Shown here in pieces: positions 1 through 64,000 of a DNA stretch of 64,000 bases (positions are counted from its first letter, which is position 1; every line of letters begins with the position of its first letter). This DNA comes from Hemileia vastatrix (Eukaryota; Basidiomycota; Pucciniomycetes; Pucciniales; Zaghouaniaceae): contig JASXTE010000015.1 in NCBI GenBank assembly GCA_030280995.1, positions 19,171,001 through 19,235,000 on the forward strand, written 5' to 3'. Under the pieces are notes generated by a model. The model made no database searches. It saw only the letters and a list, made by a program, of their open reading frames with translations, and was not told where the DNA came from. The position numbers were made by a program, and so were the translations under genes.

Positions 1-250
1 AATTCTTGATGGACTGACCACAGTGTTCAGTTTAAAGTCTTGACAGAATAACCCAGTGTTCAGTTTAAAGTCTTGACGGACTAACCCACTGTTCAGTTTA
101 AAGTCTTGATGCACTTCCCCAGTGTTCAGTTAAAATTCTTGACGGACTAACCCAGTTTCAGTTTATAGTCTTTACGGACTAACCCAGTGTTCAGTTTAAA
201 TTCTTGACAGACTACCCCAGTGTTCAGATTAAAGAATTGACAGACTCAAA
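1..250. repeat. 33-bp tandem repeat, about 7 copies
   Basis: Units beginning cagtgttcagtttaaag start at 21, 54, 87, 120, 153, 185 and 218, giving spacings of 33, 33, 33, 33, 32 and 33 bp. Each unit contains a ttgacggacta-like segment. Copies differ by a few substitutions. A partial unit occupies 1-20, so the array probably extends left of the window. The array ends just upstream of an ataaaagg box (261-268) and the Cys-rich pseudogene, so it may have been part of a promoter region or LTR; this is inference. Confidence 0.85.
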
Positions 251-397
251 CACATTTTACATAAAAGGGCGGAGCTAGCTCCATGCACAATGCTCCGCAG
301 CCCACCTGCTGAACTTCCACTCTCCCTTCATCATCTACCATCACTGATAAAATTTTCTTTCATCTCTTTTATTTTCATTGTTGTTCCTTCACAGATC

Positions 398-1997
398 ATG
401 GCTGAATCTCAAGACTTTAACCCATTGGAACTTCCTTGCTTTACTGCTCCAAAAGACTATGCTTGTAAACAGTGCATCCACATGTGCAGGTCTTGCACTT
501 TCACTCTTCCTACTCCTCAGGCCAAATTCTATAACTGAGCCTGTTATTCATGCAAATCTAGAAAGAAAAGATGTAACAGAGACCCCAACTATCCAATACC
601 TCCGCCTTCACCTTCTCATAAATATATTTCCAGATCTCCTACCAGGTCACCAGAACTTGGAACTGCTTCCTCTTCTTTATCTTCTGCTCCTTCCATAAGA
701 TCACACCGTTCTATTCCCAAAACACTCCCTAAAAGACCTGTTTTATCTTCTCAAGAATCTTCTTTTACCTTAGAAAAGTTAGCCAAAACAGCTTCAAAAT
801 CAGCTCCCCGGCTGCTAGACTGTGTCCAGGAGGTCCGCCTGACATCAATTGACCACCTGACTTTTATGAAAGTGAAAATCAGGATCAAAACTCCCAAATT
901 CAGCCAGATAACAGCTAAACTCCACCATTAAACACCAAATACTCTACGCAGCAACCTCCTAGTTCTCACAGAGCAATAGGTACACACACAAATTCTTCAT
1001 CAGACAACACCAAAAATTTCAACATCTCTAGAAGGCATGCCAGAGGACCTCCTGAAAACACCAGAGCACACAACACTGCTCCCAAACAAAAATCTCTTGT
1101 TCCACCAAGAAGAGCTAACTACACCTCTCCTCTGGCCACCAATTATCCCTCTGATAGTTCCCTTTCTTCTAGATCTTCATCTAGCAGATCACAATCAGCT
1201 TCCAGGTCACCTTCTTCTGGTCCTTCCTTCAACAACCCTGTACTCCACCACCAGTGTCCAACCCAACTGGGCCAAGCAATAATATCAACAACAACTACAA
1301 CAGTCCTGCTGCTCCAACCAGGCCACAGGAACACCCTCCTTCTAGTCCATCTTCCTAGCACTATTTAGAGAATGATCATGAGAATCCATACCTCCATCTG
1401 GTTGATCCTCCTACAACATACATTCAGAATTCTTCAACAGCTCAAATCCCGGCCACTTACAAATTTGATGAGCTCTCAATCTGTAAGTACCAAACTAATA
1501 ATTCCAATTTCTTTAACAGAGAGCAATTACTGATCCAATTCTTCTGTATAGTTGGAACCCCACCTCCTGAAACTGCAATTGGGATTGGCCAACCTCTAGA
1601 AACTACCTTAATGCTGGATTATGCCAACATGAAACAACACCTAAGCATGATGTGTTCAAACATGCTTAAAGCCTTTGCTTTCCACAGTTCATTGAATGAG
1701 TTTGAAAAGAATCTTAGGAAACAGTTCCTTGATGACCACTAGAAAATGTCTAGAAAAATCAAGCACACCTTCCAACACTCTATCCCCGCTTCTTCCACTT
1801 GTTTTCAAAAATTACCTTCTAATCGGGTACATGACAATTACAACACATATACTTTTTCCAGCTGCCTATATCACAAAGAACACAGTTCTTTCTCCAGTCT
1901 TCACAAAAAGCAAAAACACCACCATAATCTGGACCAACTGCCAGAGGCTTCTTCTTCCAGACATGAAAATAAAAGAAAGAAATTAATAATTCACTAA
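398..1997 (+). pseudogene. Decayed Cys-rich, Ser-rich gene, possibly gag-like
   Basis: I do not recognise this protein. Reading from ATG 398 gives MAESQDFNPLELP, then a Cys cluster (ACKQCIHMCRSC), an in-frame TGA (536-538), then a second cluster (CYSCKSRKKRC), and a frame that runs to TAA 929-931. A frame change near 820-850 leads into a Ser/Arg-rich segment (about 950-1290). A third stretch (1372-1740) reads on as ordinary protein to a TAG near 1740, then continues in frame to 1997. The pieces together suggest one protein of about 530 residues, broken by several stops and shifts. The two Cys clusters resemble metal-binding knuckles, which would fit a retroelement Gag or a Zn-cluster protein. 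It lies on the strand opposite element G, so it is not obviously part of it. Confidence 0.45.
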
Positions 1998-2290
1998 GTA
2001 GAGAGAACAATAATGATTAAAAGATATATATATAAAATTATTTTATTTTTATTTTTATTTTTATTTTTTATTTTTAATTTAATTTAATTTATTTTTATTT
2101 TTATTTTTATTTTATTTTAACTTTAATTTTAATTTTAATATTTTAATTTTAATTTTTAGTTTTATTTAAACTACTAACGTACTAAAAAAACTTGAAAATA
2201 ATTAAACAAAATTACCCAAAAAATATGAGAGCTGAGAAATTAAAATGAAATGAATAATAAGAAGAAGAGATAAATAATAATTACAAATGG
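1998..2290. repeat. AT-rich low-complexity tract
   Basis: From about 2035 to 2165 the sequence is a run of (TTTTTA)n and (TTTAA)n-like units. AT-rich sequence without a coding frame follows to 2290. I see no gene or RNA here. Confidence 0.8.
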
Positions 2291-2312
2291 TATCCCCCAG
2301 CCAATTGATGAG

Positions 2313-2564
2313 CTAATACCCTGATACCTTACCCACATCCAAGTGCACCTTGATGTGGAGATTTGGATGTCTCCTCCTCATCAACCTCCTTCCTGACACA
2401 TAGAAGCCAGGACTCTTCTTCTTTATTGCCACCCAAGTATCATCATCAAAAATATCTGGCTTCTCCAAGGTTAACAGATACTCAACCATAATGGAAATAA
2501 AACCCAGTCTGACCCCAGGTCTTATCTTCAAAATCCAACAAAACAACATCCAAGGGTACAACCC
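2313..2564 (-). pseudogene. Element G: distal pol fragment (pre-integrase region), separated from its 5' part by element F
   Basis: On the minus strand a frame of about 80 codons includes EYLLTLEKPDIFDDDTW and an R-rich stretch with FYVSGRRLMRRR. This resembles the segment between RNase H and the integrase zinc domain of basidiomycete Ty3/Gypsy elements. The part of G ahead of it is at 57568 and above, because element F inserted between them; the shared 5 bp aaccc marks the junction. A frameshift near 2490 is needed to join it to the upstream frame. Beyond 2313 the frame stops and no integrase core is seen, so G appears truncated here. Confidence 0.5.
2560..2564. repeat. Left TSD of element F (aaccc)
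   Basis: The 5 bp aaccc directly before TGTCAGCC is repeated at 57568-57572 directly after the other LTR end. It defines F as one 55-kb interrupted element. Confidence 0.85.
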
Positions 2565-3861
2565 TGTCAGCCAGGCTGTACCAGGAGCCCAGTAAATGTT
2601 ATGTTAATTTATTTGACCTGAAAGAGAACGTAAAAATATGCATGATAAGTATATAAATTAAAATTTTATTGCATATTAAAATTTTATTAGTATCTTATTA
2701 AATAAAAGTAAAATAAGTAATATATTAATTTTATTATTATATAAATTATTTATAAATTTACATTAAGCATGATATATTTTATATTCTATAAATTATGGCG
2801 CATTTATATGTATTTAATAAATATAAATTAATAATTAATTAATTATAAAAATATATTATAATTATAAGTGAAAAATTAACTTATAATGTAATTAAATTAT
2901 TTAATTAAATTTATATATTAAATAAAGCCTTACATATCTTATTAAACAATGATATTGGGCGCTTTTTTAACCCTTAATTGTGTCAGTAAAATTATTAAAT
3001 AAATTAAAACACCTATTTAATAATATGATATTCAAATTATCACTTTAAATTAGAAATATCATTAAATTAATAATTTGTTTCATTTGAACTAGTTATTAAA
3101 TTACTTACATAGTTAAAACAATTAATTAATTTTGCTTTATACTGGATTAAATTGACTACATGAATTTTTGCATGAAAATAATTTTATTTGTTTTAAATGA
3201 ACCCTTTAAATCTCACTGTAATACCTGTTTTGGATTATTTTACTCACAGTTCTTATGTTTCAGACTTACTTAGTTACTGATTATTTTAATTAATTGTTTT
3301 CGGAACTTATGGTGGTAAAATTGGTTACTTACTCATGGGTTTAGTTTATTGTTTCATGTTTTTCTCTTAATTTCTATGTTTTAATTGTATTCTCTTGTCT
3401 TCTTGTTTCACATTTTTACTATTTTGTATATACATTATTATGGCGCTTCAGAGATCTCTTTTCCTATAAAAAGGCCTTGGAAGTCCCCTTTAGCTGCCAT
3501 CACTTACATTACTTATACAAATTTATATACTTTTATTATTATTTTTTTGTGATGCTACAAGTCCTATAAAAATATTTTATAAATAAAATAAGGTTGCTTT
3601 AAGTATATTAGCAGTTGTAGTTCGTAATTGAGCAGAATTAAAAAATACTTACTTGATCATAATACCTTTTTTAAAACCATTAATTTTGTCTTGTCAATAG
3701 TCCCAAAAGTTGTTGTTGCACTCCCCTTAAATACTCCCTATATTCTTTTGTTTATTTCTTTTATTTTTTTTATTATTCTCTTTGAATCTTATTTTTTCCT
3801 TTCTTTGTCCTCGTTCTTTTCCTTTCCTCTTCTTATGCTTCTTCTAGACGACTGGACGACA
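2565..3861 (+). repeat. Element F 5' LTR (1297 bp)
   Basis: It begins TGTCAGCCAGGC and ends GACGACA, the usual TG...CA form. A TATA-like box (TATAAAAA, 3465-3472) is followed by GGCCTTGG, and the same arrangement occurs in the E1 LTR, so U3 and the transcription start region can be placed around 3490-3510 by inference. The matching 3' LTR is split between 19895-19964 and 56370-57567. Confidence 0.88.
3465..3472 (+). promoter_or_regulatory. Probable TATA box of F LTR
   Basis: TATAAAAA stands about 400 bp before the LTR end. The same box followed by GGCCTTGG is present in E1 (minus strand, 17501-17494). Confidence 0.5.
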
Positions 3862-4557
3862 ACTGGGGACCTTTCTGAACAAAGATGAAAAACTTGGACG
3901 ATCAACTTAACACACGGACCACCTTGCCCAAAAATGTCAAATTTTTTCTGTGACCGTGTTTTGAAATTGGGTTCGACTTATTTGGTTTATATAATATTAT
4001 TGCATATTTATTTTAAGGTGATTTCTATATCACTATAGTAAGTAAAACTTTGCATCTATCAACTCTATTATTAAATTTTTATTGCAATAACAGTACCTTG
4101 GATATTTTTCTGAGTCACTGAGTGTAAGTGATCTATATTTTTTTTTAAAAATAATTTTTTTTCCTAGTTGACCATAATAGAGTTATACTCTTAGTCCTAG
4201 AGGATCATTAAATTTTTTTAATAAATTATTAACTTATTTTTTTAGAATTTTTTTTATTGGTTCACCATAATAGTACTCAGTGCTTAGTCCCAATATTACC
4301 AATATATTTTTTGGTATTAATTATTTTTTGGTTGACTTATTAAACCTTTTTGGTTGGTCCCATAATAATTATTTTTATTTCTTAATAAAATAGTTTCTAA
4401 TTACATATTTTTTGTATTGCATTTTGTGTTAATTAATTGATTATTAAATATAATTTAAAATTTTAATTTTTTTTAAAAAAATCATTTGATTACTTTTTTA
4501 TTTTGAAAATACTAACTAGAATCATTAAAATCATTTTGATTTTTTTTCACAGTTTTA
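3862..4557 (+). other. Element F 5' leader with primer-binding-site block
   Basis: Directly after the LTR comes acTGGGGACCTTTC (TGG at 3864), the block shared by all six chromoviruses and placed where a primer-binding site should be. The rest is AT-rich untranslated leader. It carries two related segments, CCTAGTTGACCATAATAG followed by CTTAGTCC (about 4163-4200), and a diverged copy with GGTTCACCATAATAG followed by CTTAGTCC (about 4258-4295). The same pair is in the E2 leader, and the first segment also in E1. Confidence 0.7.
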
Positions 4558-4705
4558 ATGTCCAGTAGTTTGGAAAACAGCATGGATAATCTGTATGTGG
4601 ATGAAATTGAAGTGGATGTTGATAATGAATCTGTAGGTTCTTCAAAATTAACTTACAAGAATTCTTCAGCTGACAAACAACCTTCATACCCTTCAGGACG
4701 TAGAA

Positions 4706-5218
4706 ATGTCAGGAGAAGTGGCAAACCCCCCTCACCAAACTACTCTGAAAGAACTAAAACCTCAGATAAATCAGGAAAATCCTCTAAAGGGTATAAGAAG
4801 AAAAAAGATTCCTCTGAAACAACAAATAAACAACCTGTCCTCCCACATAAAAGAACTGAAGGCAGAAAGTATGAAATACAAGTCATGAATAGACACATTC
4901 TGGAAACAGATACAGGAGCTATTAAATCACAAGAATGTTCAACCTCCTCCTTTCCCAGCCTCTCAGTCTCAGCCTCAGCCTCAACCTCAGCCCCATCAGG
5001 CACCCAGCTCTTTCACTCAAAATCAAAGCACTCTGCCAGTGTAACAGTGGAAATGGGATTAACTGATGAAACATTACCTACAGAATGTTCAGCATCCAGA
5101 AGCTCAACACCCTGGCCCATCCAGGACACCAACCTACCATCCATCTCCTCAGGCCCATCCTTATCAGGGAGGCAGAAGAAAGAAGGCACAGGGGAAATTT
5201 CCTCCCTTACCATGGTAA
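4706..5218 (+). pseudogene. Element F ORF-B, overlapping gag in +1 frame, broken
   Basis: This is the F copy of the overlapping gene that is intact in A and B. ATG 4706 (MSGEVANPP) leads into a helical region (LKQQINNLSSHIKEL), a proline/glutamine-rich stretch, the QWKWD box, a PGPSRTP segment and a basic end (GGRRKKAQGKFPPLPW), then TAA 5216-5218. Three in-frame stops break it: TGA 4886-4888, TAA 5042-5044 and TAA 5060-5062. The last is Tyr to stop compared with E1 and E2. Similarity to E1 and E2 continues in the same frame across all three stops, so they are later decay rather than evidence against the frame. Confidence 0.65.
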
Positions 5219-5272
5219 GTAATTTGTTTGATAAACATGTTGGTGTGTATAATAACAAATCTTCTTCCACAG
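5215..5272 (+). other. Candidate 58-nt intron in element F
   Basis: GTAAGT starts at 5215 and the segment ends cttcttccacag at 5272, followed by GTAATATT. A taataac branch-like motif lies about 20 nt before the acceptor. Length and both ends match E1, A and B exactly (C has 52 nt). Removal leaves the ORF-B end as TGG-TAA but puts Gag into a short frame ending in TGA. Confidence 0.55.
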
Positions 5273-8200
5273 GTAATATTGTGAATCATGATGAAAGAAC
5301 AGTTAAACCCATAAAGAGACAACTTCATTTGATGAGTAGCCCTAATGATGTAATTAGTAAATTATCATTTGATGAACCTTTATATTTAACTTCTACTTCT
5401 TAAATTAATTCTTCTCTTGCAATTAAAAATGATTCTGTTTCCCCTGAAGTCTATACCTTGCTTGAGAAAACTTATGAGGATATATTGAAAGATACCATTG
5501 ATTTTAATATTGTAAAAGACAAAAATTTGAGAGATGTATTAGTACATGAAAGTGATAGATTAAATAATTTGCAATTACATTGTAAAGTGAGTTCTTCTGT
5601 ACATGATACAGCTTATTTTAAAATCAAAGAAACTTTTAATAGTGTTCTTAGCCAGCAAAAACAAATAAGAAGTGATCACAGAGCTATCTCAGATAAAAAT
5701 ATTCATCTGCATAAAACCTTAAGTGAATTAAAACCCCTTATTGAGGAGAATTATTCTTTGAAGGGTGAAATTAAGTCTCTACACAATGAGTTGAAAAATC
5801 TAAAAAATAATTTCCAAGCTCTGACTACCAAACACACAGTTTTTGAGGACAGAAATGTTTTATCCCTTGCAAAAATAAATGACCGGCTGTCTGAAATTCC
5901 AAGGATAAGAAATTATTTGTCTGACATACAGGAAAAATTTTCAGCCTTAACCATCAATCATTATGGTGTGGATGAAAATTATGCCCATCAGCTGCATAAA
6001 AATAAAGGAAAAGAGCCTGAACAAAGCAGCTCTTTTCTTCCCTATATTTCAGCCATTAAAAAAACATACAATGAGTCTGTAAGATCTTTTGCTACTAGCA
6101 AAAAATCTTTTAATGGTCGTGAACCAGCTGTTTCTGTAAATAATGAAATTTCTGAATACCTGAATAAACTCCAAGAACTATTAATGTTAAATAATTCGAA
6201 TCAAAAGATGGAACATCCCAGTAACCAGGAAAAATTGGCCCAAACAGGATCAATATCCCACTTTTGATGGTGACTCTTCATCTGACTGGCAACACTTTGT
6301 TCAGAGAATTATAAATCTGAAAAACTCTTATAAATTACCAGATGAAGAAATAGTCACAAAATTAATTTCTTTATTTTCCAATGTAGCTCTAATGTGGTAT
6401 GAATCTGTCTTACTGGACAATCACCATTATAATTTGAAAGAGTGGAAAACATTGATTGAAAATCAATTTGGTGGTTTCAAATTCAGGCTTTCCCAGCAGA
6501 GATTATATGAGAATGCTAAATATGCATCCTCCTCCCCTGAAAAACTTACTGTTCTCCTTATGAAAATTACAATAATTCTTAGAGCCATGAATCCTAAAAT
6601 GGATTATGATGTTTGGAGAGATAAGATTCTCTACAAATTACCAAATTCTCTGAGAGATTTGATTGTGGAAAGGACTGAGCATATGAGAGAGAATTTTTCC
6701 ATTATTAATATCTGTAATGAAGTCCTACTAAATCATAGATATGAACCAAGGAATTATCCTGTTAAATCTTATCATGACCATCAAAAGCCTTCCACAAAAC
6801 TTCCAGAAAAAACTGGTAGACCTTCTGCCCCAGTTGCACCAAAGAAATATGCAAGAAACACTTGTTTTAAATGTAATAAACCATGGAAGAAAGGACATTA
6901 TTGTGAGAAGAAAATTCATCTTGTTGAACAAACTGAAGAATCTGAAAATACTCAAGCTGATCTTGATGATTCCTCCAGTGACTGTAATAGCAATATCTCT
7001 TATGACCATGAGTCTTCTCAGGAAGTTCTAGTTTCAGAAAAGGATATCCAATATTTAGATAATTGTTCTGATAATTGTGATATTTACTTGTCTTCTGTAG
7101 AAAATTCTGAAGTAATTAAATATATTACTGACAGTTCCATCTTAATATCACCTTTAAGAGCACCAGTTATCATAAATGGTAAAAATGTTGAGGTTATTCT
7201 TGACTCTGATGCTGAAGGAAGTGTAGTGTCTGAGAAAGCACTGGCTTCTGTGGATAAGGATTATCAAGGCAAATTATTACCTATAACATCTGAAAAATGG
7301 AGAGGTTATGGTTCTGTTTTAAGTTCAATTGGTAAATACAAAAACACTGTATTCTTTAAATATAATGGTGGTTTTTTCAGAGCTATTTGTGAATTTGTTG
7401 TGATGAAAAATGAAAATTTAAGCAATTGGTTCATCATGGGAAATGACATTTTAACCATGTTTGGCATTAAATTTGATCCTGCAAACAATTGTTTTACCTT
7501 TGGCATGAATGGGAAAAGAAAATTTTTAATTTCTTCTTCTAAAAAGCATTTTTCACCCTAATTAAAATCTTGTCATTCTTTGATCCAATGTAAAGGAAGA
7601 CAAACTGAGGAAATGGATGTATTATTGTCTGAAATTGAAACAGCTTCATTTGGTAATCAATAAACTGATACTCAAAAAGATTCAATAGAAGCCTTAATCA
7701 TATCTTTCCCAATGGCTTTCACTCATAGTTCCCATGTGTTAGGATTGGTTAAAGATGAAATGAAAATTTATTTATCTTGCAATTTGGATGAAATACCTCC
7801 TATCCTAATGAAAAAACCTTACCCTGCTTCTCCCACAAAGAGAAAAGATATAGAAGATAATATATCAACTTTACTAAGTATGAATATTATTGAAAAAGTG
7901 GATGTTACACCCAAATATTGTGTCATCTCTCCAGTTTTAATCTCTTATCAGAAAGATAAAGCTAGACTTTGTGGAGATTATAGAGCTTTGAATACTTATA
8001 CTGTGGATGATATTTACCCCTTACCCAGAATTAGCTCTACACATGCTACCTTGCAAGGTGCAAAATTCATAAGCTTTCTGGATGGGAATAAGGGTTATCA
8101 TCAAATACCTGTTGAGAAGTCTTCCCAAAATATTTTGCTAATTTCTACCCATATGGGAATTCACAAATATATTATGATGCCTTTTGGCCCTAAAAATTCC

Positions 8201-9110
8201 CCTTCAGTATTCCAAAAAGTAATGGATAATACATTTCACCAGGAAATAATTGAAAGATGGTTAATGGTTTATATCGATGACATCATAGTTTTTTCTAAAA
8301 CTTTTGATGAACATATCCAACACTTAAATAGAGTCTTCCAGAAAATGGATGAAATTAACATGCTTTTATCCTTAAAAAAGTTAAATTTGGTTTTCAATCC
8401 TTAAAAGTCCTGGGTCATGTAGTTTCTGGTTTACAGATCTGCATTGACCAAGGAAAAGTTGCTGCTATCAAAAATTTGCCAGCACCAACTTCTGTAAAAT
8501 AAAATACAGAGTTTTTTGGGAATGTGTGGCTATTATAGACAATATATAAAAAATTATCAAGTCATAGACTTACCACTTATCAAACTAACAAGAAAAGATG
8601 TGTCTTACATATGGAATGATGATGCTCAAAAATCTTTTAATACATTAAAAAAGTGTTTAATTTCAGCACCAATCCTTGCCCTTCCAGATTTTAATAAGCC
8701 TTTTGTTCTTTATATAGATGCAAGTTTTATTGGACTTGGAGCTGCTCTACACCAAAAACAAATTATTAATGAAAAAGTTTCAGAAGTATTAATTTGTTGT
8801 ATTTCAAAAACCTTAAGAAAAAGTGAATTGAAGGATGGTTCCACTTAATTCGAGTTCTTAGCAGTTGTGTGGGCTTTAGAAAAGCTTTTTTATTTCTTAG
8901 ATGATCTAAAGTTTGAATTAGTTACTCATTGCAGTGCTGTGAAATCCCTCTTAAACTTGAAAAAACCAAATAGACATATGTTAAGATGGCAACTAGCTGT
9001 TCAAGAATACAGAGGTAGGATGACTATTATTCACAGGGCTGGAAATTTTCATTCTAATGTTGATATGTTTTCCAGATTAACTCTTCAAAATGATGTATTC
9101 AATCCAGGCT

Positions 9111-9115
9111 ATGTA
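9111..9115. repeat. Left TSD of element E1 (atgta)
   Basis: atgta occurs here and at 18265-18269. Joining the flanks through one copy restores the F reading frame NPGYVPEDDTV. Confidence 0.93.
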
Positions 9116-10232
9116 TGTCGGTCAGTCGTCTAGAAGAGGTAAGAAAAATAGGAGAAAAAGGAGGAGAGAAGGAGGAGGACAAAGGAAAATAAAGAAATAA
9201 ACCAAAAATATATATATAATTTATTTGAGAGGGAGACAACGGTGAGCAACTTTGAGAGGTGACAAAAACTTAGATTTTATTAATAATAATATTATTAAAT
9301 GTAAGGGTACTGCGCGGCAAACAATTTTAATTACTATTAGACTTAAAGCAACCTTTGATTTGTTGTATTACTAATAAAAAAAATATAAACGTAATAAAAT
9401 GGTTATTTAATTTGTTGAGTGTGTAATAAGTGATGAGGCTACAGGGGATTATCCAAGGCCCTTTTATAGGCAATGGGTCCTCTGAAGCGCTACTATCTTT
9501 GTAAATACAATGATTAGAATGGAATAAAACAAATATATCAAAAGAGTAAATGAAACATAACAATATAGAGAAAAACATGAAACAATTAATTAAAACCCCA
9601 ATTAAGAAACCAATTTTCCCGCCATTAATTCCCAAATCAGTAAGTGAAAATAGTGAATAACTAAACAAGATTGGAACATAGGAACTATGAGAAAAATAAT
9701 TCCAAACAGATGGTACAATCTGATTAAAGGATATTTTAAGTGAAACAAAAAATACTTTGACGCAACAAATCATGTAATTAATCTCAATTTAGTATAAATT
9801 AATTTATTTGTTTTTTTCTAACACAATTAAGGGTCAAAAGAAGCGTCATTAATTATTTTTTAGTATTATATGAGAGGTGTTACTTAATATATAAATTTAA
9901 ATAATTAATTTAAATATATTATAAGTCAATTTTACACTTATAATTATAATATATGTTTTTTTCAATTAATTAAATATAAATTTATAATTATTAAATACAT
10001 AAAAATGCGCCATTATTTGTAGAATATATTATATTATGCTCAATTTAATTGTATATAAAAATATATATAACCAATAAATTTAATGTAACACTTGTATATA
10101 ATAAAATTCTTATATAATTTCATTATGCAATAAAATATTAAGTTATATTCATTAAATACAAGTCATACCCACTCTTTAAGGTTTTATAATTTATATATCA
10201 TTTACTGGACTCCTGGAATAGCCTGGCTGACA
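9116..10232 (-). repeat. Element E1 3' LTR (1117 bp)
   Basis: On the plus strand it runs TGTCGGTCAG...GGCTGACA. It lacks a 22-bp segment present in the other LTR (after ttgttgtat, near 9366), flanked there by tgtat repeats, so a small deletion between direct repeats is likely. Open frames on the minus strand here (about 9327-9773) are also in the other LTR copy and look incidental. Confidence 0.93.
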
Positions 10233-10263
10233 CTCCCTCACTCTAAAAAAAACAATAAAAAAA
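10233..10263 (-). promoter_or_regulatory. Element E1 polypurine tract with upstream T-tract
   Basis: On the minus strand ATTGTTTTTTTTAGAGTGAGGGAG lies directly before the 3' LTR. AGTGAGGGAG is the likely plus-strand primer. The same T-tract plus purine block abuts the 3' LTR in all six elements. Confidence 0.75.
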
Positions 10264-13200
10264 ATGCTAAGATTTTTTCTTTTTGTATTTTTTCAACAGA
10301 GCAGGCAGATTTGAAATTTCCTTGCCAGGTATCCATGCATCATGTTCAGATGATTTGTTCTTATATCTCAATAAATATTCAGTACCTCTCTCAGAAGTGA
10401 TAATTCTATCATTGAGAATTTTATCAATTTCTGCTGTTTCTGTGACTTCCTGAGGGTTCTTCTTAGGTCTTCCTCTTCTTTTTGGAAATAAGTCACTGTT
10501 GGAAGTATAAGGTTTAAGCAAAGAAATGGGAAAGACAGGATGTTTCCTATCATATGGAGAATACAATACAACTTCTACTGCATTATCACCAACCATTCTT
10601 TTAACAACAAATGGTCCTACAAAAGGATCTTTTAATTTGTGGTTACCTTGTAAATTGAAATGGACAGTAGAGATCAACACTTCATCACCCTTGTTAAATG
10701 TGTATTCTTTATGGGATTTATCCCATCTTTTCTTTTCATATTCAAATGCTTTATCAATACAACTCTGAGCATGTTTTCTGCATAGCTGTTGCATTTGCAT
10801 AAAAGATTTTACACCAGGGTGTAGTTCCAACTTAGGTAATTTATTATTGAGAATCTGAGCAGAAGTGTTTGGGACATAACCTAACCAAAGCTCAAAAGGC
10901 TTTTTCTCAGTGACAGAATGAACAGTGCTATTATATGCAAATTCAAGACCAGGCAAAAGAGTGACCCAATCATGAGTAAATCTGTCATTGTCTTTATATT
11001 CTAAACCAAAGGCACAATACCTTCTAATCATATCTTCCAGAGTTTGAATCATTCTTTCAGCTAGACCATCAGTCTGAGGATGGTGAGCTGTAGACAATTT
11101 TAACTCACAGCCACAAGTATCCATCAAAGAGGTCCAAAACTCAGAAGTGAATTTTGGATCCCTATCAGAGATAATGGCTTTTGGAAAACCAATAATATTA
11201 AACATGTAAGACCACCATAAGAAAGCTAATTCTTTGGTGGATACATCTTTGTGGGTTGGAATAAATTTGCACATTTTTGTGAATCTATCCACTATTACCC
11301 AACAAGAGTTAAAGCTGTCTTTACCTGCAACAGGAAGACCAGTGACAAAATCCATATTAATGATTTGCCAGGGAGCACTAGGTTCTTCAATATGTTGTAA
11401 TAACCCTGCTCTCTTACCTGTTAACCTTTTAGTTTTTGGCAGGAATCACAAGATTCAACATATAATTTTGTGTCTTCAGACATATTAGCCCACCATGCAG
11501 TATTTTTGATTCTAATCAATGTTTTTTCAAGATCAAAATGACCAGCTAATATGTCATCATGACAATGTTTGAGGATAGTTTCTTTCATTGAAGGAGGAAT
11601 AACAATTATATTGGTAAGCTTCCTTCTATAATATATATAACCATCTTCAATAGAAAACTTTCCTTTATTTAAAGCATTTTGGTACTTTGCAGGAAGAGTT
11701 TTTATTAATGCTTGAATTGAAGCATTCTTAGGATCATTCAAAATAGTAACTAATTTATTTAAGTCAGAATCTTTATCATATGAATCCAGTATTAACTGTA
11801 ATAACTCTTCTTCCATATCAACTATAAATATACCATGTATATGAACAGTATCATCTTCAGGTACATAAGCAGGATTGGATTCATTATTTGGCAGAGGCAA
11901 TCTGGAGAGCATATCAACATTAGAGTGAACATTTATAGCTCTATGGATAATAGTCATCCTTCCTCTGTATTCTTGAACAGCAAGTTGCCACCTGAACATA
12001 TGTCTGTTAGGTGTTTTGAGGTTTAAGAGAGATTTCACAGCACTACAGTCAGTTACCAACTCAAATTTTTGGTCATCCAAGTAGTAATGAAGTTTCTCAA
12101 GAGCCTAAACAACTGCTAAGCACTCCAATTGAGTGGCACCATATTTCAATTCACTATTTCTTAAGGTTCTTGAAATATAACAAATTACAACCTCTGAGGA
12201 TTTATCATTAATAATTTGCTTTTGGTGAAGGGCAGCACCCAGACCAATAAAGCTAGCATCTGTATAAAGTACAAATGGCTTGTTAAAATCTGGAAGAGCC
12301 AATATAGGGGCTGTCATTAAGCAACTTTTCAATGTATTAAAAGCTTTCTGACAGTCATTATTCCAGAGAAAAGCAACATCTTTTCTGGTTAGTTTTGTAA
12401 GAAGCAAGGCTATGACCTGATAATTTTTAATATATTGTCTATAATAGCCACACATACCCAAAAAACTTTGGATTTCTCTTACAGAAGTTGGTGCTTTCAC
12501 ATTTTGAATGGCAGCAACTTTATTATGGTCTACACAAATTTGTAAGCCTGACACAACATGGCCAAGGACTTTCAAAGATTGAAAACCAAATTTACACTTT
12601 TTTAAAGATAAGGTCATATTGATTTCATCCATTTTTTGGAAAACTCTATTCAAGTGAATCATATGTTCATCAAAAGTTTTAGAAAAAACAATAATATCAT
12701 CAATATAAACCATGAGCCAACCTTCAATAATTTCTTGATGGAAAGTGTTATCCATGACTTTCTGGAAAACTGAAGGAGCATTTTTAGGGCCAAATGGCAT
12801 CTTAACATACTTATATATTCCCATATGAGTAGCAATAAGCAAAAAATTTTGAGAATTTTTCTCAACTGGAACTTGATGATAACCTTTATTACTATCCAGA
12901 CAACTAATAAATTTTGCACCTTGCAAGGTAGCATGTATTGAATTAATTCTGGGTAAAGGGTAAATATCATCAACAGTATAAGTATTTAAAGCTCTGTAAT
13001 CTCCACATAATCTAGCTTTATCTTTTTCATACGAAATCAAGACTGGGGAGATGACACAATATTTAGGGGTGACATCCACTTTCTCAATGATATTCATTTT
13101 CAATAATGTTTCAATATTATCTTCAATATCTTTTCTTTTTGATGGAGAAGCAGGATATGGTTTTTTCTTAAGGGTAGGAGGAATATCACTCAAATTACAG

Positions 13201-15697
13201 GATAAGGTAATTTTCATTTCTTCCTGAACAATTTGCAAGACATGAGAACCATGAGCAAAAGCCATAGGGAAAGAGGTAATAGAGGCAACAATAGAATCTT
13301 TTTGTTCACAAGTCAACTGATCACCAAAAGAAGCAGTATTTATTTCATGTAATAAATCATCCATTTCAGTTGTTGTTCTACCTTTACATTGGGTCAGTGA
13401 GTTACAAGATTTCAACAAATGCCCAGAAGGTCTAGGAGAAGAAATTTTGAATTTTCTTTTCCCATTCATTCCTAAGGTAAAGCAATTATTTGCTGGGTCC
13501 AGTTTCACACCAAACATGGTTAAAATATCATTTCCCATAATAAATCAATTGCTCAAATTATCATTTTTCATGACAACAAACTCACAAATAGCTCTGACAA
13601 AACCACCATTATATTTGAAGAATACAGAGGTTCTGTATTTGCCAATAGGAAATAAGGTAGAACCATACCCTCTCCATTTTTCAGAAGTTATAGGCAATAA
13701 TTTACTCAAATATTCCTTATCCACTGAAGCGAAAGCTTTTTCAGATACTACACTTCCTCCAGCACCAGAATCAAGAACTACATCAACATTTTTACCATTA
13801 ATGATAACAGGTGCCTTTAAAGGGGATATAGGAATAGAATTGTTAGTAATATCTTTAATTATCTCAGCATTTTCTACTGAAGATAAATTCAATACACAAT
13901 CTTCAGATATATTATTTAAATAATGGACATCATGTTCCAACATTAAAACATCTTTAACAGATTCATTGTCATAGGAGATATTACTTTCACAGTCACTGGA
14001 AGAATTATTGACATCAAGTTCAACTTCATCAGTGTCTTCATTTTGTTCAACAAGATGAATTTTCTTGTCACAAACATGACCCTTCTGCCACGGTTTGTTA
14101 CATTTATAACAAGTATTTGTTGCATATTTTTTAGGTGCAACTGGGGCAGAGGGTTTATTAGATTTTTCTGGGAGCTTTATAGAAGGTTTATTCTGATCAT
14201 TATAAGATTTACCAAGGTAATTCTTAGGTTCATATCTATGGTTGAGTAGTACTTCATTACAGATATTAATGAAAGAAGAATTTTCCCTTGCATGCTCAGT
14301 TCTAGCAACAATCAAATCCCTAAGAGAATTAGGTAATTTATACAAGATTTTATCTCTCCAAATATCATAATCCAACTTTGGATCAATTGCTCTAAGGATT
14401 TTAGTTATTTTCATCAGAAAAACAATGGGCTTTTCAACAGAGGAGGATACATATCTAGTATTCTCATACAGTCTCTGCTGAGCTAACCTGAATTTTGAAC
14501 CACCAAACTGATTCTCAATCAAGGATTTCCAATCATTCCATGTATAATGATTGTTATCTAAAAGGACAGATTCATACCACATCAAGGCTACATTGGAAAA
14601 TAAAGAAATTAGCTTAGAAACAATTTCCTCATCAGGTAGTTTATAAGATCTCTTTAAATTATCAATTCTCTGGATAAAGTGTTGCCAATCAGAGGAAGAA
14701 TCACCATCAAAGGTAGGATATTGGTCTAACTTAGGCCAATTTTTCTGACTACTGGGATGGTCCACTTTTTGGTTTGAATTATTCATTATTAATAATTCCT
14801 GAAGTTTAGCCAGGTGTTCAGAAATTTCATTATTTACAGAAACAGCTGGTGCATGACCATCACAAGATTTTTTGCTAGTAGCAAAAGATTTTACAGACTC
14901 ATTGTCAGTTTGTTTAATGGTTGAAATATGAGGAAGAAAGGATGAACTTTGTTCAGGTTTTTTCCCTTTATTTTTATGCAGCTTATTTACAGAAATCTCA
15001 TTTAATTCATTATTGATGTTTAAGGTTGAGAACTTTTCCTGTAGGTCAGACACATAGTTTCTTATTCTTGGAATTTCAGACATCTGGTCATTTACTTTTG
15101 CAAGAGATAGAACATTTCTGTCCTCAGAAACTGAGTGTTTGGTACTTAGTGCATGGAAATCATTTTTTAGATTCTTAAACTCATTTTGCAGAGATTTTAT
15201 TTCATTTTTGAATGAATAATTTTCCTCAATAAGGGGTTTCAATTCACTCAAGGTCTTATGTAGACTGATATTTCTATCTGAGATAGCTCTATGGTCACTT
15301 CTTATTTGTTTTTGTTGACTAAGAACAATATTCAAGGTTTCTTTGATTTTTAAATAAGCTGTATCTTGTACAGAAGAACTCACTTTACATTGCAAGTGTA
15401 AATTATTTAATCTATCATTTTCATGGATTAACACATCTCTCACATGTTTGTCTTTCACAATATTAAAATCAAGGGTATCTTTCAATATTTCCTCAGAAGT
15501 TTTTTCAATTAAGGTATAGATTTCAGGGGGAACAGAATCATTTTTAATTGCAAGAGAAGGATTAATTAAAGATGTAGAAGTTAAATGTAAAGGTTCATCA
15601 AATGACAATTTTCTAATTACATCAATAGGGCTACTAGCTACAGGAAGCTGTCTTTTAACAGGTTTAACTGTTCTTTCACCATGTTTAATAATATTAC

Positions 15698-15755
15698 CTG
15701 CAGAAGAAGATTTATTAGAAAACATACCCAAGTGACTATCAACCAAATTACTTAC
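15698..15755 (-). other. Candidate 58-nt intron in element E1
   Basis: On the minus strand the segment begins GTAAGT at 15755 and ends cttcttctgcag at 15698, followed by GTAATATT. Length and end sequences match F, A and B. A ttctaataaatc branch-like segment precedes the pyrimidine tract. Confidence 0.6.
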
Positions 15756-16285
15756 CATGGCAGAGGAGGAAACTTCCCCTGGGACTGGGTTTGGGATTGT
15801 GCTTGGGCCTTCTTTCTTCTGCCTTGTTGGTAGGGATGAGGAGGTGGATGGAAATTGGGTGTTCTGGATGGGCCAGGCTGATGATGAGGAGGGTTTTGCA
15901 CATTCTGTTGGTAGTGACTCATTAGATAATCCCGTTTCCATTGCTCTACTTCCATAGTATTTGGATTTTGGATGGTTGAGCTGGGTGGCTGTGAAGGTTG
16001 AGCCTGAAACTGAGGCTGATTGGGAGGCAACTGAGGAGGGGCCTGGGCCTGAATCTGGTTCCTGAGTTCTTGGACCTGATCCCACAATCAGTCTACCTTT
16101 TCTTTGTACCTCATATTTTCTGTCTTCAACTCTTTTATATGACTGGATAGGTTGCTGATTTGTTGTGGCAGAGGAAGCTTTTTTATTTTGAAGCCTTTTG
16201 GAAGACCTTCTTGAGGCACTAGAGGATTTACTTCCTTCTGTGGTACTGGGGGAAGGGGGTTTGGTTTGTTTGCATTTCCTGTCAT
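15752..16285 (-). pseudogene. Element E1 ORF-B, overlapping gag, one stop
   Basis: ATG 16285 (MTGNANKPNPLPP) opens a +1 frame over gag of 177 codons. It contains a helical segment (QQISNLSSHIKELK), a Pro/Gln-rich region, VEQWKRDYLMSHYQQN, PGPSRTPNF, a basic tail (GRRKKAQAQSQ) and the end KFPPLPW with TAA 15752-15754. A single TGA at 16088-16090 interrupts it. The E2 copy has ARVEILWKQMQEL where E1 has EKVD-stop-LWDQVQEL, so the stop is a recent lesion. Confidence 0.7.
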
Positions 16286-16433
16286 TTCCACATCCTGCAG
16301 TATGTGAATTCTTTGTGTTAGCATAAGATTTTTTATGACCAACTTTAGAAGAACTTACAGTGTCAGCATCATAGTCAATTTCTATTTCATCCACTTGCAT
16401 GTTATCCATTTTTTCTGCCAAATTGTTGGACAT

Positions 16434-17127
16434 ATAAGTGGGAAGACTTTTAATTTACTTTTTATTTTATAAAAAAAATAATAAAAGTTAGTCAATAATT
16501 GCTCCAAATAATAAAAAAAAATTTTTTATTAATTAAATTATAGAAAAAATAATTTTCAATATAAAGTAATAATTATAAAAAATTAATTTTTTTTTTAAAA
16601 AAAATGGATTGCAAGGTTAAATTGGGAATAACAATCAAGTTAATTCAACCAATTAATTACCAATATTAAATATGGCAATATATTTGGGACTAAGCACAAT
16701 GTACTTTTAAGTCAACCAAAATTAACAATAATTAATAAAAAAAAAATTAAATTAATAATTCAATTTTGTATTAAAAAATGTCAATTCTTCTAAGACTAAG
16801 AGGATTTAACACTCTATAATGGTCAACTAGGAAAAAAAAAAATTTTTAAATTGAACACTTACACTCAGTGAATCAGCAATTAAGCCACAATCACTGTTAT
16901 TGCAATTAAAATATAGTAATAAGAGTGAGAGGCGCAAAGGTGAACTTACTATAGTGATCGAAAAATCACTTCAAAATAATATAAAAATTAATATTATATA
17001 AACCTAAGATGTCGAACCCAATTTTGAAACACAGTCACGGCAAAAGTTTCGTTTTGCTACATGGTCCGTGCGTTTTGTCATTTGTCGCCAGGCTCGATCG
17101 TCGTCGTCGTTTGGAAAGGTCCCCAGT
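16434..17127 (-). other. Element E1 5' leader with PBS block
   Basis: On the minus strand the LTR is followed by acTGGGGACCTTTCCAAAC (TGG at 17125). The AT-rich leader carries CCTAGTTGACCATTATAG followed by CTTAGTC (about 16830-16790), as in F and E2. No gene is seen. Confidence 0.7.
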
Positions 17128-18264
17128 TGTCGGTCAGTCGTCTAGAAGAGGTAAGAAAAATAGGAGAAAAAGGAGGAGAGAAGGAGGAGGACAAAGGAAA
17201 ATAGAGAAATAAACCAAAAATATATATATAATTTATTTGAGAGGGAGACAACGGTGAGCAACTTTGAGAGGTGACAAAAACTTAGATTTTATTAATAATA
17301 ATATTATTAAATGTAAGGGTACTGCGCGGCAAACAATTTTAATTACTATTAGACTTAAAGCAACCTTTGATTTGTTGTATAGAATTTAAATTAGATTTGT
17401 ATTACTAATAAAAAAATATAAACGTAATAAAATGGTTATTTAATTTGTTGAGTGTGTAATAAGTGATGAGGCTACAGGGGATTATCCAAGGCCCTTTTAT
17501 AGGCAATGGGTCCTCTGAAGCGCTACTATCTTTGTAAATACAATGGTTAGAATGGAATAAAACAAATATATCAAAAGAGTAAATGAAACATAACAATATA
17601 GAGAAAAACATGAAACAATTAATTAAAACCCCAATTAAGAAACCAATTTTCCCGCCATTAATTCCCAAATCAGTAAGTGAAAATAGTGAATAACTAAACA
17701 AGATTGGAACATAGGAACTATGAGAAAAATAATTCCAAACAGATGGTACAATCTGATTAAAGGATATTTTAAGTGAAACAAAAAATACTTTGACGCAACA
17801 AATCATGTAATTAATCTCAATTTAGTATAAATTAATTTATTTGTTTTTTTCTAACACAATTAAGGGTCAAAAGAAGCGTCATTAATTATTGTTTAGTATT
17901 ATATGAGAGGTGTTATTTAATATATAAATTTAAATAATTAATTTAAATATATTATAAGTCAATTTTACACTTATAATTATAATATATGTTTTTTAAATTA
18001 ATTAAATATAAATTTATAATTATTAAATACATAAAAATGCGCCATTATTTGTAGAATATATTATATTATGCTCAATTTAATTGTATATAAAAATATATAT
18101 AACCAATAAATTTAATGTAACACTTGTATATAATAAAATTCTTATATAATTTCATTATGCAATAAAATATTAAGTTATATTCATTAAATACAAGTCATAC
18201 CCACTCTTTAAGGTTTTATAATTTATATATAATTTACTGGACTCCTGGAATAGCCTGGCTGACA
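17128..18264 (-). repeat. Element E1 5' LTR (1137 bp)
   Basis: It runs from tgtcgg (17128) to ctgaca (18264) on the plus strand. A TATAAAAG box on the minus strand (17501-17494) is followed by GGCCTTGG. It is nearly identical to the 3' LTR. Confidence 0.93.
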
Positions 18265-19858
18265 ATGTACCTGAAGATGATACAGTACATATACATGGTA
18301 TATACATTGTTGATATGGAAGAGGAACTATTACAATTAATTTTGGATTCATATGATAAAGATTCTGATTTAAATGAATTGGTTAAAATCTTGAATGATCG
18401 AAAGAATTCTTCTATTCAAGAATTGATAAAACTCTTCCTCCAAAGTACCAAATTTCTTTGAGTAAAGAAAGTTTTCTATTGAAGATGGTTATATTTATTA
18501 CAGGAGAAAACTGAAAAATTTCATTGTTATTCCTCCTTCTATGAAAGAAACCATCTTAAAACTTTGTCATGATGAAATATTAGCAGGACATTATCATCTT
18601 GAGAAAACCATTATGAGAATTAAAAACACTTCTTGGTGGGCTAATATGTCTGAAGACACTAAATTATATGTTGAATCTTGTAATTATTTTCAAAAATCTA
18701 AAAGATTGACAGGTAAAAAAGCAGGATTTCTACAACATATTGAGGCACCTGATGCTCCTTGGCAAATCATTAAAATGGATTTTGTCACTGGTCTTCATGT
18801 AGCAGGTAATAACAGTTATAACTCTTGTTGGGTGATTGTGGATAGATTCACCAAAATGTGCAAATTTATTCCCAACCACAAAGATGTGTCCACAAAAGAA
18901 TTAGCTTTCTTATGGTGGTCTTACATTTATAATATTATTGGATTTCCAAAAGCCATTATCTCAGATAGAGACCCAAAATTTACATCTGAATTTTGGACAT
19001 CTTTGATGGATATTTGTGGCTGTAAGTTAAAGTTATCTACAGCTCATCATCCTCAGACGGATGGTCTAGCTGAAAGGATGATTCAAACTCTGGAAGATAT
19101 GATTAGAAGTTATTGTGCCTTTGTTTTAGAATATAAAGACAATGACAGATTTACTCATGACTGGGTCACCCTACTGCCTGGTCTTGAATTTGCATATAAT
19201 AGCACTGTTCATTCTGTCACTGAGAAGAAGCCTTTTGAACTTTGGTTAGGTTATGTCCCAAACACTCCTGCTCAAATTCTTATTAATAAATTACGTAAGT
19301 TGGAACTACATCCTGGTGTAAGATCTTTTATGCATATGCAACAGCTATGCAGAAAACATGCTCAAATCTGTATTTAGAAAGCATTTGAAAATGAAAAGAA
19401 AAGATGGGATAAATCCCATAAAGAATACACATTTAACAAGGGTGATGAAGTGTTGATATCTACTGTCCATTTCAATCTACAAGGGAACAACAAAATAAAA
19501 GATCTTTTTGTAGGACCATTTGTTGTAAAAAGAATGGTTGGATATAATGTGTTAGAAGTTGTATTGTATTCTCCATATGATAGGAAACATCCTGTTTTTC
19601 CCATTTCTTTGCTTAAACCTTATACTTCCAACAGTGACTTATTTCCCAAAAGAAGGGGAGACCTAAGAAAAACCATCAGGAAGTCACAGAAACAGCAGAA
19701 ATTGATAAAATTCTCAATGATAGAATTATCACTTCTGAAGGGGTATTAAATATTTATTGAGATATAAGAACAAATCATCTGAACATGATGCATGACTACC
19801 TGGAAATGAAATTTAAAATCTTCCTACTCTTTTAAAAAGGTATAAAAATAAAAAATCA
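18265..19858 (+). pseudogene. gag-pol: Element F gag-pol, 3' portion (integrase)
   Basis: This continues the F frame after E1 (VPEDDTVHIHGIYIVDMEEE). It includes the integrase zinc domain (HDEILAGHYHL...), DDE core (VDRFTKMCKF, SDRDPKF, HHPQTDGLAER, about 18820-19080) and the C-terminal domain (VLISTVHFNLQG, FVGPFVVKRM, YDRKHPVFPISLLKPY, about 19450-19620). Shifts or stops occur around 18440-18520, at TAG 19375-19377, near 19660 and near 19790. The chromodomain region (about 19700-19858) is out of frame but recognisable by comparison with E1. Confidence 0.88.
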
Positions 19859-19874
19859 TAGAATTTTTTTTATT

Positions 19875-19894
19875 GTTTTTTTAGAGTGAGGGAG
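19875..19894 (+). promoter_or_regulatory. Element F polypurine tract
   Basis: gtttttttagagtgagggag directly precedes the 3' LTR start, as in E1. Confidence 0.7.
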
Positions 19895-19964
19895 TGTCAG
19901 CCAGGCTGTACCAGGAGCCCAGTAAATGTTATGTTAATTTATTGGACCTGAAAGAGGGCGTAAA
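19895..19964 (+). repeat. Element F 3' LTR, first 70 bp
   Basis: TGTCAGCCAGGC... matches the start of the 5' LTR and is cut at gtaaa by element C. It resumes at 56370. Confidence 0.9.
19960..19964. repeat. Left TSD of element C (gtaaa)
   Basis: gtaaa is repeated at 56370-56374. The two halves of the F LTR join through it. Confidence 0.92.
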
Positions 19965-21142
19965 TGTCAGTTTATGCTAGTACTTAAGTATTATTTAATA
20001 GTAAATATTAATGGTCCAACTACTTATTAATAAATGATTTGTTAATTAAACCTCAGGGGAAGACTAATAAAAAAGTTATTCTCAATTTAAACTCACAATA
20101 CTTGGATGTTATGCATGCTAGTGGTGGAAAATAGAATAAAAAAATATAGTTATAGCTTATATAAAGATGATATCAATTTAAAAAGGCTTTATAATATATT
20201 TCTATATGATAATAATTGTGTTGTAGTGTTAATTTTAGTTTTAGTAAGTAAGTGATGATCTATAACCTGGCAAAATCCTCCCTTACTTATACCAAAATCT
20301 ACAGGAGTGCACAGACCTTCAATTTAGATAATTTCACTGCTATCCCCACCAATTACAGCACTGTGAGGGCCCATAACCTCCCCAAGGCTTCCACTTCAAG
20401 AATTTTCAACACCCAGACCTCCAGTAAGGACCCTCCATCACAATTAATGATACCACAGACCCATACCATAAATGGAATAAACAGATAAAAGCAAATACCA
20501 TAAAGAAACAGGTAAAATAACTCATCTAAAGAGGATAAAATGAAACCCAAAGCATATAAAGGAGTCAAATTAACTGCCCAAGCTCTCAATAACATCCCCA
20601 AGCATCCACATTAACCCAGTAATCATATCCCAACTCATAAATCCGTGAAAATCCATCCAAGGAAGCAGATTAAGTTGACCAAACTGGATATATGCGCCTG
20701 AAATAGGTGTGTATGCTTGTGTAGGCAGTTTGAGTCCACTGAATATGTCCATATAAACCTAAAATAAGCAGAAAAAAAAGGCTATAGGCTATTAAGAGGT
20801 TAAAACCCACTTATAGACCTAAATATACATAATATAACTACATATTTCACTGAATATGAGGTTTATGTATACATATAAGCTTATGTATGTCTATAATTAC
20901 TTAATATCACTTAAAATAAGTATATTATGACTCCATTAACACCTTAATAAGTATTATTAGGCTATGGATAAGCTATTTAAACTACTAAAAGACATATAAT
21001 AGTGTAATAATTATATATATATGTATTATAATCATATATATAAGTATTTTAACATTATTTTTAAGTAATAAGCTTAATTTAATTAAGGTTACCTTATTTT
21101 AAACATAAAAATTACTCAGTCCTGGAGATACCTAGGCTGACA
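19965..21142 (-). repeat. Element C 3' LTR (1178 bp)
   Basis: On the plus strand it runs tgtcagtttatgctag...cctaggctgaca. It has the same length as the partner at 55192-56369. The 20250-20760 part is less AT-rich and holds open frames of 60-82 codons on both strands. These are also in the partner LTR and I do not think they are genes. Confidence 0.92.
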
Positions 21143-21172
21143 CTCCCTCACCCAAAAAAAACAATAAAAAAA
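21143..21172 (-). promoter_or_regulatory. Element C polypurine tract
   Basis: On the minus strand a T-tract, ATTGTTTTTTTTGGGTGAGG-type purine block and GAG abut the 3' LTR, as in the other elements. Confidence 0.7.
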
Positions 21173-21248
21173 TTTTAAGACATTTTAATTAATAAGTAAA
21201 GAGTGAATAGAAAAATAATTTTAAAATTTCTATGATACATATACTGAA

Positions 21249-23326
21249 TTAAAAAGTATTATTTGGATTTAAATTTTTCAAGAGATTTTTAAGATCAGAG
21301 ATTTCATTTTCTGGAATCCACTGGCCATATTCACTTGATTTATTTTTAAACCTTAATAGACACTCAACTCCCTTTTCTTTAGTAAGGTGTCTCTTTTTAA
21401 GTATCTTTTCAATTTTTGCCTTTTAAACTATTTCTTCAGGTGGCTGTTTATGCCTTCCTGATCTTCTTGGAAGTAGAGCATTATCATTAGAATGGTATGG
21501 TTTTATAAGAGAAATTGGAAATACTGGATGTTTTCTATCATATGGTGCATATAGAATAACTTCAACAGCATTGTTACCAACCATCTTTTTTACTACAAAT
21601 GGTCCAATGAATGGATCCTTCAATTTAACATTACTATTTAAATTGAAATTTAGTGTAGAAATAAGGACTTCATCACCCTCTTTGAACATTTGTTCTTTAT
21701 GGGCTTTATCCCATCTTTGCTTTTCATACTCAAATGCCTTATTTATACATTCTTGAGCATGCTTTCTGCATAATTCTTGCATTTGAAGAAAAGACTAAGT
21801 ACCTGGATGGATATCCAATCTAGGTAATTTATTAAGAGTTTTAGCAGGGGTATTAGGTACATAACCCAACCATAACTCAAATGACTTTTCTCCAGTGACA
21901 GAATGTACTGTAATATTGTATGCAAATTCTAAACTTGGGATAAGGGTTACCAATATGCATGAATTTGTCATTGTCTTTAAAGTCAAGACCAAAAGCACAA
22001 TATCTTCTTATCATATCTTCTAAAGTTTGTATCATTCTTTCTGCCAGCCCATCAGTTTGTGGATGGTGTACTGAAGAAAGTTTTAAATGACACCCTGAAA
22101 CATCCACAAGTGATGTCCAGAACTCAGAAATAAATTTAGGATCTCTGTCTGAGACTATTGCTTTGGGGAAACCTGCTATATTTAAAATTTGTGTCCAACA
22201 TAAAAAAGCTAAGTCCTTTGTAGAAACCTCTTTGTGGGTAGGAATAAATTTACATCTTTTTGTAAATTTATCAACAATTACCCAGCAGGAGTTATAACTC
22301 TTATGACCTGCTATTGGCAAACCTTTTACAAAGTCCATGTTAACTATTTCCCATGGAGCTTTTGGTTGCTCAAGTTGTTGTAATAAACCAGCTCTTTTTC
22401 CTGTTAATCATTTAGATTTTTGACAAGAATCACATGTCTCAACATATTATTGAAAATCATCAGACATGTTAATCCACCAAGCTGTATTTTTTACTCTGGT
22501 TAATGTTTTAAAGAGGTCAAATGACCTGCTTATATATCATCATGACATATGCTTAACATTAACTCCTTCATTGAAGGGGGGATTACAATTACCTTGCTTA
22601 ATTTCTTCCTGTAATATATAAAACCATCCTCAATGGAATATTTTCATTTTTCTAATGCTTCTTTATACTTTTGTGGTAATTTTTTTATTAAAAAACTCAT
22701 TGAAGCATTATATGGATCATTTAATATTGTAGTAAGTTTACTCAAGTCAGGATCTGAAGCATAATTATCAAAAATTTATTGCATAAATTCATCCTCAAGA
22801 TCTACAATATAAATGCCATAAATGTTAATAATCTCTGTTTCAGGAACATAAGCAGGATTATCATCATTATTTGTTAGAGGTACTCTGGATATCAGATCTA
22901 CATTAGAGTGTAAGGTTCCTGCTCTATGTGTAATAGTCATCTGTCCTCTGTATTCTTGTACAGCTAATTTCCATCTAAACATATGTCTATTAGGAGTTTT
23001 CATGCTTAAGACTGACTTAACTGCACTACAGTCAGTTATTAACTCAAATTTTTGGTCTTCAAGGTAATAATGTAGCTTCTCAAGAGCCCATACTACTGCC
23101 AAAAAATCAAGCTGAGTAGCACCATATTTCCATTCACTACTTCTTAGAGTACGTGAAATATAGAAAATTAATACTTCTGAAATTTTTCCTTCAATAAGTT
23201 GTTTTTGATGCAAAACAGCACACAGACAAATAAAGCTTGCATCTGTATAAAATAAAAAAGGCATTATGAAATCTGGTAATCCCAAGATCGGAGCTGTCAT
23301 CAAAAATTCTTTCAACTTAATAAAAG
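21249..23326 (-). pseudogene. gag-pol: Element C gag-pol, 3' portion (RNase H end, integrase, chromodomain)
   Basis: On the minus strand it starts at the E2 junction with LKEFLMTAPILGLPDF, then RNase H (YTDASFICLCAVLHQKQ), a long spacer, broken integrase zinc domain, DDE core (VDKFTKRCKF, SDRDPKF, HHPQTDGLAER, about 22290-22030), C-terminal domain (VLISTLNFNL, FIGPFVVKKM) and a chromodomain (KIEKILKKRHL...LLRFK...WIPENEI) after an in-frame TAA near 21424. The frame ends at TAA 21249-21251. Many stops and shifts are present, for example near 22780, 22500, 21940 and 21795. Confidence 0.88.
23322..23326. repeat. Left TSD of element E2 (aaaag)
   Basis: aaaag here and aaaac at 41243-41247 flank E2. 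An A-rich target with one mismatch makes the exact duplication uncertain. Joining the flanks gives a continuous C RNase H region. Confidence 0.6.
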
Positions 23327-24522
23327 AATCGGCCGGTCTTCTAGAAGAAGGAGGAGGAGAAGGGGAAAAGGGACAATAGAGAGGGAAGACAAGATATTAC
23401 AAAGGTGGAGAGTAATAAAATAATATATGTATCTTGAAAAGAGAGGACAACAAGAGAACTTGGAGACTTGACACAACTGCAAGGTTTTATTTAAATTATA
23501 AGATAATTTTACTAGTAATTATGTTCAAAGCACAGCAATCAGTTATAATTATTATAAGACTTAAAGCAACCTTTAATTATTTATATAATATTTTAATTAG
23601 AATTGTAATACTAATAGAAATAGTAGATAAACGTATCATATTTAAGATATATTCAAGTTGAGTGTGTAATAAGTAATGAGCTACCAGAGAGGTTTCCAAA
23701 GCACTTTTACAGGCAAGAGGACCTTCTGGAGCATTCCAATAGTAATTACAAAAGAGTAAAATAATGTGAAATAAATAATTAAAAGAATTTAATTAAAAAC
23801 ATAAAAAATAAACCTGTGAATAAGCAACTATTTTTCCAATCATAAATTTCTAAAAAAGAATACGATTAATATAACAAATAACTATGTGAGTATGGAAAAT
23901 GAGAGCTGTGAGAAAGAAATCTAAAGAAGGAAAAAAAATAGCTAAAAAGGTTTAATTAAAACAAAAGGAATTATTTTTACGCTTTTAAATAATCTTAATT
24001 CAGTATAAGTAAAGGTAATTTAATTATTTTGACTATTTCAAGTAATTAATTGAAACAACTAATTAATTTAATAAAGTAACTTATTTAAAATGAGAAATTA
24101 AATTTAATCATATTAAATAAAATTTTCTTTTAATTAATTCAGTAATTTTCAGTGACACAATTAAGGGTCAAGGAAGCACCCAATATTTATGGATAGTATT
24201 ATATGATAAGTGGTATTTAGTTTATATAAGTTTTATTATTGAAATTGTAATTACAGTGTAAGTTAAATTTACACTTATAATATAATTTTAAATAATTTAT
24301 TTATACATACAAAGTGCACCATGATATTATAGAATATAATATTTATTTATGTAATAAAACTTATTTAATAATAAAATTAAGTATAGTAATTATTTTATTT
24401 ATTCATAAAATATTTATAATTTTATTTTAATAATTTTTTGTAATTACATAATGTTATTCCTTTATATCATTGCAGTAATTTATTATATAAATTACTGGGC
24501 TCCTGAGATAGCCTGGCTGACA
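23327..24522 (-). repeat. Element E2 3' LTR (1196 bp)
   Basis: It starts aatcggccgg on the plus strand, where E1 has tgtcgg, so the terminal TG is mutated. It ends ggctgaca. The partner LTR is 40047-41242. Confidence 0.9.
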
Positions 24523-24552
24523 CTCCCTCACTCTAAAAAATACAAAAAAAAA
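24523..24552 (-). promoter_or_regulatory. Element E2 polypurine tract
   Basis: AGAGTGAGGGAG preceded by a T-tract on the minus strand abuts the 3' LTR. The T-tract has decayed slightly compared with E1. Confidence 0.65.
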
Positions 24553-24554
24553 TG

Positions 24555-25858
24555 CTAAGATTTTTTCTTTTTATACTTTTTTAATGGAGTAGAGAGATTT
24601 GAAATTTCTTTTCCAGGTATCCATGCATCATGTTCAGATGACTTGTTCTTATATCTCAATAAATATTCAATACCTCTTTCAGAAGTTATAATTCTATCAT
24701 TGAGAATTTTATCAATTTCTGCAGTTTCTGTGACTTCCTGAGGGTTTTTCTTAGGTCTTCCCCTTCTTTTGGGAAATGTATCACTGTTGGAAGTATAAGG
24801 TTTAAGCAAAGAAATGGGAAAAACAGGATGTTTTCTTTTATATGGAGAATACAATACAACCTCTACTGCATTATCACCAACCATTCTTTTAACAACAAAT
24901 GGTCCTACAAAAGGATCTCTTAATTTGTTGTTACCTTGTAAATTGAAATGGACAGTAGATATCAACACTTCATCACCCTTGTTAAATGTGTATTCTTTAT
25001 AAGATTTATCACATCTTTTCTTTTCATATTCAAATGCTTTATCAATACAGCTTTGAGCATGTTTTCTGCATAGCTGTTGCATTTGCATAAAAGATTTTAC
25101 ACCAGGATGTTGTTCCAACTTAGGTAATTTATTATTGAGAATTTGAGCAGGAGTGTTTGGGACATAACCTAACCAAATCTCAAAAGGCTTCTTCTCAGTG
25201 ACAGAATGAACAGTGCTATTATATGCAAATTCAAGACCAGGCAATATAGTGACCCAGTCATTAGTAAAGCTGTCATTGTCTTTATATTCTAAACCAAAGG
25301 CACAATACCTTCTAATCATATCTTCCAGAGTTTGAATAATTATTTCAGCTAGAACATCCATCTGAGGATGATGAGCTGTAGATAACTTTAACTCACAGCC
25401 ACAAATATCCATCAAAGAGGTCCAAAACTCAGAAGTAAATTTTGGATCCCTATCAGAGATAATGGCTTTTGGAAAACCAATGATATTAAACATGTAAGAC
25501 CACCATAAGAAAGCTAATTCTTTTGTGGATACATCTTTGTGGGTAGGAATAAATTTGCACATTTTTGTGAATCTATCTACTATTACCCAACAAGAGTTAT
25601 AACTGTCTTTACCTGCTACAGGAAGACCAGTGACAAAATCCATGTTAATTATTTGCCAAGGAGCATCAGGTGCCTCAATATGTTGTAGTAAACCTGCTCT
25701 TTTACCTGTCAACCTTTTAGATTTCTGGCAGGAATCACAATATTTAACATATAATTTTGTATCTTCAGACATATTAGCCCACCAAGCAGTGTTTTTGATT
25801 CTAATCAATGTCTTTTCTAGATCAAAATGACCAGCTAATATGTCATCATGACAGAGTT
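24555..25858 (-). pseudogene. gag-pol: Element E2 gag-pol, 3' portion (integrase, chromodomain)
   Basis: A continuous minus-strand frame of over 400 codons begins at the A junction with the integrase zinc domain (RIKNTAWWANM, CDSCQKSKR). The DDE core follows (MDFVTGLPVAG, VDRFTKMCKF, SDRDPKF). HHPQMDVLAEIIIQTL shows several substitutions compared with HHPQTDGLAERMIQTL, so the catalytic region is altered although the E is kept. The C-terminal domain and chromodomain (EIDKILNDRI...WIPGKEI) end at 24555. Confidence 0.9.
25854..25858. repeat. Left TSD of element A (gagtt)
   Basis: gagtt here and aagtt at 35551-35555 flank A, with one mismatch. The flanks join into the integrase zinc region of E2 (tgacaaagtttgagg in relatives). 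Confidence 0.75.
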
Positions 25859-27359
25859 TGTCAGCCTGTATATCCCCAGGACTGAGTAAATACTACTTAT
25901 AAGTTATGTTAAACACATGAACTATACATGGGAATAATAATTAAGAGTACACAAACAGTATACATAAGTAAAATTATGATAATATACAAAATATGCCATT
26001 ATAACACCTTATATACACACATATATCCACCTTTTATAACTCTTATGTACTTAATATTAAGTTTTAATATGTTAGCTTAATCTTAAGAACCTTAAGTATA
26101 AGGCTACATAATTTTTAAGTACACTTAAAGCTGTTATTTTCACTGTTTTATGCAAAAAACAAGAAATGCACTTTATTTCACTTAAAAGTTGACTATATGC
26201 GCTATAAATTTGAGAATATTAAAAATGTGCTTTGACAGATCAATTTGTCTCATTTAGGACTATTGATTTGGCTATTTAAATGTATAAAAATAACACTTTT
26301 CAAATTTGGTGTTTTTTATGCCAGAAATGGCTTCTGTGTACTGGCCACATACTGCCTGCTTTTTTCCCGTGTGAATAGCTTCATTTTTAGCAAAGTTAGC
26401 TTTTTCACACTATAATTACCCCACATTCTACGCCCACTGTGGGGAAACACACTAAAATAGGTGACAGGCACTTATTTAGTGTCCTAGCTTAATTAATAAT
26501 GCATTGACCCTCTTTATATGCACTAATTTTATTAATAACCTCACTCTTGGCGCCTTATTTCACTACCACACTTAAATTCGCCTAAATTTAGTCAAGGATT
26601 TACCCGTGTAAGCGCCTGCCAAGGACTGCATATAGTTACCCCACATCTCACACTCCTTTTTGGGTTTTTGGGTGGTTTCTCAGTCAATATTGGGTATTTT
26701 TGAATGGGAATTTCATGTAGTATAATGCCAGGATTAGCCCCATTATTTCTACAGTGAATCTCCCTTATTATTAAGATATTATTAACCTTAATAATTTCCT
26801 CTTTAGTATTTTATATAATTGTTTAATACACATATACTCTCTTTTTATCTTATTCTTTAATTTTGATGGATTTTCCTTATTAATAGTGGATTTTGGCGGC
26901 TGCTACTCTTCTAATTATGTCATGGGATACTGGGAATGTTGATGGAAATGTCAATTAGTTGTTTGATGGCGTCATTAACTGTGTATTGGGTGGTATATCA
27001 AGGGAATCATTGGTGAACTCATTGTGTATAAAAGGAGGAGGGATTTTGGTTGTATTTCGACATTCTTTATCATTTACAATTTACCAATATAACCAAATAA
27101 ATTACAATACATATCAATTAGTACTTTTATAAGACTTTTGAATAGTATCTGAATTATAAAATCTATTTTTCTACCAACTACAAAGATTTTAAGCCATATA
27201 TAAAAATAGTGAGAATTATATTACTGAGACCTTTAATTTTGATTATATTTTACTACTTATTGGATTAGTACTACAGTATTCATATAGGACCATTAATACC
27301 TTCTAGACAACTGACCATTAAAGCTAGTTAACATCTTTGTACTTGACCTCAGCCTGACA
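25859..27359 (+). repeat. Element A 5' LTR (1501 bp)
   Basis: It begins TGTCAGCCTGTATATCC and ends CAGCCTGACA. TATAAAAGG lies at 27027-27035. A CCCCAC...GTGGGG inverted repeat (26419-26444) is conserved in all four A/B LTRs. The region 26330-26680 is unusually well conserved between A and B. Confidence 0.94.
27027..27035 (+). promoter_or_regulatory. Probable TATA box of A LTR
   Basis: gtgTATAAAAGGAGG is shared with B (45736-45744). Transcription probably starts about 30 nt downstream, which is inference. Confidence 0.55.
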
Positions 27360-28026
27360 ATTGGGGGCCTTTCCTCAAGAATTCTGTTATAATCCAGTAA
27401 GTAAAAATTTTAAAGAAGGTACGCGTAAATAAAATCCCTATAGAAATATTTGGATAATTACAACAGGTTGGGGTCACTTATATAGTGATTTCAGAGAAAG
27501 AAGCCCTGTTATATAAAGTTGTGATATTGAATCAACAATTTTACCACTAATTTAACATATAATTGTTATTAGTGGGTCTGTCAATAGACCAATTAAATTT
27601 GAGATCTTTGAAGATAAAATTTTTACCACTAATTTAACATAAAATTGTTCTTAGTGGGAGTCTGTCAATAGACAAATTAAATTTGTGATCTTTGCAGATG
27701 ATAACCAATTAAACTGATTAATTGTTTTCTTTTTACAGGGCTCTTAATCCCTTTTCTATTGGTTTGTAAAATTCATTTATATTTGAAAAAGAAATCTTAC
27801 TGACAGTTGTTTTCTTTTTAATATAAAAACATGGCTACATATTGTAGACCAGTTAAATCAAGTGACCACTTAAAAAGCATATTTGACTTTTGGCACTTAG
27901 AAATTCACTTAATACCAATAAGTAAGCAATAAAATTGTCCTCAGTGGTATTGATAAATACTGATAAAACTAATTTTGAAGTTTCCATTTATAAACTTTCA
28001 ATTCTTTAGAAAATTCCACCTAAAAA
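27360..28026 (+). other. Element A 5' leader with PBS block and duplicated hairpin
   Basis: The leader starts atTGGGGGCCTTTCC (27362). An 82-bp segment (27541-27622) is repeated in tandem (27623-27706). Each copy has an inverted repeat CCACTAA...TTAGTGG. B has only one copy (from about 46254). No coding sequence is seen. Confidence 0.7.
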
Positions 28027-28114
28027 ATGTGTGACAACAATGACATTGTAATTAATAAGGCAAAACCTTATAACTTAAGACCTAGAGCTGAAAGACCTGT
28101 TACAGGACATTCAA

Positions 28115-28564
28115 ATGGAGGGCCAGGACTCTCCCATAATAAACAACACTCCGCCAATGTCTCTGCAGGAAAGGGAAAAGCTTTTAAAGCAAGTTTCAAT
28201 AAAGAAAGCAAAAAATACATTACAAGAACAAATTCACTCCCTATCTACCTTATTGAACACATTGACAATAAGAGTCAACAATATAGTGGACCAGATCAAC
28301 AACCTGGAGAAAAGAGCAGCTCAAAGTTTCATAGAGGTCAACCAGGCTCTAGTGGACATAAAGGCTCAACCACAATCAGTGGCACCCACCAATTCCATAG
28401 CAACACCTCCAGTCCAAGAGGAGGATCAAAAAATCACTTTAAGAAAATGGAAATGGGATTGGTACACCCAAAATTACAACAATCCTCCACAGCAGGGCTC
28501 CAGCAGTCACCCTTACAGGGGAAAGGCAAGGAGAGGCAGGGGAAGTGGGATAAGAACTTGGTAA
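28115..28564 (+). CDS. Element A ORF-B: overlapping coiled-coil/RG-rich protein, 149 aa, intact
   Basis: It is read in the +1 frame over gag, from ATG 28115 to TAA 28562-28564. Residues 1-20 are polar (MEGQDSPIINNTPP). Residues about 21-85 form a likely coiled coil with Leu/Ile heptads (LQEQIHSLSTLLNTL, VDQINNLEKR). A Pro/Gln-rich linker follows, then RKWKWDWYTQNY at about 110-121 and a basic RG-rich tail (YRGKARRGRGSGIRTW). Against the B copy, 75 nt (28211-28285) have about 12 differences, of which 11 are silent here but mostly change Gag. I know no named family for it. A structural or nucleic-acid-binding accessory role is inference. The stop codon overlaps a GTAAGT splice donor. Confidence 0.78.
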   Translation: MEGQDSPIINNTPPMSLQEREKLLKQVSIKKAKNTLQEQIHSLSTLLNTLTIRVNNIVDQINNLEKRAAQSFIEVNQALVDIKAQPQSVAPTNSIATPPVQEEDQKITLRKWKWDWYTQNYNNPPQQGSSSHPYRGKARRGRGSGIRTW

Positions 28565-28618
28565 GTAACTTAACTCCTTATAATCAATTATATCAACCTG
28601 ACAATGAATTACTTATAG
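28561..28618 (+). other. Candidate 58-nt intron in element A
   Basis: GTAAGT starts at 28561 and the segment ends ttacttatag at 28618, followed by GTAATGAG. It begins one base before the ORF-B stop codon TAA. Splicing keeps the ORF-B end as TGG-TAA and sends the Gag frame to a stop about ten codons later. Confidence 0.6.
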
Positions 28619-31600
28619 GTAATGAGATGGATAAGGAAATATTGGATATGATTGATAATGATTTAAAGGATTATTCATTTGAAAAAAATATGTTAAACTT
28701 GTCTTTAAATGAGGACAATGTAAATATTTTTATTGATCACCAGGATAATGCTATTAATATAAAATTGGAATCAAATGATGAGTCTTCTGAGTTGTACACA
28801 GAAAAAATAGAATATTTTTTGAAAGAGAATCCAATGGAATCAAAAATAATAAGTAAATTATTATTGAGAATTGAAAAATCGGAAGAGTTCTCAAAAGAGT
28901 CAAACAATAATACAGAAAATGTATTATTACAGCTAACACAATCATTGAGTACAACAGCCAATAAATTAAAAATTATTGAAAATTCAAATGATGAATTAAT
29001 CAATGTGAATAAAAAATTGATTTCTGTGATTAGAAATTTAGAAAGTAAATTAGACCATACTCAGAATGTTATGGCAACCATTGAGGGACGTGTTAAATTC
29101 TCTTTTTCAAATGTAAATGATACTCTAACTCATTTACCTGTAATAAAGGATAGGTTACAAAGAGTAGAAATAGAAGTAGAAAACATATTGAAAGATACTG
29201 AAAAAATAAAAGATAACACTTTTTATGTGGCAAGAGTACCTGTTTTCATGAAACACGCAAATGAAACACCAATGATGGAACATGAAAATAGTGTCATGGG
29301 CTCTGAGAACAGTAAATCAGTAAAAGATGAAATAAATGATCATCTTTCCAAAGTAAGTGAATTACTGAATATTCCTCAGGTTAGGGAAGCAAGAAATAAC
29401 CAAAAGAACTGGCCTAAGTTAGATCAGTACCCTTCTTTTGACGGGGATTCAAAATCTGATTGGCAGCAATTCATACAAAGAATTGATAACTTAAAATTTT
29501 CATACAAATTACCTGATGAAGAAATTACTTCAAAGTTAATATCTTTATTTACAGATGTGGCCTTATTATGGTTTGAATCTGTATTTATTGAGGGAATTAA
29601 TTACTCCTGGAATGAATGGAAGGCACTAATTGAAAGGCAATTTGGTGGCCCAAAATTTAGAATCACTCAACAAAGATTGTATGAAAAGGCCAGATATAAT
29701 CCAAATGCTTGAGATAAACCTATGGTATTTTTAATGAATTTAATAAAAATCATGAAAGCCATGGATCCAAAAATGGATTATGAAGAGTGGAAAGAAATGA
29801 TAATATACAAGGTGCATATATCAGTTAGAGACATTATTGTAGCTAGAACTGAAGCCATCAGAGATACCTCTGGATTCATTAATATATGCAATGAGATATT
29901 ATTAAACCACAAGTATGAAACCAAGTATAACAATTACAGACAAAGTGTTGATGTGGTAAAACCTACTACAAGTAAATTGCCAGTGGAGAAGAAAAAACCT
30001 TCAGCTCCCCTTGTCACTAAGAGACAGGAGAATAACACTTGTTACAAATGTAATGAAACTTGGGTAAAGGGTCACATGTGTAAGAAAAGAATAAATGTTA
30101 TTGAAACCTCACAGAATTCTGAACCAAGTAATCATGAATATGAAAATGTAGAATCCAGTGAGGATTGAAAAATTAACATATCTTACAGTGATTATGAACA
30201 TGAGATATTTGTATTAGAACAGGATATTATGTTCCTGAATGATGCTATACCTCATAAAGACACATCTTTAACTTCCATTGAGGAAGCTGAAATAATCAAA
30301 GATGTAACTCATGATACTTACAAAATAACACCTATCAGAGCACCTGTTATTATATGTGGAAAAGAAATGAATGCCATTCTTTACACTGGGGCCGCAGGTA
30401 GTGTAGTTTCAATTAAGACATTAATGAAACTTGATAGTAAGTACCATGAAAAACTAGAAACTGTTCAAAAAAAGAACTGGAGAGGTTTTGGTTCAGTATT
30501 AAATACAATTGGCAAATACAAAACTGCTGTATTCTTTAAATATAATAATGGATATTTTAGAGCAGTATGTGAATTTGTAGTAATGGATAATAAAAATTGT
30601 AGTGATTGGTTTATTATTGGCAATGATTTATTGACAAAATTTGGCATTAAACTAGATCCTGCAAACAGTTGCTTCACTATAGGTGTGAATGGTAAGAGAA
30701 AATTTAAAATATGTTCTGAAAACTCAGTATATGCCATTTCTCCTAGAGAAGGACAACTACAAGGTGGAAGAACCACCACTGAAATGGTTGAATTGGATAA
30801 TGAAATCCAAAAGGCCTCTTTCAGTCCTCAACTCTCTAAAATTGAAGAAGAAAATATTTTGAGATTGATTAAATCATATCCTATGGCATTTTTTCATGGT
30901 TCAAATGAACTAGGATTGGTCAAAGAACATGAGTTGAAAATCTCTTTAAGTTGTGATTTGGATAATATTCCTGGCAGCTTGAAAAAGAAACCTTACCCAG
31001 CTTCTCCTGCAAAAAGGAAAGATATTGAAGACAACATAAAAATGTTGTTGGAAATGGGTATTGTTGAAAAAGTAGACACAACACCTAAGTATTGTGTTAT
31101 TTCACCAGTATTAATCTCTTATGAAAAAGATAAGGCAAGATTATGCGGTGATTATAGAGCTCTGAATACATACACTGTAGATGATATTTACCCTCTACCA
31201 AGGATAGCTTCTATCCATGCTACCTTACAAAGAGAAAAATACATTTCCTGTCTGGATGGAAACAAGGGTTACCACCAGATTCCTGTGGAAAAGAATTCTC
31301 AAAATTACTTATTAATAACCACACATATGGGTATATTTGAGTATGTGAGGATGCCATTTGGCCCAAAAAATGCACCTTCAGTCTTCCAAAAATTAATGGA
31401 TAGTGTTTTCCATCAGGAAATGGTTGAAGGATGGCTTTTGGCCTATATTGATGACATCATAATGTTTTCAAAAACATATGATGAACATTTAAATCACCTG
31501 GAAAGAGTCTTTCAAAAGATGGATGAAATTAATATGACAATTGCATTAAAGAAATGTAAGTTTGGATTTCAATCCTTGAAAGTACTTGGACATGTTGTAT

Positions 31601-34033
31601 CTGGATTACAAATTTGTGTTGACCAGAATAAGGTGGCAGAAATAAAAAACATTGGTATACCTAAAAATGTAAAAGAGGTTCAAATTTTTTTTGGTATGTG
31701 TGGATATTACAGACAGTACATTAAAAATTACCAATCCATTGCAGCTCCTTTAACAACATTAATCAGGAAAAATGAAGCTTTCATTTGGAATAATGAAAGA
31801 CAACATGCCTTTAATAAATTAAAGGAATGTTTAATGTCAGCTCCAATATTGGGACTGCCAGATTTATCCCTACCTTTTATCTTGTACACTGATGCAAGCT
31901 TCATAGGGTTAGGTGCTGCTTTACAGCAGAAACAGATAATAAATGGAAAATTATCTGAAGTAGTCATCTGTTATATATCAAGAACCTTAAGAAAAACAGA
32001 ATTAAGGTATGGTGCCACACAGCTAGAATATTTGGCTGTGGTGTGGGCTTTGGAGAAACTTCATTACTACCTGGAAGACCAGAAGTTTGAACTTATAACA
32101 GATTGCAGTGCAGTAAAATCATTACTAAACATGAAAACTCCTAATAGGCACATGTTTAGATGGCAACTAGCTATACAAGAGTACAGAGGAAGAATGAAAA
32201 TCACTCACAGAGCAGGAACATTGCATTCTAATGTGGATTTATTATCCAGAAGTCCTTTGCCAAATGATGCTGACAACCCAGCTTATGTGCCTGAAAATGA
32301 GGTTATACATATATTTGGGATTTATATAGTGGATTTAGAGGAAGAATTCATGCCAACTATATTGGAAAATTATTCATCTGATAAATATTTGACTAAACTA
32401 TCTACCATTCTAATTGATCCAACTAATGCCTCTATGAGTGCATTGATTAAAACCTTACCTTCAAAGTATAGAAATGCATTGGAAAAAGGTAAACTGTCAA
32501 TTGAAGATGGATATATATATTACAGGAAAAAGCTAAGTAATGTAATAGTAATACCACCTTCTATGAAAGAGTTAATGTTAAGTACTTGTCATGATGACAT
32601 CTTAGCTGGTCATTTTGATTTTAACAAAACATTAACTAGAGGTAAAAACACAGCCTGGTGGATAAACATGAAAGAAGATGTACAAAAATACATTGAAACA
32701 TGTGACTCTTGTCAGAAATCTAAAAGATTAACTGGGAAGAGAGCTGGGTTGTTACAACAAATAGAGCATCCAAAAGCTCCATGGGAAATAATAAACATGG
32801 ATTTGTAACTGGCTTTCCATTAGCAGGAAAAGTAAGTTTCACTTCTTGCTGGGTAATAGTAGATAGATTAACAAAAATGTGTAAATTTATCCCTACCCAT
32901 AAAGAGGTATCTGCAAAAGACTTGGCATTACTATGGTGGACTCAGATGATGAATTCTTCTGGGTTCCCTAAAGCCATAATCTCTGACAGAGACCCTAAAT
33001 TCTCTTCAGAGTTCTGGACATCTTTGATGGAAGTATCAGGTTGTCAATTGAAATTGTCTACAGCACACCATCCACAAACTGATGGGCTGGCTGAGAGAAT
33101 GATTCAAACTCTTGAAGACATGATAAGAAGATATTGTGCCTTTGGATTGGAATAAAAAGACAATGAGAAATTAACACATGACTGGGTAACATTAATTCCT
33201 GGCCTTGAATTTGCTTATAACAGCACAACTCATTCTGTAACAAAGAAGAAACCCTTTGAACTCTGGCTGGGATACATACCAAATACCCCAGGAAATCATT
33301 TAAATAAATTACCAAGGTTAGATATACACCCTGGCACTAAATCCTTCATTCATATGCAAAAAATGTGTAGAAAGAATGCAGAAAAATGCATTCAAAAAGC
33401 ATTTGAATATGAAAAGAAAAGGTGGGATAAATCTCATAAAGAATTTGAATTCAAAAAGGGAGATGAAGTCCTCATATCAACACTACATTTTAATTTACAA
33501 GGTAATGTTAAATTAAAGGATCCCTTTGTAGGACCTTTTGTAGTAAGAAAAATGGTTGGTAATAATGCAGTGGAAGTCATATTATATGCTCCATATGATA
33601 GGAAACATCCAGTTTTCCCTATCTCATTATTGAAACCTTACCATGCAAATGATCCTGACTTATTTCCAAAAAGAAGGGGAAGGCCTAAAAAGCAACCTGA
33701 AGAAATTGTGGAAAAAGCAGAGATTGAAAAAATACTCAAGAAAAGAATCCTTACTAAAGAAAAAGGAACTGAGTATTTACTAAGATTTAAAGGGAAATCA
33801 AATGAATTTGATAAATGGATACCTGAAAAAGAAATTTCTAATTTATCCACCCTTCTTAAAAAATTTAAACAGAAATAAATTTCTGTTCAACCAGCTGAGG
33901 GGTTAAAATACAAGTACTCATAATATTTTATTATGTTTTATTTCTTTAAAGTATAATCTTTAATGCTACAGAATAAATCTGAATACCTGAAAATTAAACA
34001 AATAATAAATAAAAATGTATAACTTATCATTTT

Positions 34034-34061
34034 TTTTATTGTTTTTTTTTGGTTGGGCAAG
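34034..34061 (+). promoter_or_regulatory. Element A polypurine tract
   Basis: A T-tract (ttttattgtttttttttt), then ggttgggcaag, abuts the 3' LTR. 33879-34033 is an untranslated 3' segment shared with B. Confidence 0.7.
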
Positions 34062-35550
34062 TGTCAGCCTGTATATCCCCAGGACTGAGTAAAAACTACT
34101 TATAGGCTATGTTAAACACATGAACTATACATGGGAATAATAATTAAGAGTACACAAATAGTATACATAAGTAAAATTATGATAATATACAAAATATGCC
34201 ATTATAACACTTTTTATACACACATATATCCACCTTTTATAACTCTTATGTACTTAATATTAAGTTTTAATATGTTAGCGTAATTTTAAGAACCTTAAGT
34301 ATAAGGCTACATAATTTTTAAGTACACTTAAAGCTGTTATTTTCACTGTTTTATGCGAAAAACAAGAAATGCACTTCATTTCACTTAAACGTTGACTATA
34401 TGCGCTATAAATTTGAGAATATCAAAATTGCGCTTTGACAGATCAATTTGTCTCATTTAGGACTATTGATTTGGCTATTTAAATGTATAAAAATAACACT
34501 TTTCAAATTTGGTGTTTTTTATGCCAGAAATGGCTTCTGTGTACTGGCCACATACTGCCTGCTTTTTTCCCGTGTGAATAGCTTCATTTTTAGCAAAGTT
34601 AGCTTTTTCACACTATAATTACCCCACATTCTACGCCCACTGTGGGGAAACACACTAAAATAGGTGACAGGCACTTATTTAGTGTCCTAGCTTAATTAAT
34701 AATGCATTGACCCTCTTTATATGCACTAATTTTATTAATAACCTCACTCTTGGCGCCTTGTTTCATTACCACACTTAAATTCGCCTAAATTTAGTCAAGG
34801 ATTTACCCATGTAAGCGCCTGCCAAGGACTGCATATAGTTACCCCACATCTCACACTCCTTTTTGGGTTTTTGGGTGGTTTCTCAATCAATATTGGGTAT
34901 TTTTGAATGGGAATTTCACGTAGTATAATGTCAGGATTAGCCCCATTATTTCTACAGTGAATCTCCCTTATTATTAAGCTATTATTAACCTTAAAAATTT
35001 CCTCTTTAGTCTTTTATATCATTGTTTAATATGCATATACTCTCTTATTATCTTATTCTTTAATTTTGATGGATTTTACTTATTAATACTGGATTTTGGA
35101 GGCTGCTACTCCTCTAATTATGTCATGGGATACTGGGAATGTCTATTAGTTGTTCGGAGGTGTCATTAACTGTGTATTGGGTGGTATATCAAGGGAATCA
35201 TTGGTGAACTCATTGTGTATAAAAGGAGGAGGGATTTTGGTTGTATTTCGACATTCTTTATCATTTACAATTTACCAATATAACCAAATAAATTACAATT
35301 CATATCAATTAGTACTTTTATAAAACTTTTGAATAGTATCTGAATTATAAAATCTATTTTTCTACCGACTAAAAAGATTGTAAGCTATATATAAAAATAG
35401 TGAGAATTATATTACTGAGACCTTTAATTTTGATTATATTTTACTACTTATTGGATTAGTACTACAGTATTCATATAGGACCATTAAAATCTTCTATACA
35501 ACTGACCATTCAAGCTAGCTCACGTCTTTGTACTTGATCTCAGCCTGACA
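34062..35550 (+). repeat. Element A 3' LTR (1489 bp)
   Basis: TGTCAGCCTGTATATCC...CAGCCTGACA. It is 12 bp shorter than the 5' LTR (tgttgatggaaa missing near 35140). The CCCCAC...GTGGGG inverted repeat is at 34622-34647. Confidence 0.94.
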
Positions 35551-38500
35551 AAGTTTGAGGATAGTTTCTTTCATAGAAGGAGGGATTACAATTACATTAG
35601 TAAGCCTTCTTCTATAATAAATATGACCATCTTTAATAGAAAACTTTCCTTTCATCAAAGCACTTTGATATTTTGAAGGAAGATTTTTGGTTAATTCCTG
35701 AATTGAAGCATTCTTAGGATCATTTAAGATAGTAACTAATTTATTTAAATCAGAATCCTTATCATATGAATCCAGTATTTATTGTAATAACTCCTCTTCC
35801 ATATCAACTATAAATATACCATGGATATGAACAGTATCATCTTCAGGTACATAAGCAGGATTGGAGTCATTATTTGGCAGAGGCAGTCTGGACAGCATAT
35901 CAACATTGGAGTGAACATTTCCAGCCCTATTGATAATTGTCATCCGTCCTCTGTACTCTTGAACTGCAAGTTGCCACCTGAACATATGTCTATTAGGTGT
36001 TTTCAGGTTTAAGAGGGACTTAACAGCACTACAGTCAGTTACTAATTCAAACTTTTGGTCATCTAGATAGTAATGAAGTTTATCAAGAGCCCAAACAACT
36101 TCTAAGCACTCTAATTAGAGTGGCACCATCTTTCAATTCACTATTTCTCAAGGTTCTTGAAATATAACAAATTACAACCTCTGAGGATCTATTATTAATA
36201 ATTTGTTTCTGGTGGAGGGCAGCACCCAAACCAACAAAGCTAGCATCTGTATACAGGAAAAATGGTTTGTTAAAATCTAGAAGAGCTAAGATAGGAGCTG
36301 TCATTAAGCAAAAGTTTAAAGTATCAAAAGCTTTTTGAAAGTCACTATCCCAGATGAATGCAACATCTTTCCTAGTTAGTTTGGTAAGAGGTAAGGCTAT
36401 GACCTGATAAATTTTAATATATTGTCTGTAATAACCACACATACCTAAAAAACTTTCGATTTCTCTTACAGAAGTTGGTGCTTTCACATTTTGAATTGCA
36501 GCAACTTTGTTTTGGTCTACACAAATTTTTACGCCTGACACAACATGGCCAAGGACTTTCAAAGATTGAAAACCAAATTTACACTTTTTCAAGGACAAGG
36601 TCATATTTATTTCATCCATTTTTTGAAAAACTCTATTCAAGTGAACCATATGTTCATCAAAAGTTTTAGAAAAAATTATGATATCATCAATATACACCAT
36701 GAGCCATCCCTCAATTATTTCCTGATGGAAAGTGTTATCCATGACTTTCTGGAAAACTGAAGGGGCATTTTTAGGGCCAAATTGAATTTTTAACATACTT
36801 ATATATTCCCATATGAGTAGCGATAAGCAAAAAATTCTGAGAATTTCTCTCAACTGGAAATTGATGATACCCTTTGTTACCATCCAGACAACTAATAAAT
36901 TTTGCACCTTGCAAGGTAGCATGTATTGAATTAATTCTGGGTAAAGGATAAATATCATCAACAGTATAAAGGTTTAATGCTCTGTAATCTCCACATAATC
37001 TAGCCTTATCTTTTTCATAAGAAATCAAGACTTGGGAGATGAAACAATATTTGGGGGTGACATCCACTTTCTCAATGATATTCATTTTTAATAATGTGGT
37101 AATATTATCTTCAATATCCTTTCTTTGTGTTGGAGAAGCAGGATATGGTTTTTTCTTAAGACTAGGAGGAATATCACTCAAGTTACAGGATAACATAATT
37201 TTCATTTCTTCCTGAACACTTCCAAGACATGAGAACCATGAGCAAAAGCCATAGGGAATGAAGTAATTGAGGAAACAATAGAATCCTTTTTTTCACTAGT
37301 TAACTGATCACCAAAAGAAGAAGTATTTATTTCATTTAATAAATCATTCATCTAAATTTTTGGTCTGCCTTTACACTGGATCAGTGAGTTACAAGACTTT
37401 AACAGATGCCCAGAAGGTTTTCTAGGGGAGGAAATTTTGAATTTTCTTTTGCCATTCAATCCCAAGGTGAAGCAATTATTTGCTGGGTCCAATTTCACGC
37501 CAAACATAGTCAAAATATCATTACCCATAATAAAACAATTGCTTAAATTATCATTTTTCATGACAAAAAATTCACAAATAGCTCTGACAAAACCAGCATT
37601 ACATTTGTAGAATACAGAGGTTTTATATTTGCCAATAGGAATTAAGGTAGAACCATACCCTCTCCATTTTTCAGAAGTTATAGGTAATAATTTACTCAAA
37701 TAATCTTTATCTACTGAAGCTAAAGCTTTTTCAGACAATACACTTCCTCCAGCACCAGAATCAAGAACTACATCAACATTTTTACCATTAATGATAACAG
37801 GTGCCTTCAAAGGGGATATGGCTACAGAATTGTTAGTAATATCTTTAATTATCTCAGCATTTTCTACTGAAGATAAATTCAATACACATTCTTCAGATAT
37901 ATTATCTAAATAATGGACATCCTGTTCCAACATTAAAACATCTTTGACAGATTCATTGTCGTAGGAGATATTACTTTCACAGTCACTAGAAGAATTATTG
38001 ACATCAATTTCAGCCTCATTGGTGTCCTCATTGTGTTCAACAAGATTAATTTTCTTGTCACAAACATGACCCTTTTGCCATGGTTTGTTACATTTATAAC
38101 AAGTATTTGTTGCATATTTTTTAGGTGCAACTGGGGCAGAGGGTCTACCAGCTTTTTCTGGGGGCTTTGTAGAGGGTTTATTCTGATCATTTTAAGATTT
38201 ACCAAGGTAATTCTTAGGTTCATATCTATGGTTGAGTAGTACCTCATTAAATATATTAATGAAAGAAGAATGTTCCCTCACATGCTCAGTTCTAGCTGCA
38301 ATTAAATCTCTAAGAGAATTTGGCAATTAATACAAGATTTTATCTCTCCAAATATCATAATCCATCTTTGGATCAACTGCTCTTAGGATTTTTGTTACTT
38401 TCATAAGAAAAACAATGGGTTTTTCAACAGAGGAGGATACATATCTAGTATTCTCATACAGTCTTTGCTGAGCCGACCTGAATTTTGAACCACCAAATTG

Positions 38501-39361
38501 ATTCTCAATCAAGGATTTCCACTCATTCCATGTATAATGGTTATTATCTAATAGAACGGATTCATACCACATCAAGGCTGAATTGGAAAATAAAGAAATT
38601 AGCTTAGAAACAATTTCCTCATCAGTTAGTTTATAAGATTTCTTTAAATTATCAATCCTTTGTATAAAGTTTTGCCAATCAGATGAAGAATCACCATCAA
38701 AGGTAGGATATTGATCCAAATTAGGCCAATTTTTCTGGCTACTGGGGTTTTCTATCCTATGGTTTGAATTATTCAAGGTTATCAGTTCTTGAAGCCTTGA
38801 AAGGTGTTCAGATATTTCATTATTCACAGATGCAGCTGGTTGCTGAAAATTATGTTGGTAGTTGGTCATCAAGTAATCCCATTTCCATTGCTCCACTTGC
38901 AGAGTGCCTTGATTGTGGGTAAGGGAGCTGGGTTTTGATTGGGCTGAGGTTGAGGCTGAGGTTGGGAAGCTGGGAAATGAGGAGGTTGACCCTGTTTGGG
39001 ATTTAATAACTCCTGCATCTGCTTCCAGAGTATTTCTACCCTTGCCTTGTACTTCATGCTTTCTGCTCTCAGTTCCTTTATATGGCTTGACAGATTGTTT
39101 ACCTGCTGTGCTAGAGGAATCTTTTTTATTTTTATACTTCTGAGTGGATTGTCCTGATGTATTTGAGGTTTTACTTCTTTCAGAGTTGTTTGGTGAGGGG
39201 GGTTTGCCACTTCTCCTGACATTTCCACATCCTGAAGGTTTTTTGTCAGCTGAATAATTTTTGTAAGTTACTTTAGAAGAACCTAGAGATTCAGTGTCAA
39301 CATCCACTTCAATCTCATCCACATGTAAGTTATCCATGCTTTTAGCCAAACTACTGGACAT
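35551..39361 (-). pseudogene. gag-pol: Element E2 gag-pol, 5' portion (gag to RNase H)
   Basis: It starts at ATG 39361 (MSSSLAKSMDNLHVDEIEVD). An internal deletion removes the coiled-coil region, so the text runs from the QWKWDYLMTNYQ box of ORF-B straight into ASVNNEISEHL of Gag within one open frame. Capsid (DGDSSSDW), zinc knuckle CYKCNKPWQKGHVC-like (about 38100), protease LDSGAGGSVLS (about 37760), RT with YIDDIIIF (about 36690) and RNase H (YTDASFVGLGAAL) follow. Breaks include TAA 38327-38329, a stop near 38193, shifts near 37930, 37350 and 36780, and one near 36100. A interrupts it at 35550. Confidence 0.9.
38869..39228 (-). pseudogene. Element E2 ORF-B, shifted and truncated
   Basis: ATG 39228 (MEMSGEVANPPHQTTLKE) opens the +1 frame: helical segment (QQVNNLSSHIKELRAESMKYK), WKQMQELLNPKQ, Pro/Gln-rich stretch. 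A small indel near 38930 then moves the ORF-B text (LTHNQGTLQVEQWKWDYL) into the Gag frame. The C-terminal basic tail and the candidate intron are lost in the internal deletion. Confidence 0.6.
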
Positions 39362-40046
39362 TTAAACTTTGAAAAAGAGAATCAAAACTAAACAATGATT
39401 CAATTCAATTTGTTATTTCAAAATAAAATATAATCAATTGTATTTAAAAAAAATTTAAATTTTTTATTAAAAAATCAATTAATTAAAAAAATGTAATACA
39501 AATATATGTAATTACAATGTTTATTAAGAATTGACAATAATTAAAATGGGACCAACCAACAAAGGTTTTATAAGTCAACCAAAATAATTAATACCAAAAT
39601 TAATATAATGGTAATATTGGGACTAAGTACTGAGTACTATTATGGTCAACCAATAAAAAAAATATTTAATAAAATTACTTCAATTATTTATTAAAATTAA
39701 TTTCCTGCTAGGACTAAAAGTCTTACTCTATTATGGTCAACTAGGAAAAAAATTTTAATATAATGAAAACTTACACTCAGTGAATCAGCAATTAAGCCAC
39801 AAACACTGTTATTGCAGTAAAAATATAACACTATGAGTGAGAGGTGCAAAGGTGAACTTACTATTGTGATCGTAAAGTCATTCCAAAATAATATATAATT
39901 TAAATTATTATAAACATAAACAATCAAACCCAAGTTCAAAACACGGTCGCAGCAAAAAGTTTACTTTTTGGCTTGGGTGGTTTATGCCCTTTGTCTTCGT
40001 CGTTCAGAAAGGCCCTCAATTATCGTCGTTTGGAAAGGCCCCAAAT
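39362..40046 (-). other. Element E2 5' leader with duplicated PBS block
   Basis: On the minus strand the LTR is followed by atTTGGGGCCTTTCC. A 26-bp unit (tcgtcgtttggaaaggcccc... on the plus strand) is tandemly duplicated at 39997-40022 and 40023-40048, so two PBS-like blocks stand side by side. The leader also has two GTTGACCATAATAG...CTTAGTCC segments (about 39650-39605 and 39752-39705). Confidence 0.7.
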
Positions 40047-41242
40047 TATCGGCCGGTCGTCTAAAAGAAGAAGGAGGAGAAGGGGAAAAGGGACAATAGA
40101 GGGGGAAGACAAGATATTACAAAGGTGGAGAGTAATAAAATAATATATGTATCTTGAAAAGAGAGGACAACAAGAGAACTTGGAGACTTGACACAACTGC
40201 AAGGTTTTATTTAAATTATAAGATAATTTTACTAGTAATTATGTTCAAAGCACAGCAATCAGTTATAATTATTATTAGACTTAAAGCAACCTTTAATTAT
40301 TTATATAATATTTTAGTTAGAATTTTAATACTAATAGAAATAGTAGATAAACGTATTATATTTAAGATATATTCAAGTTGAGTGTGTAATAAGTACTAAG
40401 CTACCAGAAAGGTTTCCAAAGCACTTTTACAGGCAAGAGGACCTTCTGGAGAGTTCCAATAGTAATTAAAAAAGAGTAAAATAATGTGAAATAAATAATT
40501 AAAAGAATTTAATTAAAAACATAAAAAATAAACCGGTGAATAAGCAACTATTTTTCCAATCAGAAATTTCTAAAAAAGAATAGGATTAATATAACAAATA
40601 ACTATGTGAGTATGGAAAATGAGAACTGTGAGAAAGAAATCTAAATAAGGAATAAAAATAGCTAAAAAAGTTTAATTAAAACAAAAGGAATTATTTTTAC
40701 GCTTTTAAATAATCTTAATTCAGTATAAGTAAAGGTAATTTAATTATTTCAACTATTTCAAGTAATTAATTGAAACAACTAATTAATTTAATAAATTAAC
40801 TTATTTAAAATGAGAAATTAAATTTAATCATATTAAATAAAATTTTCTTTTAATTAATTCAGTAATTTTTAGTGACACAATTAAGGGTAAAGGAAGCACC
40901 CAATATTTATGGATAGTATTATATGATAAGTGGTATTTAGTTTATATAAATTTTATTATTGAAATTTTAATTACAGTGTAAGTTAAATTTACACTTATAA
41001 TATAATTTTAAATAATTTATTTATACATACAAAGTGCGCCATGATATTATAGAATATAATATTTGTTTATGTAATAAAACTTATTTAATAACAAAATTAA
41101 GTATAGTAATTATTTTATTTATTCATAAAATATTTATAGTTTTATTTTAATAATTTTTTATAATTACATAATGTTATTCCTTTATATTATTGCAGTAATT
41201 TATTATATAAATTACTGGGCTCCTAAGATAGCCTGGCTGACA
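40047..41242 (-). repeat. Element E2 5' LTR (1196 bp)
   Basis: It runs from tatcggccgg to ggctgaca on the plus strand and has the same length as the 3' LTR. On the minus strand it starts TGTCAGCCAGGC. The inner TG...CA end is mutated to TATC. Confidence 0.9.
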
Positions 41243-44200
41243 AAAACCTGTTGTCTTTCATTATTCCAAATGAAAGCTTCTGATTTCTTTATAAGTGTCG
41301 TCAATGGTGCAGCAATTAATTGGTACTTCTTTATATATTTTCTATAATAACCACACATACCAAGAAAAGATTGCACATCCTTTACATTTTGAGGAATTCA
41401 AATATTCATGATTGCAGCCACCTTATTTTGGTCTAAACATATTTTTAAGCCAGATACAATATGACCAAGCACTTTTAAAGACTCAAACCCATATTGACAT
41501 TTTTTCAATGCAAGGATCATTTTTATTTCATCCATTTTCTGAAACACATTCCTTAAATGGATTAAGTGTTCATCATATGGTTTAGAGAACAGAATGATGT
41601 CATCAATGTATACCATTAAACATCCTTCAATCATTTCAATATGGAAAGTTATATCCATTAACTTCTGAAATCCTGAAGGAGCATTTTTTGGTACAAATGG
41701 CATTCCGACATATTTATATATTCCCATATGTGTTGTTATCAACAAAAAGTTCTGTGAATTCTTCACTACAGGAATCTGATGGTACCCTTTATTTCCATCT
41801 AGGCAACATATACACTTAGCACCTTTAAGGGTAGCATGTATAGAGGTAATCCTTGGCAAGGGATAAATATCATCCACTGTGAATGTATTTAATGCTCAAT
41901 AATCTCTGCACAGTCTTACTTTATCTTCTTCATAAGAAATTAGCACTGGTGATATTACACAATATTTTTGTTTAGTTTCAACTTTTTCAAGAATGTTAAT
42001 TTTTAATAACATCTTAATATTATCCTCTATGTCTTTCCTCTTCATTGGTGAAGCAGGGTATGTTTTCTTTTTAATACTAGCAGGAATATTATCCATATCA
42101 CAGGTTAAACTAATTTTCATTTCATGATCTTTTACAAGGCCAAGTTCATTGGTTCCATGTGCAAAAGCCATTGGAAATGATTTAATTAAGTCCAAAATAT
42201 TTGTTTTCTCAGCTTCACTTACCTGAATGCCAAATGATGCTTTTGAAATTTCTGTTTCCAGAAGTTCCATTTCATTGGATTCACTTTCTTTGCAAGGAAT
42301 ATTTTTTACTGACTCAATGTGTAAGACTGTGTTAAAAGAATTTATTTTAAATTTCCTTTTACCATTCATTCCAATTGTAAAATTATTATTAGCAGGGTCT
42401 AATTTCACACCAAATTTAGTCAGAAGGTCATTTCCAATGATAAAACAGTTACTACAATTAGTATTATCCATTACTACAAAGTCACAAGTTACCCTAACAT
42501 AACCATGTTGATGTTTAAAGAAATCAGCAGCTTTGTATCTACCAATGCGGTGTGGTACTGATCCAAAACCTCTCCAATTTTTACTTTGAAGGGTTTCAAG
42601 CTTTGACTTATACTCACTATCAATTTTCTGTAATGTATTTGTTGAAACAACAGAACCAGAATCTCCTGTGTCCAATACTTTGTTTATATTTTCTCCAGAA
42701 AGGATAGCTGGAACCGTGATGGGTGTCATTTTTAAGATATCAGCTTGTATATCTTTAATGATTTCAGCATCCTCAAAATCAATAAAGATTCATTTGAGTC
42801 CATATTTAATATTGGAGTTTCAAATATGGACAAATCATCTTCTAAAATACAGACTTCTTTCTCATCACTCTATGAGATATTACTGTCATAATCACTTGAA
42901 TCTTTACTTTTCTCTGTTTCATTTTCAGATTCAAGCTGATTTTCAACAATATTTATATTCTTCTCACATTTGTTACCTTTTAACCAAGGTTTATTACACT
43001 TATAAAAAGTATAAGTTTCATACTTTTTAGGTACTAAAGGTGCATTAGGTTTTTTCGGCTTCTCCTGAAGTGTTTTTGAATTCTTTTTTTCACAGGTTCA
43101 TTATTTTGTTTATAAGTGGTGTACCTTGCTTCATAATTATGGTTTAATACTATTTCATTACAAATATTAATAAATTCAGAGTATTCATTAACCATTATTT
43201 TTCTAACTACAATAATTTCTCTGACAGATATAGGTAATTTATATATTATCTTATCTTTCCATAAGTTAAAATCCATGTTTGGCTCAATGGCTTTTAAAAT
43301 TTTATTTAAATTCATTAAAAATACCATATGTTTGTCACCATTCAACGCATTATACCTAGTTTTCTCATATAATCTTTGCCTAGTGAACCTGAATTTAGAA
43401 CCTCCAAATTGTTTTTCAATTAGTTGTTTCCATTCAGCCCAAGAGTAATCTTTACCCTCACTCAAAACAGCTTCAAACCATAATAAAGCAACATCCATAA
43501 ATAAAGAGATCAATTTTGATGTTATATCTTCATCTGGTAACTTATATGAGAATTTTAAGTTGTCAATTATTTGAATAAAATGTTGCCAATCAGAGCTGGC
43601 TTCCCCATCATAAGTTGGGTACTGATCAATCTTTGTCCAGTTCTTTTGATTGGATTTTATCTCACTAATCTTAGGTAAATTCAATAACTCATTTACTTTG
43701 GATAAATGGTCTTGTATTTCCTCTTGCATGGATTTGTGACTTACATTTGTATTTTCAGACTTGACAATACCACCAGATAGTTTTACTTGTGGTTGTATGG
43801 AGAATGATTGAGATTCATTTTTACCAATGAAAGGATTATTATTATACTGAGTATACTTATGATTATCCTGATTCATTAGTAGATTAGCAGTTTCAATCTC
43901 AACTTTAGTTAATCTTTGTAACAGATCAGAGACACTCTGATTTTTTTGTGCAAAAGATAACTTAGTTCTTGATTCAGATTTTAATAAATGTGCTTCATAC
44001 AAATTTTCTAACTCACAGATTTTGTTTGAAAGTTCACTATATTTATTACTCAAAGAATCATACTTAAGAGTTAGATCTAAGTGTTCATTCTCTAATTCTT
44101 TATTTCTTGTTGACAGTTGAGAAATTTCAATGTCAAGGACAAAACTCTATCACTTGTGAGCTTAACTGTCTGTTCCTCACAATCAGTCATTCTATTCCAT

Positions 44201-44450
44201 AATGCTGAAAAAATTCTATGAACAGTAGGGTTATCATTAAGATACTCCATGTCTTCATTCTCAATTTTTTCACTGTTTTGTGAACTTCTCATCTCACTAG
44301 TAAGTGGTGGCAACTGAGGATTAACTGTATTATTATTATAAATAGTACTGCTGTTATTGACAAGAGATAAGTCTGGTGTATCTACATCAAAACCTAATTT
44401 TCTCAAGTCCTCCACAATTCTCTGTACAGATTTTACATCAATATTATTAC

Positions 44451-44502
44451 CTATATTGTAATCATCAGTATTGTGTTCAATCTGAGAGGGTAATTGACTT
44501 AC
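44451..44502 (-). other. Candidate 52-nt intron in element C
   Basis: On the minus strand it begins GTAAGT at 44502 and ends gattacaatatag at 44451, followed by GTAATAAT. It is six bases (two codons) shorter than in A, B, E1 and F, yet has the same ends and the same position relative to ORF-B. Confidence 0.55.
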
Positions 44503-44564
44503 CATGGGATTTGTGCAAGCCCTGATTTTTGGCGCTTTTACTTTCCTTTGTAGGGGTGAGCTGA

Positions 44565-44569
44565 GGAAG
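44565..44569. repeat. Left TSD of element B (ggaag)
   Basis: ggaag is repeated exactly at 54209-54213. Confidence 0.94.
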
Positions 44570-46068
44570 TGTCAGCCTGTATATCTCCAGGACTGAGTAA
44601 AAAGTGATTATAAGTTATGTTAAACACATGAACTATACATGGGAATAATAAATAAGAGTACACAAATAGTATACATAAGTAAAATTATGATAATACACAA
44701 AAAATGCCATTATAATACCTTATATACACGCATATATCCACCTTTTATAGGTCTTATGTACTTAATATTAAGTTGGAATATGTTAGGGTAATCTTAAGAA
44801 CCTTAAGTATAAGGCTACATAATTTTTAAGTACACTTAAAGCTGTTATATTCATTGTTTTATGAAAAAAACAAGAAATGCGCTTTATTTCACTTAAAAGT
44901 TGACTATATGCGCTATAAAATTGAGAATATCAAAATTGCGCTTTGACAGATCAATTGGGCTCAATTAGAACTATTGATTTGGCTATTTAAATGCATAAAA
45001 ATAACACTTTTCAAATTTGGTGTTTTTTATGCCAGAAATGGCTTCTGTGTACTGGCCACATACTGCCTGCTTTTTTCCCGTGTGAATAGCTTCATTTTTA
45101 GCAAAGTTAGCTTTTTCACACTATAATTACCCCACATTCTACGCCCACTGTGGGGAAACACACTAAAATAGGCGACAGGTGCTTATTTAGTGTCCTAGCT
45201 TAATTAATAATGCATTGACCTTGTTTATATGCACTAATTTCATTAATAACCTCACTCTTGGCACTTTATTTCATCACCACGCTTAAATTCGCCTAATTTT
45301 AGTCAAGGATTTACCCATGAAAGCTCCTGCCAAGAACTGCATGTAGTTACCCCACATCTCACACTCTTTTTTGAGTTTTTGGGTGGTTTCTCAGTCAATT
45401 TCGGTTATTTTTGAATGGGAATTTCACGTAGTATAATGTCAGGATTAGCCCCATTATTTCTACAGTAAATCCCCCTTATTATTAAGCTATTATTAACATT
45501 AAAAGTCTCCTTTAGTCTTTAATATTATTGTTTTATACGCATATACTCTCTTTTTGTCTTTTTCTTTAATTTTGATGGATTTCCCTTATTATTATAGGAT
45601 TTTGGTGGTTGTTACTCTTCTAATTATGTCATGGGTTACTGGGAATGTTGATGGGCATGTCTATTAGTTGTTTAGAGGCGTCATTAACTGTTTATTTGGT
45701 GGTATATCAAGGGAATCATTGGGGAACTCAGTGTGTATAAAAGGAGGGGGTTTTTGGGTTGTATTTCTTCATTCTTTATCATTACAATTTAACCAATATA
45801 ACCAAATAAATTACAATACATATCAATTAGTACTTTTATAAGTCTTTTGAATAGTATCTGAATTAAATAATCTATTTTTCTACAAACTACAAAGATTGTA
45901 AGCCATATATAAGAATAGTGAGAATTATATTACTGAGACCTTTATATTTGATTATATTTTACAACTTAGTGGATTAAAACTACAGTATTCATATAGGACC
46001 ATTAAAATCTTCTAGAAAACTGACTATTCAAGCTAGTTCACGTCCTTGTACTTGACCTTAGCCTGACA
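44570..46068 (+). repeat. Element B 5' LTR (1499 bp)
   Basis: TGTCAGCCTGTATATCTCC...TTAGCCTGACA. TATAAAAGG is at 45736-45744. The inverted repeat CCCCAC...GTGGGG is at 45130-45155. Confidence 0.95.
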
Positions 46069-46654
46069 ATTGGGGACCTTTCCTCAAGAATTCTGTTATA
46101 ATCCTGTAAGTGAAATTTTCAAAAGAAGGTGCACGTAAATAATATCCCTATAGAAATATTTGGATAATTACAACAGGTTGGGGTCACTTATATAGTGATT
46201 TCAGAAAAAGAAGCCCTGTTATATAATAAAATTGTGATATTGAATCATCAATTTTACCACTAATTTAACATATAATTGTTCTTAGTGGGAGTCTGTCAAT
46301 AGACCAATTAAATTTGTGATCTTTGCAGATAATAACAAATTAAACTGATTAATTGTTTTCTTTTTACAGAACTCTTAATCCCTTTTTATTGGTTTGTAAA
46401 ATTCATTTAATATTTAGAAAGAATCTTACTAACAAATTTTCTTTTTTAAATATAAATACACGGCTACATATTGTAGACCAGTTAAATCAAGTGACCACAT
46501 AAAAAGCATATTTGACTTTTGGCACTTAAAGATTCACTTAATACCAATAAGTAAGCAATAAAATTGTCTTCAGTGGTATTAATAAATACTGATTAAACTC
46601 CTTTTTAAAGTTTTTTAAATCTAAACTTTCAATTCTCTGAAATTCCACGTAAAA
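46069..46654 (+). other. Element B 5' leader with PBS block
   Basis: It starts atTGGGGACCTTTCC (TGG at 46071). One copy of the CCACTAA...TTAGTGG hairpin segment lies near 46254-46335. There is no coding sequence. Confidence 0.7.
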
Positions 46655-46742
46655 ATGTGTGACAACAATGACATTGTAAGTAATAAGGCAAAAACTTATA
46701 ACTTAAGAACTAGAGCGGAAAGACCTGTTACAGGAAATCCAA

Positions 46743-47192
46743 ATGGAGGGTCAAGAATCAACAGTAACAATAAACAACACCCCACCAATGTCCATGGAGG
46801 AAAAGGAAAAGCTCTTAAAACAAATGTCAATAAAGAAGTCCAAAAACACATTACAAGAGCAAATTCACTCCCTCTCAACCCTACTGAATACACTAACAAT
46901 AAGAGTAAACAATATGTTAGACCAGATCAACAATCTGGAGAAAAGGGCGGCACAGGGCTTTATAGAAGTCAACCAGGCTCTAGTGGATATAAGGTCTCAT
47001 CAACAACCAGTGGCACCAAATACCACAGCAACACCTCCAGTCCCAGAAGAGGACCAAAAGATAACTGTAAGCAAAAGGAAGTGGGATTGGTATGCCCAAA
47101 ACTACAACAGTCCTCCTCAACAGGGATCCAGCAGTCACTCTTACAGGGGAAAGCCAAGGAGAGGCAGGGGAAATGGAATAAGACCGTGGTAA
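46743..47192 (+). CDS. Element B ORF-B: overlapping coiled-coil/RG-rich protein, 149 aa, intact
   Basis: The +1 frame over gag runs from ATG 46743 to TAA 47190-47192, the same length as in A. It is polar at the start (MEGQESTVTINNTPP), then a coiled coil (KNTLQEQIHSLSTLLNTL; LDQINNLEKRAAQGF), a Pro/Gln linker, KRKWDWYAQNYNSPPQQ, and a basic tail (YRGKPRRGRGNGIRPW). KNTLQEQIHSLSTLLNTLTI is identical in A, while the Gag residues over the same DNA differ at about ten places. The gag start is only 88 bases upstream, so leaky scanning from ATG 46655 could reach it; this is inference. Its stop lies in TGGTAAGT. Confidence 0.8.
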   Translation: MEGQESTVTINNTPPMSMEEKEKLLKQMSIKKSKNTLQEQIHSLSTLLNTLTIRVNNMLDQINNLEKRAAQGFIEVNQALVDIRSHQQPVAPNTTATPPVPEEDQKITVSKRKWDWYAQNYNSPPQQGSSSHSYRGKPRRGRGNGIRPW

Positions 47193-47246
47193 GTCATCCA
47201 TCTTCTCAAGATCAATTATATAATCCTAAAAATGAATTACTTATAG
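47189..47246 (+). other. Candidate 58-nt intron in element B
   Basis: GTAAGT starts at 47189 and the segment ends ttacttatag at 47246, followed by GTAATGAA. Splicing preserves the ORF-B end TGG-TAA and truncates Gag after about ten extra codons. Confidence 0.62.
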
Positions 47247-50200
47247 GTAATGAAATTGATAGAGAGTTTTTGTATATAATTGATAAGGATTTAAAAAATT
47301 ATTCATTTGAAAATAACATGTTAGACTTGTCATTACATGAGGACAATGTACATAGTTTTATTGATCACCAGGAAAATACTATTAATATAAAAATGAAATC
47401 AAATGAATTAAAAATTGACCCTGATGATGAATCTTCTAAATTGGAAACAGAAAAAAATTGAATATTTTCTGAAAGAAAATCCAATGGAATCAAAAATAAT
47501 TAGTAAATTATTATTAAGAATTGAAAAATTGGAAGAATTCTCTAGAGAGTCCAACAATAATACAGAAAGTGTATTATTAAACATCACACAATCATTGAGT
47601 ACAACAGCCAATAAGTTAAAAGTTATTGAGAATTCAAATAATGAATTGATCAATGAAAACAAAAGATTAAATTCTGAGATTAAAAATTTAGAAATTAAAT
47701 TAGAACATTCTCAGAATATTATGGCCACCATAGAGGGAGGTGTAAAATTGTCTTTTTCAAATGTAAATGATACTTTAACTCATGTACCTGTAATAAAAGA
47801 TAGGTTACAAAGAGTAGAAATTGAAGTAGCTAACATTTTGAAAAATACTGAAACAATAAAGGATAATACCTCTTATGTAGAAAGAGTACCAGTTTTTATG
47901 AAACACTCTGATGATAAACCAATGATGGAACATGAACATAGTGTCATGGGCTCTGAGAATATAAAATCAGTAAAAGATGAAATTAATGATCATCTTTCTA
48001 AAGTGAGTGAATTACTCAATATTCCTCAGGTTAGGGAAGCTAAAACTAGCCAAAAGAACTGGCCTAAGTTAGATCAGTACCCTTCTTTTGACGGGGATTC
48101 AAAATCTGATTGGCAACAATTCATACAAAGAATTGATAACTTAAAATTTTCATATAAATTACCTGATGAAGAAATTACTTCAAAGTTAATATCTTTATTT
48201 ACAGATGTGGCCTTATTATGGTTTGAATCTGTATTGAGTGAGGGAATTAATTACTCCTGGAATGAATGGAAGGCACTAATTGAAAGGCAATTTGGTGGCC
48301 CAAAATTTAGAATCACTCAACAAAGACTGTATGAAAAGGCCAGATATAATCCAAATGCTGGAGATAAACCCATGGTCTTCTTAATGAATTTAATAAAAAT
48401 CATGAAAGCCATGGATCCAAAAATGGATTATGAAGAGTGGAAAGAAAAAATAATATACAAATTGCCTATATCAGTTAGAGACATTATTGTAGCTAGAACT
48501 GAAACTGTCAGAGACACCTCTGGATTCATTAATATATGCAATGAGATATTATTAAACCACAAGTATGAAACCAAGTATAGTAATTACAGACAAAGTTTTG
48601 ACGTGGTAAAACCTACTACAAGTAAGTTACCAGTGGAAAAGAAAAAACCTTCAGCTCCCCTTGTCACTAAGAGACAGGAAAATAACACTTGTTACAAATG
48701 TAATGAACCTTGGGTTAAAGGTCACACGTGTAAGAAAAGAATAAATGTTATTGAAACCTCACAGAATTCTGAACCTAGTAATCATGAAGATGAGAATGTG
48801 GAATCTAGTGAGGATTGCAAAAGTAACATATCTTACAGTGATGACGAAAATGAGATATTTGTATTAGAACAGGATATAATGTTCCTGAATGATGCTATAC
48901 CTCATACAGACACATCTTTAACTTCCATAGAGGAAGCTGAAATAATTAAAGATGTATCTCATGAAACTTACAGAATAACACCTATCAGAGCTCCTATTAT
49001 CATATGTGGAAAAGAAATGAATGCCATTCTTGACACTGGGGCTGCAGGTAGTGTAGTTTCACTTAATGCATTAATGAAACTTGATAGCAAGTACAAGGAA
49101 AAACTAGAACCTGTTCAGACAAGGAACTGGAGGGGTTTTGGTTCAGTATTAAATCCAATTGGCAAATACAAAACTGCTGTATTCTTTAAATATAATAATG
49201 GATATGTTAGAGCAGTTTGTGAATTTGTAGTAATGGATAATAATAATTGTAGTGATTGGTTTATTATTGGCAATGATTTATTGACAAAATTTGGCATTAA
49301 ACTAGATCCTCAAAACAGTTGTTTCACCATAGGGGTGAATGGTAAAAGAAAATTCAAAATATGTTCTGAAAATTCAGTATATGCCATTTCTCCTAGAGAA
49401 GAACAACTGCAAGGTGGAAGAAACACCAATGATGTGGGTGAATTGTAAAATGAAATCCAAAAGGCGTCTTTCAGTCCTCAACTCTCAAAAATTGAACAAG
49501 AAGATATTTTGAGATTGATTAAATCATATCCTATGGCATTTGCTCATGGCTCAAATGAACTAGGATTGGTCAAAAACCATGAGATGAAAATCTCTCTAAG
49601 CTGTGATCTGGATAATATTCCTGGCAGCTTAAAAAAGAAACCTTACCCAGCATCTCCTGCAAAAAGGAAAGATATTGAAGACAATATAAAATTGTTGTTG
49701 GAAATGGGTATTGTTGAAAAAGTGGACACAACACCTAAGTATTGTGTCATTTCACCAGTATTAATCTCTTATGAAAAAGATAAGGCAAGATTATGCAGTG
49801 ATTATAGAGCTCTGAATACATATACAGTAGATGATATTTACCCTCTACCAAGGATAGCTTCTATCCATGCTACCTTACAAGGAGCAAAATATATTTCCTG
49901 TCTGGATGGAAACAAGGGTTACCACCAGATTCCTGTGGAAAGAAATTCTCAAAATTACTTATTAATAACCACACATATGGGTATATATAAGTATGTGAGA
50001 ATGCCATTTGGCCCAAAGAATGCCCCTTCAGTCTTCCAAAAATTGATGGATAGTGTTTTTCATCAGGAAATGGTTGAAGGATGGCTATTGGTCTATATTG
50101 ATGACATCATAGTGTTTTCAAAAACATATGATGAACATTTAAATCACCTGAAAAGAGTCTTTCAAAAAATTAATGAAATTAATATGACTATTGCATTAAA

Positions 50201-52689
50201 GAAATGTAAGTTTGGATTTCAATCCTTGAAAGTACTTGGACATGTTGTATCTGGATTACAAATTTGTGTTGAGCAGAATAAAGTGGCAGCAATTAAAAAC
50301 ATTGGGATACCTAAAAATGTAAAAGAGGTTCAAAGATTTTTGGGTATGTGTGGATATTATAGACAATATATTAAAAATTACCAATCCATTGCAGCCCCTT
50401 TAACAACATTAATCAGGAAGAATGAAGCTTTTATTTGGAATAATGAAAGACAACACGCCTTTAATAAATTAAAGGAATGTTTAATGTCAGCTCCAATTTT
50501 GGGACTGCCAGATTTCACCCTACCTTTTATCTTGTACACTGATGCAAGTTTCATAGGTTTGGGTGCTGCTTTACAGCAGAAACAGATAATAAATGGAAAA
50601 TTATCTGAAGTAGTTATCTGTTATATATCCAGAACCTTAAGAAAAACAGAATTAAGGTATGGTGCCACACAGCTAGAATGTTTAGCCGTGGTGTGGGCTT
50701 TGGAGAAACTTCATTACTATCTGGAAGACCAGAAGTTTGAACTTATAACAGATTGCAGTGCAGTTAAATCATTACTAAACATGAAAACACCTAATAGGCA
50801 CATGTTTAGATGGCAACTAGCTGTACAAGAGTACAGAGGAAGAATGACAATCACTCACAGAGCAGGAAAATTGCATTCAAATGTGGATTTATTATCCAGA
50901 AGTCCTTTGCCAAATGATGCTGACAACCCAGCTTATGTACCTGAAAATGAGGTTATACATATATTTGGGATTTATATAGTGGATTTAGAAGAAGAGTTTA
51001 TGCAAACTATATTGGAAAAGTATTCATCTGATAAAGATTTGTCTAAACTATCTACCATTCTTAATGATCCAACAAATGCCTCCATGAGTGCATTAATTAA
51101 AACCTTGCCTCCAAAGTATAAAAATGCGTTGGAAAAAGGTAAACTATCAATTGAAGATGGATATATATATTACAGGAAAAAGTTAAGCAATGTAATAGTA
51201 ATACCACCTTCTATGAAAGAGTTAATGTTGAGTACTTGTCATGATGACATCTTAGCTGGTCATTTTGACTTTAACAAAACATTAACCAGAGTTAAAAATA
51301 CAGCCTGGTGGATAAACATGAAAGAGGATGTACGTAAATACATTGAAACATGTGACTCTTGTCAGAAATCTAAAAGATTAACTGGGAAGAGAGCTGGGTT
51401 GTTACAACAAATAGAGCAGCCAAAAGCTCCATGGGAAATTATAAACATGGATTTTGTAACTGGCTTGCCATTAGCAGGAAAAGAAAGTTTCAATTCTTGC
51501 TGGGTAATAGTGGATAGATTAACAAAAATGTGTAAGTTTATCCCTACCCATAAAGAGGTATCTGCTAAAGACTTGGCGTTACTATGGTGGACTCAGATGA
51601 TGAATACTGCTGGGTTCCCCAAAGCCATAATCTCTGACAGAGATCCTAAATTTTCTTCAGAGTTCTGGACATCTTTGATGGAAGTATCAGGTTGTCAATT
51701 GAAATTGTCTACAGCACACCATCCACAAACTGATGGGCTGGCTGAGAGGATGATACAAACTCTAGAAGACATGATCAGAAGATATTGTGCCTTTGGATTA
51801 GAATACAAAGACAATGAGAAATTCACACATGACTGGGTAACATTAATTCCTGGCCTTGAATTTGCTTATAACAGCACAACTCATTCTGTAACAAAGAAGA
51901 AACCATTTGAACTCTGGCTGGGATATGTACCAAATACCCCAGTAAATCATTTAAATAAACTCCCAAGGTTGGATATACACCCTGGCACTAAATCCTTTAT
52001 TCATATGCAACAAATGTGTAGAAAGCATGCAGAAGAATGCATCCAAAAAGCATTTGAATATGAAAAGAAAAGGTGGGACAAATCTCATAAAGAATTTGAA
52101 TTTAAAAAGGGAGATGAAGTCCTCATATCAACACTACATTTTAACTTACAAGGTAATGTTAAATTAAAGGATCCCTTTGTAGGACCTTTTGTAGTAAATA
52201 AAATGGTTGGGAATAATGCAGTGGAAGTCATATTATATGCTCCATATGATAGGAAAATCCAGTTTTCCCTATCTCATTATTGAAACCTTACCATGCAAAT
52301 GATCCTGACTTATTTCCAAAAAGAAGGGGAAGGCCTAAAAAGCAACCTGAAGAAACTGTGGAAAAAGCAGAGATTGAAAAAATACTCAAGAAAAGAATCC
52401 TTACTAAAGAAAAAGGAACTGAGTATTTACTAAGATTTAAAGGGAAATCAAATGAATTTGATAAATGGATACCTGAAAAAGAAATTTCTAATTTATCCAC
52501 CCTTCTTAAAAAATTTAAACAGAAATAAATTTCTGTTCAACCAGCTGAGGGGTTAAAAAACCAGTACTCATAATATTTTATTATGTTTTATTTCTTTAAA
52601 GTTTAATCTTTAATGCTACAGATTTATTCTGAATACCTGAAAATTACAAATTAATAAAATAAAATGTATAACTTATCATTTTTTTTATT

Positions 52690-52709
52690 GTTTTTTTTGG
52701 GTGGGCGAG
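52690..52709 (+). promoter_or_regulatory. Element B polypurine tract
   Basis: gttttttttgggtgggcgag abuts the 3' LTR. 52529-52689 is 3' untranslated sequence shared with A. Confidence 0.72.
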
Positions 52710-54208
52710 TGTCAGCCTGTATATCTCCAGGACTGAGTAAAAAGTGATTATAAGTTATGTTAAACACATGAACTATACATGGGAATAATAAATAAGAGTA
52801 CACAAATAGTATACATAAGTAAAATTATGATAATACACAAAAAATGCCATTATAATACCTTATATACATGCATATATCCACCTTTTATAGGTCTTATGTA
52901 CTTAATATTAAGTTGTAATATGTTAGGGTAATCTTAAGAACCTTAAGTATAAGGCTACATAATTTTTAAGTACACTTAAAGCTGTTATATTCATTGTTTT
53001 ATGCAAAAAACAAGAAATGCGCTTTATTTCACTTAAAAGTTGACTATATGCGCTATAAAATTGAGAATATCAAAATTGCGCTTTGACAAATCGATTGGGC
53101 TCAATTAGAACTATTGATTTGACTATTTAAATGCATAAAAATAACACTTTTCAAATTTGGTGTTTTTTATGCCAGAAATGGCTTCTGTGTACTGGCCACA
53201 TACTGCCTGCTTTTTTCCCATGTGAATAGCTTCATTTTTAGCAAAGTTAGCTTTTTCACACTATAATTACCCCACATTCTACGCCCACTGTGGGGAAACA
53301 CACTAAAATAGGCGACAGGTGCTTATTTAGTGTCCTAGCTTAATTAATAATGCATTGACCTTGTTTATATGCACTAATTTCATTAATAACCTCACTCTTG
53401 GCACTTTATTTCATCACCACGCTTAAATTCGCCTAATTTTAGTCAAGGATTTACCCGTGCAAGTGCCTGCCAAGAACTGCATGTAGTTACCCCACATCTC
53501 ACGCTCATTTTTGAGTTTTTGGGTGGTTTCTCAGTCAATTTTGGTTATTTTTGAATGGGAATTTCACGTAGTATAATGTCAGGATTAGCCCCATTATTTC
53601 TACAGTAAATCCCCCTTATTATTTAGCTATTATTAACCTTAAAAGTCTCCTTTAGTCTTTAATATTATTGTTTTATACGCATATACTCTCTTTTTGTCTT
53701 TTTCTTTAATTTTGATGGATTTCCCTTATTATTATAGGATTTTGGCGGTTGTTACTCTTCTAATTATGTCATGGGTTACTGGGAATGTTGATGGGCATGT
53801 CTATTAGTTGTTTAGAGGCGTCATTAACTGTTTATTTGGTGGTATATCAAGGGAATCATTGGGAAACTCAGTGTGTATAAAAGGAGGGGGTTTTTGGGTT
53901 GTATTTCTTCATTCTTTATCATTACAATTTAACCAATATAACCAAATAAATTACAATACATATCAATTAGTACTTTTATAAGTCTTTTGAATAGTATCTG
54001 AATTAAATAATCTATTTTTCTACCAACTACAAAGATTGTAAGCCATATATAAGAATAGTGAGAATTATATTACTGAGACCTTTATATTTGATTATATTTT
54101 ACAACTTAGTGGATTAAAACTACAGTATTCATATAGGACCATTAAAATCTTCTAGACAACTGACTATTCAAGCTAGTTCACGTCCTTGTACTTGACCTTA
54201 GCCTGACA
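52710..54208 (+). repeat. Element B 3' LTR (1499 bp)
   Basis: It has the same length as the 5' LTR, with about 20 mismatches by eye. The inverted repeat CCCCAC...GTGGGG is at 53270-53295. Confidence 0.95.
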
Positions 54209-54598
54209 GGAAGTCTGATGAGGGGGAGGATTCCTGTTGCAATTGTGACTGGACCATTCCTGGTGGAACCAATCCCACTTCCATTTCTCTACCAAAATTT
54301 TTTCCTGGGAATGATGTGACTCTCCTTGGGTAGGGGATTGTTAGCTTGGCTTCCCTACCTTTAACTCCGCCAAAGTTTGATTCATCTGTTGGAAACCCAC
54401 CTTGCAGTTGTTTTGCAACTGCTCTACCTCCTTTAGCATGAAAGACTTTGATTCCTCCAGTTTCAGAACCTGCTTTTCCAGATGGTACAGTTGATCCTGC
54501 AGAGGAGGTGAAGCTTTTTTGATTGTTATCTTTTTTAAGAGGGTGTCCTTTTCCTCTATGCTCATTGACTCTGGTTGTGGATAGGATAGACCCTCCAT
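54209..54598 (-). pseudogene. Element C ORF-B, N-terminal portion, broken
   Basis: ATG 54598 (MEGLSYPQPESMSIEEKD) aligns with MEGQ of A and B. A helical region follows (LQDQLYHLEKQVLKLEE), then VGKPS and TAA 54341-54343. The same frame then continues with VEKWKWDWFHQEW, the WKWD box, so the TAA is a lesion. The tail lies beyond the B insertion, at 44569-44500, ending at the candidate intron. Confidence 0.6.
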
Positions 54599-54683
54599 GG
54601 TGATGTCCTGGAGCAATGTTTTTAGCTTTAGACCTGGTGTTATAAGCAGGTTTTTCACTTACATTGTCCTGTGGAGAACTCAT
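54209..54683 (-). pseudogene. gag-pol: Element C gag, N-terminal portion
   Basis: ATG 54683 (MSSPQDNVSEKPAYNTRSKAK) aligns with the A and B starts (YNLRPR motif); an earlier in-frame ATG is at 54701. The frame stays open to the B insertion at 54209 (EVGLVPPGMVQSQ, then DF). It continues at 44569 after removing B. Confidence 0.85.
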
Positions 54684-54701
54684 TGTGTCTTTAAATAACA
54701 A

Positions 54702-55191
54702 TTTTACACGTCTCTAAAAGGGAAAACCTATATGGTAATTAGTAGACAAAAAATATTAGCAATAAAATTACTAATAAAAGCACTGGAGCTTAGCCTGAAT
54801 TTATATCTTTATTTATTTAAATAAAATATAAGAAACATTCTAAAAAATCTGTTAAAAATAAAATAGTAAGTTTAACTAAACCTTTATAAGGGTGAAAAAT
54901 TAGTTTACTAAACTTTTAACAGATACCAATTTAATTGGGTGTTATATTGGTGACCAAATACCAATGAAATTGGGTTTATATTGGGTAGAGTTACTACTGC
55001 AAATACCTAATTTTTATTATAGAAAATTAGTACAATTATTATAAGGGTTCTTTTCCACAATAACTGAGTTATGATGACCCACTAATGTGCTGCTGACCCA
55101 AATATTTGGTTTTTTGAGATATACTAGAGAAAAAATCATGTCCAAAGGATTATACTAAATAATAAGTAATAACTAAGGAAAGACCCCCAAT
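54702..55191 (-). other. Element C 5' leader with PBS block
   Basis: On the minus strand the LTR is followed by atTGGGGGTCTTTCC (TGG at 55189). The AT-rich leader contains a ggtgacc/ggtatttggtcacc-like pair around 54930-54965. There is no coding sequence. Confidence 0.65.
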
Positions 55192-56369
55192 TGTCAGTTT
55201 GTGCTAGTACTTAAGTATTAATTAATAGTAAATATTAATGGTCCAACTACTTATTAATAAATGATTTAGTAATTAAACCTCAGGGGAAGACTAATAAAAT
55301 AGTTATTCTCAATTTAAACTCACAATACTTGGATGTTATGCATGCCAGTGGTGGAAAATAGAATAATAAAATATAGTTATAGCTTACATAAAGATAATAT
55401 CAATTAAAAAAGGCTTTTTAATATATTTCTACATGATAATAATTGTGTTTTAGTGTTCATTTTAGTTTTAGTAAGTAAGTGATGATCTATAACCTGGCAA
55501 AATCCTCCCTTACTTATACCAAAATCTACAGGAGTGCACAGACCTTCAATTTAGATAATGTCACTGCTATCCCCACCAATTACAGCCCTGTGAGGACCCA
55601 TAACCTCCCCATGGCTTCCACTTCAAGAATTTTCAACACCCAGACCTCCAGTAAGGACCCTCCATCACAATTAATGATACCACAGACCCATACCATAAAT
55701 GGAATAAACAGAAAAAAGCAGATACCATAAAGAAACAGGTAAAATAACTCATCAAAAGAGCATAAAATGAAACCTAAAGCATAAAAAGGAGTCAAATTAA
55801 CTTTCCAAGCTCTCAATAACATCCCCAAGCATCCACATTAACTCAGTAATCATATCCCAACTCATAAATCTGTGAAAATCCATCCAAGGAAGCAGATTAA
55901 GTTGACCAAACTGGATACATGCGCCTGAAATAGGTGTATATGCTTGTGTAAGCAGTTTGAGTCCACTGAATATGTCCATATAAACCTAAAAAAGCAGAAA
56001 AAAAAAGGTTATAGGCTATTAAGAGGTTAAACCCCACTTATAGACCTAAATATACATAATATAACTACATATTTCACTGAATATGATGTTTATGTATACA
56101 TATAAGCTTATTTATGTCTATAATTACTTAATATCACTTAAAATAAGTATATTATGACTCCATTAACACCTTAATAAGTATTATTAGGCTATGGATAAGC
56201 TATTTAAACTACTAAAAGACATATAATAGTGTAATAATTATATATATATGTATTATAATCATATATATAAGTATTTTAACCTTATTTTTAAGTAATAAGA
56301 TTAATTTAATTAAGGCTATCTTTTTTTAAACATAAGAATTACTCAGTCCTGGATTTACCTAGGCTGACA
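55192..56369 (-). repeat. Element C 5' LTR (1178 bp)
   Basis: On the plus strand it runs tgtcagtttgtgctag...cctaggctgaca and pairs with 19965-21142. Confidence 0.92.
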
Positions 56370-57567
56370 GTAAAAATATAGATGTTATGTATATAAATTA
56401 AAATTTTACTGCATATTAAAAATTTATAAGTATCTTATTAAATACAAGTAAAAAAAGTATTATATTACTTTTATTATTATATAAATTATTTATAAATTTA
56501 AATTAAGCATGATATGTTTTATATTCTATAAATTATGGCGCATTTTTATGTACTTAATAAATATAAATTAATAATATATTAATTATAAACATATATTATA
56601 ATTATAAGTGTAAAATTAACTTATAATGTAATTAAATTTATATATTAAATAAAGCTTTACTTATCTTATTAAACAATAATATTGGGCGCTTTTTTGACCC
56701 TTAATGGTGTCAGTAAAATTATTAAGTAAATTAAAACACTTATTTAATAATATGATATTCAAATTATCACTTTAAATTAGAAATATCATTAAATTAATTA
56801 TTTCTTTCATTTGAAGTAGTTATTCTTTTAATTAAATAGTTAAAAAAATTAATTAATTTTGCTTTATACTGGATTAAATCGACTACATGAATTTTTGCAT
56901 GAAAATTTTTTTATTTGTTTTAAATAAACCCTTTACATCTCACTGTAATACCTGTTTTGGATTATTTTTCTCACAGTTCTTATGTTTCAGACTTACTTAG
57001 TTACTGATTATTTTAATTAATTGTTTTGGTAAATTATGGTGAGAAAAATGGTTACTTACTCATGGTTTTAGTTTATTGTTTCATATTTTAATTGTATTCT
57101 CTTGTCATCTTGTTTCACATTTTTATTATTTTGTATATACATTATTATGGCGCTTCAGAGATCTCCTTTCCTATAAAAAGGCCTTTGAAGACCCCTTTAG
57201 CTGCCATCACTTACATTACTTATACAAATTTATATACTTTTATAATTATTTTTTTGTGACACTAAAAGTCCTATAAAAATATTTTATAAATAACATAAGG
57301 TTGCTTTAAGTATATTAGTAGTTGTAGTTGGTAATTGAGCAGAATTAAAAAATACTTACTTGATCATAATACCTTTTTTTAAACCATTAATTTTGTCTTT
57401 TCAATAGTCCCAAAAGTTGTTGTTGCACTCCCCTTAAATACTCCCTATATTCTTTTGTTTATTTCTTTTATTTTTTTATTATTCTCTTAAAATCTTATTT
57501 TTTCCTTTCTTTGTCCTCCTTCTTTTCCTTTCCTCTTCTTATCCTTCCTCTAGACAACTGGCCAACA
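56370..57567 (+). repeat. Element F 3' LTR, remaining part
   Basis: It begins with the second gtaaa TSD copy of C and matches the F 5' LTR from about 2630 to its end, finishing tggccaaca. The TATA-like TATAAAAA with GGCCTT is near 57172. Confidence 0.9.
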
Positions 57568-57572
57568 AACCC
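57568..57572. repeat. Right TSD of element F (aaccc)
   Basis: It matches 2560-2564. Confidence 0.85.
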
Positions 57573-59961
57573 TATCATCAAAATCACCAGTGTACACATG
57601 AGCAACACAAACAGCCCATCCATGACACCAATCCCTAAATTTTGGTACATCATTTTCCTTTTACTGAATTTTAAGAGAATTCAGTTCACCAATAAAAACA
57701 CCATTTTCCAATTTTGAGCCATCCCAAACAAGGGCCCCATCTTCATCAACAAAAACATCCTGATCACCAGAATCAAGATCAGAACTAGCCAATTTAACCT
57801 CTTGGTGGAGGAGAGAACAATCATCCAGTTTAGCCTCATGTGGTAGGAGAGAAAAATATTCAGCACCCTTTGTGCTGGCCCTAACCACTGTAACATCTTC
57901 ATCAATTTCTTTTGAGCATGAATCTTCATCCGTTGGTGGTCTCCTTGATAATCCATCTGGCATAGTAAAAGTTTTTCCAGGTTTTTGCACCAGGTCAAAA
58001 GAAAAATGCTGAATAAATGCCACCCACCTAGTCATTGGAGCATTTGGAAGACTAGGTGTATGGATCATTTGAACCAGAGATTTTGCATCCACCTGCAGCT
58101 AAAAATGCTGCCCCCACAAAACAGTTTGTAGCTTCTTCAAAAATTTTGCTATGCCACACAATTCCAGCTTGGGTTGAGAATATCTAGATTCAACCTCATT
58201 AAATACCACAGACTCATACCTTACCGGCCTGAGCCTTGAAGTTTTATCTTCCTGAGACAACACAGTACCAGCTGCAATATAACTTGAGTCCACTGCCAGA
58301 TAAATTTTTCAAGCACCAACACCATAATCCAACTTATGGAGAATAATATCTTCACCCACCACCTTCTTCAACTTCTCAAAAGCTTCTTCACACTCTTCAG
58401 TCCATACCCACTCTGTGTCTTTCCTGTTCAACTTCCTCAAAGGTGAAGCCAACAATGAAAAATCTTTAATAAAAATTCTGAAGTACACACAAACCCCCAA
58501 AAATTGCCTGACATTAGTAGTATTTTTAGGCCTTGGCCATGACTGAATTTTATTGACTTTCTTCTTTGCCATAATCCTTCCCTCCTTACATAAAACATGA
58601 CCCAGAATTTCCAGAGCAGGAACACAACAACAAAACTTTGACCCAGAAATGGTCAAACCAGTCACTTCAATTCTAAACAATACTCTCTCTAGAGTAATTG
58701 AATATAACCAAACAAATCTCCTTATACCTGGGTTCTCCTTCAGCACCACATTTCCATAATCAGTGGAGGGTCCTTTGATTCCACCATCATCAATAAAAAT
58801 ACCAGCATGAGTATGGACCTCATCCTGTAAAATCCAAGCCATTTGTTCTTGATATGCCACTACTGAATTAGTTGCTCCTTGAGGCAACCTAGTGAGCTGA
58901 AATCTTCCCAGAGGAGTCTCAAACGTTGTAAGAGGCCATGAATCCATGTGAAGCTCCTTTTTCTCATAACCACCCATAATATCACCCAAACCATAACACA
59001 CCCTTCCAGAAAAAGCTTCCACAAAGTCTTCTGCACTTGGCAGAATTCCTGCATCCTTGATAGTGACTCTATTCAAGGCCCTAAGATCATGCGCCACCCT
59101 CAGCTTCCCATTTTGCTTCTTTATACAGAACACTTTACTTAAGTAACTAGATGTTTATTGTTTGTATAAACCAGTCCTGACTCTTTCCCTAACAATCTCT
59201 ACAAAATTATCCCTAATAGCAGCCGTAATTGGAATACGTTTGATTTGCCAAGGCTCATGACAAGCCACAGGAATCAAGTAAGGTTCCCCATAATAGTGTT
59301 TCAACACACCACTTTCCTCTTCAACAAACGCCACCACTTTCTCCCTCAGCACAATAAAGTGTAACAACAACTTCTTTTCCTCATCAGAAAACCACCCATA
59401 AGGACCAAAATTAACAACTTTCAACCTTTCCACAGTCACCCTAGCGGTTTCCACAAAATCCAGAGGATTCTTCACCAGAAGAGTACAGTACGGATCTCTT
59501 GACAAAGGAGGTCTCTTCAAAGGAGGATTCAAACCTACAGGCATAGGCTCATTGGAAGGCCTAATATTCTGTGGTACCTTCTTATACTTTGCAGCTCTGC
59601 CTTCAACTTGAGGGATCTTCAGGACATCTTCACCACCAGACCTGGAACAAAATACAAGGGTTTCCCTATTGCTCACATGTGTGTCCAAGGTAATGTTTTT
59701 GAAAGGTGTAGAAGAAACCCTAGTGGTGCACAATTGGGAGGACCTACTTTTATTCCCCAATCTCACCACTCCAAAACTTTTCCGCAATTCCACATCTTCA
59801 TCCTTACTTCCATCTTCTAATTCTTCAAATCTTGATTCATCTTCTGAATCACATCTACTAAAATTGTGCAATTTTTCCTCATGCCAGAGGCCCAAAAATT
59901 GATCTTGACAATCTTCTTTCTTCAAAAATTTGTGCAGTTTAACCTCATTCTGGAGGCCCAA
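57573..59961 (-). pseudogene. pol: Element G pol: basidiomycete-type Ty3/Gypsy RT-RNase H
   Basis: On the minus strand, 59961-59157 is the region before RT (YGWFSDEEKKLLLHF, PYLIPVACHEPWQIK). It is followed in frame, after TAA near 59155, by RT (CIKKQNGKLRVAHDLRALN; LTRLPQGATNS; active site FIDDGGIKGP near 58780; LGHVLCKEGRI). After TGA 58309-58311 comes RNase H (LAVDSSYIAAGTVLSQE, about 58290), then after TAG near 58099 VDAKSLVQMIHTPSLPNAP and MPDGLSRRP. A TAA near 57661 precedes the F insertion point; the element continues at 2564. All four stops are in one frame, so it is an old but not heavily shifted copy. No protease motif is seen. Confidence 0.85.
59655..59786 (-). repeat. 132-bp direct repeat, copy 1 (inside G coding region)
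   Basis: It encodes RKSFGVVRLGNKSRSSQLC and TRVSSTPFKNITL on the minus strand. It is about 80-85% identical to 60101-60232 by eye. Confidence 0.8.
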
Positions 59962-60100
59962 AAATTGATCTTGATGATCTTCACAAAAATAATTCTTTTC
60001 TTTTTTCTTAATTATCTTCAGATTTTTTATTGATTTTCTTCAGTTATTTTGAAATTTTTATTTTATTTTCTTGGGTTTTCTTCTATCCTAAAAAAATAAC

Positions 60101-60232
60101 CAGGGGTTTTTCCAGTGCTCACAGACATGGCCAAGGTAATGTTTTTGAAAGGCGTAGAAGAAACCCTAGCAGTGCACAATTGGGAGGACTTACTAATGGG
60201 CCCCAATCTCACCACTCCACAGCTTTTCCGCA
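60101..60232 (-). repeat. 132-bp direct repeat, copy 2 (upstream of G frame)
   Basis: It has the same length and orientation as 59655-59786. The corresponding translation (RKSCGVVRLG...STPFKNITL) is kept. It may be a duplicated 5' coding module of G or the 5' part of a second, truncated copy. Confidence 0.75.
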
Positions 60233-60245
60233 TATCTTTTCATAA

Positions 60246-61295
60246 AGATATATAACCAATCTTCTTTTTTGAACTTGAATTAAAAATAATTGAGAATCTT
60301 GAGAGAGAACAGATACTTGATAAAAAATGAAGAATACTTTCAGAGAAGAGAAACATAAAAAAAGAAAAGTTTTAAAATCCACTTGGTATATCTCCAAGGG
60401 AGCTGACCTACTAAAACCTGGGATTTCCTCATCTTGGGAAGGTTGTAGCTCTTGGGCTATCAGCCCTCATCATTCTAAAAAAGATAGACTCTCACTAGAT
60501 CCTGAGAAAGACTCCAAAAAACCAGAGGCGGCACCCACTTCCCTTCTGTTAAATGAAGAACTCACCTTGCAACAAACACAGCCAATTGTGGCCAAAAACA
60601 GTGAAAACTGAGTGAGGAATAAGGATATTACCTCCAGATGGTTGTATGATAATTAAAGTTTCCCCAAACTGTCTTTTTCATTATGTAAACACAGACCAAT
60701 ATCTAAAAGCCCATGCACACCAATTAATTTGGCCTTCTTGAGCGCCAAATTGCATAAAACTCCTCTAGAAACACTTCCCAGCCTTCTAGCACCAAGGCGG
60801 GCGGTCTTCCCGACGTCGGGAGGCCCGCCTGAGGCAGCCAGACCACCCTGAAGCCAGAAAACCACCAAAAATACCCAAAATACTTAGAAAAATCTACTAC
60901 GACTACTAAAACCTTTAAAACACATAATTAGGCTATAAAAACATTGTGAAATAAAATGTAGAGAAAAATTAGCTCATTCTAATGGTGCTAAGGACTTAAC
61001 CTTAAGACTTAAGATTAGCCTGTAAAACACAAAGAAAGAAATTAAACAGCTATCTTTTTAAATGAAAAATGAGAAATTATCCCCTTAATACTTAAAATCT
61101 GAAAAATGTCAGCTAGACATAAAATATAGAGAAAGCCCAGGGCTATCCAATGGTAGTACCCACATCCCGCAGTCCCAATATTCACTGATTAACTGCAGAA
61201 AAACACCCTATTATTAAATAATGCCATTTAAGACATATCAAAACAATGCCAAATAGACCAACAAAGGGCTCGGCCAATGTTGGAAGACCTTACCA
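60246..61295. other. No gene recognised
   Basis: There is a plus-strand open frame of 94 codons at 60327-60611 and a minus-strand one of 71 codons at 60653-60868, neither with a motif I recognise. A GC-rich imperfect palindrome lies at 60795-60830. The rest is AT-rich. Part of it could be the 5' end or LTR of element G, but I found no matching second copy. Confidence 0.5.
60795..60830. other. GC-rich imperfect palindrome
   Basis: The outer arms AGGCGGGC and GCCCGCCT pair exactly. Inside is a perfect 14-nt palindrome TCCCGACGTCGGGA, with a short asymmetric bulge (GGTCT against G). It stands out in an AT-rich region. Confidence 0.8.
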
Positions 61296-62835
61296 GATGC
61301 ATTTGGCAAACAAGATTAAGCTATACCATAATATCATTAATACTATAATGGTAAGGAAATTTCCATTAAATTTTCATTATGAAAAGAGAAAAAATATCCC
61401 ATACACATAAGATAAATATCACATAATCTTTATTATTAAATAGAAAGTGTCATCCAATGTGCATGTAGCATATATGAGATTATGATCTATTGATAATATT
61501 AATCATTTTTTTGATGCCAAAATCCATTAAATTATTATGATTAAAAAGATTTCATTCTTCTGTATGTGTTTGACATACAAGATTGAGCTTTATCTCATCA
61601 TAAATAATTTAATGCATAGAAGAATACCAATACATAATGATTATCAAAAACATTGCAATAACCCATAAGCATATAGAAAATTCCAGAATAAAATTATCTA
61701 AGCATAATGAAAATTTATTGAACCTCCAAATATCCTTTACTTATTATGATATAAAGTATAGCATCCTGCAGGATGCATTTAACACACGAGATTAAGCTAT
61801 ACCATAATATCAATAATACTATAATGGTAAGGAAAAATCCATTAAATTTTCATTATGAAAAGAAAAAAATCATCCCATACACATAAGATAAATATCAAAT
61901 AATCTTAATTATTAAAAAGAAAGTGTCACCCAATGTGCATGTAGCATATATGATATTATGCTCTATTGATAATATTAATCATGTTTTTGATGCCCAAATT
62001 TATTAATTTTTTTATTAGTTGAAAATATTGTATCCTTCTGTATGTGTTTGACATACAAGATTAAGCTTTATCTCAATCATAAAAAATATAATGCAAAGAA
62101 GAACACCAATCTGTAATGATTATTAAAAACATTGCAATAACCCATAAGCATATAGAAAATGCCAGAATAAAATTATCTAAGCATAATGAAAATTTATTGA
62201 ACCTCCAAATATCCATTAATTATTATGATTTAAAGTATAGCATCCTGCTGGATGCATTTGGCACACAAGATTAAGCTATACCATAATATCAGTAATACTA
62301 TAATGGTAAGGAAAAATCCATTAAATTTTCATTATGAAAAGAAAAAAATTATCCCATACACATAAGATAATTATCACATCATCTTTATTATTAAAGAGAA
62401 AGTGTCACCCAATGTGAATGTAGCATATATGAGATCATGCTCTATAGATAATATTAATCATGTTTTTGATGCCAAAATTCATTAAATTTTTTATTAGTTA
62501 AAAATATTGCATCCTTCTGTATGTGTTTGACATACAAGATTGAGCTCTATCTCAATCATAAATAATGTAATGTAAAGAGGAGCACCAATAAACAATTATT
62601 ATTAAAATATTGCAATAATAATAAGTATATAGAAAATTCCAGAATAAAATTATGTAAGCATAATGAAAATTGATTGAACCTCCAAATATCCATTAATTAT
62701 TATGATATGAGCTATAGCATCCTGCCAGATGCATTTGGCACACAAGATTAAGCTATACCATAGTATCAGTAATACTATAATGGTAAGGAAAAATACATTA
62801 AATTCTCATTATGAAAAGAAAAAATTATCCCTTAA
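61296..62835. repeat. About 478-bp tandem repeat, 3.2 copies
   Basis: Units starting gatgcattt begin at 61296, 61772, 62251 and 62728 (spacing 476, 479, 477). Copies are highly similar and the last is truncated after about 108 bp. Within a unit, a segment about 267 bp after the start (tatgtgtttgacatacaagattgagct) resembles the unit start (gatgcatttggcacacaagattaagct), so the unit may itself be an old dimer. No coding frame is conserved. Confidence 0.9.
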
Positions 62836-64000
62836 ACATTTAGAAACTATGATAATTATTTTATCTTTAAATATTAATATATATAAAAATAAAGAACAAG
62901 AAAAGGCTTTGTAGACAAATAATAACTATAAGATAGGCTTACTTTTATTTTAAAAAAAATTTTTTTTAAGAGATGAGTTAACTAAAGAATAGAAAAATAA
63001 TATAAAATTTGAAGTTTTCTGCAATAAATTTTTACAAAAAAAAATTAACTCTTTCAATTAATGAAACAATAAAAAAAAGGGACATACTTGTGAAGAATTT
63101 CTTACCCAAAAGAAAGAAAAAGATCTATGATATGATAAGGTAGAGAAAAAGATCCTGAAAACTCAAAGATATTATTAGTATTTTTTTGTTTTTTTTAAAA
63201 AAAATAAAAAATTTACAAGAGAGAGATAAAAAATAAGAAAGCAAAACAAGTGGTGAAAAGGGGTTTTTTTTTGGAAGACAACCAGGTAAGATATAGAAAA
63301 AAGTTCACTAGAAACTGTTATGGTCAGAAATATTTATGTTATTTGAAGAAACAAGTATGATGGAGAAAGCCAAATCCAAAGTGGTAGAGGGAAACAGATT
63401 GGGGTTTCTTTATAGTGATGTGCTTCTTTTCTGAAAGCAATTTTCTTTAGATTTTTCCACTTGCATGAAAACTTGCATAGAGGTTCACAGATAGGGTAAT
63501 GCAACTTGCTGAAAGATGCTTCATTAACTTTTTTACACAAGCTACATGCAGCAGTTTTTATACTTCTTCACCTGGTGAAAATCATTCAATGAAATGGTGA
63601 TTATTTGGTTTTAATTACGCTTTTTTTAATTTGTCAATTCAGCCTTGCTTTATATTATTGTTAGTTGAATACGTGTGTAAATTAAAGCCTCATAAAAAGT
63701 AAGTTGCATGCCTTTTATATTTATCTTAATAATTTTTTTAAATAATTTTTTTCATTTGAAAGAAAGATATATGCATGGTATGACCAAAGTATCTGCCATA
63801 AATATTTGCCTTATTATCTTCATATTGTATTGTACACATGGGCAGGTAAAACTATATAGGGAAAGTCAAAAAAATCTCATAGGAATTCTGTAAAAATATT
63901 TTCAAGTATGGCTATTAAGTAATTAAATTATATAAATCTATAAAAAGTATTTACAAGATGAAATGTCTACGAGTGAGCAAAGAACTATCAGTGGTTTTGG
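62836..64000. other. AT-rich sequence without recognised features
   Basis: The only open frames are 60-70 codons long, with no motif. There are A/T runs near 62950, 63050 and 63190. I see no gene, RNA or element end. Confidence 0.6.

What the first reader, a model, noticed from the sequence alone, without database searches (positions are those of the whole stretch)
28115..28564. A hidden overlapping gene (ORF-B) inside gag is under stronger selection than gag itself
In elements A and B a +1 frame of exactly 149 codons overlaps the gag N-terminus. In the 75 nt at 28211-28285 versus 46842-46916 I count 12 substitutions. Eleven are silent in ORF-B (third positions plus Leu TTA/CTA and TTG/CTG changes), while the Gag frame changes about ten residues. 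The selected protein in this stretch is therefore ORF-B. It is a coiled coil with a WKWD box and RG-rich tail. I know no named Ty3/Gypsy accessory protein like it.
Basis: seen in the sequence. Interest (0 to 1): 0.87.

Follow-up and report, generated by a model that had tools for sequence, protein, structure and literature searches.

The report
Spliced hidden gene inside retrotransposon gag
Several high-copy mobile elements in this genome hide a second, conserved protein in another reading frame of their coat-protein gene, and processed copies in the genome indicate that splicing switches one start codon between the two proteins, much as complex retroviruses do.

Summary
In elements A and B the +1 frame (28115-28564; 46743-47192) is 81% identical in protein, the Gag frame of the same stretch 62%. 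A pairwise overlapping-gene test gives ORF-B dNN/dNS 0.18 [0.11-0.28]; Gag is 0.91 in the overlap and 0.45 downstream. Two further comparisons agree (C1-C2 0.20; E-D 0.52).

The interpretation needs one major change. ORF-B is an exon, not a free-standing ORF. Intron 1 (55-64 nt, nearly always 1 mod 3) lies between the gag AUG and ORF-B, so removing it puts the gag AUG in the ORF-B frame. Intron 2 (52 or 58 nt) begins at the ORF-B stop. The genome holds copies with these spliced junctions: intron 1 in family E (17 pattern matches) and C (8), none in A/B; intron 2 in A/B (5) and in 8 of 16 fetched E copies. Such copies encode one protein of 163 aa (C) or 205 aa (E); 159 aa is computed for A/B. 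Unspliced RNA encodes Gag.

Function is inferred: a CERV/Rev-like regulator of unspliced RNA is likeliest. No homologue was found in the protein database.

The parts
28027..28047 (+). Element A exon 1: gag AUG and 7 codons (MCDNNDI) shared by Gag and the predicted spliced ORF-B protein
   Evidence: the same join is seen in processed copies of families C and E, not in A/B
28048..28105 (+). Element A predicted intron 1, 58 nt, ends CAG. In this copy the donor reads GTAATT; 26 of 30 A copies have GTAAGT
28106..28560 (+). Element A exon 2: ORF-B coding exon (ORF-B ATG at 28115) in the +1 frame of gag
28115..28564 (+). ORF-B as reported (149 codons plus stop): long helix, WKWDW helix, basic tail
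   Evidence: model of the B homologue
28561..28618 (+). Element A intron 2, 58 nt, TG|GTAAGT...TATAG|GTAATG; ORF-B ends W-stop whether or not it is spliced
28027..29712 (+). Element A gag ORF, read from unspliced RNA
46655..46675 (+). Element B exon 1
46676..46733 (+). Element B predicted intron 1, 58 nt, GTAAGT..CAG
46734..47188 (+). Element B exon 2 (ORF-B 46743-47192)
47189..47246 (+). Element B intron 2, 58 nt
15756..16294 (-). Element E exon 2 (ORF-B ATG at 16285; this copy has a TGA not seen in the other 149 listed matches; 177 aa in 7 of 9 other analysed copies)
16295..16358 (-). Element E intron 1, 64 nt, GTAAGT..CAG; its removal is found at 17 genomic places of this family
16359..16433 (-). 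Element E exon 1, 25 codons from the gag AUG
15698..15755 (-). Element E intron 2, 58 nt
54206..54607 (-). Element C ORF-B exon 2, 5' part (31-33% identity to A/B), cut by the insertion of element B
54608..54662 (-). Element C intron 1, 55 nt
54663..54683 (-). Element C exon 1 (MSSPQDN)
44451..44502 (-). Element C predicted intron 2, 52 nt, on the other side of the B insertion; no copy without it was seen in family C (4 examined)
4558..5272 (+). Element D (decayed copy): exon 1 4558-4632, intron 1 4633-4696 (donor GTAGGT), exon 2 4697-5214 with stops in ORF-B, intron 2 5215-5272
   Evidence: by likeness to E only
38977..39361 (-). Element F (decayed, frameshifted copy): gag start 39361, ORF-B homologue with ATG about 39222

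Best explanation
This group of Ty3/Gypsy elements (families A/B, C and D/E/F in one genome; chromodomain shown in A) uses one start codon for two proteins. Unspliced RNA reads from the gag AUG through the whole gag frame. Removal of a 55-64 nt intron just after the AUG (length 1 mod 3) shifts reading into the +1 frame, so that the same AUG makes a protein of 163 aa (C), 205 aa (E) or, as computed, 159 aa (A/B). This protein is exon 1 plus ORF-B. A second intron of 52 or 58 nt starts at the ORF-B stop and is also spliced; because GTAA stands both at its donor and just after its acceptor, ORF-B ends in W-stop either way, while Gag is shifted out of frame. In the overlap ORF-B is the constrained protein; the Gag frame is kept open but its residues drift. 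Shown: coding selection, shared splice signals, and genomic copies with the spliced junctions. Inferred: that these copies came from spliced RNA, and the protein's action. The protein (predicted coiled coil, WKWD helix, basic tail) probably binds element RNA or Gag and acts as a Rev/CERV-like factor that lets intron-containing RNA be exported or kept unspliced, giving an early (ORF-B) to late (Gag-Pol) switch. I put the gene-and-splicing part at about 0.93 and the regulator role at about 0.4; the score below is for gene and splicing, discounted for the weaker A/B intron 1.
For: Selection: A-B ORF-B dNN/dNS 0.184 [0.11-0.28], Gag frame in overlap 0.91 [0.49-1.71], Gag further downstream 0.45 [0.31-0.70], +1 frame there (control) 0.98 (30 A copies x 4 of the 30 B copies). 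C1-C2 0.195 [0.13-0.28], Gag overlap 1.06, Gag downstream 0.47 (20 copies). E-D 0.515 [0.35-0.74], Gag overlap 1.13, downstream 0.40. Splice signals: donor 1 GTAAGT in 26/30 A and 29/30 B copies, 18/20 C copies, 9/10 analysed E copies; acceptor CAG|GA 9 nt before the ORF-B ATG in A-F. Donor 2 GTAAGT at the ORF-B stop and AG|GTAAT 52 or 58 nt on in A-E. Spliced junctions in the genome: intron 1 in E 17 matches (12 exact, 3 with 1 and 2 with 2 mismatches; reversed control 0) and in C 8 matches (1 exact, 5 with 1, 2 with 2; control 0); intron 2 in A/B 5 matches (4 exact, 1 with 1; control 0). Of 16 of the 17 E places fetched, 8 also lack intron 2 by BLAST and 8 have an unbroken 205-aa ORF from the gag AUG to the W-stop. 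All 4 of 8 C places fetched show the join; 2 have a 163-aa ORF. Two E copies (L098, L106) are closer to unspliced copies than to any other spliced copy, and four (L108-L111) lie 6-8% from the nearest unspliced copy examined, so there were several events.
Against: No RNA or peptide data. The intron 1 junction was not found in A/B (0 matches at up to 2 mismatches), so splicing of intron 1 in A/B rests on shared signals and on C and E. The ends of intron 2 share GGTAA, so a slippage deletion could give the same junction for intron 2. Unspliced copies were never counted and the deletion control interval did not complete, so the frequency of spliced copies and the background of such deletions are unknown. 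In E-D, E-F and D-F the selection signal is weaker (0.38-0.52). In the 87 nt before the ORF-B ATG in A-B the Gag ratio is 4.5 [1.5-36] on very few silent changes, so the shared exon 1 itself shows no measurable Gag-frame constraint. 17 of 30 old A copies have ORF-B stops. The export role has no direct evidence; family and structure matches are of generic coiled-coil kind (best: bZIP_1 E 3.7e-05 in 3 of 17 members; a designed coiled coil E 0.0017), and the bZIP match leaves a DNA-binding role open.
Confidence: 0.85

Rival explanations
1. ORF-B is translated from unspliced RNA by leaky scanning to its own ATG (28115); splicing is incidental.
For: The ORF-B ATG has G at +4 in A, B and C; the base at -3 is C in A/B, A in C and G in D-F. 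It is kept in 26 of 30 A and 30 of 30 B copies (the B list was chosen by ORF-B score).
Against: The ORF-B-frame residues just upstream of that ATG read D-[I/V]-x in A, C, D, E, F and 26 of 30 B copies, up to the acceptor; intron-1-less copies exist in two families, and in these the gag AUG is in frame with ORF-B.
Confidence: 0.1
2. The intron-less copies are ordinary deletions, not products of splicing.
For: Intron 2 is flanked by GGTAA on both sides, so slippage gives the same product. Old copies also carry other indels (for example 48 deleted columns over 1.1 kb of gag in L016). The control interval did not complete.
Against: Intron 1 has no repeat beyond one G at its ends, yet the GT-AG removal was found at 17 E and 8 C places. 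Both introns are missing together in 8 of 16 E copies fetched. A scan for any deletion of 43-73 nt around intron 2 in A/B found one copy, with the predicted junction (exact anchors, so most old copies are missed).
Confidence: 0.05
3. The spliced protein is structural: a virion-associated or nucleic-acid-binding partner of Gag (like the coiled-coil VAP of caulimoviruses, recalled) rather than a regulator.
For: A long helix plus a basic tail (6 K/R, 0 D/E in residues 123-149) fits such a protein as well as a regulator; VAP was not compared.
Against: Expression from spliced RNA, which cannot make Gag, suits an early regulator; Gag seems to carry its own zinc-knuckle-like motif (CYKC...GHTC, recognised by eye).
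Confidence: 0.3
4. The spliced protein limits the element, as Ty1 p22 does, by interfering with Gag assembly when copies are many.
For: Several high-copy, partly near-identical families keep it; p22 is an alternative product that inhibits assembly (PMC4599808, start of abstract in listing).
Against: p22 is part of Gag; ORF-B shares only the first residues with Gag. An inhibitor would not be expected to be the best conserved part of the region.
Confidence: 0.1

Closest known systems
CERV of Cer1 (C. elegans Ty3/Gypsy element), PMC10309623 (abstract, found passages and sections 9 and 15 seen)
   Same: Ty3/Gypsy LTR element; protein from a spliced mRNA that shares its start with Gag and has an exon in a frame other than gag; helical segment with a potential leucine zipper; no homologues outside its lineage; unspliced RNA makes Gag.
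   Different: [quoted passage not shown] ORF-B is 159-205 aa, all within the gag region. Sequence relation not tested. Nuclear export role shown for CERV, only inferred here.
HIV-1 Rev / HTLV Rex / MMTV Rem (mostly recalled; Rev in a passage, Rem in abstract starts)
   Same: Made from spliced RNA, small, oligomerising, basic segment, overlap with other genes.
   Different: No NES, RNA target or export test here; no sequence comparison made.
BARE1 spliced Gag RNA (PMC3735527, passages seen)
   Same: Short retained intron (104 nt) whose removal shifts the frame, so that splicing decides which product is made; compare intron 2 here.
   Different: In BARE1 splicing makes Gag alone and no new protein; [quoted passage not shown]
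Caulimovirus virion-associated protein (recalled)
   Same: Coiled coil followed by a basic nucleic-acid-binding tail.
   Different: Own ORF, not spliced from the Gag start; not compared by sequence.

Membership tests
Chromodomain Ty3/Gypsy elements (chromoviruses) | Pol with RT, RNase H and integrase in Ty3/Gypsy order | tested here: met
   Element A: RVT_1, RT_RNaseH, Integrase_H2C2 in 30229-32808; rve in 32781-33155 at E 1.5e-05 but below its cut-off
Chromodomain Ty3/Gypsy elements (chromoviruses) | Chromodomain after the integrase | tested here: met
   Element A only: PF00385 at 33354-33878, E 2.3e-08, above cut-off; not scanned in B-F
Chromodomain Ty3/Gypsy elements (chromoviruses) | LTRs at both ends | tested here: met
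   A 25859-27360/34062-35551 (95.9%), B 44568-46068/52708-54208 (98.7%), E 97.5% over 1138 nt; none found for D, F and C with the stretches tried
CERV-like spliced regulator | Spliced mRNA that shares the Gag start and uses a frame other than gag | tested here: met
   Genomic copies with the junction in C and E; not found in A/B; RNA itself not seen
CERV-like spliced regulator | Sequence or domain homology to CERV | not tested
   CERV sequence was not fetched; Pfam and PDB profile searches of ORF-B gave coiled-coil type matches only
CERV/Rev-like regulator | Needed for nuclear export of unspliced RNA | not testable with these tools
   Needs experiments
CERV/Rev-like regulator | Oligomerisation segment and basic RNA-binding segment | tested here: inconclusive
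   Helix 37-86 mostly at pLDDT >90 and disordered tail in a monomer model of the B protein (17 sequences, mean pLDDT 66, pTM 0.31); basic tail in A; no binding data

The most novel reading that the evidence does not exclude
A whole group of chromodomain LTR retrotransposons runs a Rev-like two-stage programme: retained mini-introns at the gag start make splicing the switch between an early overlapping regulator (ORF-B) and late Gag-Pol, and ORF-B drives the change by binding the unspliced RNA. This would be a complex-retrovirus-style regulatory circuit, arisen independently of Cer1 and of lentiviruses, by overprinting in gag.
Probability: 0.35. Interest if true: 0.9.

Novelty: new variant of a known kind. 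Interest (0 to 1): 0.76.

Why it matters
Overlapping genes in LTR elements are easily missed when annotation stops at gag-pol. Here one is supported by three lines (selection, splice signals, spliced-type copies), and the families that carry it are very high in copy number. It offers a natural test of how an LTR element balances intron-containing genomic RNA against spliced mRNA, and of whether Rev/CERV-like control has arisen repeatedly. Spliced-type genomic copies are also a cheap way to find spliced element RNAs in genomes without RNA data.

Tried and rejected
Tried, led nowhere or left open: protein database searches with ORF-B A, with the 17-member alignment A1 and with Gag residues 420-800 of element E found no relative at E 0.001, so other host species could not be examined. 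Pfam and PDB profile searches gave coiled-coil type matches. A leader donor near 27397 was my first idea for intron 1 (note); the donor just after the gag AUG fitted better and is the one seen in spliced-type copies. Joining ORF-B to downstream Gag by a longer intron 2 was considered: within 300 nt no acceptor with the needed length (2 mod 3) is shared by A/B, C and E; A and B share one at 167 nt (five copies). A frameshift from ORF-B into Gag was looked at by eye in A only and not tested. D-family copies (6 requests) and counts of unspliced E (10 requests) and A/B copies (2 requests) did not complete, nor was a control interval for deletions (asked once). Old A copies compared with each other give ratios near 1 in both frames, as expected for dead copies. 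The +2 frame taken as the alternative frame in the overlap gives ratios of 1.8-2.6, as expected if ORF-B is the constrained frame. In one search the E slices were cut wrongly and the E rows were empty; repeated. In one search minus-strand loci had not been turned; repeated. In one search the C starts were misplaced on the minus strand; repeated. Searches were waiting time only.

Papers: seven paper searches were answered. No title or abstract start listed there describes a spliced gene overlapping gag in a chromodomain element; this is a statement about those lists only. Two papers were opened: PMC10309623 (abstract, passages, two sections) and PMC3735527 (passages).

Full report
What is there. 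The window is part of a 747.6 Mb assembly of an unnamed eukaryote. Elements A and B are LTR retrotransposons with LTRs of about 1.5 kb (A 95.9%, B 98.7% identical); A has Ty3/Gypsy-type pol domains and a chromodomain. In both, a 149-codon ORF lies in the +1 frame of the first part of gag. Four more related elements in the window, C, D, E and F, have a homologue in the same place: C by tblastn (E 3e-15; split by the insertion of element B), D, E and F by reading the frames. Families B, C and E are abundant: 150 scored ORF-B matches each out of 13,768, 8,835 and 17,073 first-look candidates (the lists are ranked by ORF-B score and cut at 150, and may overlap in kind).

The observation. They change 1 residue over the 10 ORF-B codons they hit and 11 over 11 Gag codons. 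Over the overlap ORF-B is 81% and Gag 62% identical, while the downstream part of Gag that could be compared is 88% identical (265/300).

Selection. I wrote a pairwise count in the manner of OLGenie: each possible and each observed change is classed by its effect in both frames; changes to stops are left out; kappa is set to 2; the bootstrap is over blocks of 6 columns. A versus B: dNN/dNS for ORF-B 0.184 [0.11-0.28]; dNN/dSN for Gag in the overlap 0.91 [0.49-1.71]. Just downstream Gag gives 0.51 [0.29-1.02], further on 0.45 [0.31-0.70], with the +1 frame at 0.80 and 0.98. C1 versus C2: 0.195 [0.13-0.28], Gag 1.06, and 0.47 for Gag downstream; within C2 0.137, within C1 0.42. E versus D: 0.515 [0.35-0.74], 1.13 and 0.40; E-F 0.375 and D-F 0.44 (D and F are single decayed copies). 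The five Gag-frame intervals in the overlap all include 1, so residues of Gag there drift. They are not free, however: the frame is kept open against an expectation of 5-13 stops. Old A copies against each other give about 1 in both frames, and 17 of 30 have ORF-B stops. In the 87 nt before the ORF-B ATG the A-B Gag ratio is 4.5 with very few silent changes, so exon 1 shows no measurable constraint. The copies are not independent observations, and dead copies add neutral changes, so the intervals are guides.

How it is expressed. Between the gag AUG and the ORF-B ATG there is a donor-like GTAAGT and a CAG|GA acceptor 9 nt before the ATG. The donor is GTAAGT in 26/30 A and 29/30 B copies (the window's own A copy has GTAATT), 18/20 C copies and 9/10 analysed E copies (an eleventh, L088, lacks the start motif and was dropped). 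The D copy has GTAGGT and F CTAGGT. The distance is 58 nt in A/B, 55 (15 copies), 58 (2) or 54 (1) in C, and 64 in D and E: 1 mod 3 in every case but the one of 54. Removal therefore joins the gag AUG to the ORF-B frame. The ORF-B-frame residues after the acceptor are D-I-x-M or D-V-x-M in A, C, D, E, F and 26 of 30 B copies. At the other end the ORF-B stop lies in TG|GTAAGT, followed after 58 (A, B, D, E) or 52 nt (C) by AG|GTAAT. So ORF-B ends in W-stop before and after splicing, whereas Gag is shifted out of frame.

Spliced-type copies. If such RNAs are made and copied back, the genome should hold copies without the introns. The A/B intron 2 junction has 5 matches, 4 of them exact, none for the reversed control. 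All five were fetched: intron 2 is missing while intron 1 and the leader align through (the donor 1 motif is intact in 4 of 5). The nearest is 97.6-98.2% like B; the others are 82-92% over their longest match. A scan for any deletion of 43-73 nt over the intron 2 interval found one copy, with the predicted junction (exact anchors, which 49 of 60 loci carry). Because GGTAA stands at both ends, slippage could also give this junction. Intron 1 has no such repeat. Its junction has 0 matches in A/B, 17 in E (12 exact, control 0) and 8 in C (1 exact, 5 with one and 2 with two mismatches, control 0). Sixteen of the 17 E places were fetched: by BLAST 8 also lack intron 2 (7 of them match the exact junction motif) and 8 keep it; 8 of 16 have an unbroken 205-aa ORF from the gag AUG to the W-stop, 1 has 199 aa, 7 are broken. 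Four of the 8 C places were fetched: all show the join, 2 have a 163-aa ORF, all keep intron 2. L098 and L106 are closer to unspliced copies (0.47%, 0.58%) than to any other spliced copy (0.77%), and L108-L111 lie 6-8% from the nearest unspliced copy examined, so there were several events; L096, L097, L099 and L101 are 0.3-0.5% apart and may descend from one.

The protein. Over 17 sequences of A, B, C and E, 21 positions are invariant: among them L24, K26 and I30-K32, four heptad-spaced leucines, W112, K113 and D115 of the KWKWD motif, P133-Y134 and the final W. In B the heptad run is L37, I41, L44, L48, L51, V55, M58, I62, L65 (read from the alignment). AlphaFold2 on the B protein gives one long helix (37-86), a second (103-121) with the WKWD box, a short one (18-28) and low-confidence ends; mean pLDDT 66, pTM 0.31. 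The last 27 residues of A hold 6 K/R and no D/E. Profile matches are of coiled-coil kind; the best, bZIP_1 at E 3.7e-05, is for 3 of 17 members.

What it may do. Supported: a conserved protein, in frame with the gag AUG after splicing. Inferred: its action. CERV of Cer1 is the nearest described case: a spliced mRNA, first exons in gag frame, one exon in another frame, a nuclear protein that unspliced RNA needs for export (PMC10309623). ORF-B shares that expression logic but is much smaller. I rate a Rev/CERV-like role at about 0.4, a structural partner of Gag at about 0.3, a limiter like p22 at about 0.1.

Limits. The host could not be named, no other species could be examined, no RNA data were available, and the denominators for spliced-type copies are missing.

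Noticed in passing
44568-54208 and 54206-54607 / 44451-44567: Element B is inserted, in opposite orientation, inside the ORF-B exon of element C.
   Followed up: partly
G000:C84 956072-979315, G000:C2 35490804-35515673, G000:C26 1807224-1815757: ORF-B matches at regular spacings (7663, 8141, 8003 bases) suggest head-to-tail arrays of whole elements.
   Followed up: no
27397 and 27738 (A), 46106 and 46369 (B): GTAAGT about 36 nt after the 5' LTR and a pyrimidine-rich TTTTTACAG further on look like a leader intron; the five intron-2-less copies keep the leader.
   Followed up: partly
27539-27642: Element A has an extra stretch of about 82 nt in its leader, by eye a tandem copy, that B lacks.
   Followed up: no
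L096, L097, L099, L101: Intron-1-less E copies only 0.3-0.5% apart: possibly a sub-lineage that spreads without being able to make Gag, using other copies.
   Followed up: partly
46655-47461 and 47415-49448: The window's B copy has an extra base that breaks gag; 27 of 29 other B copies differ there by that one base, L033 and L050 by more deleted columns.
   Followed up: yes
57919-59124: A more distant pol (27.6% to A, minus strand) of another element group.
   Followed up: no
61296-62852: Direct repeats with about 477 nt spacing, 72-94% alike.
   Followed up: no
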